From positions 496,001 through 560,000 of the forward strand of contig NC_088324.1 of NCBI RefSeq assembly GCF_910592395.1: a DNA stretch of 64,000 nt, read 5' to 3'. The notes under the pieces are model-generated. The model was not told where the DNA came from, made no database searches, and worked only from the letters and a program-made list of their open reading frames with translations. A program made the translations under genes and the position numbers. Source of the stretch: Lineus longissimus. Taxonomy: Eukaryota > Nemertea > Pilidiophora > Heteronemertea > Lineidae. Shown piece after piece: positions 1-64,000 of this stretch (positions are counted from its first letter, which is position 1; every line of letters begins with the position of its first letter).

Positions 1-76
1 AGGATTCGGAATTAAGGCTTCGGTGTATTATATCTTTTTACATTGAATATCCTCCAATATAATGAACTATACTTAC

Positions 77-121
77 GAGCAACACAGTCTCCTTTCTTCA
101 ACATGTCAGAAGGTTTACACC
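77..121 (-). CDS. small cysteine-rich internal exon of secreted LamG gene
   Basis: Read on the minus strand, a pyrimidine-rich acceptor ending in cttcag precedes base 121 and a strong donor (GTAAGT) follows base 77. The 45-nt exon is open in the frame that continues the upstream exon (phase 1 in, phase 1 out) and encodes about 15 residues with two cysteines (core RCKPSDMLKKGDCVA). The exon at 836-937 also ends in phase 1, so the two splice cleanly. It is the last exon visible before the left edge of the window, so the gene continues beyond it. No domain is recognised. The call rests on splice-site quality and phase agreement, not on homology. Confidence 0.45.
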
Positions 122-835
122 CTGAAGGTAAAATCTGAACGGAATAACTTTTATACTCTGGCTTTTCCAAATATATCTCCAAAAGGATATATGAACTTCA
201 TTAATATAATTATCAGGTCGGAGTATACATTCTAACATTAAAACCTAACCATCATCACATTCACAATCACGAAAATCTTAATGACTGCCACCAACGGTCC
301 TTGGATGTCGAGGCCAAGGACCACGGCACTAGTATCTCCCAGGCTTCATCATCAGTAATCGTAATCGTGCGTTTGTTATTATACAGTTATAGAGAGAAGA
401 AATACATACTGTCTACACATCGTTTGGTCGGGATGTTCCATAACTGAGACTCGGTGCACCCTAGGAAAAAGGTAAAGCATTAAACGACAGTTAATGGTTA
501 CGAAACTTCATTCAGCTTAGAATGGATTCTATTTTGAATCCACCTAGTGTTTGCGTATTAATGTACAAACTCATGGCTTAAGGAATTCACACCGCACTTG
601 CGCGTCACTCTATCATGAATGAGATCACGATGGTTAAGTAGCTTTGGCAAAGCCTTTGGTGAGGTCGCATCCAAAAAGCGAGTGCAAATAATGAAAACGA
701 GTTGCAACGCATTCAACATACAACACTGTTTTACCACAGTCGAGCTGCCTCAAGAGGATAAACTACAGAAAGACAGATATATTTAAAAGGATAAGTGCTA
801 TGTTATAGGCTAATCCTGTGATGTCTCATACTCAC

Positions 836-937
836 TCGGTGTGCAGATCTTCTTGGTGTCATCCCAGATCTCCTCTGGAGCACAGCGGTTGACACATTTA
901 TCCCCTATCCATCTCTTTGCAACATCATCTGTGCATT
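836..937 (-). CDS. cysteine-rich module exon of secreted LamG gene
   Basis: A minus-strand exon of 102 nt lies between the acceptor tttcaag (exon starts at 937) and the donor GTGAGT (exon ends at 836). It is a symmetric phase 1-1 exon encoding about 34 residues with four cysteines (C-x13-C-x3-C, then a fourth about 12 residues on), for example WIGDKCVNRCAPEEIW. The cysteine spacing resembles small disulfide modules of extracellular proteins, but I do not recognise the family. Its entry phase matches the phase-1 end of the LamG exon at 3,941, which supports a single gene. About 3 kb of intron separates them, and that intron contains the foldback element. Confidence 0.5.
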
Positions 938-2349
938 CTTGAAATAAAGGAAGCTAATTACTGGCAGTGAAAACCTCTTCTTCTCCCTAGTTAATGTTTA
1001 ATCCTTCAACAGAAAAACACTTGAAACTTATAAACTTTAGTGCACCCTTTCGGTCATGTGGATGGAGATCCGTTAGCAATATCGTTTATGAAGGAAAATG
1101 ATAACCGGTTTACGAAGACACGCAAAGGGATGACAAATTTGGCAAAAATATTGGCCTTTGTAGGGATAAACCGAAGGACGTTCCGATGCTTGTATAGATA
1201 ACTGCAGCATATGAAAGATTCTGTGGTATGCACTTGGTGGAAACAGAGATGGTGAAGAGAACCGATGGTTCCATTCGGTCTGGATGTATACAGTAGGTGC
1301 AAGGAAATCATATTACGGATACTCTAAATATGTTGACATAACCATTGAAAGCACATGACGGGGGCTTTCTGATGGTCCCCTCAATATTACCCTTCCACGG
1401 GTAACGGACGTTGATCAGCTCGGAAACCAATGTTCTCTGGTAAAATCAGTTCGTAATTCGTAATTTGCAATTCGTGAGATTTGTGGAAACTCGCTATGCC
1501 AATTGAAGCGCAAAAATGAATCAGACATGTCTCGAGGGGTCTGTTTTCATGTTCGTCGTCGACAGTTTTTTTCAAAGCTCTTTAGGTAAAATCAATTCAA
1601 ATGTTTGAAGAGTAAACTGATTTTGGATTTTAATCGAATATGCCATATGGACGCTAATTTAGACCCAGTTTTGAAGGAGTATGTCAAAAAAACATGTTCA
1701 CCTACAGCTGTCACTTTCATCAAATTGTGTCAATCAAAGACTGCTTTCATCTCTATTATAAGAGTGTCGATTAATACAAGTTGTAAATACTTTGTAAATA
1801 CTGGTCAGTGACCAATTTCGCCATAAGACGTGTATATGAATATGACGAATGTGTCCCTGGTACACCAACAAACCTTTTGAAATTAACTCATGAACAGTAC
1901 ATCTGTCGACCGCGTCAGAAGAAACAAGATCCTTACCACATGAAGCCACCCATGAAACCAAAGAACAAAAGACCTATATAACCTCCTGTAACTCAACGCC
2001 TTTCGGGCAAGTTTCTCTTTACATAAAACGTGTTGTCAGCAAAACCCTTTGGCGTTTTCAGCACTTCTAAATTTGCCAGATGTTGCTTATTGTGTTTCAG
2101 GCAGACTTACGTAGGGTTGGCACTGAAAAGACAATTATCATAGTATAATTAATTTTTGTGAGCACATCGAAAGATTTGATAAACTTATGTATCATCGGCA
2201 CGATTGGAAACAGAAAAAAAACCCTTCTATTGAAGTTATCATTTTTCTCAAAATATAAAGTTTTTTTCATCTTTAAAACGAATCAGGAAAGATATGAAAG
2301 ACTAAAGACGAAACGCTTGCATCAGTCCTTCTCTTTACATAGATGCATA

Positions 2350-2358
2350 CTATTATAC
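2350..2358. repeat. target-site duplication CTATTATAC, left copy
   Basis: These nine bases are identical to those at 3,243-3,251 on the other side of the foldback element. Together they define the insertion exactly. Confidence 0.8.
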
Positions 2359-3242
2359 GGCTCTAGGAAAATTCGTCCCCGGAAAATTCGTCCCCGGAAA
2401 ACTCGTCCCCGGAAAATTCGTCCCCTAGGAAAATTCGTCCCTGGAAAATTCGTCCCCGAGGAAAATTCGTCCCCGGATAATTCGTCCCCGAGGATAATTC
2501 GTCCCTGGAATATTCGTCCCTGAGGAAAATTTCGTCCCCAGAATATTTGTCCCCGGAAAATATGTCCCCTAGGATAATTCGTCCCTGGGAAATTCGTGCC
2601 CGAGGATAATTCGTCCCCGGAAAATTAGAGAAAAGTTGAAAGTTTCTGACATTACTTTCTAGTAATAACTACTACATGTACTTACTACTTTCGACTTTTC
2701 TCATTCAGTGTTATATCTCTATTTACTACCCTACTAGCTAGTTACCTACTCCACTCTTTTCATAGTAGGTAGAGGTAGGCAGGCGAAATAGTTTATTTCT
2801 TTACAAATAAGTATTTTTACTGGTCAGAATGAAAGAAAAACTCTAAATTCTTCAATAAAATATTTCGCCTGCCTACCTCTACCTACTATAAAAATAGTGG
2901 GGTAGGTAACTAGCTAGTAGGGTAGTAAAGAGAGATGTTACACTGAATGAGAAAAATCGAAAGTAGTAGTTATTACTACAGTCCATTCGACAAGACTTAA
3001 GAGTCTTGGAAAGTAAAGTCAGAAACTTTCAACTTTGTAAAATTTTCTGGGGACGAATTATCCTCGGGGACGAACTTTCCAGGGACGAATTATCCTCGGG
3101 GACAAATTTTCCGGGACGAACTATCCTCGGGGACGAATTATCCTCGGGGACGAATTTTCCGGGGACGAATTTTCTTGGGGACGAATTTGCGGGGACGAGT
3201 TTTCTGGGGACGAATTATCCGGGGACGAATTTTCCTGTAACC
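2359..3242. mobile_element. foldback (FB/MULE-like) element with 9-bp target duplication
   Basis: This is an 884-bp inverted-repeat element. The outer left arm (about 2,366-2,625) is a run of 15-18 bp direct repeats with the core GGAAAATTCGTCCCC. The outer right arm (about 3,045-3,235) carries the same core in reverse complement. Inside these, a unique arm (about 2,629-2,815) is mirrored by about 2,865-3,035 around a centre near 2,840. The ends read GGCTCTAGGAAAATTCG on the left and, reversed, GGTTACAGGAAAATTCG on the right. The nine bases CTATTATAC occur directly outside both ends (2,350-2,358 and 3,243-3,251), as expected of a target-site duplication. Foldback elements and Mutator-like elements typically make duplications of about 9 bp. 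No transposase is present, so it is non-autonomous. Confidence 0.85.
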
Positions 3243-3940
3243 CTATTATACCCACATCATGGAATTACGTAGGCAGAGATATGCCTGCATATATAATTCA
3301 AGTAAGGCCGTCACAAAATGTTCTCTCTCAAAATCTAGCTCCTCGAGTTCTACAATTAGCTTCTACCCTTATATCTCAATTTTCTGAACGCAGATCCTGC
3401 CACACGATCGTGCTGCTCGTGGAATAAGATGCTTGATTTCCTCTTTATTGAAATTACCAAAGTGTACCCTTAACTGTAATCTCATGCTTGAATGGCCAAC
3501 ATTTTCTGTTCCAAATTCTATTGAGAGCGGAGACATATACATAATATGTTGACAGGTGTGAGGTGCCGAAAGCTGCCACAAGGCTAAAACTTTGGTCTTG
3601 GAGTTTTATTTCACCTATTGGGAATGACAAGGCCTTGCTAGGTTATTCTTACCCGAACCGTCAGAACAATAACTTAGTTATTGCTTGGTTAAACGGACAT
3701 ATCGGGCGAAATATGCCTGGTAGATGACGAGACTATGTCTGTGGTTACTGGGCATACGCCGCCAGATCAAGAACAAAAACAGTGGACGTATTCACGATGT
3801 AATTCGAATACCGTCATTCAAGATAAGAATATAATTCATCACATCAGAAGACTGCTGTGAGGGAAAACTCATTGTCAGGTAAACCTTCGTATTCTAATGA
3901 TTTACCCATGTGGTAGAAAGAGCATCGTGTTTAAACTTAC

Positions 3941-4582
3941 CAGGTTTGGCTCTACTTATGATCAGCTTCCTAAGTTCCTCGATCTGGGCCTTACCACTGA
4001 CTGCACATCTCATCAGCGTTGTTCCGGCCAGCTTTCCCGTGAATTTCGACCCACCATTTGCCGGCCTGAGTCCAACGTACAAATCACCCAACATGTCTCG
4101 GAGTCCTATGGCTCCGACATTCTTGATGACAACATTACCATCGACCCACATCACCAAATTGCCAGTTTGTTGACTGTAGCTGATCCCTACGAACGACCAT
4201 TTCTTAGTTGGTGGAGCAATATGAAATTCACCAAGGCTGCGTCCAGTATGGGCATCCATGTTGATCAAAAGCTTGCCTTGATAAATGCACATGTGAGTTC
4301 CGAAATCTCCTCTTCCTCTCCACTCCACGATTATTTCATCTCTAAGCACGTCTTGGTAAAGATAAGTCGCGATTGTGAAACTATCACGCTCAATATCCAG
4401 CTTTCCGTCACTGGTTATCTTGACGTAGTTATGCCCGGTGAAAACCCATGCGTTGATACCTTCAGGGCCGGTGGTGAGAGTTGTGGCTCCTACGGTAGAT
4501 AGGGTTAGGCCACCAAGGCCGCTTGGTTTGGACTCGATCCTAGGTCCGAGAAGAAGCCACGAACCACAGCTCGACATACCAC
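3941..4582 (-). CDS. laminin-G-like (ConA-fold) exon, copy 1
   Basis: This 642-nt internal exon encodes 214 residues. It is bounded by the acceptor ctgtttcag (exon starts at 4,582) and the donor GTAAGT (exon ends at 3,941); both junctions are phase 1. The protein looks like a laminin-G/concanavalin-A-like jelly-roll domain: an N-terminal SSCGSWLL, strand motifs FTGHNYVKI and DSFTIATYLYQ, then WSFVGISYSQQTGNLVMWVDG near residues 145-165, and a late LMRCAV that may pair with the first cysteine. Such domains bind glycans or proteins extracellularly. An ATG lies ten codons upstream of the splice junction, but it belongs to the intron, because the acceptor tract is good and the signal-peptide exon at 11,332 supplies the start. 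The opposite strand also carries a 201-codon open frame, a mere shadow. Confidence 0.8.
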
Positions 4583-5901
4583 CTGAAACAGAAATCGAAC
4601 ATTTAATCGACAAACACTAAGGCACTAAGGGTGTTTTACAAAAGTAGTCATTGTTTTACGAAGGTAGTCATCACCAAAATTTGGAGAACACCAAGCTTTT
4701 AGATGCAAATTTTGTAGACATGTGACACATTTGAAACAAATAATGAATAGGAACATAAAGTAGGGCCAAATTCATAAAGGGCGTTTAAGGGTTAGTCGTC
4801 TGTAACTTCTCCCTAATCAGTTTCAGGGCCTATTCATATTCTGGGAAGATTTACATGAAGGACCTGAATCTCTCTATTTATTAGTTAAACGCTGTTTTAA
4901 GCTAAAAGCCCTTTATGAATTTGGCATTACATCTTTAACATCAAATCCAGTTATATGACAGAGATGGCGCATCTGGTTATATGAGAGAGATGGTACGGAT
5001 GCATCTAGTTATATGAGAGAGTTGGCCGTGGGGTAATTTCGAGCCGAAATACGCCGCTCGGATGCTGCACAAGATGAAAAGTTCTACTCGGAGCTCGATA
5101 TCGCAGCCGAGTGCGACCAATTGCACTTTTATCCCCTAGATACACTCAGAAAGACTAACACAACACTGTATATAGATTGATTATGGACCGATTTGGCCAA
5201 AATTTGAGAAATATATATTTATTTGCCAAACCGGCTACATAGAGAGAGCACTCACTGCAAAAGTCCAAGTTGTAGAGTAGATCGTTGCGTTAGCTTAGCT
5301 ACTTTTTGCGAGTGAGGAGACAGCCTCGTGCTGTCTCCTTAAAACAAAGAACCAATTTGCATACTTTGAAGAGTGATGAGAATAAAGCAGTTCAGATCAG
5401 ATCGAACTACTGTCTCCCAGCTTAAAGTCTATTGTGATGGATAACTTTCTCATAATATGCATTTGGAAGCTGTTAAGAAGCCGATGCCGAATTGCAGAGA
5501 GGCCCACATACCCCATGCGCTTCGATGGCAAACGTTCCTACGATACGCATGACATTAGGGTCAGATGGTCAGAGTTTTTCGCCGAAATAGGCCTTGCTAG
5601 GTTATTCTTACCCGAACCGTCAGAACAATAACTTAGTTATTGCTTGGTTAAACGGACATATCGGGCGAAGTATGCCTGGTAGATGACGAGACTATGTCTG
5701 TGGTTACTGGGCATACGCCGCCAGATCAAGAACAAAAACAGTGGACGTATTAACGATGTAATTCGAATACCGACATTCAAGATAAGAATATATAATTCAT
5801 CACATCAGAAGAATGCTGTGAGGGAAAACTCATTGTCAGGTAAACCTTCGTATTCTAATGATTTACCCATGTGGTAGAAAGAGCATCGTGTTTAAACTTA
5901 C

Positions 5902-6543
5902 CAGGTTTGGCTCTACTTATGATCAGCTTCCTAAGTTCCTCGATCTGGGCCTTACCACTGACTGCACATCTCATCAGCGTTGTTCCGGCCAGCTTTCCCG
6001 TGAATTTGGACCCACCATTTGCCGGCCTGAGTCCAACGTACAAATCACCCAACATGTCTCGGAGTCCTATGGCACCAACATTCTTGATGAAAACATTACC
6101 ATCGACCCACATCACCAAATTGCCAGTTTGTTGACTGTAGCTGATCCCTACGAACGACCATTTCTTAGTTGGTGGAGCAATATGAAATTCACCAAGGCTG
6201 CGTCCAGTATGGGCATCCATGTTGATCAAAAGCTTTTCTTGATAAATCCACATGTGAGTTCCGAAATCTCCTCTTCCTCTCCACTCCACGATTGCTTCGT
6301 CTCTAAGTACGTCTTGGTAAAGATAAGTCGCGATTGTGAAACTATCACGCTCAATATCCAGCTTTCCGTCACTGGTTATCTTGACGTAGTTATGCCCGGT
6401 GAAAACCCATGCGTTGATACCTTCAGGGCCGGTGGTGAGAGTTGTGGCTCCTACGGTAGATAGGGTTAGGCCACCAAGGCCGCTTGGTTTGGACTCGATC
6501 CTAGGTCCGAGAAGAAGCCACGAACCACAGCTCGACATACCAC
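5902..6543 (-). CDS. laminin-G-like (ConA-fold) exon, copy 2
   Basis: This has the same exon structure as the copies at 3,941 and 9,221, with identical splice sites and phase 1-1 ends. It differs by only a few residues: MWIYQEK replaces MCIYQGK, VLRDEAIV replaces VLRDEIIV, and GNVFIKN replaces GNVVIKN. The loss of that cysteine in this copy suggests the cysteine is unpaired and dispensable. It may be the middle of three tandem LamG domains, or one of a set of alternative exons. The sequence cannot separate these possibilities, since all phases are compatible. Confidence 0.8.
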
Positions 6544-7814
6544 CTGAAACAGAAATTGAACATTTAATCGACAAACACTAAGGCACGAAAGGTGCCATCA
6601 TCAAAATTTGGCGAGCCCCAAGCTTTTAGATGCAAATTTTGAAGACATGGGACACATTTGAAACAAATAATGAATAGGAACATAAAGTAGGGCCAAATTC
6701 ATAAAGGGCGTTTAAGGGTTAGTCGTCTGTAACTTCTCCCTAATCAGTTTCGGGGCCTATTCATATTCTGGGAAGATTTACATGAAGGACCTGAATCGCT
6801 CTATTTAGTAGTTAAACGCTGTTTTAAGCTAAAAGCCCTTTATGAATTTGGCATTACATCTTTAACATCAAATCCAGTTATAGGACAGAGATGGCGCATC
6901 TGGTTATATGAGAGAGATGGTTCGGATGCATCTAGTTGTATGAGAGAGTTGGCCGTGGGGTAATTTCGAGCCGAAATACGCCGCTCGGATGCTGCACAAG
7001 ATGAAAAGTTCTACTCGGAGCTCGATATCGCAGCCGAGTGCGACCAATTGCACTTTTATCCCCTAGATACACTCAGAATGACTAACACAACACTGTATAA
7101 AGATTGATTATGGACCGATTTGGCCAAAATTTGAGAAATATATATTTATTTGCCAAACCGGCTACATAGAGAGAGCACTCACTGCAAAAGTCCAAGTTGT
7201 AGAGTAGATCGTTGCGTTAGCTTAGCTACTTTTTGCGAGTGAGGAGACAGCCTCGTGCTGTCCCCTTAAAACAAAGAACCAATTTGCATACTTTGAAGAG
7301 TGATGAGAATAAAGCAGTTCAGATCAGATCGAACTACTGTCTCCCAGCTTAAAGTCTATTGTGATGGATAACTTTCTCATAATATGCATTTGGAAGCTGT
7401 TAAGAAGCCGATGCCGAATTGCAGAGAGGCCCACATACCCCATGCGCTTCGATGGCAAACGTTCCTACGATACGCATGACATTAGGGTCAGATGGTCAGA
7501 GTTTTTCGCCGAAATAGGCCTTGCTAGGTTATTCTTACCCAAACCGTCAGAACAATAACTTAGTTATTGCTTGGTTAAAGGCCATATATCAAGGTTTGAA
7601 AACATGCTTGATACTCATGAAATATGTTGAGGGGTTAAAAAAACAAGATCCCAGACATTAAAAAAATTCTAATAATAAAGTCATTATTTAGTTATTTCAA
7701 TTTTCATTTTTAAACTATTTGAATTTCCCACCACACACAACTTTAGATTAGTTCCACATGTGGCCGCTAGGGATTTTTTGATGACGTAGATCAGGTCAGT
7801 CAGAACAAAGCAAG

Positions 7815-8186
7815 ATGGCTTGCGCATACAGTTCAGAGAGTGAGAGCAGTGAATTTGAGGATGTTTTGGTCGATACAGAAGGATATTTAAACGTTGAGCT
7901 GTACATGTTCGAGCCATTAATATCACTAGATCATAATGAGAGTGATCATTCGGACGAAAGTGATTAGAATTTGTGGTTAATCAATTTGCATGGCAGACCT
8001 GCCGATATAGCAAAGAAGACATTGATAGACGGTTGCAGATGCATAACATGTATGATTTTTGAACAGACTAATGTTGCACAATATTGTTTCGCCTCGTCAG
8101 TGTTGTATCGCCAGTTATGTCATGACGCTGAACTACTATTGAAAAGTGACGGTATTATGCACAATCATCTTGACGTGACGATATAA
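7815..8186 (+). pseudogene. broken transposon ORF, P2X7-C-terminal-like cysteine-rich remnant
   Basis: One plus-strand frame runs from the ATG at 7,815 to 8,186 with a single in-frame TAG at 7,965. The first 50 residues are acidic and serine-rich (MACAYSSESESSEFEDV). After the stop come GCRCITCMIFEQ and CFASSVLYRQL. This order, an acidic leader, then CIT, then C-x4-VL-x2-YRQ, resembles the cytosolic cysteine-rich domain of P2X7 receptors, which recurs in many invertebrate repeat-associated proteins. The middle of that domain (the usual WC-x-C motif) is missing. This is an inference from a short degenerate match; it could be an unrelated frame. The frame lies entirely within the TTAA-flanked transposon. 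Confidence 0.35.
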
Positions 8187-8361
8187 TGCCGTGCAACGTT
8201 AGATAGGCCTAGATGTCAGATGACAATAATCTGTCATTGACAGTGGCTGTCACTGACACTGACCTGTGTCGCTGTCACCTTGCTATGGCTGGAACACAAG
8301 AAGACACTATGCAGTATCACAGGCCCCAATGGGGCCTACACATTATGTATAACAACCGACC

Positions 8362-8667
8362 TCAGCAGCCTCGGGCATTAAATGCAATTGACATGGTTGA
8401 AACAGCTGTTTTTAACAAGTGGCATTTAATATTCAGTTGGATGCAGATATCCGGCTTCATGTGATAATCCGTATCGATAAAGTGATCACTGCAAAGTTTG
8501 GCCGAAGGCCCAGGCTTCCAACACTCCAAACGTTTGCACTTCCGAATCCACAGCTTCCTCCTCTCTCGTTCAACTGGCTTTGGAAATTCATGAAAATGGG
8601 TCCCATCCGTCATTCGATTGTTCTTTGTGCTAGCCTTGACACAATTCGGAGCCACACAATACACCAT
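8362..8667 (-). CDS. THAP-domain protein encoded by transposon
   Basis: This 101-residue ORF is almost entirely a THAP zinc finger. The C2CH ligands are C4, C9, C59 and H62 (C-x4-C-x49-C-x2-H), with the conserved FP at 28-29, W40 and the LCSDHF motif around the last two ligands. THAP domains bind DNA specifically; in P-element and Kolobok transposases they recognise the transposon ends. Here the catalytic part that normally follows is absent, and the ORF ends after about 35 further residues of unclear nature. It may act as an end-binding accessory protein or simply be a deletion product. It lies inside the 7,579-8,968 element, antisense to the plus-strand remnant. Confidence 0.75.
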   Translation of the reverse strand: MVYCVAPNCVKASTKNNRMTDGTHFHEFPKPVERERRKLWIRKCKRLECWKPGPSAKLCSDHFIDTDYHMKPDICIQLNIKCHLLKTAVSTMSIAFNARGC

Positions 8668-9220
8668 AGTGAATGAAACACATTACTTCCAGGTGTGCAA
8701 AATTAATTAAGGCCCTCCTGCTTTTATGATTGCATGACATGTACAGATGACCTGATCTACATCACAACTTTTGCTGAACCCGCCGCCTGGCTCTAACAAG
8801 CCAGTTGCTAGCCTGATCAGGTAATCAAGTTGTCAAACACATAATTGGCTATATCTTCAAAATGGATGGAGCTAATTGCATTTGGTTTTCTGTATTGTAT
8901 AAAGTGTTAGGTACACTTTTGAAATCGTCTTACAGCAGAAAATGGCAAAAAACCTTGATATATGACCTTTAAACGGACATATCGGGCGAAGTATGCCTGG
9001 TAGATGACGAGACTATGTCTGTGGTTACTGGGCATACGCCGCCAGATCGAGAACAAAAAAGTGTTATGTATTCACGATGTAATTCGAATACCGACATTTC
9101 AGATAAGAAGATAATTCATCACATCAGAAGACTGCTGTGAGGGAAAACTCATTGTCAGGTAAACCTTCGTATTCTAATGATTTACCCATGCGGTAGAAAG
9201 AGCATCGTGTTTAAACTTAC

Positions 9221-9862
9221 CAGGTTTGGCTCTACTTATGATCAGCTTCCTAAGTTCCTCGATCTGGGCCTTACCACTGACTGCACATCTCATCAGCGTT
9301 GTTCCGGCCAGCTTTCCCGTGAATTTGGACCCACCATTTGCCGGCCTGAGTCCAACGTACAAATCACCCAACATGTCTCGGAGTCCTATGGCTCCGACAT
9401 TCTTGATGACAACATTACCATCGACCCACATCACCAAATTGCCAGTTTGTTGACTGTAGCTGATCCCTACGAACGACCATTTCTTAGTTGGTGGAGCAAT
9501 ATGAAATTCACCAAGGCTGCGTCCAGTATGGGCATCCATGTTGATCAAAAGCTTTCCTTGATAAATGCACATGTGAGTTCCGAAATCTCCTCTTCCTCTC
9601 CACTCCACGATTATTTCGTCTCTAAGTACGTCTTGGTAAAGATAAGTCGCGATTGTGAAACTATCACGCTCAATATCCAGCTTTCCGTCACTGGTTATCT
9701 TGACGTAGTTATGCCCGGTGAAAACCCATGCGTTGATACCTTCAGGGCCGGTGGTGAGAGTTGTGGCTCCTACGGTAGATAGGGTTAGGCCACCAAGGCC
9801 GCTTGGTTTGGACTCGATCCTAGGTCCGAGAAGAAGCCACGAACCACAGCTCGACATACCAC
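9221..9862 (-). CDS. laminin-G-like (ConA-fold) exon, copy 3
   Basis: In transcript order this is the first LamG exon after the signal-peptide exon. It starts at 9,862 after ctgtttcag and ends at 9,221 before GTAAGT, in phase 1 on both sides. At the protein level the exon matches copy 1; the one difference nearby (TAWVNH instead of TTWVNH) falls after the donor site. The signal-peptide exon ends with a single G in phase 1, so the joint reads S-G-G-M-S-S-C without a frame problem. This places the LamG domain at the very N-terminus of the mature secreted protein. Confidence 0.8.
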
Positions 9863-11265
9863 CTGAAACAGAAATCGAACATTTAATCGACAAACACTAA
9901 GGCACTAAGGGTGTTTTACAAAAGTAGTCATTGTTTTACGAAGCTTTTAGATGCAAATTTGGAAGACATGCGACACATTTTACAAAAATGATGAATAGGA
10001 TGTAAAGTTTACATTTTTATCATCAAATCTAGTTATTTAAGAGGGCTTACTGGACTTTGCGCAAAGAAAGCAACGATCGCAATGGGAGAGCGACCATTAT
10101 TTTTGACACCGCCATTTTGTCTTCCTAAAATTAACCTTTGGCTAAAACGGCCACAGAATAGCCGTACCTCCATATTGTGGATGGTGTAATGCTTGGTCAT
10201 GGGTTCCATTCTTGGGATTAACTCCTCAAGAACGTAAGCCATGGGTTTGAATATGTATATATTTACCCCTCATTAACGTGATGTTGTAGCGCGTTAGTCA
10301 TAGATACAATTCTTGATTGTTACTCCTCGATGGGGTGGTGAAGTGCTTCAGTCATGGGTTCACTCTCTGGTGTGGTGCGGGGCTCATACCTTCCATTCCT
10401 CGCGCTGGCACCACCTTTCCATCCCCACTTGTAGCCCCTCTATTCATGACCATAGCAACAAATATCTGCACAGTTAGATGCTGGCGCCACCTATCAATCC
10501 CCATGAACCAGCCAAAATCGATATTCCAAACTACCCTAATGTCACTAGCTCCCTTTAAATGCAATAATTTGCACTGGTAGCGCCCTCTATGACCATAAAG
10601 ACAAATATATGCTCGGTTAGATTCTGGCGCCAACTATCCATCACCATGAACTTATATTCCGAACTAACCTTATGTGACAAGATAAGTCCCTTTACTTCAT
10701 TGTCATAATGGATAATATATATAGCCTCGTTTTCACCACAGAGGTTCGGATGAGAAAACCATAACCGCTTGGGTTGGTGCAAAATGTGGAAGCTTTTCAA
10801 AAGCATTTAAAACCACATTATTCGATATTCAATTTGAGATGTTTTAGAATAGAAATTGATGCCTCACTGTCGGTATTGATTATCTCACCCAAACCGCGAG
10901 GGTAGAGCTAAAATATTGGCCAAAACCTCGGCTACGTCAGGGTTTTGGTCTACAATTTAGCTCTACCCTCGCAGTTTGGGTGAGACAATCAATACCTCCA
11001 GTTCGGTACCAATGCCTTAAATATTATACTCCTCTGTTGCTACTGACACAATTTTCAAAAACTTCACATGATTAGATTTTCCACAGTTATTCATTGAAGT
11101 GTTAAATAAAACAGTGTGACGTTATATTCACTTTACAAACTCGCCCATTAACGCATTTGAAACTACCGAAATGTAGCAGGTATTGACATGGCTTGACACT
11201 AAAGGCAACTGAAATTATCAGAAACTGCTGCCGGGAAATGTGAGGAATAATTATGGTTAACTTAC
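9863..11265 (-). other. first intron of secreted LamG gene
   Basis: No exon is seen. It contains a diverged tandem duplication of about 140 bp between roughly 10,430 and 10,690 (repeated TTAGATKCTGGCGCCA-type segments) and a strong hairpin at 10,872-10,996. Confidence 0.5.
10872..10996. repeat. palindromic MITE-like hairpin
   Basis: A 125-bp imperfect palindrome. The left arm contains TCTCACCCAAACCGCGAGGG and the right arm carries its near-exact complement, with GGTATTGATT at both tips. The arm motif GAGGGTAGAGCTAAAAT resembles the hairpin at 28,861-29,028, so both probably belong to one inverted-repeat family. Confidence 0.6.
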
Positions 11266-11332
11266 CCGAGGGTGCGACAGCCGGAGCTAATGAAAGAGCA
11301 ACAGCTAAAACAGGCATCCACAGGAGAAACAT
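11266..11332 (-). CDS. signal-peptide exon (first coding exon) of secreted LamG gene
   Basis: The ATG at 11,332 opens a 22-codon leader with a typical secretory signal: a hydrophobic core (LLWMPVLAVALSLAPAV) and small residues before the likely cleavage site. The exon ends at 11,266 immediately before a consensus donor (GTAAGT), leaving one G in phase 1. Every LamG exon downstream enters in phase 1, so the splice is in frame. The predicted product is a secreted protein with one to three LamG domains and cysteine-rich modules downstream. The transcription start was not identified. Confidence 0.7.
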
Positions 11333-14163
11333 GATGATGACTGTGAGGCGGTCGCAGCCAGAATGACGAGTTTATGACAGAGTTAAGATTTTAACCAGGC
11401 AAGATTTTGATGTCAAGCAGACGGTTTGACAGCAGATGTTGAAAGCTGATTCGGTCTTAAGTCTGGCTCTGTTCATTGGCGCCACTACTGCTCTCTGCAG
11501 CTGACATGATATGTTACTCTCCCCTTCCAAGTCAATGAAGTACATGTAGACTCGATGCTGGATAATCACGTTAATAGTACATACAGACTTTATCTAATTT
11601 CTTAGTGGTGGTTGTGAGAGGTGAACTATTCAACATGAAAGCTACATGACTGCACCAGTTGGCTACTCGAACCAGAGAGATCCTGAGAACTCATAACGAG
11701 CCAGAGGAAACTTCGGAAATCGTAGCCCGGCAGTTTTGTGAAAATCAAGAAGAACAATTCTACAAGGGCTTGCAATGCTTCGATGAGGTGGACACTGGGA
11801 AGTTGATCTTTCCATTCGCTTCACTCCGACAAAATGTTTTAAGTACCAGCACTGTTACTGGTCCTGGACTTTATAACTCTTTGATAGATGACGGAAATTA
11901 TGAATCACTGGACAAGCGGGGTATTGGCACAATTAGCTGGGAGCGGGAACTTCATGGTGTTGTAGTACAAATAGCCTGGGTCAAACTTGATATGGATCTG
12001 GTCTCAATTGAATTTCACCCCAAAACACAGAACAAGTGGGGTTCAATTCGGTGCTTTAATTGACACCACCACTTAAGTTTTAAAAATACACCCGATGTTG
12101 GAGTTGGCATCAAGTAACATGATCACTCCACGGTACGAACAAATCTGTTTTAGTCTGTGTAACCTTAGATGCTGCACATCTGTTTCATTGTATTTAAAGG
12201 AATCGCCGTTTTACCCGAATTGATTGCAATGGTTTCTATCATAAGAGTACATATTTCAATGGATTAGGCATAGAAAGAGTACATGTTACATTTCAAATCG
12301 AGTTGCACCACACTTTTTCACACTAGTGAGAGCAAATCAATCTCATTTGCTTCAGTAACAGCATACAGGCTCTAGTTGTTCCAACCGATAGTCAGAAATA
12401 AGTAGAATATCGTGATAAAGGAAAGTGAAATAACTAAATAACACACTTCAACTTGTACGGTCAGATGCTCTTTCGGGAAGGTCGACGTTCCAGTTTCTTC
12501 ATATAGATGGCGACATCGTGGTACTGGCAGGTCACCTTGTCTTTGGGAAGTGTCTATCCTGACAACTACTGCTGACCATGTAGATAACACTTCCGTCTGA
12601 TCTGATTCTTGGGCAGGCCGCTAGTTAGCAAATACATGTATATGTATATATATATCGTTAATGAATGGCCGGAATCGTATAAAATCAGGACCTTTTCGGG
12701 ATTTTCAATCCGTAAGCCAGATATAAAATGTTGCTTCACTTTGCTGCCACTAATGCAGAAGGTGTTTTACCTCAGTGACCCATTACATGTACCGATCCAG
12801 CACGACAAAGTCGACCTGATTGTGACAGGACATGTCTTCAGTTACGTAACCGTCATTTTAGCAGACGGGCCGAACCATTCTTGCAGAGGTGAACTCATAT
12901 CTTCGCCTCCTGTCGGGCCACTCTTGCGTTAATTATAACCACGGTTGATAAATGAAGAAACAAGTCATTACAATAACCACAAACATTTAATTAATAAATG
13001 ACTGAGTGGCATTGATTTTCTCTCTAAAACTCATCAAAGTAAAATTAGGGACCAATAAAAGAACATTTTTGGTGCTATTTCCCCATGTAGAGTAATTAAG
13101 GGATGAAATATTCAATAATCATTGACCAGGGAAATAGCTTTCTCATTACAACCACGGTCCACTTGCCTGCAGGGTCCCCTATTGGCAGGTTTTCTTGTGC
13201 AGGTTCCTCATAACAGAGGTCTAATTGGAAGCTGAACATAACAAATTTGGGGAAATCAATCCGTGTTTTGAGGAAAACCAAGATTTTCACTCGGGCAATA
13301 CTGACAATAATGAACCATGCACACAACGCATGCTGATAGGACATCACTTTTCCCTCACTCATTGGTCAAACATTCATATCTGCAGTCAGACCGTCGGCCA
13401 TCTGTGGTCAGTAACTTTCGAACAAGAGCCTCTCAAGGTGCAGGAAATAACCACTAAGACCTAATCATATCTACAGTAAGCTAAATTCGAGACAAATCCG
13501 AATTATTACTTCTTCAGTATTAAAGAATGCACTTGATATGGGATATGTCCCAATCTCTTAACCATTTAGTTGAGGACTTTCATTTTGGTCAGCCAATATA
13601 TTTTACTGTGTGGAGCCACCGGAGAGAACAGCGCATTATCTACCAGCTTCAATAGCATTCCGCGAACTTACTATTTATAGCTCACAAGGTCATTTGCATA
13701 AGATATTGATGACGGTTTAGTCACGTGACAGTCGGACATCGACACTTATTTCTACGCATTTGAGCTTATTTCAAAGTCAATTATCTTTGACCCTGCATTG
13801 TTTTTAGCATGAATGATACCATAAAGTCAGAGAGAGAAAGATTCAGAACAATTATGTAGTATTTCCAACACTCGGACATGTGCCAGATTGAATCTAACTG
13901 CCCTGAGAGATGTTGGCAAGACAGCATATATACTCGACATCAGATTATTCAGAATCAGGTATTCTCATTGTTCACCAGAAATCGACCAAACGAAAAACTT
14001 ACGAAAGAAAATAGAATTGTTCGCAAAAAATTTCATACTTGATTCACATTAGCAAAGTATTAAATCTTACACGTGTTTGATAGACTCGGTGCTTCGTGAC
14101 CGTAGCTTTATGCGTGTCTAATGCAAGCAAACAGAAAAAAAACTTGGATCCGTGTCGCGTGTA
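11333..14163. other. intergenic region between LamG gene and Rac-like gene
   Basis: Mostly non-coding. It contains one possible small ORF at 11,659-12,063. Other open frames here are short and show no family features. AATTAATAAATG-type AT-rich palindromes occur near 12,990. Confidence 0.4.
11659..12063 (+). CDS. unrecognised 134-codon open frame, possible exon or element remnant
   Basis: The frame is open from just after an in-frame stop near 11,649 to a stop at 12,063, but has no ATG at its left end, so an upstream exon or decay is implied. Its composition is protein-like (for example ARQFCENQEEQFYKGLQCF and GIGTISWERELHGVVVQIAW). I recognise no domain. It lies about 330 bp upstream of, and divergent from, the signal-peptide exon. 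It may be chance. Confidence 0.25.
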   Translation: MATRTREILRTHNEPEETSEIVARQFCENQEEQFYKGLQCFDEVDTGKLIFPFASLRQNVLSTSTVTGPGLYNSLIDDGNYESLDKRGIGTISWERELHGVVVQIAWVKLDMDLVSIEFHPKTQNKWGSIRCFN

Positions 14164-14169
14164 TTTATT
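14164..14169 (-). terminator. candidate polyadenylation signal of Rac-like gene
   Basis: TTTATT on the plus strand reads AATAAA on the minus strand, about 340 nt downstream of the stop codon at 14,508. No stronger candidate was noticed nearer. Confidence 0.35.
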
Positions 14170-14507
14170 ACATATATTCAATGATACGAGGACGTCGTCT
14201 GTTGGTTATGGGGCCTCCGATGTCAGTCGATATCTCCATCGATCTCCCCATTTCCTCCGCGTTATAAAGCAACTTAGTTATGAGGACCTGCCCTAATCCC
14301 CACAACCGGGAATATGACCTTATAGTGAGGGAAAAACTTATTCCAGGTCCCCCTAACGACGTGCTAACAAAAGTACCCGAATGTCTATATGTATACGTAT
14401 AAATTTTGCTATAATTCGCGGATCTCAAACTCTCCAGTATCAGCCCTTACCCGAGGTTAAAGAATACGGAATTTAACAGCCGGAACATTGGTTTGTTTAG
14501 CCACGGA

Positions 14508-16277
14508 TCATAACAGTCTACACTTCTTATTTCCATTATTGGTCTGCAATTTCACTGGTTTCATTGCAGCCTGCACAGCCGTGTTGAAAACAGTGGTCAA
14601 GTTCTTCTGCGTCAATGCGGAGCATTCAATGTATCTGCAAGCACCTATCGTCTTGGCCATAGCAAGCCCTTGCAAGTTGCTGATTGGTTTCTTATTCTGA
14701 TGACATAATACATCGATGAGGTCATCGTCCTCGCGCAGGTCCTCTTTAGTCCCGATTAGAACTATTGGGACGTTCGGAGAGTAGTGACGGATTTCTGGAT
14801 ACCACTTTACGCGCACGTTTTCTAGTGAGGTGGGGCTGATCAGGGAAAAACACACTAGAAACACATCCTGAAAACAACAAAGAATAAGAATACCTACATT
14901 ATCTATCAAGGGGAATCATCATATGTGTTAAAGTGATCTCCTACCGGTCTTCTGCAAAGTTGAAAAGGAGCGCTATAAGGAGATTGACAAGGTCACTCCA
15001 GTAAGAATTGTATTCACCCGAATGACCCGTTAACCATGGCCTGTGCATGGACGTGTGTTGCCTCCAAGGAAACCATACCTCCTGTTCACCAGTCGCAGTG
15101 TAGGCCTACTGAATGAACGTTAGCTTTCATGATCTTGTACCTAAACCTCTCTATTAGCATCCTGGATAGTGGTGCATAATGTAGGATGAGACAAGACCAC
15201 AATTGATTTTTTAAGCCTTTTAGCAGTTAAATTGTCAATGTTTGACCGCGACGCATCAAAGAACGCGTCAAGTAGTGAAACTGAAATTCGGATATGATAT
15301 ACGGGCTAGTCTTGCGAGTAACTGGTGCGATTTAAATTGGTGATTGACCACGGAAATTTTTTTTTAAATTGACAAGTTTGACACAAGTGGACATTTTTAC
15401 CCATAGCGGCCATTTTCACTCCAAATTTGAACCACCCCCTATGGCCAGGTTGTCGAAATTCAAAATTATTTTTTTTACCAAACAATTTATTTATATCTGT
15501 GGACTTGCCACAGCAAATATTTTTTCAATACCTCTCCAAATATGTACTTGAGAGTAAAAAACATGCACTCGTCTAATAGATAGGCCTGGACCCTCCAACC
15601 TCTGAATATTCATTAGTGGTCTTGTCTCGGATATGATATCATCAAGTGGGATCGCGGATATTCCCCGGAAGCCTGATATTCAGCTGGGAGACAATGTCAT
15701 GAACCCACATTACAGGGTTCACGAGGAATTCCATCATTATCGTTAGGTAATGGTGTTCTAATTATCAAGATAAGCACTTCTGACATTAAGCCAAAACTAG
15801 TGTTCGACCACCACAGGCTCCGCGACGTTTAAGGACTTCCGGGCCATTTAATCCATTTTACAAATAATGTCCATCATATTTTTGTACAGGTACCAACATG
15901 TTCCATAACTCTTTTGAATGAAAAGGTTGAAAAAAGAGGAAATCACCGAAAGGGATTATTTCATCATTGGACATTGTCATTGGTGAAACGCTTACATGCT
16001 TTGAGTACGGTATAGGGCGGAGGTTGGGGGGTTATATCTTCTTTACTCACCGTCATTGGATAAGATAATGGTCTCAGCCTGTCGTAGTCTTCTTGGCCGG
16101 CTGTGTCCCACAGGTTCAGTGAACACGGCGAGTTGTCCACCATGATATTGGCCGAGTAGTTATCAAACACGGTCATGATGTAGTCATGGCTGAATGTCTG
16201 TTGTTGGCGTAGGTCATCAGCATGCAGGTCTTCCCCACAGCGCCGTCTCCCACCACCACACACTTGATGTGATCCAT
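14508..16277 (-). CDS. Rac-like small GTPase, two exons, frameshift in exon 1
   Basis: Exon 1 is 16,277-16,051 and exon 2 is 14,867-14,508, joined across a GT-AG intron (ACG|GTGAGT ... TTTTCAG|GAT). Exon 1 has the P-loop GDGAVGKT, switch [14 protein letters not shown] and the switch II motif [17 protein letters not shown]. Exon 2 has [18 protein letters not shown], the G4 motif GTKEDLR, the G5 motif CSAL and a C-terminal CRLL, a CAAX box of the geranylgeranylated type. These are Rho-family switches for the cytoskeleton, and closest to Rac. Between the P-loop and switch I, at about 16,197-16,203, the frame shifts: reading from the ATG gives a stop 34 codons in, while the switch regions lie in another frame. 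Exon 1 is 227 nt, not a multiple of three. The gene is therefore a young pseudogene or an assembly error; the remaining motifs are intact. Confidence 0.75.
14868..16050 (-). other. intron of Rac-like gene
   Basis: A 1,183-nt intron at the same position as the intron of the plus-strand paralogue (between LSYPxT and DVFL). No repeats of note. Confidence 0.7.
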
Positions 16278-17300
16278 GCAAGTGTTGCTTTGACGTAAGG
16301 ACGACTCTCCAAGGTGATGGTGACCTCTCAAATGACAAGGCGCGAATTCCTTTAGTTGTCGATAATGTCACTCTCAGTCGGTCACGGCCTGTGTTGCCTC
16401 CGTCAGATCGGCAGCGCCTCTCACTTAAATATTGCAACCGCGCGTGTTAAGACCTACCAAAACGATCCTTGTTTTCAACGTCTGCTTATGGAGAGTATTT
16501 AAATTGGATCCTTGTTTTCAACGTCTGCTTATGAAGAGTATTTGAATTGGAATGATAGCGTCTCAAAAAAGAAAAATTATTAGAAAATTCAATGGGGCTT
16601 ACACAGCATGATCCGCCTACGATATCCTATTCCGGTTGTTAGCCTCGTGTGATTTGGCCGTCATCGTCAATCGGACGAGATCATTATATACTCAGGATCA
16701 AATTGGAAACAATGACGTCATTTGTTTATTGACAGGGGGACCTCACACTAATACTTAGACCATGTACAGCTTGCAGGTGTAATTGTATATGAATTAGGTC
16801 ATGCCTCGAGGTTACCAGTTCACGTCACAAGTTCATGGATATTTGCCCTGCTTCTCGTGTTACAATACATACCATTTAGTCCAATCACGGATTATCGAGC
16901 GATCATTATGGATTATTATGATGACTGAGTATTATCCAGGAGATAGTCACAGTGAAGCCTTAAACACACCAGGAAGAATGCAAATACCTTAAAAGGTATT
17001 TCCTATATCATTGTCACAACTTCATTCTTAAAGCTGATCTCGTTTTGATCATGGTTGAAAGGGAGAATCTTTCTTCACGTCAAAAGGAGTAAATCAACTC
17101 TGTCCAGGGCCTGGTTATTTGAAAACAAAGTGTCACTGCCCGTGGGGTTTCCTTAACTTGGAATTATCTCCTTCAGCCGTTAGACTTGAAATACCAGGCA
17201 AAAAGTTAACGCCAGAGTTAGTGACAAAATTTGCTTTGAACAACTGGACCGAGCACGGTAAAACCCGCCTTCTATAGATAGAGACCAACATCTAGACACC
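16278..17300. other. upstream region shared by two divergent GTPase genes
   Basis: Non-coding. A 43-bp segment beginning GATCCTTGTTTTCAACG is repeated in tandem twice at about 16,464-16,549, upstream of the Rac-like start. No clear promoter element was found. Confidence 0.4.
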
Positions 17301-19152
17301 TCCAGCGAATGACCAAGGAGAAAAATGCTAAAGGGTCCAGCGAATGGCCAAGGAGAACAACGCTAAATGGTCTAGCGATTGGCCAAGGAAAACAACGCTA
17401 AAGGGTCTAGCGATAGGCCAAGGAAAACAACGCTAAAGGGTCTAGCGATAGGCCAAGGAAAACAACGCTAAAGGGTCTAGCGACAGGCCAAGGAAAACAA
17501 CGCTAAAGGGTCTAGCGACAGGCCAAGGAAAACAACGCTAAAGGGTCTAGCGATAGGCCAAGGAAAACAACGCTAAAGGGTCTAGCGATAGGCCAAGGAA
17601 AACAACGCTAAAGGGTCTAGCAATAGGCCAAGGAAAACAACGCTAAATGGTCTAGCGATAGGCCAAGGAAAACAACGCTAAAGGGTCTAGCGATAGGCCA
17701 AGGAAAACAACGCTAAAGGGTCCAGCGATAGGCCAAGGAAAACAACGCTAAAGGGTCTAGCGATAGGCCAAGGAAAACAACGCTAAAGGGTCCAGCGAAT
17801 GGCCAAGGAAAACAACGCTAAAGGGTCTAGCGATAGGCCAAGGAAAACAATGCTAAAGGGTCCAGCGAATGGCCAAGGAAAACAACGCTAAAGGGTCTAG
17901 CGATAGGCCAAGGAAAACAACGCTAAAGGGTCTAGCGATAGGCCAAGGAAAACAACGCTAAATGGTCTAGCGATAGGCCAAGGAAAACAACGCTAAAGGG
18001 TCTAGCGATAGGCCAAGGAAAACAATGCTAAAGGGTCTAGCGATAGGCCAAGGAAAACAACGCTAAAGGGTCAAGCGACAGGCCAAGGAAAACAATGCTA
18101 AAGGGTCTAGCGATAGGCCAAGGAAAACAACGCTAAATGGTCTAGCGATAGGCCAAGGAAAACAACGCTAAATGGTCTGGCGATAGGCCAAGGAAAACAA
18201 CGCTAAAAGGTCTAGCGACAGGCCAAGGAAAACAATGCTAAAGGGTCTAGCGATAGGCCAAGGAAAACAACGCTAAAGGGTCTAGCGATTGGCCAAGGAA
18301 AACAACGCTAAAGGGTCTAGCGATTGGCCAAGGAAAACAACGCTAAAGGGTCTAGCGATAGGCCAAGGAAAACAACGCTAAAGGGTCTAGCGATAGGCCA
18401 AGGAGAACAACGCTAAATGGTCTAGCGATAGGCCAAGGAAAACAACGCTAAAGGGTCTAGCGATAGGCCAAGGAAAACAACGCTAAAGGGTCTAGCGATA
18501 GGCCAAGGAAAACAACGCTAAATGGTCTAGCGATTGGCCAAGGAAAACAATGCTAAAGGGTCTAGCGACAGGCCAAGGAAAACAACGCTAAAGGGTCTAG
18601 CGACAGGCCAAGGAAAACAACGCTAAATGGTCTAGCGATAGGCCAAGGAAAACAACGCTAAAGGGTCTAGCGATAGGCCAAGGAAAACAACGCTAAAGGG
18701 TCCAGCGATAGGCCAAGGAAAACAACGCTAAAGGGTCTAGCGATAGGCCAAGGAAAACAACGCTAAAGGGTCTAGCGATAGGCAAAGGAAAACAACGCTA
18801 AAGGGTCTAGCGATAGGCCAAGGAGAAAATGCTAAAGGGTCTAGCGAATGGCCAAGGAGAACAACGCTAAATGGTCTAGCGATAGGCCAAGGAAAACAAC
18901 GCTAAAGGGTCTAGCGATAGGCCAAGGAAAACAACGCTAAATGGTCTAGCGACAGGCCAAGGAGAAAATGCTAAAGGGTCCAGCGAATGGCCAAGGAGAA
19001 CAACGCTAAATGGTCTAGCGATAGGCCAAGGAAAACAATGCTAAAGGGTCCAGCGATAGGCCAAGGAGAAAATGCTAAAGGGTCTAGCGATAGGCCAAGG
19101 AGAAAATGCTAAAGGGTCTAGCGATTGGCCAAGAAGCGAGCAATGCTAAAAG
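17301..19152. repeat. 35-bp minisatellite, about 53 copies
   Basis: A head-to-tail array with the core GGTCTAGCGATAGGCCAAGG followed by AAAACAACGCTAAAG. Units vary at a few fixed positions (TCTAGCGATA, TCCAGCGAAT, AACAACG, AACAATG). Variant units recur in blocks, a sign of multi-unit amplification. It lies between two divergently oriented GTPase genes. Because 35 is not a multiple of three, no long frame results. Confidence 0.95.
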
Positions 19153-20012
19153 GATGTCCATTTTCCATGTGGAGTTCTGTCAACTGACGAGCGTCTCAAA
19201 CCACACTTTAATTGATTCTCTCCTGACTGAAGCGTAAAGACCAGACTTCGGTGAAAGTTTACGATCGATATCATTTCATACTTGACCCACTATTGTCAGT
19301 GATGACGCTTCTCCTGGTATGCTATAAATATGTTTGTATATTTGATCGGCGAGGTCAGATAAGTTGATTTACCATACACGGAAGATTGCGCAGACATTTC
19401 TTTAACCACGGTAGTCATCGTCTGCCACTCTTTGGAATCTGACCACATTACTAGCAAATCGAGGTAGGATAAACATGTAGTTCACCTTCGTTTGAACTCC
19501 TATCCCTTTCTATACCCAGCGTGGACCGTGTGGATATCAGCCGAATTGTGGCAACGTCATCATTCCCAAATTGTCCAACAGGGCCCGTTAAGTACTAAAG
19601 TGTGAAGGATGGGATAATTGTTGTCGTACAGGGGTGGACCTTTTCATGCACAGCAGTAGATATTTCGCCGAGTCTCGTGGCTGAGTAAAGGACAAAGAAC
19701 GGCCGAGTTTATAGTGTTGTTCAAATGGCTTCTCTCTTTTATCTTTAAAGGTTTGGTTTTCTATTGCACTCCAAATAGACTGATCTATGTAAACAATCCC
19801 AGAAACCACCCTACAAGAGTTCAGAATATACATCAGATGAAGCATTGTCAAGTGCCCTATTAGCTACCGAAGCCGATGACGCACAGTCACTCTCTCAACC
19901 TCCAAATAAAGGACACTCGCACTACTAAGAAAGGACACTCTCGAAATATCTAACGAAAGGGAACAAGCCATTCCAACAACATTATAGAGAAAGAACACTT
20001 CTTGTGTTAGAG
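19153..20012. other. 5' flank of plus-strand GTPase gene
   Basis: Non-coding sequence between the 35-bp array and the ATG at 20,013. No TATA box or splice structure could be assigned. Confidence 0.4.
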
Positions 20013-23000
20013 ATGTCGTCTGAGAACATCGCCGATGATGACACCTCGTCTGTCGCCCAATCTGGTGATGGCAAGGTCCAGGTAAAGTGCGTGGTGGTCG
20101 GCGACGGTACGGTGGGAAAGACGTGCCTGCTGATAAGCTATTCCACAGATACCTTTAAGGAAAACCATATCCCCACCGTGTTTGATAACTATAGCACAAA
20201 CGTCATGTTCAGTGGCGTACCAGTTAACCTTGGACTATGGGACACGGCGGGGCAAGGCGACTATGACAGACTGCGGCCGCTATCTTACCCGAATACCGTA
20301 AGTATCATGTTCCATCATTTAAAAATCCATGGCACAAGTGAGCGCCTTCAGTTTGAGCTGATTTGAGCGCCTTGCTACCCAAGACAGTCTCGGTTAAGAC
20401 CAAAGTTTGAGCTGAAGTGAGCGTCTTGCTACCCAAGACAGTCTCGGTTAAGACCAAAGTTTGAGCTGAAGTGATCGCCTTGCTACCCAAGACAGTCTCG
20501 GTTGAGACCAAAGTTTGATGGCAGGTAAGCGTCTTGCATTGCAAGAGAGTACCGGTTGAGACCAAAGTTTGATGGCAGGTAAGCGTCTTGCATTGCGAGA
20601 CAGTCTCGGTTGACACCAAAGTTTGATGGCAGGTAAGTGCCTTGCGTTGCAAGACAGTACCGGCTGAGACCAAAGTTTGATGACTGGTAAGTGCCTTGCA
20701 ATGCAAGACAGTACCGGTTGAGACCAGTTTCATGGCAGGTAAGCGCCTTGCATTGTAAGACAGTGCTGGTTGAGACCAAAGTTTGATGACAGGTAAGTGC
20801 CTTGCATTGCAAGACAGTGCTGGTTGAGACCAAAGTTTGATGACAGGTAAGTGCCTTGCATTGCAAGACAGTGCTGGTTGAGACCAAAGTTTGATGGCAG
20901 GTAAGTGACTTGCATTGCAAGACAGTGCTGGTTGAGACCAAAGTTTGATGGCAGGTAAGTGCCTTGCATTGCAAGACAGTACCGGTTGAGACCAAAGTTT
21001 GATGGCAGGTAAGTGCCTTGCATTGCAAGACAGTGCTGGTTGAGACAAAAGTTTGATGGCAGGTTAGTGCCTTGCATTGCAAGACAGTACCGGTTGAGAC
21101 CAAAGTGTGATGGCAGGTAAGCGCCTTGCATTGCAAGACAGTACCGGTTGAGACCGAAGTTTGATGACTGGTAAGTGCCTTGCGTTGCAAGACAGTACCG
21201 GCTGAGACCAAAGTTTGATGACTGGTAAGTGCCTTGCATTGCAAGACAGTGCCGGTTGAGACAAAAGTTTGATGGCAGGTTAGTGCCTTGCATTGCAAGG
21301 CAGTACCGGTTGAGACCAAAGTTTAATGGCAGGTAAGCGCCTTGCATGGCAAAACAGTTCCGGTTGAGACCAAAGTTTGATGGCAGTTAAGTGCCTTGCA
21401 TTGCAAGACAGTACCGGTTGAGACCAAAGTTTAATGGCAGGTAAGCGCCTTGCATTGCAAGACAGCACCGGTTGAGACCAAAGTTTGATGGCAGGTAAAC
21501 GCCTTGCATTGTAAGACAGTACCGGTTGAGACCAAAGTTTGATGGCAGATAAGCGCCTTGCATTGCAAGACAGTACCGGTTGAGACCAAAGTTTAATGGC
21601 AGGTAAGCGCCTTGCATTGCAAGACAGCACCGGTTGAGACCAAAGTTTGATGGCAGGTAAACGCCTTGCATTGTAAGACAGTACCGGTTGAGACCAAAGT
21701 TTGATGGCAGGTAAACGCCTTGCATGGCAAGACAATACCGGTTAGACCAAAGTTTGATGGCAGGTAAGCGCCTTGCATTGCAAGACAGTACCGGTTGAGA
21801 CCAAAGTTTGATGGCAGGTAAGCGCCTTGCATGGCAAGACAGTACCGGTTGAGACCAAAGTTTGATGGTAGGTACGCGCCTTGCATGGCAAGACAGTACC
21901 GGTTGAGACCAAAGTTTGATGGTAGGTAAGTGCCTTGCATTGTAAGACAGTATCGGTTGAGACCAAAGTTTGAGCTGATGTGAGCGCCTTGCTACCCAAG
22001 ACAGTCTTGGCTGAGACCAAAGTTTGATGGCAGGTAAGTGCCTTGCAATGCAAGACAGTACCGGTTGAGACCGAAGTTTGATGGTAGGTAAGCGCCTTGC
22101 ATTGCAAGACAGTGCCGGTTGAGACCAAAGTTTGATGGTAGGTAAGCGCCTTGCATGGCAAGACAGTACCGGTTGAGACCAAAGTTTGAAGGCAGGTAAG
22201 CGCCTTGCATTGCAAGACAGTATCGGTTGAGACCAAAGTTTGAGCTGATGTGAGCGCCTTGCTACCCAAGACAGTCTTGGCTGAGACCAAAGTTTGATGG
22301 CAGGTAAGTGCCTTGCAATGCAAGACAGTACCGGCTGAGACCAAAGTTTGATGACTGGTAAGTGCCTTGCAATGCAAGACAGTACCGGCTGAGACCAAAG
22401 TTTGATGGCAGGTAAGCGCCTTGCAATGCAAGACAGTACCGGCTGAGACCAAAGTTTGATGGCAGGTAAGCGCCTTGCATGGCAAGACAGTACCGGTTGA
22501 GACCAAAGTTTGATGGCAGGTAAGTGACTTGCATTGTAAGACAGTACCGGTTGAGACCAAAGTTTGATGGCAGGTAAGCGCCTTGCATTGCAAGACAGTA
22601 CCGGTTGAGACCAAAGTTTGATGGCAGGTAAGCGCCTTGCATTGTAAGACAGTACCGGTTGAGACCAAAGTTTGATGGCAGGTAAGCGCCTTGCATTGTA
22701 AGACAGTACCGGTTGTGTCCAGTTTGATGGCAGGTGAGCGCTTTGCATTGTAAGAAAGTGCTGGTTGAGACCGGTTTGATGGCAGGTAAGCGCTTTGCAT
22801 CCCAATACGGCCTCGGTTGAGACCATGCAAAGACAGTTGTAGGCCTTGCTTATTACAAAGGACAATAAGCCACCATACATGTTGCCCAACATAATATATA
22901 TATATACATAATATATATCATATTTTTGCTCCAGGATGTTTTTCTTATCTGTTTTTCGCTAGTCTCCCCGGATTCATTCGTCAACGTGAGGGAGAACTGG

Positions 23001-23288
23001 CACCCGGAAGTGCGTCATTTTTCTCCAAAAGGGACCATTCCTGTGATTCTGGTCGGGACGAAGGCGGACTTGAGGAGTGATAGAGAGGCTTTGGATTATC
23101 TTAGGAAAAAGAAACAAGCCCCAATCACATACGAACAAGGCATTTCTTTAGCGAAGAGGATCGGGGCGGTGAAGTACGCCGAGTGTTCTGCTAAGACAAT
23201 GAAAGGGGTACATAATGTGTTTGAAGAAGCCATTAGGTCCGTTCTCACTCCGAAGAAGCAATCCAACGGGCGCTGTGTTTTACTTTGA
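20013..23288 (+). CDS. Rac/Rho-family small GTPase, intact, two exons
   Basis: Exon 1 is 20,013-20,297 (95 codons) and exon 2 is 22,935-23,288 (117 codons plus stop), joined in phase 0 (ACC|GTAAGT ... GCTCCAG|GAT). The 212-residue product has an N-terminal extension of about 22 acidic/serine residues, longer than in classical Rac. It has the P-loop GDGTVGKT, switch [15 protein letters not shown], switch [19 protein letters not shown] (Gly where family members usually have Glu after the catalytic Gln), the G4 motif GTKADLR, the G5 motif CSAKT and a C-terminal CVLL, a geranylgeranyl-type CAAX box. This indicates a membrane-attached molecular switch controlling actin or NADPH-oxidase-type outputs. 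The intron position matches the minus-strand paralogue. The Q-G change at switch II could alter GAP or effector contacts. The intron is almost wholly a 54-bp minisatellite. Confidence 0.88.
20354..22826 (+). repeat. 54-bp intronic minisatellite, about 46 copies, rich in 5' splice-site motifs
   Basis: The array has a unit near GCAGGTAAGCGCCTTGCATT, then GCAAGACAGTACCGGTTGAG, then ACCAAAGTTTGATG. The unit length is a multiple of three, which explains several long artefactual open frames on the minus strand. Most units carry CAGGTAAGC or CAGGTAAGT in the sense of the host gene. At least nine exact CAG|GTAAGT sites can be pointed to (for example near 20,630, 20,790, 20,845, 20,900, 20,955, 21,005, 22,030, 22,310 and 22,515). 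Occasional units carry TTTGAGCTGA-type variants that recur as blocks. Confidence 0.95.
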
Positions 23289-23540
23289 CAAATATACGGA
23301 TGTGCTAACTTTCGGTGGGAGAATCAAGGGCTACATCGGTGTGCATCAGCTAACCATACGTTTTAAAGTTTACCGTACTGTTATTGTGAAATATCATTAT
23401 GACCAAAAGGACTGAGAATAGGCCCGCAGCTAGCTTTTTGGTCCTCGTTTTTGGAGGTCGACTGAGATTAATTATACTCTGCGACCTGAAATAGGTCACA
23501 TAAAAAACGTTCTATAATATGATGTATCCTTGTAACCTAC

Positions 23541-23546
23541 AATAAA
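23541..23546 (+). terminator. polyadenylation signal AATAAA of plus-strand GTPase gene
   Basis: AATAAA about 250 nt after the stop codon at 23,288 and just before the 43-bp array. It is the first canonical signal downstream. Confidence 0.55.
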
Positions 23547-23606
23547 ATATTTTTCGAAAACGAATCCGTAGTAAGTAAGTTTTTAGTTTTGGTCCTCTGG
23601 TTGTAA

Positions 23607-24163
23607 TTGTCCTTTACCGCCAGACGGGTGTGGTAAGCAGATTGACCAATTGTCCTTTACCACCAGACGGCTGTGGTAAGCAGATTGACCAATTGTCCTT
23701 TACCACCAGACGGGTGTGGTAAGCAGATTGACCAATTGTCCTTTACCACCAGACGGGTGTGGTAAGCAGATTGACCAATTGTCCTTTACCGCCAGACGGG
23801 TGTGGTAAGCAGATTGACCAATCGTCCTTTACCACCAGACGGGTGTGGTAAGCAGATTGACCAATTGTCCTTTACCACCAGACGGGTTGTGGTAAGCAGA
23901 TTGACCAATTGTCCTTTACCACCAGACGGGTGTGGTAAGCAGATTGACCAATTGTTCTTTACCACAAGACGGGTGTGGTAAGCAGATTGACCAATTGTCC
24001 TTTACCACCAGACGGGTGTGGTAAGCAGATTGACCAATTGTCCTTTACCACCAGACGGGTGTGGTAAGCAGATTGACCAATTGTCCTTTACCACCAGACG
24101 GGTGTGGTAAGCAGATTGACCAATTGTCCTTTACCGCCAGACGGGTGTGGTGAGCAGATTGTC
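23607..24163. repeat. 43-bp minisatellite, about 13 copies
   Basis: The unit is TTGTCCTTTACCACCAGACG followed by GGTGTGGTAAGCAGATTGACCAA. Each unit contains a short imperfect hairpin (TACCACC and GGTGTGGTA). Decayed units continue to about 24,210. The array begins roughly 60 nt after the polyadenylation signal of the GTPase gene. Confidence 0.95.
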
Positions 24164-24965
24164 CAATTATCTTTCACCGTGAGAAGGGTTTGGTAGGTAG
24201 GTTGCCCAATTCACATGGTCTTTCACAAATTGTCCTACACCACCGTTCCGGACGAGAGTAGTTAGCACTGATAGTCAGATGTCTTTCACCATAAGACGAC
24301 TGAAAAAAGTAGGTTATCTAACTGCCTTTCACCACCAGAAACCTGGGCCAAGTTGATATATACGGAGGCCGAGTTGGCAGGCATCCTGACTTAACCAGTG
24401 ATTATCAATATACTCATCTCTATTTCAATTTTTTCCAAGCGGATTTTACTGGATTTTCTCAGGGTTTGTATACGAGGTAAATGCCGAAGGGAAGTTCTAG
24501 TTTACCGTCGCGTGGTTAGCCTAATACCATTAGGCCCCACGGGTGGCGCTGAAGTGGCGGCCGACGGGGCCTAATTCTTAACAATTTGATTTTTGTAAAT
24601 CCTTGCCGAGAATTTTGGAAAATACGAATCTTAGGCTAGGAATAAGTTTTAGTGTTTTAACGACGCAAATAATTTTCTCACAGGTAGTTTTCATACAAGC
24701 TGTATGTTTGAGTCATAAATTACACAAATTTGATTGTTAGTACGGACAAGCGGATTCAATTCAATTCAATAAAATATTCCATGTTTGAAAATCGACGACC
24801 AACTTCAGCTTTCTATGTACAAGTATGTCAAGGGCTGTGCATTTAGGATATTCAGCCACATACTGGCGAAGCTCGCTCGAGCGATCTCCGTCAAACCCGC
24901 CGATCTAAGCTAGAATCTCCTGACATAGTCGAATGGAGGGGTTTCTCGGGGGGGGGGGGGTGATT
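24164..24965. other. non-coding spacer
   Basis: Decayed minisatellite tail, then sequence without recognisable features. A G-run lies at about 24,948-24,960. Confidence 0.4.
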
Positions 24966-27900
24966 TAGCTACGCCGGTCTAGCTACGCCGTGGTATGCTA
25001 CGCCGCCTGCATATTAAAATCGAGGCGTTTCAGGGGGGGGGGGGTCTGGTGCAATTTCCAGCACGGGCATCCTTGCCTCAGTTGTCCAGTCCTTACTTCG
25101 AGAGAAGGGCATCTCATCCATGTTCATTTAAAGGCTTCGTCCACAGTTACGGTGCCCTCCAGTCTCTGTTGATTACTATAGCTATACATATATATCGAAC
25201 TCGGACAACAATGTTTGCCATTTTCTTGCCTCAGGCTATAATCTAATTATTAAAATAATAGGGAGGTTTCGTAATCTTTATAAGCAACATAGTACGAGGT
25301 ACGAATGTCTGTACGTAGTATCATCAAGTCCTGGGCGAATCCATTTACGGGACACTCGTAAATAGGCTTTCACACTTAGTAGTACATGGACTCAGCGAAC
25401 TCATCAAAGACAGCCGTCGATAAAATACATCTGTCATAATGGTCACATACTTAGTATTGTCCCTCATGTTAAGAATACAAACTGCATGATAACTAAACTA
25501 AACAGCGCAAAAGCAACAATAAACATACATAGTGATATCCAAGTACGTGCTGCCTCTAAGGCTCACATTGACTACAGAGAGTATCAAAGAGATAGGAACA
25601 TCTGAGACACCCCCCCCCCCCCCCACCCCGCATGAACCGCCCTCATATCGATATCGAGATATGAGTGTTTTCAATGAGTCCGGTGTAGGAAATGTCTCAG
25701 AATAGAATTTCCGGGCGAGCAAAGGATTCTATTATGCTCTTTAATCTCTGACATATTGACGGTAATGTCACCGAAAGAACCATAATACCATAATCTGACA
25801 AAATACAATAGGGTGGATGGTTTTTCCCTCGGACATTTTCTACTTCTACACCGGTTAGGATGAATCTGTACCGAATGACATAAAGCGTCTAACCATATTT
25901 CGAGTCTTATTGCTTGAAGACGGACACGAATTTTATGAACATTCCATTTACAAGCAATATCTCCCCCTATCTGTGCATTACTGAACTGTAATCAAAATGA
26001 TTTGCGAAATTGCACATGATTACATGTACACATATAATGGCTTGAATTAGCCGAACTATAAAATATAATCGCAACGGACTTCGGTTCAGAAACACACAGT
26101 AAAGCCAGGACTTTCTTTTTTGAAGTGTCGCCTGTCGCAAGTGTTGAGACAGGTAGACAGCGCCTACTAGAATAGGGGGTGAGAACTGAAGGACTCGTTC
26201 GTCCAACGAGGCAAAACCACCATTGATTAATTTTGTTAAAGACTTTCATCAGTTCATTTGCCAAAGTTTGCCCACGTCGCACCAATTACTGCGGGCAGTT
26301 TTGAATCTTAGATGTGGATATGATATTTCGGACAGTCTGGCGACAAACTTGTGGAAATTAAAGTGGTCGTTGACCGCGGATTTTTAAAGATAATCGGAAA
26401 AGCTTCTCGTTGATAGGTCTGAATACTGCAACCTATGAATATTCAATGGTGGTCTTATCTCGAACTGAAATTTTACTAAGGTAAATCTAATAACACCAAA
26501 CCACTTTAATAAAACCACTCTTGCCACTTTCAAGTTTTTAAAACACCGGATTTGTATCCTAACAAATCTTTCCACCCAAAACCCACCAGTTTGGCACAAA
26601 ATCCATTGTTTACAACCCAAAATCAACCATTCACAGCGACTACCTCTTTTTTACACATGCCATGATGAAATTCTCATTAGGAAACTCTGAATCAAAGGAG
26701 ATTTGCATTGAGCAACTTCGACCAAGGACACCTGGGCCTTCAAAAATCAAAATCTCACTGAAAATGTTTACAATAACTTGCATATGGTTCGCAAGGACAC
26801 TTCGCTGGAATGGTTAGAATGAGTGATCAAGTCGAAGTTGTTTTGTCACGTTAACCCACTCACTACATTACCAGTCATTACCCAGCCTTTACCGCCATAA
26901 AATCTTTTCAACCTTCATTAAATAATTATCTTTCATAACAAATTCGCGTATCGGCCAAAATAATTCACGTTAGAATAACCTTCTACGGTCTCATTATGGT
27001 CACGTAAAAATCGCCACTGCAGCGAATATCTAAACGGTACATATATTGGGAAAAGATACACACATGTAGCTTAAATAAAACTGAATTTTATGATCAGTCA
27101 TTAAGACCAGCGAGTTGGCTTAAACAACGTTAGAGAGAAACTCAAAATAGTTTGAAGTCTAAAAAGACACCCAAACAATTGTTGGAAAACTGAAGGTGCA
27201 CTAAGATTAAGGGTTGAATATAGGTACCGCCATTTTGGCTAGAAATTGCAATCAAAAAGCGATTAGAACACCTTCAAAATGTAGTGAATGCTCATTTAAA
27301 ACCCTGGAGGCTGTTCTCTGGAAAGCAATAAACAGACTCCAGCCCTTGAAATGAGCTTTCACTATGTTTTGAAAGAGCTCTAAAGGCTTTAGGATTTGGA
27401 GGACTCGACAAAATGGCGATACCTATTGTCAACCCTTAAGGTGAAACTATATACTCACTCTTTATTATGTTAATGTATTAGGAACACCGGAACTCTTTCA
27501 AACATCAACAAATAGGACAAGATAATGGCTGATATGAAAGAGACTGGCGTGTGATTTTATCTAAAACACTATATGTACTGTACATGTACACAAAGCCTTT
27601 CTGCACAAAATTGAAGTAAAAGCACTTGCTTGTCTTTGTCATATAACATGTTGTTCGGTGGCAACGCAAACTATTATGTTCTCCGAGTAACACTTTTACC
27701 AGTTTGTGGATATTTTGGATGAATTCTTGTTGACTGGCAACATGGAGGCACTATAGCATCACCTTAACGAGTATTCAATCTATATCCATCCACAAGTTTG
27801 CAGTCATTCTGTAATGAGCGTCATTACAAGCGTACATAAAACCGTAATCACTTGATCATTTAGAACTTGTGACAGGGCCTACCAGGCTTCACACTCTTAA

Positions 27901-28860
27901 ATGTTACTCACAAAATATAGGAAATAATGAATGTGACTCTCTTGCAATATAATGTTATGATAGTAATAGACAGGCTTCAAACAGCTTGCAATCTCTAGGC
28001 CTTCTGACTTCTACCATATAATATTGTGACACATATAATTATAAAAGGTTACACCGAACATAATACAATATAAGTCGATACAAGTTTATACATGTAAATA
28101 CATGACAATACAATTTATACAATTCAATACATAAGGATATTAAGGTTATAAGGTAGCTACCCTACCTCATGCAATTACAATATCAATACAAGTTAACATG
28201 TCAATACAAGATATACCAGTCCATACCTTTGTTCACCCATGCAGTCAGCATATCAAAGGGTGTAAGTAACTCATAAGTACTATGAAAGGAATTGAGTGCA
28301 ACATCCAACTTCCTATGTCATAATACCGATCTGAGAGTGTCTGGATATGTAAGCCAAGCCCCATGTTGATAATATGCGCATTGTCGTTGGATGCCATCCA
28401 ACATTCAACTCAGTCGAGATGAACAATGCCAATGTGTCGCCTTTGTATCAATTTCATAGTTAAAAGTAGAAAATAGATTGTAAAACTTCAGAAATCATCT
28501 TAAATAAGACAGGGTTGCATTTTTTACCAAAATCTGAAAGTTCTGAAACTTTTTTTCAGAAGTGGTGAACATTTGGTATATCATCTCCGTGATGTGTCCC
28601 CAACCTCGGAAAGTCTACAGTTTTGCAATTTCATCTCTGAATAACGGAGAGTTGTAAGAGGTGGAGGGGGTCTGAATAATTTCCGAAGTTTTCTAAAATG
28701 TTACGGTTGTGCTTGTTTTCCTTTGTACACCACACGATCCCTCACCATTCTCTCTCTCAAAGTCAACATAGCAGCTATTTTGAGCCCGGTGTCATTTCGA
28801 GAACGAATTCCCTACCACTTGGCTTTGAAGGTCCTGACGCACTTGAGGCTTTCGATTAAG

Positions 28861-29028
28861 GAATTGAACCCGAGGCGGAGGACCTTGGTTGAGTTACCAA
28901 GACACTCGAGGGTGGAGCTAAAATACAGTCCAAACCCGAGCCGACAGGCGAGGGTTTGGACGAAATTTTAGCTCCACCCGAGAGTGTCTTGGTAACTCAA
29001 CCAAGGTCCGAAGCCGAGGGTTCAATTT
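28861..29028. repeat. 168-bp palindromic hairpin (MITE-like), left copy only
   Basis: Two arms of about 80 bp, beginning GAATTGAACCCGAGG and containing CTTGGTTGAGTTACCAAGAC, mirror each other around an 8-bp centre near 28,944. It lies within the roughly 639-bp segment (28,855-29,493) that is absent from the corresponding place at about 44,713. It shares the GGGTGGAGCTAAAAT arm motif with the hairpin at 10,872. Confidence 0.7.
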
Positions 29029-29748
29029 CTATTCTAAAATACCTCAAACTTAAAAAGATAGGCCACGAGATAACTTGAATATGTGCGAATTTGGCAAATT
29101 CCATCCATCGCCTGCCCGGAGCGCCGGTAGCGCCGTTGTTTACATTATGTTACGGCAGCGCCTATAGGAAGTCCGGATCGGCTCGCTCAAGTGACGCTAA
29201 AATCCGCGCAAATGGGCTATTTGGGGCGTTTTTCTCGGCAAATATGTGTAGTGCTCATTAAAAAACTTAGGGTGGTTGATGCTTCCTTGGCTGATTTGTG
29301 TTTGAAGCAGTGTTTTGAGAGCCTCAAACTTCTGAAGTGAGCTGTGTGCATGGTTCCACATTTTAGTGCAACCCGAGGGAACTTTGGTAGAGCATCTTGG
29401 TTGCGTGTCCAAAACACTCCACTCTCAGAACGAGGCTTATGCATTTTCCATTTAAAAGTTGACTTTACGGTACCAAGGTATTTTAGAATTTCGAACCAAA
29501 GTCCGAGATACCCTGCCAGAGACTCTCTCCGACCGCTGCGCCTGTCGCGTCGGCCCAACTCGTACACATGCACTCTCGTGGTTTGAACTGGCGGGGCCGG
29601 GTGAGGTCAGGGAATAACCATAGATGTGGTTACACCGGAGCATCCGTCTCGCATACAAAGTGTTCATCGGGGTGAAGATTACTGGAAATAAACATATCAA
29701 TATCAGGCACATTGTACTTCTGAAAGCGATTACTCAACACTATTTATT

Positions 29749-29931
29749 GTGTATGAAGTGGTTTCACGTGACGCCATCACCTTGCATGCTGGAGGGATAG
29801 ACAAAAGAAAGCAAGCCCGAAAGACCATGACAGTATTTGATTTATTTAAGTCAGGCACGACAAATCATTGTCCAGCCCTCCAAGAATCTATTCGGTGGAT
29901 TGTAGGCCAATACGAGAGATATTGTAGTTAG
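29749..29931 (+). other. 60-codon frame conserved between duplication copies
   Basis: An open frame (VVSRDAITLHAGGIDKRKQA...) with only two substitutions relative to 44,972-45,154. It has no ATG at its left end and no recognised domain. Conservation may only reflect the recency of the duplication. Confidence 0.2.
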
Positions 29932-30351
29932 ATAGTTCATTCAAATAAAGTGCATTTTTGAACCAAGAGGGGAATTGGTCACTGTAATCAAAGACAATGA
30001 AAGAATTATTTCTACCGGCTGTGCTGTAATTTAGTATGGTCTTTACATCCTAAGAAGGACTTGCTGTAATTAGCATAATTTACGCAATGGAACTCTCTAC
30101 AGAAACTATGATATCAAACATGGATATTTAGGTTAAGGTCGTCAAAAAATTATGCATGTCTTGAACATGATTTAAGGTCATCAAAAAGTTTAGATATGAA
30201 TTATAATGAATTCTAGAGGGTCTATCATCAGAAAATTCTCTTTTCTGATATCCGACATCTCGGAATATACAATGTACGCGAAGATGAGTGAATTATTAAT
30301 TTTAAAGCTAATTGTCTTCAATGGGATTGACCAAGAGAGTTACCTTGCTCG

Positions 30352-33300
30352 CTATTCTAATCTGACGATGTAACAACCTATGTCAGGCTCGTCATCAGCG
30401 GCTTCAATGCCTGGCCCATCTTCCCTCGCGTCGTCACCATGGTTCTCATCACCACGCTCCAGGCGGGACATCCTACCAACGATTGCCGTCATCAACTTGG
30501 CGACTTGATGAGACTTGGCTATGTTGAGTTTCAAGCCTTCCAGCAGATTGACGCTGGGCTGCCAGTAGAACGGTAGGTTGCCCTTGCCGAGGTAATCCTC
30601 AAGTTGGCTGTAGATGATGTAGACCATCTCTGGCAGGCTCCTGTTTGTCTCAAGGAAGTCGTCTATGTTATGGAGGAAGACTGTCTTCAGGAGGTAGCTT
30701 GTAAGGAAGTGACTGACGAAATGTATGACGCCGTTCGTATCTCTAATCACAACGCCACATGCCATAGGTGACCTCAGACACTTTGCTGTGATGTAGGCGT
30801 CTTTGATTCTTGGATCCAAAGGTGCGATTGTTGCAGGTTCTAGATGAGAGAAGGAGATCCGCAACATTCTTTCTCTGTCTTCCTCGGGTAGCAACCGTCC
30901 GTACTCACTGTCCTTGTGTGGCGGTTTCAGGACCAGCCTATACCCACTCTTCCTCAAGGTGTCCTCGTCCATTCGCCAGGTCTTCTTGATAGCATCGTCT
31001 GGCCAATCATCAACATGAAATATCGGTACTATATCCACAGAGATAAGGAGACTGGATGATATATTTTCAAACCTTTTGATAGTCACAGGAACACTGGCCA
31101 ATCCTCTTCTAACATCAGCTTGAGATAAGATGTATCCAGTCCGTTGATAAACACAAACGTCCGCCGTTACCTCACTTTCAGACTCTCCGTTCTGTAGTGC
31201 ATTATCGGACCAATCATCTTGCCAATCATCGGGCCAATTATCTACAGGTAAGGTTGTTACTATATGGTCTGAGACAATGCGTTTTGAAGGTTTATCATCG
31301 GGCCATCTGATAGTCACAGGAACACTGGCACCGCCTCCTCCAGCAACTGCCTCCAAACGGATTTCTCCGCTTTTTTTAGACTCTTGGGCTTTTGTGCTAA
31401 ATTGTAGGGTTTGGCTTTCAATCTCATGGAGTGCTTTACTTGATAAAAACCTGTTCTTAATTTTTCTAATTTGTATATACTTATATCCATGTAAGTTGTC
31501 AACCATTTCGTTTCGAGAGAGATGATTTGGAGATACCAATCTAAGGAAGTCCATTTCATCAGGCAGCTGAACCTTCGTGCCCTCAGCCGAACTTCCGCAT
31601 AACTCTGAACCCTTAACAACCTCCTTCTCCCTTACAAACCTCATGATAGTTTCTGAAACACCACCCTTGATAATATTCACGCTGCCTAGTCCCAGTACAC
31701 AAGATAGTTCTGAAAGTTTGTATCTATACGCGGGTGTAGCATATTGCTCATTTAATCGCGACATGACGTAAGAGAGACTTTGTTCGCAGGAATGTCCTAA
31801 TCGGTTGCTTGCTTGATAATTAAGTTTTGATTGAAAGGGGAAGCATTCATAAGCCTTCAATCCATGGATGTTGGGTCGTTTGCAGTCAAGCCCAGCGATG
31901 ATAAGATATTGATAGATATCTAGGCAACCGGACTCAGCTGCTAGATGAAGCAGTCCTTTTCCATTTACGCTGCAGTTCATGTCAGCTCCAAGCTGATGAA
32001 GTTGTCTAACTGTCCGAAAATGACCACCTGAAACTGCCTTGGCAATAGGCGACCATCCACTGGCATTGGGCAAATCCAATAACTTCCGTGCATCACTGCT
32101 TCCCAAGTATTTTACGATATCGGCATGGCCACACGAAGCAGCAGAATATATAATACTCTCCGACGAAAAGTTTGATGTGGATGTATCTGCTCCACTCCTT
32201 ATTAGGAGTTGGACCACAGAGAGATGACCCTTTATGATAGCATTTTGAAGTGGGGTGTTTCCTTTCAAGTCACGGATTTCTAATGACATCCCGCGTCTAA
32301 AAAGATATTCAACGACCCGTCGTCGACCAAACGTTGCACCAATATTTAATAGCGATCCATAACTAAAACTTCTGGAACAAGCACCTTCTTTCAACAAAAC
32401 GTCAACAATTTCAACATTACCCCATTTAGCTGCGCAAACTATCGGAGTGTCGTTTTCATAGTTACTGACTTCAATAATTGCATCCGCTTTAACTAATAGA
32501 TCCACCACATCCTTATGTCCTTCAGTCGAGGCGATGATGATTGGAGTATCCCCGTCCTTGTCTTTACATTCTATATTCGCCCCCGCTTTAATCAATAGAT
32601 CCACCACCTCTTGGTGTCCATTAATCGAGGCGGTGATGATTGGAGTATTCCCGCTATTGCCTTTACATGCTATATCCGCCCCCGCTTTAATCAATACATC
32701 CACCACCTCTTGGTGTCCTTTTATCGAGGCATTGATGATTGGAGTATTCCCGCCATTGTCTTTACATTCTATATTCGCCCCCGCTTTAATCAATAGATCC
32801 ACCACCTCTTGGTGTCCTATAATCGAGGCGATGATGATTGGAGTATTCCCGCCATTGTCTTTACATTCTATATTCGCCCCCGCTTTAATCAATAGATCCA
32901 CCACCTCTTGGTGTCCATTAATCGAGGCGATGATGATTGGAGTATTCCCGCCATTGTCTTTACATTCTATATTCGCCTTCGCTTTAATCAATAGATCCAC
33001 CACCTCTTGGTGTCCATTAATCGAGGCGGTGATGATTGGAGTATTCCCGTCATTGTCTTTACATTCTATATTCGCCCCCGCTTTAATCAATAGATCCACC
33101 ACCTCTTGGTGTCCTATAATCGAGGCGAAGATGATTGGAGTATTCCCGCCATCGCCTTTACATTCTATATTTGCCCCCGCTTTAATCAATAGATCCACCA
33201 CCTCTTGGTGTCCTATAATCGAGGCGATGATGATTGGAGTAGTCCCGCCATTGTCTTTACATTCTATATTCGCCTTCGCCTTAATCAATAGATCCACCAC

Positions 33301-34929
33301 CTCTTGGTGTCCATTAATCGAGGCGATGATGATTGGAGTATACCCGCCCTCGTCTTTACATTCTATATCCGCCCCCGCTTTAATCAATAGATCCACCACC
33401 TCTTGGTGTCCATTAATCGAGGCGATGATGATTGGAGTATTCAAGTCATTGTCTTTACATTCTATATCCGCCCCCGCTTTAATCAATAGATCCACCACCT
33501 CTTGGTGTCCATTAGTCGAGGCGATGATGATTGGAGTATTCAAATCATTGTTTTTACATTCTATATTCGCCCCCGCTTTAATCAATAGATCCACCACCTC
33601 TTGGTGTCCATTAATCGAGGCGATGATGATTGGAGTATTCCCGTCATTGTCTTTACATTGTATATTCGCCCCCGCTTTAATCAATAGATCCACCACCTCT
33701 TGGTGTCCTATAATCGAGGCGATGATGATTGGAGTATTCCCGCCATTGCCTTTACATTCTATATTCGCCCCCGCTTTAATAAATAGCTCCACCACCTCTT
33801 GGTGTCGATTAGTCGAGGCGATGATGATTGGAGTAATCCCGCCATTGTCTTTACATTCTATATTCGCCCCCGCTTTAATCAATAGATCCACCACCTCTTG
33901 GTGTCCTATAATCGAGGCGTTGATGATTGGAGTATTCCCGCCATTGCCTTTACATTCTATATTCGCCCCCGCTTTAATCAATAGATCCACCACCTCTTGG
34001 TGTCCATTAGTCGAGGCGATGATGATTGGAGTATTCCCGTCATTGTCTTTACATTCTATATTCGCCCCCGCTTTAATCAATAGATCCACCACCTCTTGGT
34101 GTCCATTAATCGAGGCGATGATGATTGGAGTATTCCCGTCATTGTCTTTACATTGTATATTCGCCCCCGCTTTAATCAATAGATCCACCACCTCTTGGTG
34201 TCCATTAATCGAGGCGAAGATGATTGGAGTATTCCCGCCATTGCCTTTACATTCTATATTCGCCCCCGCTTTAATCAATAGATCCACCACCTCTTGGTGT
34301 CCTTTAATCGAGGCGATGATGATTGGAGTATTCCCGCTAATGTTTTTACATTCTATATTCGCCCCCGCTTTAATCAATAGATCCACCACCTGTTGGTGTC
34401 CTTTAATCGAGGCGATGATGATTGGAGTATTCCCGCCATTGTCTTTACATTCTATATCCGCCCCCGCTTTAATCAATAGATCCACCACCTCTTGGTGTCC
34501 TTTAATCGAGGCAATGATGATTGGAGTATTCCCGCCATTGTCTTTACATTCTATATTCGCCCCCGCTATAATCAATAAATCCACCACCTCTTGGTGTCCT
34601 TTAATCGAGGCGAGGATGATTGGAGTATACCCGCCCTCGTCTTTACATTCTATATTCGCCCCCGCTTTAATCAATAGATCCACCACCTCTTGGTGTCCAA
34701 AAGTCGAGGCGAAGATGATTGGAGTATTCCCGCCATTGTCTTTACATTCTATATTCGCCCCCGCTTTAATCAATAGATCCACCACCTCTTGGTGTCCAAA
34801 AGTCGAGGCGAAGATGATTGGAGTATACCCGCCTAGGCTTTTACATTCTATATTCTCCCCGGCTGTAATCCATCGAGCCACAAGATTTTTGTCTCCTTTA
34901 ATCGAGGCGATGATGATTATGAGATCCAT
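30352..34929 (-). CDS. ankyrin-repeat / Mab-21 (cGAS-like receptor) fusion protein 1
   Basis: An uninterrupted 1,525-codon frame. Residues 1-822 are an array of 33-residue ankyrin repeats, 24 almost identical (core GNTPIIIASI, HQEVVDLLIKAGANIECK). Residues about 823-1,033 hold six or seven degenerate repeats. Residues about 1,050-1,480 are a Mab-21/cGAS-like nucleotidyltransferase: GSS at 1,112-1,114, E1125 and D1127 in PDEMDF, a third acid D1299 in LLISVDIVPIF, then RISFSHLE near 1,357-1,364, LTSYLLKTVF and LPFYWQPSVNLL. In the family, the GS motif and three acids bind ATP/GTP and metal, and active members make cyclic dinucleotides that activate STING after ligand sensing. No zinc-ribbon insertion is seen. 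The C-terminus is acidic. A segment of about 77 residues containing the third-acid region is duplicated (ASVPVTI at 1,201 and 1,278). Start chosen at 34,929 because it opens the first partial ankyrin repeat; an upstream non-coding exon is possible. Confidence 0.9.
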   Translation of the reverse strand: MDLIIIIASIKGDKNLVARWITAGENIECKSLGGYTPIIFASTFGHQEVVDLLIKAGANIECKDNGGNTPIIFASTFGHQEVVDLLIKAGANIECKDEGGYTPIILASIKGHQEVVDLLIIAGANIECKDNGGNTPIIIASIKGHQEVVDLLIKAGADIECKDNGGNTPIIIASIKGHQQVVDLLIKAGANIECKNISGNTPIIIASIKGHQEVVDLLIKAGANIECKGNGGNTPIIFASINGHQEVVDLLIKAGANIQCKDNDGNTPIIIASINGHQEVVDLLIKAGANIECKDNDGNTPIIIASTNGHQEVVDLLIKAGANIECKGNGGNTPIINASIIGHQEVVDLLIKAGANIECKDNGGITPIIIASTNRHQEVVELFIKAGANIECKGNGGNTPIIIASIIGHQEVVDLLIKAGANIQCKDNDGNTPIIIASINGHQEVVDLLIKAGANIECKNNDLNTPIIIASTNGHQEVVDLLIKAGADIECKDNDLNTPIIIASINGHQEVVDLLIKAGADIECKDEGGYTPIIIASINGHQEVVDLLIKAKANIECKDNGGTTPIIIASIIGHQEVVDLLIKAGANIECKGDGGNTPIIFASIIGHQEVVDLLIKAGANIECKDNDGNTPIITASINGHQEVVDLLIKAKANIECKDNGGNTPIIIASINGHQEVVDLLIKAGANIECKDNGGNTPIIIASIIGHQEVVDLLIKAGANIECKDNGGNTPIINASIKGHQEVVDVLIKAGADIACKGNSGNTPIITASINGHQEVVDLLIKAGANIECKDKDGDTPIIIASTEGHKDVVDLLVKADAIIEVSNYENDTPIVCAAKWGNVEIVDVLLKEGACSRSFSYGSLLNIGATFGRRRVVEYLFRRGMSLEIRDLKGNTPLQNAIIKGHLSVVQLLIRSGADTSTSNFSSESIIYSAASCGHADIVKYLGSSDARKLLDLPNASGWSPIAKAVSGGHFRTVRQLHQLGADMNCSVNGKGLLHLAAESGCLDIYQYLIIAGLDCKRPNIHGLKAYECFPFQSKLNYQASNRLGHSCEQSLSYVMSRLNEQYATPAYRYKLSELSCVLGLGSVNIIKGGVSETIMRFVREKEVVKGSELCGSSAEGTKVQLPDEMDFLRLVSPNHLSRNEMVDNLHGYKYIQIRKIKNRFLSSKALHEIESQTLQFSTKAQESKKSGEIRLEAVAGGGGASVPVTIRWPDDKPSKRIVSDHIVTTLPVDNWPDDWQDDWSDNALQNGESESEVTADVCVYQRTGYILSQADVRRGLASVPVTIKRFENISSSLLISVDIVPIFHVDDWPDDAIKKTWRMDEDTLRKSGYRLVLKPPHKDSEYGRLLPEEDRERMLRISFSHLEPATIAPLDPRIKDAYITAKCLRSPMACGVVIRDTNGVIHFVSHFLTSYLLKTVFLHNIDDFLETNRSLPEMVYIIYSQLEDYLGKGNLPFYWQPSVNLLEGLKLNIAKSHQVAKLMTAIVGRMSRLERGDENHGDDAREDGPGIEAADDEPDIGCYIVRLE
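32464..34839. repeat. 99-bp coding tandem repeat (24 ankyrin units)
   Basis: DNA-level repeat underlying the ankyrin array of gene 1. Stretches such as GATCCACCACCTCTTGGTGT recur nearly unchanged in every unit. The opposite strand is also almost free of stops, which creates a long artefactual frame. Near identity at silent sites indicates homogenisation rather than selection alone. Confidence 0.95.
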
Positions 34930-35085
34930 GTAATTTTTGCACTTTATATGTACTCCAGTTCACAGAATGAGAGGAGGAATCTGATTAGCCAAAAATAACC
35001 GAATGCTGCTGCATCGAACAGAGCAAGTAGGCGCCGTGTGGCTGGCATCGTGGACTGTTCTTGGGAGCTGGAAATCAAACATTTC

Positions 35086-35880
35086 CATAATATAGTGCGT
35101 ATCAAAAAAAGGTAATCCAAATTCATGGAGTTAATATGCCAATACTATTTTGTTCAACAAGCTGATTAACATGTGGTTTACTAATGAAGAGGAGATCCTC
35201 AGCTTTCCAATGATACCATTCTTGCATTAATTGCGGTTTCACATGACCGAGTAAATTGTAACTGAAAATGACGAGCTCAAATCAAAAAATGTCCAAGTTT
35301 GGTGAATTGAAATAAACGATTACAAGCTGATCTCTCACTTTTTTCCTTTGGGGATACATGAAAAACAAGGTGTTTGCGACTTCTCCCGTAATCTTAATGA
35401 CTTGGAGGCCGAATTCAACACGAAGTGGATGATTTACGCAGGAATCGCGCAGTGATCAGACAAGCAGTTCAGGGCATGCTCTATCGCTGTGAACTTTGTG
35501 TTGCAAGAGGCGGAGGGCATGTTGAACGTGTGGGTGCATAAATACAAGATAAGAAGATCTCTGAATAAAGCCAAATAATTCCTGAGAAAATCGTGTTCGT
35601 TTTGATCTTTTTAAGTTTGTAAACGTACAATTTGAACGTATTCATTCAACTTGCACAAACTTGGAAATTTTCGATTTGAACTCGTCATTTTCTATTACAA
35701 TTTACTCGGTCATGCGAGACCGTAATAACGCAAGAATGGTATCAATGGAAATCTGAGGATATCCTCTTCAATAGTAGACCACATGTAGCTTCTGAAACTA
35801 AATAGCCTTGGAATATTAACCCCTTGACTTTAGATTACCTTTTGTTGATACGCACTGTATAATGCAGTGCATTCTCGGAG
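35086..35880. repeat. large inverted repeat at the 5' flank of ankyrin gene 1
   Basis: The left arm (about 35,086-35,330) and right arm (about 35,620-35,880) are imperfect reverse complements. Shared landmarks include GGATTACCTTTT, TTGATACGCACT, ACATGTGGTYTACTA, GATCCTCAG / GATATCCTCAG and TGACCGAGTAAATTGTAA. The spacer is about 290 bp. The left arm tip contains a TATA-like ACTATATTATGG about 160 bp upstream of the ankyrin ATG (minus strand). The right arm mirrors it as ACTGTATAATG on the plus strand. The element also exists in the right duplication copy (62,113-62,830), partly deleted there. Confidence 0.7.
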
Positions 35881-38800
35881 TTGAAGCATCTTTATATGCA
35901 GAGAATTGCGATGATATAATATGTTGCCACCTGCTAAAGACAGTACAATCAACAAGTCCAATTAATTTAATATAATCCTGCAAAAAATGGTGAGTTAAAA
36001 GAATCTCTCGTACGCGACAAAAAATAGTAACAGCTCCACAGACGAGCGATTTAGATTGGTGAAAGCCGCGATTTAAAGCACATGCGACGGTTATCACTTG
36101 TTTGGGTCAGTGCTTTACCAGGCGATTACAAGTTTGCCTGCAATGAAACACGAGATCTTAATGTCGCACAGATCAAGATAAGAAATTGAGACCGCTGCCT
36201 CGAAAATGAGGCCCAGTGTAAAATCATTTGTCTTAATGAACTATTTCACGCAGAAGCAGTGAGATAAGTCCAACCTAGGAAGAGTCAAGGCTAATCAAAT
36301 TACAAAAGCCCCCTATATTCAAAACTGAGTGTTACCTCACCAATAGCTTGTTTGAACAACTTTCGTCTTTCGCGTTACAGTCGAATGTGTTTGAATCAGT
36401 TATATCATACTGTTTTAGTGTCAACCAATCGAATGAAGTCCCTTAGGAATGATGTTTTTTACAATGAAAAAAATAATAAACACATACCGAAGCCACTTCA
36501 TATCATGCAGTCACGTGACGGGCGTACCAGACGCCTCAATGCCAATGCTATCGCTTCCGTATACCAGGTACGTAGGAGCTGGGCCTAGGAGGGCAGGTCG
36601 GAAAGAAAAACGGTCTGGAACTCCGTAGTAAAATTCGAGCAACAAGAGTGCGTTTTTAGACTGAGGAGGCACACAGAAATGCTCAGGTTGTTGCAGTCGC
36701 TCACCAATTATTACTTTTCTTTTCCAGTCTACTTCAGCAACCTCGGCCTCATCGTTCGTATCTCACATGCTTATATGCATGCCTTGATGGACGGTAATCA
36801 GAAGTGCCGATGCCATTTTATGACTGAGAGAGCGCGATATGAAACGAAACATTGCTAAATTGTTCAAGCTATCTTTATGCTTCTTGTACGATACAGTGCC
36901 AACCATGACAAGCCATTAGGCCAATACGGGTCGTCGTCTTGGCTAGGACTCTAAGATACCACAACATGGGAAGGAATGTCGGATCGCTGCGCGAGTAGTG
37001 GACGCAAACATTTTTACAACAGTAGTGTTGTGATCTGTGAATTATGTTGGACTGTGTCAATGCACGGAATGTCACTTAAAAACGCATAAACCATCTCGAA
37101 ATAATTCATTACATATTTCGACACTTTGACACGCATCTTTTTCTAGTGAATATACAGACCTATATCATCGCTTATTGTGACGAACTCGGATATCAGTCCG
37201 CTAGAGAAACCCAGCCCGAGAACAACCCATTTACCGCCATTTCCTGGACACAGCACACCCTCGCCGTGCGAGGCTAATCATTCCACATTTTACTATGCTC
37301 CAATGATTACCCTGGCCCCAAATGTTTAATCACTATTACAAGAAAATTGCAATACTTTATCCAGCAAAAATATCGCATTTTCTCTCGATAGAAAATTTCA
37401 AAATGTTTAGAAATTGAGATTCCATTAAAAAGATCCGTCATATTCGGTCAATTAATACCCTTTTTTGATAATGTTTGTCGTCACTATTTTGCGAAAGGCT
37501 ACACACTTTGCGGCAGGCGATTTGGATATTGCCTGTTCACTCAGTCTGCAGCCAATCAACAAGCAGCCTGAGATTTGAATTTGTTGTGATTTCTTTGCGT
37601 GCAAATTGGACACAGCAGACGGGCTAACCACGTGACATGGAGTCTGGAACATGTATAGGTCACGCCTGCTGATTTACAATTATTAACATTCAATTGTAGA
37701 AAGAATAAGGCGGCGCCGTCAGCTTGAATATACATACTCCGGATGCTAATTTTTGAGTTACGCTCCGCCTCTGACAAGTTGTAAACACGTCAGGAAATGG
37801 CGATCGCACGCTGACATTTAGCGAAAATTCCCAACTTCCATCGGTGATTATGAAATAATAATACAACGACACGGAGAGATACACAAGTATGTATCTAATA
37901 AGAGTCTTAGTTACGTGATACGCGCGAGATATTTGATTGTCTGTGGTTTTGTTGGGTGCAATAAGCGATTTTATTGGGGAATGTTTTCGTGTGCGTGGTC
38001 ACGACGTATACATAATGGTGTTTTGCATAGCATTCCCGATCGGCTGAAGCCGTTGAGCTGAAACAAATCGATTCACCGCCTACACTTTTACTCCGATTTT
38101 GCTGAAAATTGGTGACAAAGAGGCTTAATGTATTCCGCACAAATTCGTAGGAAGCGAATTTCGAAAAAAATGATTAAAATGTTTTTTCTAAATAAAATTG
38201 GCCGTTGCTAGGGATGGTTGCTAGGCATATGCTGCCACAGACATATCCACGGAAAAACTGACAATAGGTGGTCTGCACTGCGTTAGCGACGACCCAATAA
38301 TCACCCATGAAAGAGGTGTACGTACCACGGTCTAATTAAATCCGGGACGCACCCGCTGAAAATCACGGGAATTAGTTGTTAATGAGGTCGATCACTTGCT
38401 CACGACCACAATGGCCTTCAAAAGCGTTGAAATAAACATTAGCTTGTTTACAGGTATGTCCTTGCTAACCAACCCAACCTCTTCTATCCCAATACCGAAT
38501 CGTGACCAGAATCCCGGCGAATACATGGTCTAGGCCTGCTATGTATCGCTATGCACTATAGAACGGAACAAGCTCGCGGAGATTTGAAATGGGTTTGTTG
38601 GAAGGGGCGATATGCGTTTTAGAAAGCTAACTTCAACTTGCCAAGCTACGATATAGTTTGTCAATGCCTATATTGTCCCTTTTTTGTTTAAATTCAGTAC
38701 ATGTTTATTGACTTTAGGACAACCAATTGGATATGACTTAGTAGAAATGTATTCCTCCAAAGTTTCGGCCTCGAATGTAATTGTTTGATTGGGAATATCA

Positions 38801-40841
38801 TGTGAGGTTCTCTTAAGGGTCAGGAAAAGTAAAGAGAAGAATATTACCTTCAGATCCTATTTGAGTCCTCGTGCTCGGGGTAATCAGCATCGTTCCAGTG
38901 GCAGCAGCTGTATGAGGAGGAAGTCTTAGGTTCTTGGATTCGATCTGGACGGTGGAATTGTAGACACAATAACCGCACAAATATCAGATTCAAAGGTTTG
39001 TCTTTCCGTCGGCTGAATCGTCCGCAGAGATCTTATTCGCATACACAGTATCAACATCAAAATGCATTATCAAAATGCTGATGAGGTCGAAACTCGTACA
39101 TTCAGAAAGTTCTGTTGAATATGAAATACGGTCACGAACTGTCTCTGCGCTCTTGAAGGAAACAATATACAAGTTACCTTATCCTCTAATAGCTGAAGTT
39201 ACCTACATACACACGAATTTTCGTTTCGCGACCCGAAACTTTATTGACCTAACTAGTTCCATAAAGATTTAGTCCAGTGAAACAACGTAGTTACGGCTTG
39301 GTCTTATTTCCAATTATTGCGATAGCAAAATATAAAATTGTCATGAGAAATTCGTCAAATACGATGCAACTTGTTTCAACTTTGAAACGAATGTGTCATC
39401 CCTGTCCTAGTGCGAGACTGAAAATCCCTGTCGATTTGATGAATTTTCAAAACAACACCTCAAAATACTATCATTTGGATTAGAACTTAGATGTTATCAT
39501 GCAATACTTCGGGGCTTCTCATTGCAAGCAATGGGCTAGTGGTTTTTTTATGTATTTGGGGCAGGCTTTCATATCATAGCTTTATCATTTGTGATCTAAA
39601 TAACATGTAAAGCAGTACGCAAGGTATCTGAAGCGAATACTACGGTTGGCTGAACATGGTGACCTGCATTCACAGTAGATGAACGTCAATACCAACTCCT
39701 CGGTTGATTTGTCGCGGAGCTGCATTGTTAAAACACAAATTATGACCCACAACGTACAGTCAATATATCTCATACATGTCATACCTTGCCCCAAATTTGA
39801 ATTTTTATACTAAGCTTACATTATGGCCTCGCATACATTTGACAGGCATCAATATCAACTCCCATTCTATATCGAAGAATGTCACAAAGTTGACCTGCCG
39901 CTGGGATAAACATGTATACATCTTTCATTTAGGCCATCAGCTAATTTCCTTAGTTATGTATGCAAGCCCTTCCATCAAAATGGAATAGCTAGGAACTCAC
40001 GTTTAAAAAACACCACCAAACACTTTTTTATTCGCAAATGTGACTTGCTAACTTTTTTATTTGACGCTTTAAAGTCACGGCAGGCAAGATTGAAGATTGC
40101 CTGTAGATGCTCTAACCTTCAATCGCAGCTCATCCTGACTCTCGCGAAATGTCTCGACTCCATCCTCGCACAGCGGGCATTTGTATCCTCCCTATGATAT
40201 ATTATTCAATCAATTTCAGAAACCTTTCAAAGGCCTACTATATGAGGATGGCCGACTCTGATTAACCCCTCCTGTCTCATCAGGCTTTTTGGGTTTTGAA
40301 AAACCGCCTGGCCTGGAAAGGTGCACTTGATGACAATCACAACAGGAAGAGACGGACATTTCGCTCTGGCAGGGAATCTGGCCCTGTCTTGGCTAATACG
40401 ATAAAACAAAACAACAAAGGTACTCATGTTGTTGTATTTTGTACGGCCTCTACGCATGACAAGATTTTTTTCCCGAACAGTGAGTGTTTTCTGATATTAA
40501 GCAATGTAGGGATGGGCCAAGGAACGGTAAGACGCTTTCTCAGGCGCACACTCGTACCGGGACAGCTGGTTGCATCCGAACTGACTCAAATTTCGTTATG
40601 TTATTTTTATCGCCCATCCAAGTGTCACGGGAAAGGTGATTCTGATGTGGTCGGAATATTCGCTAGCTCTGCGCTAGCAGGTTCTATAGAACTGTAGAGA
40701 AGTGCTAAACAAACTCTTAGATATACGACACGGGCATTGCCCGGGACATGACGACATTGTCACAACCTTGGAATCGTCCTCGGTTACAGCCAACGACAAC
40801 CGATAGGTCTCATAAAAAGGACGAGGTCCACAATAAAATTG
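35881..40841. other. non-coding, partly duplicated region
   Basis: 35,881-36,908 and 38,298-38,378 match 62,830-64,000. 36,909-38,297 is present only here; near its ends it carries GGGTCGTCG and the reverse CGACGACCC, so it may be a small inserted element. 38,379-40,841 is unique within the window. No supported gene. Confidence 0.4.
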
Positions 40842-43800
40842 AATTAGCTACGCCGTGGTATCTGCTGCATATTCGAATCGAGTCGTTTCGGGGGGGGGGG
40901 GGGGGGTCGGTGCAATTTCCAAAACGGGCATCCTTGCCTCACTTGTCCAGTCCTTACTTCGAGAGAAGAGCGTCTCGTCCATGTTCATTTAAAGGCTTCG
41001 TCCACAGTTACGGTGCCCTCCAGTCTCTGTTAATTACTATAATAGCTATACATATATATCGAACTCGGATAACAATGTTTGTCATTTTCTTGCCTCAGGC
41101 TATAATCTAATTATTGAAATAATAGGGAGGTTTCGCAATCTTTATAAGCAACATAGTACGAGGTACGAAGGTCTGTACGTAGTATCATCAAGTCCTGGGC
41201 GAATCCATTTACGGGACACTTGTAAATAGGCTTTCACACTTAGTAGTACATGGACTCAGCGAACTCATCAAAGACAGTCGTCGATAAAATACATCTATCA
41301 TAATGGTTACATACTTAGTACACTTCGTAAGTGTTGCAAATCCTGTCCCTCATGTTAAGAATACAAACAGCATGATAACTAAACTAAACGGTGCAAAAGC
41401 AACAATAAACATACATAGTGATATCCAAGTACGTGCTGCCTCTAAGGCTCACATTGACTACAGAGAGTATCAAAGAGATAGAAACATCTGAGACGACCCC
41501 CCCCCCCGCCCTCATATGGAAATGTGAGTGTTTTCAATGAGTCCGGTGTAGAAGTTTGAAATGTCCCAGGATAGAATTTCCGGGGGAGCATGGATTCTAT
41601 TATGCTCTTTAATCTCTGACCTATCGACGGTAATGTCACCGAAAGAACCATAATGTCATAATCTGACAAAATACAATAGGGTGGATGGTTTTTCCCTCGG
41701 ACATTTTCTACTTCTACACCGGTTAGGATGAATCTGTACCGAATGACATAAAGTGTCTAACCATATTTCGAGTCTTATTGCTTGAAGACGGACACGAATT
41801 TTATGAACATTCCATTTACAAGCAATATCTCCCCCTATCTGTGCATTACCGAACTGTAATCAAAATGATTTGCGAAATTGCACATGATTACATGTACACA
41901 TATAATGCCTTGAATTAGCCGGACTATAAAATATAATCGCAACGGACTCCGGTTCAGAAACACACAGTAAAGCCAGGACTTTCTTTTTTTAAGTCTCGCC
42001 TGTCGCAAGTGTTGAGACGGGTAGACAGCGCCTACTAGAATAGGGGGTGAGAACTGAAGGACTCGTTCGTCCAACGAGGCAAAACCACCATTGATTTGTT
42101 AAAGACTTTCATCAGTTCATTTGCCAAAGTTTGCCCACGTCGCACCAATTACTGCGGGAAGAATTGAATCTTAGATGTGGATATGATATTTCGGACAGTC
42201 TGGCGACAAACTTGTGGAAATTAAAGTGGTCGTTGACCGCGGATTTTTAAAGATAATCGGAAAAGCTTCTCGTTGATAGGTCTGAATACTGCAACCTATG
42301 AATATTCAATGGTGGTCTTATCTCGAACTGAAATTTTACTAAGGTAAATCTAATAACACCAAACCACTTTAATAAAACCACTCTTGCCACTTTCAAGTTT
42401 TTAAAACACCGGATTTGTATCCTAACAAATCTTTCCACCCAAAACCCACCTGTTTGGCACAAAAACCATTGTTTACAACCCAAAATCAACCATTCACAGC
42501 GACTCCCTATTTTTACACATGCCATGATGAAATTCTCATTAGGAAACTCTGAATCAAAGGAGATTTGCATTGAGCAACTTCGACCAAGGACACCTGGGCC
42601 TTCAAAAATCAAAATCTCACTGAAAATGTTTACAATAACTTTCATATGGTTCGCAAGGACACTTCGCTGGAATGGTTGCAATGAGTGATCAAGTCGCAGT
42701 TGTTTTGTCACGTTAACCCACTCACTACATTACCAGTCATTACCCAGCCTTTACCGCCATAAAATCTTTTCAACCTTCATTAAATAATTATCTTTCATAA
42801 CAAATTCGCGTATCGGCCAAAATAATTCACGTTAGAATAACCTTCTACGGTCTCATTATGGTCACGTAAAAATCGCCACTGCAGCGAATATCTAAACGGT
42901 ACATATATTGGGAAAAGATACACACATGTAGCTTAAATAAAACTGAATTTTATGATCAGTCATTAAGACCAGCGAGTTGGCTTAAACAACGTTAGAGAGA
43001 AACTCAAAATAGTTTGAAGTCTAAAAAGACACCCAAACAATTGTTGGAAAGCTGAAGGTGCACTAAGATTAAGGGTTGACTATAGGTACCGCCATTTTGG
43101 CTAGAAATTGCAATCAAAAAGCGCTTAGAACACCTTCAAAATGTAGTGAATGCTCATTTAAAACCCTGGAGGCTGTTCTCTGGAAAGCAATAAACAGACT
43201 CCAGCCCTTGAAATGAGCTTTCACTATGTTTTGAAAGAGCTCTAAAGGCTTTAGGATTTGGAGGACTCGACAAAATGGCGGTACCTATTGTCAACCCTTA
43301 AGGTGAAACTATATAGTCACTCTTTATTATGTTAATGTATTAGGAACACCGGATTCAAACACCAACAAATAGGACAAGATAATGGCTCATATGAAAGAGA
43401 CTGGCGGGTGATTTTATCTAAAGCGCTATATGTACTGTACATGTACACAAAGCTTTCTGCATAAAATTGAAGTAAAAGCACTTGCTTGTCTTTGTCATAT
43501 AACATGTTGTTCGGACGCAACGCAAACTATTATGTTTTCCGAGTAACACTTTTACCAGTTTGTGGATATTTTGGATGACTTCTTGTTGACTGGCAACATG
43601 GAGGCACTATAGTTTCACCTTAACGAGTATTCAATCTATATCCATCCACAAGTTTGCAGTCATTCTGTAATGAGAGTCATTACAAGCGTATATAAAACCG
43701 TAATCACTTGATCATTTAGAACTTGTGACAGGGCCTACCAGGCTTCACACTCTTAAATGTTACTCACAAAATATAGGAAATAATGAATGTGACTCTCTTG

Positions 43801-45558
43801 CAATACAACGTTATGATAGTAATAGACTGGCTTCAAACAGCTTGCAATCTCTAGGCCTTCTGACTTCTACCATATAATATTGTGACACATATAATTATAA
43901 AAAGTTACACCGAACATAATACAATATAAGTCGATACAAGTTTATACATGTAAATACATGACAATACAATTTATACAATTCAATACATAAGGATATTAAG
44001 GTTATAAGGTAGCTACCCTACCTCATGCAATTACAATATCGATACAAGTTAACATGTCAATACAAGATATACCAGTCCATACCTTTGTTCACCCATGCAG
44101 TCAGCATATCAAAGGGTGTAAGTAACTCATAAGTACTATGTAAGGAATTGAGTGCAACATCCAACTTCCTGTGTCATAATACCGATCTGAGAGTGTCTGG
44201 ATATGTAAGCCAAGCCCCATGTTGATAATATGCGCATTGTCGTTGGATGCCATCCAACATTCAACTCAATCGAGATGAACAATGCCAATGTGTCGCCTTT
44301 GTATCAATTTCATAGTTAAAAGTAGAAAATAGATTGTAAAACTTCAGAAATCATCTTAAATAAGACAGGGTTGCATTTTTTACCAAAATCTGAAAGTTCT
44401 GATACTTTTTTTTCAGAACTGGTGAACATTTGGTATATCATCTCCGTGATGTGTCCCCAACCTCGGAAAGTCTACAGTTTTGCAATTTCATCTCTGAATA
44501 ACGGGAGGTGTAAGAGGTGGAGGGGGTCTGAATAATTTCAGAAGTTTTCTAAAATGTTACGGTTGTGCTTGTTTTCCTTTGTACACCACACGATCCCTCA
44601 CCATTCTCTCTCTCAAAGTCAACATAGCAGCTATTTTGAGCCCGGTGTCATTTCAAGAACGAATTCCCTACCACTTGGCTTTGAAGGTCCTGACGCACTT
44701 GAGGCTTTCGATGTCGAACCAAAGTCCGAGATACCCTGCCAGAGACTCTCTCCGACCGCTGCGCCTGTCGCGTCGGCCCAACTCGCACACATGCACTCTC
44801 GTGGTTTGAACTGGCGGGGCCGGGTGAGGCCAGGGAATAACCATAGATGTGGTTACACCGGAGCATCCGTCTCGCATACAAAGTGTTCATCGGGGTGAAG
44901 ATTACTGGAAATAAACTTATTAATATCAGGCACATTGTACTTCTGAAAGCGATTACTCAACACTATTTATTGTGTATGAAGTGGTTTCACGTGACGCCAT
45001 CACCTTGCATGCTGGAGGGATAGACAAAAGAAAGCAAGCCCAAAAGACCATGACAGTATTTGATTTAATTAAGTCAGGCACTACAAATCATTGCCCAGCC
45101 CTCCAAGAATCTATTCGGTGGATTGTAGGCCAATACGAGAGATATTGTAGTTAGATAGTTCATTCAAACAAAGTGTATATATGCATTTTTGAACCAAGAG
45201 GGGAATTGGTCACTGTAATCAAAGACAATGAAAGAATTATTTCTACCGGCTGTGCTGTAATTTAGTATGGTATTAACATACTAAAAAGGACTTGCTGTAA
45301 TCAGCGTTATTTACGCAATGGAACTCACAAACGAAACTATGATATCAAGCATGGACGAAGCATGTCTTGAACATAATTTGAGGTCATCAACAAGTTTATA
45401 TTATAAATTATAATGAATTCTAGATGATCTATCATCAGAAAATTCTCTTTTCTGATATCCGACATCTCGGAATATACAATGTACGCGAAGATGAGTGAAT
45501 TATTAATTTTAAAGCTAATTGTCTTCATTGGGATTGACCAAGAGAGTTACCTTGCTCG
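40842..45558. other. 3' flank of ankyrin gene 2, mostly non-coding
   Basis: Matches 24,966-30,351 of the left copy. G-run at 40,890-40,906 and C-run near 41,497. The 60-codon frame at 44,972-45,154 is the partner of 29,749-29,931. No supported gene. Confidence 0.4.
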
Positions 45559-48500
45559 CTATTCTAATTTGACGATGTAACAACCTATGTCAGGCTCGTC
45601 ATCAGCGGCTTCAATGCCTGGCCCATCTTCCCTCGCGTCGTCACCATGGTTCTCATCACCACGCTCCAGGCGGGACATCCTACCAACGATTGCCTTCATC
45701 AGCTTGGCGACTTGATGAGACTTGGCTATGTTGAGTTTCAAGCCTTCCAGCAGATTGACGCTGGGCTGCCAGTAGAACGGTAGGTTGCCCTTGCCGAGGT
45801 AATCCTCAAGTTGGCTGTAGATGATGTAGACCATCTCTGGCAGGCTCCTGTTTGTCTCAAGGAAGTCGTCTATGTTATGAAGGAAGACTGTCTTCAGGAG
45901 GTAGCTCGTAAGGAAGTGACTGACGAAATGTATGACGCCGTTCGTGTCTTTAATCACAACGCCACATGCCATAGGTGACCTCAGACACTTTGCTGTGATG
46001 TATGCGTCTTTGATTCTTGGATCCAAAGGTGCGATTGTGGCAGGTTCTAGATGAGAGAAGGAGATCCGCAACATTCTTTCTCTGTCTTCCTCGGGTAGCG
46101 ACCGTCCGTACTCACTGTCCTTGTGTGGCGGTTTGAGGACCAGCCTATACCCACTCTTCCTCAAGGTGTCCTCGTCCATCTTCCAGGTCTTCTTGATAGC
46201 ATCGTCTGGCCAATCATCAACATGAAATATCGGTACTATATCCAAAGAGATAAGGAGACTGGATGATATATTTTCAAGCCTTCTGATAGTCACAGGAACA
46301 CTGGCCAATCCTCTTCTAGCATCAGCGTGAGATAAGATGTATCCGGTCCGTTGATAAACACAAACGTCCGCCGTTACCTCACTTTCAGATTCTCCTTTCT
46401 GTAGTGCAGAATCGGACCAATCCTCTTGCCAATCATCGGGCCAATCATTTACAGGTAAGGTTGTTACTATATGCTCTGAGACAATGCGTTTTGAAGGTTT
46501 ATCATCGGGCCATCTGATAGTCACAGGAACACTGGCACAGCCTCCTCCAGCAACTGCCTGCAAAAGGATTTCTCCGCTTTTTTTAGACTCTTGGGCTTTT
46601 GCGCTAGATTCTAGGTTTTGGCTTTCACCCTCATGGAGTGCTTTACTTGATAAAAACCTGCTCTTAATTGTTCTAGTTTTTATATACTTATATCCATGTA
46701 ATTTATCAACCATTTCGTTTCGAGAGAGATGATATGGAGATACCAATCTAAGGAAGTCCATTTCATCAGGCAGCTGAACCTTCGTGCCCTCAGCCGAACT
46801 TCCGCATAACTCTGAACCCTTAACAACCTCCTTCTCCCTTACAAACCCCATGATAGTTTCTGAAACACCACCCTCGATAATATTCACGCTGCCTAGTCCC
46901 AGTACACCCGATAGTTCTGAAAGTTTGTATCTATACGCGGGTGTAGCATATTGCTCATTTAATCGCGACATGACGTAAGAGAGACTTTGTTCGCAGGAAT
47001 GTCCTAATCGGTTGCTTGCTTGATAATTAAGTTTTGATTGAAAGGGGAAGCATTCATAAGCCTTCAATCCATGGATGTTGGGTCGTTTGCAGTCAAGCCC
47101 AGCGATGATAAGATATTGATAGATATCTAGGCAACCGGACTCAGCTGCTAGATGAAGCAGTCCTTTTCCATTTACGCTGCAGTTCATGTCAGCTCCAAGC
47201 TGATGAAGTTGTCTAACTGTCCGAAAATGACCACCTGAAACTGCCTTGGCAATAGGCGACCACCCACTGGCATTGGGCAAATCCAATAACTTCCGTACAT
47301 CACTGCTTCCCAAGTATTTCACGATATCGGCATGGCCACACGAAGCAGCAGAATGCATAATACTCTCTGACGAAGGGTGTGATGTGGATGTATCTGCTCC
47401 ACTCCTTATTAGGAGTTGGACCACTGAGAGATGACCCTTTATGATAGCATTTTGAAGTGGGGTGTTTCCTTTCAAGTCACGGATTTCTAATGACATCCCG
47501 CGTCTAAAAAGATCTTCAACGACCCGTCGTCGACCAAACGTTGCACCAATATTTAATAGCGATCCATAACTAGAACTTCTGGAACAAGCACCTTCTTTCA
47601 ACAAAACGTCAACAATTTCAACATTACCCCATTTAGCTGCGCAAACTATCGGAGTGTCGTTTTCATAGTTACTGACTTCAATAATTGCATCCGCTTTAAC
47701 TAATAGATCCACCACATCCTTATGTCCTTCAGTCGAGGCGACGATGATTGGAGTATCCCCGTCCTTGTCTTTACATTCTATATTCGCCCCCGCTTTAATC
47801 AATAGATCCACCACCTCTTGGTGTCCTTTTATCGAGGCGATGATGATTGGAGTATTCCCGCTAATTTTTTTACATTCTATATTCGCCCCCGCTTTAATCA
47901 ATAGATCCACCACCTCTTGGTGTCCTTTAATCGAGGCGATGATGATTGGAGTATTCCCGCCATTGTCTTTACATTCTATATCCGCCCCCGCTTTAATCAA
48001 TAGATCCACCACCTCTTGGTGTCCTTTAATCGAGGCGATGATGATTGGAGTATTCCCGTCCTTGTCTTTACAATCTATATTCACCCCCGCTTTAATCAAT
48101 AGATCCACCACCTCTTGATGTCCTTCAATCGATACACACCCTATAGGAGTTCTTCCCTCATCGTTGGCATGATCTATATTCGCCCCCGCTTTAATCAATA
48201 GATCCACCACCTCTTTGTATCCATTAATCGAGGCAATGATGATTGGAGTATCCCCGTCCTTGTCTTTACATTCTATATTCGCCCCCGCTTTAATCAATAG
48301 ATCCACCACCTCTTGGTGTCCTTTAATCGAGGCGATGATGATTGGAGTATTCCCGCCATTGTCTTTACAATCTATATTCACCCCCGCTTTAATCAATAGA
48401 TCCACCACCTCTTGATGTCCTTCAATCGATACACACCCTATAGGAGTTCTTCCCTCATCGTTGGCATGATCTATATTCGCCCCCGCTTTAATCAATAGAT

Positions 48501-49737
48501 CCACCACCTGTTGGTGTCCTTTAATCGAGGCAATGATGATTGGAGTATTCCCGCCATTGTCTTTACATTCTATATTCGCCCCCACTTTAATCAATAGATC
48601 CACCACCTCTTGGTGTCCTTTAATCGAGGCAATGATGATTGGAGTATTCCCGCCATTGTCTTTACATTCTATATTCGCCCCCGCTTTAATCAATAGATCC
48701 ACCACCTCTTGGTGTCCATTAATCGAGGCAACGATGATTGGTGTATTCCCGCTAATGCTTTTACATTCTATATTCGCCCCCGCTTTAATCAATAGATCCA
48801 CCACCTCTTGGTGTCCTTTAATCGAGGCGATGATGATTGGAGTATCCCCGTCCTTGTCTTTACATTCTATATTCGCCCCCGCTTTAATCAATAGATCCAC
48901 CACCTCTTGGTGTCCTTTAATCGAGGCGTTGATGATTGGAGTATCCCCGTCCTTGTCTTTACATTCTATATTCGCCCCCGCTTTAATCAATAGATCCACC
49001 ACCTCTTGGTGTCCTTTAATCGAGGCGATGATGATTGAAGTATTCCCGCTAATGCTTTTACATTCTATATTCGCCCCCGCTTTAATCAATAGATCCACCA
49101 CCTCTTGGTGTCCTTTAATCGAGGCGTTGATGATTGGAGTATCCCCGTTCTTGTCTTTACAATCTATATTCACCCCCGCTTTAATCAATAGATCCACCAC
49201 CTCTTGGTGTCCTTTAATCGAGGCAATGATGATTGGAGTATTCCCGCCATTGTCTTTACATTCTATATTCGCCCCCGCTTTAATCAATAGATCCACCACC
49301 TCTTGGTGTCCTTTAATCGAGGCAATGATGATTGGAGTATTCCCGCCATTGTCTTTACATTCTATATTCGCCCCCGCTTTAATCAATAGATCCACCACCT
49401 CTTGGTGTCCTTTAATCGAGGCGATGATGATTGGAGTATTCCCGCCATTGTCTTTACATTCTATATTCGCCCCCGCTTTAATCAATAGATCCACCACCTC
49501 TTGGTGTCCTTTAATCGAGGCGATGATGATTGGAGTATTCCCGCCATTGTCTTTACATTCTATATTCGCCCCCGATATAATCAATAAATCCAGCACCTCT
49601 TGGTGTCCATTAATCGAGGCGATGATGATTGGAGTATTCCCGCCATTGTCTTTACATTCTATATTCGCCCCCGCTTTAATCAATAGATCCACCACCTCTT
49701 TGTTTCCTATAGCCGAGGCGATGATTAGGATATCCAT
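45559..49737 (-). CDS. ankyrin-repeat / Mab-21 (cGAS-like receptor) fusion protein 2
   Basis: An uninterrupted 1,392-codon paralogue. Residues 1-689 carry 20 almost identical 33-residue ankyrin repeats after a partial first one; two units have the distinct form NDEGRTPIGCVSIEGHQ. Degenerate repeats follow to about residue 900. The last 492 residues align without gaps to protein 1. The catalytic elements are present: GSS at 979-981, E992 and D994 in PDEMDF, and D1166 in LLISLDIVPIF. Differences from protein 1 are scattered substitutions, for example IIEGGVSETIMGF for IIKGGVSETIMRF. The degenerate first copy of the internal duplication has SEHIV where protein 1 has SDHIV. Total length differs by 133 residues, about four ankyrin units. 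Both copies being open over more than 4 kb argues that both are functional. The 12.2-kb insertion begins 179 bp upstream of this ATG. Confidence 0.9.
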   Translation of the reverse strand: MDILIIASAIGNKEVVDLLIKAGANIECKDNGGNTPIIIASINGHQEVLDLLIISGANIECKDNGGNTPIIIASIKGHQEVVDLLIKAGANIECKDNGGNTPIIIASIKGHQEVVDLLIKAGANIECKDNGGNTPIIIASIKGHQEVVDLLIKAGANIECKDNGGNTPIIIASIKGHQEVVDLLIKAGVNIDCKDKNGDTPIINASIKGHQEVVDLLIKAGANIECKSISGNTSIIIASIKGHQEVVDLLIKAGANIECKDKDGDTPIINASIKGHQEVVDLLIKAGANIECKDKDGDTPIIIASIKGHQEVVDLLIKAGANIECKSISGNTPIIVASINGHQEVVDLLIKAGANIECKDNGGNTPIIIASIKGHQEVVDLLIKVGANIECKDNGGNTPIIIASIKGHQQVVDLLIKAGANIDHANDEGRTPIGCVSIEGHQEVVDLLIKAGVNIDCKDNGGNTPIIIASIKGHQEVVDLLIKAGANIECKDKDGDTPIIIASINGYKEVVDLLIKAGANIDHANDEGRTPIGCVSIEGHQEVVDLLIKAGVNIDCKDKDGNTPIIIASIKGHQEVVDLLIKAGADIECKDNGGNTPIIIASIKGHQEVVDLLIKAGANIECKKISGNTPIIIASIKGHQEVVDLLIKAGANIECKDKDGDTPIIVASTEGHKDVVDLLVKADAIIEVSNYENDTPIVCAAKWGNVEIVDVLLKEGACSRSSSYGSLLNIGATFGRRRVVEDLFRRGMSLEIRDLKGNTPLQNAIIKGHLSVVQLLIRSGADTSTSHPSSESIMHSAASCGHADIVKYLGSSDVRKLLDLPNASGWSPIAKAVSGGHFRTVRQLHQLGADMNCSVNGKGLLHLAAESGCLDIYQYLIIAGLDCKRPNIHGLKAYECFPFQSKLNYQASNRLGHSCEQSLSYVMSRLNEQYATPAYRYKLSELSGVLGLGSVNIIEGGVSETIMGFVREKEVVKGSELCGSSAEGTKVQLPDEMDFLRLVSPYHLSRNEMVDKLHGYKYIKTRTIKSRFLSSKALHEGESQNLESSAKAQESKKSGEILLQAVAGGGCASVPVTIRWPDDKPSKRIVSEHIVTTLPVNDWPDDWQEDWSDSALQKGESESEVTADVCVYQRTGYILSHADARRGLASVPVTIRRLENISSSLLISLDIVPIFHVDDWPDDAIKKTWKMDEDTLRKSGYRLVLKPPHKDSEYGRSLPEEDRERMLRISFSHLEPATIAPLDPRIKDAYITAKCLRSPMACGVVIKDTNGVIHFVSHFLTSYLLKTVFLHNIDDFLETNRSLPEMVYIIYSQLEDYLGKGNLPFYWQPSVNLLEGLKLNIAKSHQVAKLMKAIVGRMSRLERGDENHGDDAREDGPGIEAADDEPDIGCYIVKLE
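47671..49650. repeat. 99-bp coding tandem repeat (20 ankyrin units)
   Basis: DNA-level array underlying ankyrin gene 2, the same repeat family as 32,464-34,839 but with four fewer units and a different unit order. Three successive units (repeats 3-5) encode identical residues, and a block containing the NDEGRTPIGC variant occurs twice (repeats 14 and 17), indicating multi-unit duplication. Confidence 0.95.
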
Positions 49738-49915
49738 GTAATTTTTGCACTTTATATGTACTCCAGTTCACAGAATGACAGGAGGAATCTGATTAGCAAA
49801 AAATAACCGAATGCTGCTGCATCGAACGGAGCAAGTTGGAGCCGTGTGGCTGGCATCGTGGACTGTTCTTGGGAGCTGGAAATCAAACATTTCCATAATA
49901 CAGTGCGTATCAAAA

Positions 49916-51037
49916 TGAAATGGCCAGGGCCATTGTGCTCACCTCATGTGGAGGAAAGATGGATAAAGAGCATGGTATTGTGTCATGTAGTGTTAGGTTT
50001 GATGTAGGTCCAAGCAATTACAATTTCCCCAAAATGGCCAATTTACATAACATTCGACCCCTGTGACCTTGAAAAGTAGGTCAAATCAAAGAAGACCCGG
50101 GTTACACATTGAATGGTTGTTAGAATTAGATGTACCTATGATATAAAATTGGTGCCAATCGGGCAAGTCATTACTAGGAATAATGGCATTTTGAAGAATT
50201 TAGGATTTGGCCCCCTCCCTGGAGGCCAAACGGCAAATCAGATCGCACCAAACTTCGGTACCTGAGATCACCTGACCAAGGGGTACATGTGTACTTAATT
50301 TGTGATCAATAGTCATTGCAGTTAAGAAACGTGCCATAGTTACGGCCTGACGGCCAATTTACGCCATTTGACCTCTGTGACCTTGACAAGAAGGTCAAAT
50401 TAAAAACCTGTGTGACATATACTGTATGGTGGTTAGATGTACCCATGATATCAAATTGGTGGCAATCGGGCAAGAAGTTAAGGAATAATCACATTTTTAA
50501 GGTTTTTGGATTTTGCCCCTGGTGGTCAAGTGGTGAATCATATTGGACCAAACTTCGATCCCTGAGATCACCTGACTAAGGGGTAAATGTGTACCAAATT
50601 TGGTATCAATAGTCATTGCAGTTTATAAACGTGCCATCGTTACATCCTAACGGCCAATTTACACCATTTGACCTCTGTGACCTTGAAAAGGAGGTCAAAT
50701 CAAAAACCCGGAGGATATATGATGCACCTTTGCTAGAAGTACCTACCATATTTTTTTCAAAATTTCCCGACTACTATTAAGGGAGATATTGCATATTTTC
50801 ACTTTTAACGTTTGGCCCCCTGGTGGCCAAACCATGAAACGAATCGGACCGAAACTTGGTCTCCAAGGTGTCATGACATAAGGGTACATGTGTACCAAGT
50901 TTCAAGTCAATAGCTCTAACAGTTACGAAACGTGCCCTGCTAACGGACGACGGACGACGACGACGACGACGACGACGACGGACGACGGACGCCACGGTAT
51001 GGGATAAGCTCACCTCTGCTAAGAGGTGAGCTAAAAA
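49916..51037 (+). mobile_element. hairpin-ended ~1.12-kb repeat, copy A
   Basis: Begins TGAAATGGCCAGGGCC and ends GAGGTGAGCTAAAAA. It is internally built of three diverged units of about 300 bp, each with a GGCCAATTTAC...TGACCTCTGTGACCTTG segment, followed by a (GAC)n tract at about 50,945-50,990 and a terminal hairpin at 51,007-51,032. The start (GCTCACCTC) and end (GAGGTGAGC) form short subterminal inverted repeats. These features fit a non-autonomous Helitron/Helentron-like rolling-circle element, but canonical TC...CTRR ends are not clear. No coding capacity. Confidence 0.7.
51007..51032 (+). other. terminal hairpin of copy A
   Basis: Perfect 10-bp stem, AGCTCACCTC with GAGGTGAGCT, and loop TGCTAA, immediately followed by AAAAA. 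It is comparable to 3' terminator hairpins of rolling-circle transposons. Confidence 0.65.
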
Positions 51038-51049
51038 CTGATAGACTCA

Positions 51050-52840
51050 ATGATATCTGGAGTCCTTCCAAATGCAAATGATCCCTTGTATTCTTCAGTG
51101 AAATTTTTCCAGACCCATAATCATACTTTTACATGTCGAAAGAAGTGTTCAAAGAAGGTTACGATACAACCGTCAGAAGGCCATGCATGCGATGCAGATC
51201 AAAATAATGCACCAAAACTAACTGTCCATGGTTGTCGCTTTAATTTTCCTAAATTTCCAATGCGCCAAACTACTATCATTGATGCTCCTGATGTGAACAC
51301 CGTTCCCACAGATATTTACCAACAATGGCGCAACAACTACAAGCGTATACGAAAATTCATACTTCGACAAACATATGAGGCCAACTGCAACAACACTACT
51401 GTCAATTTCACAAGGTTCGCCAATTACACCTTTGACGAATACCTGACTGCTCTAAACATGACAGATGATGATTACATCAATGCAATAAGCACATCAGTTG
51501 CAAGCAAAGGCAGCGGTTCTGAAGTATTCCTTGAACGAGACTGTCAAGACGTCTTCACAAATAATTACAATAGAAACATTCTTGACATCCATGGTGCCAA
51601 CATGGACTTGTCCTTCATCATTGACGAATATGCATGTGTAGCCTATATATTAGGTTATCTCACAAAGGGTGAAAGTGGATTGTCACGCCTGCTCAAACAA
51701 ATTGAGGTAGAAAGTGCAAAGTATGGTCAAACCCCAGACAACAAAATGAAAATGTTCGGCCGAGCCATTGACAATAGTCGTGAGGTGTCCAGGCCCGAGG
51801 CAATTTATCGTATGCTAGGCCTTCCCATGTGCTACAGCACAAGAACTCATCGATTCATCAATGTAAACAAACCATCTCACCGTGATGGCTTGTTACGTCC
51901 AAACATAGACAGCTTAGAGGAAGGTAACAACCCTTTCCACAACAATATCATTGACTATTACAGTAACCGACCAGACAATCTCTCACAAATATGTTCAGCA
52001 GAATTTGCAAGAGATCATAACATTTTTCCTTGCAGTGGTGCTGCAAATCTTGATGACAATATTTTAGACAATGCTGAAACTGATGAACCCAAAAATATAA
52101 ATCCTCGCTTTCCATTGAAGAACAACATGGGTTTTATATCTAAACGTACAAAGCCTATAGTAATCAGATATTATCTGAATAAAAAGGAAGACAATGAAAT
52201 TAAACGTGGCCTGTTGCTACTGTTTCACCCCTTCACGAATGAAAACGAACAAATTCACAGTCATCCACATCAACCTCTATCCCAGTTATTTGAAAAGAAC
52301 TTTCAATTGATAGAAGCTATGCGTCAGCAGTTTGAGCCAAATCGTGACATTTTGGTCAATATAATGACAGCCATGGAGGATTACAATGGTGAACTCGTTG
52401 AAAATGCTTCAGATGACGAGGAAGGCAATGATTCTGATACAGAACTAGAGCCCCCTGATAAAACCTCAAACGAGGATATCAACCACTTCATCTCGTTGGC
52501 AAACAACCCCAAGGACAGTAGTTCATCAAAATTACCTGACAGGTTGTCTATTTGTAAACTCACGCGAAACCTGAACTTACAACAACGTGTGATATTTGAT
52601 GATATTGTACAACGCCTAAAAGATCCCAAACTCAAAGAGAAGCCGTTTCATTTGTACATTGCAGGGAGAGCTGGGGTAGGCAAAACCTACCTTCTCACAC
52701 TGCTGGTAAAACTGGCCAAATATCAGTTAATGAATTCTGGTGATAACCTAAACAAAGACACTGTTTTAACAATGTCACCTACAGCAACTGCAGCACGTCT
52801 AGTTGATGGTGTAACCATTGAAAGTGCCATTGGAATGTAG
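51050..52840 (+). pseudogene. Helitron-type Rep (partial) / PIF1-like helicase, broken
   Basis: A 596-codon frame. The N-terminal part matches the typical Helitron region downstream of the HUH motif: QTHNHTFTCRKK at 21-32, CRFNFPKFPM, NYNRNIL, then NMDLSFIIDEYACVAYILGY with a Y-x3-Y pair at residues 199 and 203 that fits the Rep catalytic tyrosines. The HUH part is missing; repeat copy A abuts the coding sequence a few bases upstream of the first ATG. The helicase starts near residue 535 with Walker A GRAGVGKT at 539-546, and a TAG cuts the frame at 52,838 shortly after. Family role: nicking, strand transfer and unwinding in rolling-circle transposition. Clearly inactive. Confidence 0.8.
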
Positions 52841-52845
52841 ACGAC

Positions 52846-53079
52846 GTGCACCAAACATCAATATTTTCAAACAATGCGACCCTTGCATTCAAGTATGAGA
52901 ATGTACGTTTACTCTGCATTGATGAAATCTCCATGTGCGGGGCCAATAAACTACATAAAATACACACTCGCTTGGAGGATATTATAGGCAAGAAGAAAGA
53001 TCCATTTGGAGGTTTGTCTGTAATAATGCACTGGAGATTTCCAGCAATTACCACCTGTTCGAGATCGTTGGATTTTTAA
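52846..53079 (+). pseudogene. PIF1-like helicase fragment, Walker B region
   Basis: Continues the helicase in a shifted frame: LLCIDEISMCGANKL is the Walker B motif, followed by DPFGGLSVI. Another frameshift then destroys the usual GDFxQLPPV segment. It is part of the same decayed element as the frame ending at 52,840. Confidence 0.75.
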
Positions 53080-53305
53080 ACAATTTACACGCCCCAATGG
53101 TATCCAGTTTACTGCAGTCAACAAATGGAAGGTATACTTCCGAGCCCACCAATTAGATAAAAAAATGCGCTCTTTGGAAGACCCTGCATTTTCCCATTAA
53201 TGAGACAGAATTGGACAGGGCCATGAGGCCCCAACCAATGGTGATGTCAAACATTTAAAAGAACGTATCCAAAATTGTCCCAATGAAAATAACAATGCTC
53301 TATAC

Positions 53306-54720
53306 ATGACTGGTGACATTGCAATCATTGTCCTTGACAACATTCGCCGTCAGCAAATTAATGAACACAAACTGCAACATCTTCTACACACCCCACCAAC
53401 AACTTTTATTGCAGAGGACAAAGTTTTTAATGCCAACAGCTATGACAGAAACAAAGTCTTATCACTATCCTATAGCAAAACAGGCCATTTGCCCTCTGTT
53501 CTAAATTTGAAAGAACAATGCCCTGTCATGCTTACAATCAATTTGAATAAACAAGACGGCCTAACAAATGGTGTGAGAGTTTACGTAGTGCATGTAGATG
53601 AACAAAATGTCATTGTGTGGGTAAAGTTCCCATCCAACATAGGCGTGCGTACAGCGAATGTTGCTAGAACAAAGTACACACCACCTGACATTCCTGGGGC
53701 AGAGCTCATTTTAAAAGCAAATACCACTTTCAAACTTTCGGACAATCCTCAAAATAGTATTAAAATAAAACGACGGCAATTACCTCTGGTATTAGCATAT
53801 GCAATAACAAGTCACAAAGCCCAGGGTTTAACACTTAAAGAAGTAATTATCGACTTCCAAAGGGACTCATCAAACCGTCAAAGCAGAGCACCAGCAGGAA
53901 GCTTCTATGTTGCCATTATACGGGCAAGAAAATTTACTGACGTTTACCTCAAGTCATTCAATAGTTCTCTAATGATCACAGCAGATGCAAATGTCCAAGA
54001 CGAATTGGAAGACCTAGCCTCAACGAGGACACATTCTTTATGCAAAACATACCTTCATCAGCCTCATTTCACTAATTTAAAGGGAATGATTCAGCAGGAA
54101 ATAAAAATAATGTACCTCAATATCAATGGATTTCTGCACGGTGAACACAACATAGACTTGCAATATGACCTTAACGTTCAAAACTGTGATGTCCTCTGCT
54201 TTGCCGAAACCAAACTTTCCTCAGCAATTCCAGATGAAGCCCTGGCGATACCTAACTTCCACCTATTATCAAGACTAGATTTTGCTAGCGAAACTCTTGG
54301 TCTCATTCTCTACATTTCCAATAGCAAACACATAGATATAAACATCAGTAAACAGGTAAACTTTGCTGACACCAAATCACAACTCCTGCAAATATAACTT
54401 AATGGCACTCCTGTGACCTTTGCTTACATTCATCCCACATATGCAAACTCTGGCATTGAAAATCTCCTCCAACAGTGTTCAGGCCAATCAATAGTTATGG
54501 GCGACCTTAACTTTGACATTAACATTGATAACCAACTGCAGCGATTCACTAATATTTGTAAAAAAATTCTTTTACCATTGCCCTGCGGTCCTGCACAAGA
54601 ATTCATGCTCAGTTAGACCATATTCTTACCCACGAGTTGTTAAACAAACAACATCACACAGAGGCATTCCACAACATCGTTTCTGATCATGCAGGCATTA
54701 CCATACGCTACTGTTAAACC
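53306..54720 (+). pseudogene. helicase C-terminus fused to endonuclease/exonuclease/phosphatase domain, broken
   Basis: The frame at 53,306-54,397 has late helicase motifs (AYAITSHKAQGLTLKEV, FYVAIIRAR), then at about residue 265 a new domain starting IMYLNINGFLHG with CFAETKLSS, an EEP-type endonuclease. The frame ends at 54,397. The domain continues in another frame with VMGDLNFDI (54,508-54,535) and, after a further shift near 54,610, LDHILTHE and SDHAGI, which supply the remaining EEP catalytic motifs. A helicase-endonuclease fusion is characteristic of Helentron-type rolling-circle elements. At least two frameshifts make it inactive. Confidence 0.75.
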
Positions 54721-54819
54721 TTCCTCTTACCACTGAAAATCCCACTAATTATGACAGATAAAGCTTGATCCTGCAATTGCTCCAATGTTATCACAACTTC
54801 ATAATTTCTTCTTGTAGCA

Positions 54820-55866
54820 ATGTCCCATTCATCAAGCTTTACCCACACTGCGAAGGAAACGACAATAACAGGATATCTGCATGATGTCAGCGAAATCATG
54901 AAAGGCAAGGATGAAAAGGGCACACAATACTTTAATGCAGAATTGCAAATCAGCGACACTAAATATGACAGAGAAGTGTGCTTCTCGCCTAAAAAGCGAG
55001 AAACTTTCCTCGAGAAAGCATCCTCCAAGAGCCCTGTGAAATTTCAGCATTTTGTCAAAAGTCCAAGTAAATTTGACCATGACAAAAATGATATCAAGGT
55101 GGGGGAACGCACTTCCATGGTTGATACAAATGTGCAGTTCCCATACACAAAGCCTGCACATAGTGCAATTCCAGAAATAAAACTCATTGACCTAGGCTCT
55201 TTTAAGCAGTATCAGCAGGTGAATGTAAATGTTAAAGTCATAAACGTAAAACTACCCGAAGAGAGGAACACTGCAAAGAGAGCTCGAACATCTCTGCAAG
55301 AATGCACAATTTCTGATAACACAGCTCATTCAATCATCACCCTATGGGAAGATTTCATGGACACACTAGAACCAAACAAATCCTATGAGATAAAGCAAGC
55401 ATCAGTGTCGCCTTTTCAGGGAGGAAGGCTGAGCTCTACAAAACACACAGTCATAACACAAATTGAAGATCTCGAAGATGTTGTTCTGCCACCACCAGAT
55501 GAGTCTTTCATCGCCAAAATTGTTGGTGCAGAGGTCTTCATTAAGGCGTACTGTGATGCGTGCAAAAAGAGCATAAATGCCCCTCACCCCGCAGACTCAT
55601 TTTTCAAATGCACTAACTCAAACTGCGGTCTAACGCAGCTCTCAGAAACTATTCAGTACAACAACTGGGCCCGCTTAAGGCTCCGCAAAGAGGACACTAC
55701 CACACTGACGTATGTGTGCCCTGCCCATATCTTACAACCCTTCATCAACAACATACCTCAAAACGAAGACGAAATCATTCCAGCACTATTCCGTCTACCC
55801 CAACACCTTTACAGGGCAGGCAAAACGAAAGTAATTACCAACATGGTCCCAGTGGCTGTTATTTGA
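54820..55866 (+). CDS. RPA70-like single-stranded-DNA-binding protein of the Helitron-type element
   Basis: An intact 348-codon frame. Residues about 15-110 form a weak first OB-like region. Residues about 125-215 form an OB fold (VNVNVKVINVKL...IITLWEDFMDTL). Residues 245-269 form a zinc site (C245, C248, C264, C269; C-x2-C-x15-C-x4-C) as in the C-terminal DNA-binding domain of RPA70. RPA-like proteins are often carried by Helitrons, where they are thought to protect displaced single-stranded DNA. Unlike the neighbouring helicase, this frame has no breaks, which is odd if the whole element decayed together. It could be selected for, or simply have been spared. Confidence 0.8.
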   Translation: MSHSSSFTHTAKETTITGYLHDVSEIMKGKDEKGTQYFNAELQISDTKYDREVCFSPKKRETFLEKASSKSPVKFQHFVKSPSKFDHDKNDIKVGERTSMVDTNVQFPYTKPAHSAIPEIKLIDLGSFKQYQQVNVNVKVINVKLPEERNTAKRARTSLQECTISDNTAHSIITLWEDFMDTLEPNKSYEIKQASVSPFQGGRLSSTKHTVITQIEDLEDVVLPPPDESFIAKIVGAEVFIKAYCDACKKSINAPHPADSFFKCTNSNCGLTQLSETIQYNNWARLRLRKEDTTTLTYVCPAHILQPFINNIPQNEDEIIPALFRLPQHLYRAGKTKVITNMVPVAVI

Positions 55867-58637
55867 AGATACATATACTTGGTATATCATGCATAATTTC
55901 CATCAACGGTATCAAGAGAAAAGCAGTGTTCACTCTCAAGCATAACCAACACTGAAGAACAACTTCATTGTTGTCGGGTGCAGTGGTTGTTAGTGACTTC
56001 AGATGTGAACAAAGATACTATAATGTTCCAATTAAGGTCATCGCCATAAACTCTTGTAGTACAAATATATTTCATTGCCAAACTTTTACTTGCTGTAGTC
56101 AACTTCACAAAATGCTCTAATTGTCCATTATAAGGCGTCTTTGTGAATTTATGTACGTGGTGTCCCACAAAAAAGACACCGAAACATTCCTGCATATTCT
56201 GTGTTTTTTGGTAAAGGGCTGAACATTGCAAAACTCCACCTGTTGCATTAATTTATCCACTGCCACATTATATCATGACATTTGATTTGTCTTCATTGAT
56301 CACAAAAAATAGTATACTTCAGTGTTATCTGTAATATTGGTACCCATTACTGTACACCTCACAATTTTCACAAGCCCTATATTTTCGTAAGTCACGCAAC
56401 AAAAGTTTCAATCGCAAAAACTCATAGGCGCTATAATTGGAGTAATGACGTTACAAACCATATTTACTACTGTTCAATGCCATATGTGGTAACACCAATT
56501 CGCAGATAGCATCACAGTTACAGTATAGCCATTTCCCATTAGAGCATAAGTGCTGCCATCAGGTAATTCTATCACTTTACAGAAGTGCAAATTTTTTATC
56601 GGTGAAATAATTGAAAAAGTGATTCCAAATTAATAATTAGCATCGCAATATTATCATAATCTACCTTATTCAGTATTGACATCGCCTAAGGAACCATTTC
56701 AAAATAACGCAAGGCCAATAAAACTAAATTTTTTAGTTTGGAGACAAGGAGGTCAACGATATAAAGGCCAAAATTTAGTTTCGTGGTGAACTTGCAGCTT
56801 CACCATACAAAATTTTGCAGCAAAAAAGACCCCCGCATTTAGTCTTTTGAAGGGGAGAGGACATCCACTGAGACACTAAAAACTAGTACTTTTGGCTTCA
56901 CTTGTATTTTGAGATGGTCCCTAAATGTATAGTACATCTGCAGGAGAGAACAGTTCATTGTACTTGTCCATGACAAACAACCATATCAAAGCCATGACGT
57001 TGCCAGTTCTTAAACAAAATCACTTACCTTCAAAAAGGTGATTTTGTCCTAAGTAGCAAAAAAAATTATGCAACACACATTGCTGCAAAAAGAAACGATG
57101 GTTAATCAATACTGTTCTCTCATGCAGATTCATACTTGTTGATTGTACAATTTTTTCACTGCCAAATAATGTGTTAATCAGCCATTAAGAGGCCATTCAT
57201 AGAGTACTATGCACCTGTAGAAGGATACTAGTACATACTTTATGGACAACCCCTAATTTGGACAATTTCCACATAAATGGTACATGATCATTATATTTTG
57301 TATTTCGCATTACCTTGTACCATGTCAAGGTCACTGTCTGTATTATCAAACTGTATGGTGAGGTCCACCACAGTGCTTCCAATTTTTATTGCATTATGTC
57401 AGTATTATAAACTTAAGTGATTTTATTGTCCATTCCACATAAATGGTACATGATCATTATATTTTGTATTTCGCATTACCTTGTACCATGTCAAGGTCAC
57501 TGTCTGTATTATCAAACTGTATGGTGAGGTCCACCACAGTGCTTCCAATTTTTATTGCATTATATGTCAGTATTATAAACTTAAGTGATTTTATTGTCCA
57601 TTGCATAATATTTTTCAATTCATTGCTTAGAGTATAGTGCAACAATATACCTCTCAAAACAAAATTGTCCATTTCAAACAAGCTTCTACCATTAAGGGAT
57701 TTTGAAGGTTACCTGTTAAAAAAGAAGTTCCTAAACTAACTATAGGTGGCATGTATATTCATCTGATCAACAGGCAGCTTTGGAGCCTTCACAACCTGTT
57801 TGTAAACAAATAACCTCATACGCCACAACAGCCATCCAATCCCTTTAACCAAGTTTTTAATATACTCAACCCATTATACACCTCTATCTAGTCAATACTC
57901 CTTATTACCTTCAAAAAAATTCTGTAAACAGCACCAATGTCTTAGATATACCATATAACATTAACAATCACACCTTACCATCCAGTCTCTCATCGTACTC
58001 AGGGTTTCTGTCCATAATGTAGCATATAATTAACCAGTACGCATATTAAATACAACAAAGCCTACCTACTGCTGAATTGTCTGTTACTGCTGAATTGTCT
58101 GTATAATGATAACAGTTTATTTCTAATACATATATTCTAATAAACCACTTATTCGTTTTTCTCTTTCCTGCTGTCCATACATTTAGTATCAACTCATCCA
58201 TGGTCACCGAAACTAAAATAATCTTGTTTCTCCAAGGACCCCTTCCCCCTGGCCAGGCCCTCAGGTACTTCAAACCAGGATCTTACATTCCAACCTTCAA
58301 GTGAGGAAAAATCAACGTCCTGAAGAAGTTTCCTCCCGTAGATGGAAGTTTTTAAAAAGACCCCTTTCCCATAGAAAAGTGGAGCACAGGTGCCGTAGTA
58401 CCTAGACACCCCCAAATATTATGCTACCAAATGTTCTTGGCCAATAGCGTAACTCGATTCACATCATGTGATTTCAAGTCATCACATCGTATCGGATCCA
58501 AAAAAGCAATAACGGATCCAAAAAAATGTCGTAACGGATCCTAAAAGGTTTTTTTGTATATTTCATTAAAAACAAATTGTTTCATTATTTTCCTTTGGAT
58601 TGATTTCTTTGCCAAGACATTTGGTTGCATAATATAG
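55867..58637. other. non-coding interior of the 12.2-kb insertion
   Basis: AT-rich, no supported gene. A 167-bp segment starting CCACATAAATGGTACATGAT is duplicated in tandem at about 57,268 and 57,435. AACGGATCCAAAAAA-type words recur three times near 58,490-58,545. Confidence 0.5.
57268..57600. repeat. 167-bp tandem duplication
   Basis: Two adjacent, nearly identical copies, starting at 57,268 and 57,435. Non-coding. Confidence 0.85.
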
Positions 58638-58723
58638 CAAATAGTGGATGTTTAAGGTCGTCCAATATGGAATTTTGCTGGACGAAGAAATTCCATATCG
58701 GACTCCCAAACATCCACTATTTG
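58638..58723. repeat. imperfect hairpin, MITE-like
   Basis: Arms CAAATAGTGGATGTTT and AAACATCCACTATTTG, plus GTCCAATATGGAATTT mirrored by AAATTCCATATCGGAC, form an 86-bp fold-back. Confidence 0.6.
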
Positions 58724-58846
58724 TATAGTGGCGGACCCAGGCCAATGCTTGAAGACGCAGGGTCGAAACTAGAATATTCGGCCAGGGCAGAAAGGTCCTC
58801 CAAGGGACAAAAAGGGCACAAATTCGTCCACCCCAACGCTCCACGT

Positions 58847-59826
58847 TTTTAGCTCACCTGTCCTTAAGGACGTCAGTCGTCGTCGTCGTCGTCCGTTAAC
58901 TATGGGTGGCACGTTTCTTAACCACTGAACCTAGAAACTTTAAAGTTGGTGTGTAGGTGTCTTGGGGCGACAGTAACTTGTATACCGAAATTTGGCGTGA
59001 TTCGATCCTTTTTCTGGGATACAGGGGGCGCTTTGTGAAAACCTTCTTTTGGCCATAACTCCTGAACGCTGCTAGCTAGAATGAAGAAATTTTTATCGTG
59101 GGTTCATCTGATGATAGTGCATCACATATTACACGGGCGTTTGATTTGACCTTCTTTTCAAGGTCACAGAGGTCAAATAGCATAAATTGGCTGATGGCGG
59201 CACGTTTCGTAATTACTGAAGCTATTGACTTAGAAGTTAGTACATATGTGCCCCTACGTAAAGTGACCATGGAGACCAAATTTCGGTCCGGTCTGATTCA
59301 TAGTTTGGCCACCAGGTGGCTAAAACTGAAAACACTAAAATTGCTATTTCTCCTGAACTAAGGGCTTGATCATCACCTAATTTTTATCATAGGTACATCT
59401 CATTATGATACATGAAATATCACACAGGATTTTGATTTGACCTTCTTTTCAAGGTCACAGAGGTCAAATAGGGTGAATTGGCTAATGGCAGCACATTTCG
59501 TAACGACTAAAGTTTTTGACTTAAAAGTTGGTACATATGTGCTCCTATGTAAAGTGACCTAGGAGACCATATTTCGGTCCGGTCTGATTCATAATTTGGC
59601 CACCAGGTGACTAAAACCAAAAACACAAAATGTGCTATTTCTCCTGAACCAAGCGTCATGCATAGCAAGGGAAATGTCCCATGTACTATAACTTATAGAT
59701 TCTTATATGCTGGTGCCATCGGTTAGTGTGCAGTTCTAACATATAAGCCCATTACAAGCTGACAATAGTGTTGTATATATCTCAACCATGTCAACAGGTG
59801 AGCACAATGGTCTTGGCCGTTTCATT
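58847..59826 (-). mobile_element. hairpin-ended repeat family, inverted diverged copy B
   Basis: Read on the minus strand it starts AATGAAACGGCCAAGACC and ends with (GAC)n, then ACAGGTGAGCTAAAAA, the same design as copies A and C. It is clearly more diverged and has two rather than three internal units. The terminal hairpin is weak. Confidence 0.7.
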
Positions 59827-60140
59827 AACGTCAGTAAAACAATGACCACGTGACTTTCAACGGCGCCAGCCCTGTATAGTTTTTGTTCTCTAAACTCTCT
59901 AATCTTTTATGGTTATACTTGGGGAAAATGCCAGGTAAAAAAGACAACGGTAAAATTGACAACAGAAGAAATAACAAGTACTAGACAACGGTGAAAAAGT
60001 AAATGGAAAAGAGGGAAAAGCAAGACAATCTTTTTAGGCCTACTTTGTAGTAGATGTTGGTCTTTTTTCGTTATCAGAAAAAAGATAACTGATCTATTTA
60101 ATTTTTTGTTCTTCTGTTGTCTATTCTGCCAGTGTCTTTT

Positions 60141-60699
60141 TTACCAAGATTTGTCACAACTTACCACTTGTGCTGCAGATCTAGAGATTGTTACAATACT
60201 ACTGTTGATGCTGCAGCTAAAGTCGCCAGCCAATGGAGTTGTCCATGGTGGCGCAAGGTTGTACTCCATTTGCGTGTTCTCATCATATAATACATAATAT
60301 CCTGGGTAGGAAAATGTGCCATATTCATTTAGCAGTAGGTCTATTTCTTTGTAACGGTCTACAATTCCAATATCTTGAAGGGTCCTCTGTGCTGTAGCAT
60401 TGAGTGTCAATCCCCCAGTGAAAAAGAAAGGCCAAATGTCTGGTATGGTCAGTATATCGTTCTATGACAGTATTTGACTGGAGGGCTCCTTTTACATCAT
60501 CTACGTTGTCCGGCTTTCGAAGTCTTATCCTTTGACAAAGGTTGTCTGGCCTGAATGGACACCGATGTGTCAGAAGATGCAGGTGTCTTGCAAATCTGTG
60601 CAAGCAGTAAGTGTACTGCAAGTCAGGTCGTATGTCAGCCATGGTGAACACACAGTGCCAAGACACACCATTCGTCCACCACCATGTCCAAGAGTACAA
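60141..60699 (-). pseudogene. unrecognised coding remnant, two overlapping frames
   Basis: Minus strand. One frame (60,699 to about 60,470) reads MADIRPDLQYTYCLHRFARH and continues to GALQSNTVIERY. A second frame from about 60,470 to 60,141 continues with DIWPFFFTGGLTLNATAQRT and FSYPGYYVLYDENTQMEYNL. A frameshift near 60,470 would join them. The second frame runs into a good donor site (CAAGTG|GTAAGT) near 60,158, so it may be a captured host exon or an intron-bearing element gene. I recognise no family. It lies between repeat copies B and C inside the 12.2-kb insertion. Confidence 0.3.
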
Positions 60700-60944
60700 C
60701 TGTGTATGAAGAAGTTCTGTGTATTACAGTGCCCCCATTTAATACATCATCCAATCTTTGGGGTTTGTGTCATAATAGGCCTATTCCTACATCATTCAAA
60801 CTATTACTTTGGCATTGTGAGTACAATCAAAACCATAACAACAATTTTAAAGAGGCAAACCTGAAACATAAGTCTATTAGTATTATGTAATAAAACCATT
60901 GGGTTCAATGATGTTCAAGTGGCAGGTCTTGTTTCTCAAATAAA

Positions 60945-61982
60945 TGAAATGGCCAGGGCCATTGTGCTCACCTCATGTGGAGGAAAGATGGATAAAGAGC
61001 ATGGTCTTGTGTCATGTAGTGTTAGGTTTGATGTAGGTCCAAGCAATTACAATTTCCCCAAAATGGCCAATTTACAGTACATTCGACCTCTGTGACCTTG
61101 AAAAGTAGGTCAAATCAAAGAAGACCCGGGTGACACATTGAACGGTTGTTAGAATTAGATGTACCTATGATATAAAATTGGTGCCAATCGGGCAAGTCAT
61201 TACTAGGAATAATGGCATTTTGAAGAATTTAGGATTTGGCCCCCTCCCTGGAGGCCAAACGGCAAATCAGATCGCACCAAACTTCGGTACCTGAGATCAC
61301 CTGACCAAGGGGTACATGTGTACTTAATTTGTGATCAGTAGTCATTGCAGTTAAGAAACCTGCCATAGTAACGGCCTGACGGCGAATTTACGCCATTTGA
61401 CCTCTGTGACCTTGACAAGAAGGTCAAATTAAAAACCTGTGTGACATATACTGTATGGTGGTTAGATGTACCCATGATATCAAATTGGTGGCAATCGGGC
61501 AAGAAGTTAAGGAATAATCACATTTTTAAGGTTTTTGGATTTTGCCCCCTGGTGGTCAAGTGGTGAATCATATTGGACCAAACTTTGGTCCCTGAGATCA
61601 CCTAACTAAGGGGTAAATGTGTACCAAATTTGGTATCAATAGTCATTGCAGTTTAGAAACGTGCCATCGTTACATCCTAACGGCTAATTTACACCATTTG
61701 ACCTCTGTGACCTTGAAAAGGAGGTCAAATCAAAAACCCGGAGGATATATGATGCACCTTTGCTAGAAGTACCTACCATATTTTTTTCAAAATTTCCCGA
61801 CTACTATTAAGGGAGATATTGCATATTTTCACTTTTAACGTTTGGCCCCCTGGTGGCCAAACCATGAAACGAATCGGACCGAAACTTGGTCTCCCAGGTG
61901 TCATTACATAAGGGTACATGTGTACCAAGTTTCAACTCAATAGCTCTAACAGTTACGAAACGTGCCCTGCTAACGGACGACG

Positions 61983-62056
<74 letters not shown>

Positions 62057-62112
62057 ACGACGGACGCCACGGTATGGGATAAGCTCACCTCTGCTAAGAG
62101 GTGAGCTAAAAA
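60945..62112 (+). mobile_element. hairpin-ended ~1.17-kb repeat, copy C
   Basis: Nearly identical to copy A along its whole length. The main difference is a longer (GAC)n tract (about 61,974-62,066). Terminal hairpin at 62,082-62,107 with the same perfect 10-bp stem. Its 3' end coincides exactly with the right border of the 12.2-kb insertion. Confidence 0.75.
61974..62066. repeat. (GAC)n microsatellite
   Basis: About 90 bp of GAC triplets with GGACGAC interruptions at both ends, inside repeat copy C. Short open frames encoding poly-Arg here are artefacts. Confidence 0.95.
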
Positions 62113-64000
62113 GGTAATCCAAATTCATGGAGTAAATATGCCAATACTATTTAGTTTAACAATATGGTTTACATGTGGTTTACTAATGAAGAGGAGATCC
62201 TCAGCTTTCCAATAATACCATTCCTCCAAAAATGTCCAAGTTTGGAGAATTGAAATAAACGATTACAAACTGATCTCACACTAGGTCACTTTTTCCTTTG
62301 GGGATACATGAAAAAAAAAAGGTGTTTGCGACTCCTCCCCGTGATCTTAATGACTTGGAGGCCGAATTCAACACGAAGTGGATGTTTTACGCAGGAATCG
62401 CGCAGTGATCAGACAAGCAGTTCAGGGCATGCTCTATCGCTGTGAACTTTATGTTGCAAGAGGCGGAGGGCATGTTGAAAGTGTGGGTGCATAAAATACA
62501 AGATTAGAAGATCTCTGAATAAAGCCAAATAATTCCTGAGAAAATCGTGTTCGTTTTAATCTTTTTAAGTTTGTAAACGTACAATTTGAACGTATTCATT
62601 CAACTTGCACTGATTACCCAAACTTGGAAATTTTCGATTTGAACTCTTCATTTTCAATTACATTTTACTCGGTCATGCGAGACCGTAATAATGCAAGAAT
62701 GGTATCAATGGAAATCTGAGGATATCCTCTTCAATAGTAGACCACATGTAGCTTCTGAAACTATAGTCTTGGAATATTAACCCCTTGACTTTGGATTACC
62801 TTTTGTTGATACGCACTGTATAATGCAGTCCATTCTCGGAGTTGAAGCATCTTTATATGCAGAGAATTGCGATGATATAATATGTTGCCACCTGCTAAAG
62901 ACAGTACAATCAACAAGTCCAATTAATTTAATATAATCCTGCAAAAAAAATGGTGAGTGAAAAGAATCTCTCGTACGCGAGAAAGAATAGTAACAGCTCC
63001 ACAGACGAGCGATTTAGATTGGTGAAAGCCGCGATTTAAAGCACATGCGACGGTTATCACTTGTTTGGGCCAGTGCTTTACCAGGCGATTACAAGTTTGC
63101 CTGCAATGAAACACGAGATTTTAATGTCGCACAGATCAAGATAAGAAATTGAGACCGCTGCCTCGAAAATGAGGCCCAGTGTAAAATCATTTGTCTTTAT
63201 GAACTATTTCACGCAGAAGCAGTGAGATAAGTCCAACCTTGGAAGAGTCAAGGCTAATCAAATTACAAAAGCCCCCTATATTCAAAACTGAGTGTTACCT
63301 CACCAATAGCTTGTTTTAAAAGTTTTCGTCTCTAATCAATGCTTGGTATTACATAATACATATAAATCAACACTGCGTTACAGTCGCCTGGTAAGAATCA
63401 GTTATATCATACTGTTTTAGTGTCAACCAATCGAATGAAGTCTCTTAGGAATGATGGCTTTTACAATGAAAAAATTAATAAACTCTATCGAAGCCACTTC
63501 ATATCATGCAGTCACGTGACGGGCGTACCTGACGCCTCAATGCCAATGCTTTCGCTTTCATATACCAGGTACGTAGGAGCTGGGCCTAGGAGGGTAGGTC
63601 GGAAAGAAAAACGGTCCGGAACTCCGAAGTAAAATTCGCGCAACAAGAGTGCGTTTTTAGACTGAGAAGGCACACAGAAATGCTCAGGTTGTTGCAGTCG
63701 CTCACTACTTTGGCAATTATTACTTTTCTTTTCATGGTCTACTTCAGCAACCTCGGCCTCATTGTTCGTATCTCACATGCTTATATGCATGTCTTGATGG
63801 ACGGTAATCAGAAGTGCCGATGCCATTTTATGACTGAGAGAGCGCGATATGAAACGGAACATTGCTAAATTGTTCAAGCTATCTTTATGCTTCTTGTGCT
63901 ATACAGTGCCAACCATGATAATCACCCATGAATGAGATGTACGTACCACGGTCTAATTAAAGCTGGTACGCACCCGGTGAAAATCACGGGAATTAGTTGT
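62113..64000. other. right duplication flank, non-coding
   Basis: Resumes the duplication at the point matching 35,111. The inverted repeat of the ankyrin 5' flank is present but partly deleted. From 63,919 it jumps relative to the left copy over the 1,389 bp of 36,909-38,297. No supported gene. Confidence 0.5.

Follow-up and report, generated by a model that had tools for sequence, protein, structure and literature searches.

Two ankyrin-cGAS-like fusion genes of Lineus longissimus are members of a large, recently expanded family

Genes A and B, both on the minus strand of the 64,000-nucleotide stretch of Lineus longissimus DNA that was analysed (the window), do belong to a large ankyrin-cGAS-like family that has expanded recently and whose proteins are possibly intracellular sensors. 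Each fuses an ankyrin array with a Mab-21/cGAS-like nucleotidyltransferase (NTase) in which the catalytic triad is kept. Strong purifying selection acts on the C-lobe of the enzyme, and evolution is fast in the segment that follows E-x-D. The arrays turn over, with most of their variation at the canonical ankyrin binding face. The original prediction took this architecture to be undescribed, which fails because Li et al. 2023 (PMC9980059) report animal cGAS-like receptors (cGLRs) that carry fused ankyrin repeats, among them members from the coral S. pistillata. The architecture was thus already known, and it is the scale of the family and the pattern of its variation that look unusual.

Gene layout and the nucleotidyltransferase domain

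Both predicted frames proved to be intact, with the ankyrin and Mab-21 parts fused in one uninterrupted frame that is open exactly over the coordinates in Table 1, and pattern counting returned 31 (A) and 27 (B) repeat anchors, close to the 27-31 repeats that had been proposed. Upstream of the ATG the frame is still open for 10 codons. Paralogue frames have their own Met ahead of the first ankyrin repeat (by eye), which fits the predicted start; a 5' UTR exon may exist for the window genes. Pfam ankyrin families match both proteins with up to 748 bits (Ank_2), so that part of each protein is built of 33-residue units in tandem that fit the ankyrin models. NACHT and NB-ARC were absent among the families matched at E <= 0.001, the Pfam scan found neither TPR nor Death-type domains, and a tRNA scan and an Rfam scan (gathering threshold) of the window returned nothing.

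Table 1. Positions of features in the window
Feature	Position	Strand	Remarks
Gene A: ankyrin array + Mab-21/cGAS-like domain	30352..34929	-	1525 aa, single open frame
Homogeneous ankyrin array, gene A	32484..34918	-	99-bp unit, 24.6 copies (TRF)
Divergent ankyrin tail, gene A	31831..32463	-	residues 823-1033; A vs B dN/dS 0.60
GSSAEGTKVQLPDEMD, gene A: GS loop + E1125/D1127	31549..31596	-	family profile aligned to cGAS
Fast-evolving NTase segment, gene A	31330..31533	-	residues 1133-1200; 12-gene codon changes
77-residue module, gene A	31078..31308	-	residues 1208-1284
Third catalytic Asp D1299, gene A	31033..31035	-	
Mab-21_C (PF20266) match, gene A	30529..30711	-	residues 1407-1467
Gene B: ankyrin array + Mab-21/cGAS-like domain	45559..49737	-	1392 aa, single open frame
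Homogeneous ankyrin array, gene B	47691..49725	-	99-bp unit, 20.6 copies (TRF)
GSSAEGTKVQLPDEMD, gene B: GS loop + E992/D994	46756..46803	-	
77-residue module, gene B	46285..46515	-	
Third catalytic Asp D1166, gene B	46240..46242	-	
Mab-21_C (PF20266) match, gene B	45736..45918	-	residues 1274-1334
Duplication unit with gene A	24980..39095		homologous pieces ~93-98% identical to gene B unit, with gaps
Duplication unit with gene B	40845..64000		homology continues to ~64721, past window end
12-kb insertion, 5' flank of gene B	49916..62107		absent from gene A unit

The predicted catalytic residues were located in both copies (E1125, D1127 and D1299 in A; E992, D994 and D1166 in B), as were the downstream motifs; GSS starts at residues 1112/979 (A/B), IS(V/L)DIV at 1296/1163, RISFSHLE at 1357/1224 and SYLLKTVF at 1411/1278. 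The HMM search confirmed membership of the Mab-21 family, with PF20266 at 31.6 bits in A and 32.2 bits in B (cut-off 24.1). The claim of a full Mab-21 domain was borne out directly for this C-terminal part. PF03281, the NTase model of Pfam, which together with clade membership defines the cGLR superfamily in the part of PMC10732462 at hand, was not listed for either window domain even at E <= 1, the window copies are absent from the genome's 25 PF03281 matches, and the NTase part was identified through paralogues. In all five paralogues scanned, one frame combines ankyrin repeats, PF03281 and PF20266, each scoring above cut-off, and PF03281 lies above cut-off in four of the six members (A, B and four paralogues) of profile A2. 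Against the PDB, A2 found 42 sequences at E <= 1, the matches being cGAS/cGLR structures; 4jlx aligns to positions 66-376 (1.1e-12, the best match) and a cGLR1 aligns to positions 58-376 (1.7e-12), with GS, E-x-D and third Asp in register with cGAS. RISFSHLE-like and SY..KT segments align with these structures as well (4jlx, 8gjw, 6ct9 and others), to which the window genes add a long ankyrin array, a larger catalytic gap and near-neutral charge. MB21D2 (7lt1), a Mab-21 family member like the window genes, was matched by A2 at E 0.0011; MAB21L1/2 belong to the same family, and to our knowledge none of these has an ankyrin array. A profile of window-type genes alone reached only E 0.0016-0.005, covering the third-Asp side and C-lobe, and the gene A domain alone matched a cGLR1 chain over the third-Asp and C-lobe part (E 0.00075). 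Structure prediction from the two window copies only gave a poor model of the Mab-21 region (pLDDT 30.5, pTM 0.19) because a deep alignment was lacking; for ankyrin residues 1-429 (pLDDT 48.7) regular helix pairs were absent, which is uninformative at that confidence.

The published cGLR motif, h[QT]GS X8-20 [DE]h[DE]h X50-90 h[DE]h (Li et al. 2023, PMC9980059, in part), is not literally present in A or B, because the letter before GS is Cys and both copies have a D-to-D gap of 171 residues (169 by the motif's own counting); the catalytic letters are all there. In four measured relatives this gap is 93-107 residues. The spacing is broken by a 77-residue module inside the core that duplicates part of the third-Asp strand region in tandem. 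It is inserted immediately before that strand and accounts for the 171 residues between D1127 and D1299. The upstream copy in gene A has His in place of Asp (by eye). We considered the module as an in-frame intron and rejected this, since the GT/AG choice looked at breaks the frame (by eye). Neither is the module the sole reason for the PF03281 miss: L043 has it and matches (29 bits), whereas L046 does not and is still not listed at E 0.01.

Family expansion and selection

At least 66 Mab-21_C matches were found in the 391-Mb genome, 48 of them in open frames longer than 600 aa, and a stop falls inside the match in only three of the 66; open frames reach 3205 aa. The two genes had been described as a pair. 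Both are real, but they are no isolated pair, being two of 13 window-type genes seen within the larger family. Leaving out L045, which has an internal NTase duplication with at least two modules and a partial second NTase, gave the 12-gene set used for alignment and selection analyses, in which GS, E-x-D and third Asp are invariant (12/12, A and B included). In a tree of 27 domains all 20 ankyrin-fused rows fall on one side of a branch (support 99/98); the gene that we take to be the genome's MAB21L-like gene (C9, L001) lies outside this group. A further relative, L032, has no visible GS/E-x-D segment in the stretch inspected. A search for relatives in viral contigs gave 38 pattern matches, none of which was confirmed.

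Across the 12 genes the C-lobe has 19 nonsynonymous to 25 synonymous codon changes, fewer amino-acid changes than neutral (p 2e-6), as has the GSS..ExD stretch (5:6, p 0.024), and residues 1133-1200 have 60 to 8, an excess (p 0.016), these p values being uncorrected over six regions and residues 1133-1200 having been picked after inspection of earlier comparisons. The C-lobe and residues 1133-1200 differ from one another (Fisher 5e-7).

In the arrays the last and most divergent unit was dropped, leaving 24 of 25 units in A and 20 of 21 in B. Not one amino-acid unit is common to the two genes, though flanking pieces are ~93-98% identical. Mean pairwise amino-acid identity among all units is 83.2% in A and 80.4% in B, and four consecutive units of B (residues 63-194) are nearly identical. 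At the six repeat positions that we take to be at the surface, mean entropy is 1.33 bits versus 0.37 elsewhere (permutation p 0.0003), with pN 0.25 versus pS 0.10, the values elsewhere being 0.067 and 0.084. A second subfamily has the same concentration (p 0.027 and 0.0018); repeat positions 1 and 10, which do not belong to the six, vary too. This makes the proposal that the array is the ligand-binding part a reasonable one. Diversifying selection on the A and B arrays was not upheld, because the surface excess is not significant when each derived codon is counted once (25:4, p 0.42). Counted in this way, type 1 arrays are not significant either (9:2, p 0.58), and type 2 is the only type in which surface (15:0) and framework (17:11) differ (p 0.008). 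Rapid divergence among tandem repeats is described as a general phenomenon in the part of Persi 2016 (PMC5120217) at hand.

Candidate functions and related systems

We give an even chance to the reading that these recently expanded ankyrin-fused Mab-21/cGLR NTases are repertoire-like sensors, in which the array binds varied ligands and gates messenger synthesis. The ankyrin solenoid would bind its ligand, a protein being favoured over nucleic acid, through the variable face, and binding would relieve or order the NTase. The enzyme would then make a cyclic or linear nucleotide messenger, to be read by a receptor such as STING, in what may be an immune role. Members differing in the length of the array, the order of its repeats, the residues of the binding face and one enzyme segment would form a sensor repertoire with common output.

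The proteins could instead be nucleic-acid sensors of the cGAS type, with an NTase domain that binds DNA or RNA and an array that only oligomerises, localises or recruits partners. In the alignment with cGAS the fast segment falls on the stretch directly following E-x-D, which we take to carry part of the DNA-contact surface. The Zn-thumb pattern, a feature of cGAS, is not evident in alignment A2 (by eye), and the arrays vary mainly on their partner-binding face. Nor is the domain strongly basic, its pI being 6.1-6.2 in the two copies of the window, 8.25 in gene A without the module and 5.9-8.5 in seven ankyrin-fused relatives, though such values would argue weakly at most for or against nucleic acid. 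We regard this alternative as unlikely, even with known cGLRs being activated by dsDNA or dsRNA in the passages of PMC9980059 at hand.

An equally improbable view is that of a pseudoenzyme scaffold that has kept its catalytic residues but makes no messenger, the 77-residue duplication disabling the core and the protein working by binding. It would fit the position of the module and the gap of 171, the L045 arrangement, the PF03281 miss in the window copies and relative L032; for MAB21L1/2 messenger synthesis is likewise not known in that part of PMC9980059. The invariant triad and the constraint on the GSS..ExD stretch and the C-lobe speak against it. Least probable to us is a young birth-and-death family under relaxed constraint, with drifting arrays and NTase segment, many unexpressed copies and no common sensing function. 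Recent tandem and segmental duplication, the codon-once result for the A and B arrays and the A/B whole-tail dN/dS of 0.76 would be expected from it, but constraint is strong and localised, stops within matches are rare and very long frames are open.

The passages of Li et al. 2023 (PMC9980059) at hand describe proteins which, like ours, join a cGAS-like domain to ankyrin repeats, and copy numbers that reach high values in certain invertebrates, two bivalves having >200; they contain neither array sequence, array variation nor the 77-residue core module, and the catalytic spacing of the window copies lies outside their motif. The passages of PMC9334734 and PMC13319465 at hand hold nothing on ankyrin-fused cGLRs. 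Oyster TRADD-N/Mab-21-like cGAS/TPR proteins (PMC8195603, in part) are likewise an expanded invertebrate family with cGAS-like domain and repeats, but have TPR and Death-type domains where ours have ankyrin. Fungal NLRs with highly conserved ANK, TPR or WD repeats (PMC4986451, in part, presumably by Dyrka) share near-identical repeats, variation in array length and variable ankyrin concave-face residues with our genes, which are not fungal, lack NACHT/NB-ARC and have an NTase as partner; positive selection is reported there but was not upheld for the window arrays. By the repeat criterion of that study (>85% identical over >=100 aa, T-reks), residues 63-194 of B might pass locally, though the all-unit means are lower.

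The cGLR ligands named in the passages of PMC9980059 at hand are nucleic acids or unknown. If the ankyrin array is its binding surface, this family would offer a testable case for protein-sensing cGLRs, and also for repeat shuffling as the route by which an animal builds up receptor diversity of the kind described for fungal NLRs. The tandem module in a conserved NTase core is a natural test of the insertion tolerance of the fold. Tentatively, dozens of protein-sensing receptors may have arisen from cGLRs in one animal lineage, in which arrays that turn over fast and resemble DARPins came to stand before a conserved messenger synthase, so that recognition would be diversified by repeat shuffling, a variable enzyme segment and an in-core module while the output stayed constant.

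Architecture and homology of genes A and B

Each of the two genes of the window that join an ankyrin array to a Mab-21/cGAS-like region, designated A and B, was found to be a single uninterrupted frame at the positions originally given, on the minus strand, and the motifs named at that time (GSS, E-x-D, IS(V/L)DIV, RISFSHLE and SYLLKTVF) occur in both alike. A homogeneous ankyrin array with a 99-bp unit (24.6 copies in A, 20.6 in B) is followed by a divergent ankyrin tail and then by the C-terminal Mab-21 region, in which the Mab-21_C model PF20266 exceeds the Pfam cut-off in both genes. With many near-identical in-frame units and a curated domain match, this architecture is beyond chance.

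The original prediction of a full Mab-21 domain holds for PF20266, but the Pfam nucleotidyltransferase model PF03281 matched neither A nor B in a Pfam search, and the nucleotidyltransferase part was recognised via relatives. In BLASTP, the gene A domain aligned with that of paralogue L004 (E 3e-64), the GS..E-x-D stretch forming a second piece (E 5e-9). A profile of six domains (A, B and four paralogues) gave 42 matches to PDB sequences at E <= 1, the best being 4jlx (1.1e-12) followed by a cGLR1 (1.7e-12), and its alignments place the catalytic triad in register with cGAS/cGLR structures. The C-terminal half alone was aligned when that cGLR1 was matched by the gene A domain by itself (E 0.00075), and likewise with a profile from five sequences of the same type as A and B, here termed window-type genes (E 0.0016 and 0.005). 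By homology, A and B are ankyrin-fused members of the Mab-21/cGLR superfamily; we do not name them cGLRs as defined in PMC9980059 because neither carries the literal cGLR motif given in the available text of that paper.

Features of the window
Feature	Position	Strand	Description
Gene A	30352-34929	minus	open frame, 1525 aa
Gene B	45559-49737	minus	open frame, 1392 aa
Gene A unit	24980-39095		pieces matching gene B unit at ~93-98% identity, with gaps
Gene B unit	40845 to ~64721		pieces matching gene A unit at ~93-98% identity, with gaps
12-kb insertion	49913-62019		in gene B 5' flank
Tandem 240-aa frames	3894-4616, 5855-6577, 9174-9896	minus	three copies, nearly identical to one another; Laminin_G_3 match in the single copy scanned
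THAP domain frame	8362-8682	minus	45.9 bits
Ras-family (Rho-like) GTPase exons	14508-16446	minus	opposite in orientation to the next
Ras-family (Rho-like) GTPase exons	19929-23288	plus
35-bp minisatellite	17313-19133		52 copies
54-bp minisatellite			45.7 copies, between the two plus-strand GTPase exons; opposite strand reads as long ORFs

Duplication and the family across the genome

Close to each end of the 12-kb insertion lies a direct repeat of 1.08 kb, the copies being 98% identical, and ORFs within the insertion match PIF1 helicase, Pif1_2B/UvrD_C_2 and an Ssb-like OB; we take the insertion to be Helitron-like.

The window lies at C17:496001-560000 of the 391-Mb, 30-contig assembly, in which PF20266 matched at least 66 times, at least 48 of these in open frames longer than 600 aa, only part of which were read; a stop fell inside the match in three. 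Pfam confirmed ankyrin plus Mab-21 in both window genes, all five paralogues scanned and four of six locus pieces, and found no ankyrin within the scanned stretch of the other two (L045 and L032). An 843-aa frame at C2:8.353 Mb (L025) has Mab-21_C followed by TPR-like repeats, as read by eye. L009-L013 (C17 285k-912k) form a second subfamily of ankyrin-Mab-21 genes, in which repeats of two types alternate and a short tandem repeat lies at the C-terminus.

In an unrooted tree of 27 domains, whose outer placements are uncertain owing to several long branches, the 20 ankyrin-labelled rows form one side of a branch (support 99/98); where a row lacks a Pfam scan, its label comes from near-identity or from inspection by eye. 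Gene A and the C17:340k gene cluster together (97/96), as do 236k and 355k (94/93), the placement of gene B being unsettled. Together with similar gene spacings on C17 (222k/236k, 340k/355k, 527k/542k), these groupings suggest that the window pair is part of a repeated block.

Part of the ASVPVTI-to-WPDD stretch is repeated 231 bp apart in A and B (22 bp identical in gene A), giving a 77-residue module within the nucleotidyltransferase core; its upstream copy lacks the catalytic Asp and has His in that column, as read by eye. The module is present in 11 of 12 aligned window-type genes and absent from L046 on C8. In the 2444-aa frame of L045 (C8:20.328 Mb), at least two such modules stand in tandem, along with part of a second nucleotidyltransferase.

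Variation in the array and the enzyme

Surface positions of the repeat were set as 2, 3, 5, 13, 14 and 33, which we take to be the randomised set of DARPins. Over 44 A and B units their mean entropy was 1.33 bits vs 0.37 elsewhere (permutation p 0.0003), with pN 0.25 above pS 0.10 at the surface and pN 0.067 below pS 0.084 elsewhere; positions 1 and 10 were variable though outside the set, and 13 and 33 only modestly so. Both L009-L013 repeat types behaved similarly (type 1: p 0.027, pN 0.222, pS 0.158; type 2: p 0.0018, pN 0.205, pS 0). With each derived codon counted once, the surface excess was not significant in A and B (25:4) or type 1 (9:2); in type 2, surface vs framework was 15:0 vs 17:11 (p 0.008). 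The array variation is therefore concentrated at surface positions, but these counts do not establish that selection diversifies the arrays of A and B. Fast divergence is described as a general property of repeats in the available text of PMC5120217. None of the 24 units of A recurs with the same amino-acid sequence among the 20 of B, and the two sets cannot be matched up in order; the arrays turn over.

In the enzyme part, codon changes among the 12 window-type genes were counted once (nonsynonymous:synonymous) over regions drawn after inspection of the sliding windows, and all p values are uncorrected. The C-lobe gave 19:25 (p 2.1e-6 for constraint), GSS..ExD 5:6 (p 0.024), residues 1014-1107 33:18 (p 0.052), 1285-1330 13:8 (p 0.061), 1133-1200 60:8 (p 0.016 for excess) and the module 37:5 (p 0.050). 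Residues 1133-1200 differed from the C-lobe (Fisher 5e-7), as did, for A vs B alone, 1154-1273 (21:2) from 1334-1513 (3:7; p 0.0008).

Relation to known sensors

The architecture had been thought undescribed, a view overturned by the ankyrin-fused cGLRs already in print (PMC9980059, in its available text). Within a mostly open-access literature of main texts without supplements, we found no paper that describes arrays or modules of the A/B kind in cGLRs. Fungal NLRs with conserved ANK repeats, as presented in the available text of PMC4986451, are the nearest functional analogy. Most likely, the A/B family would work as cGLR-like sensors, with the ankyrin array as their diversified recognition part.
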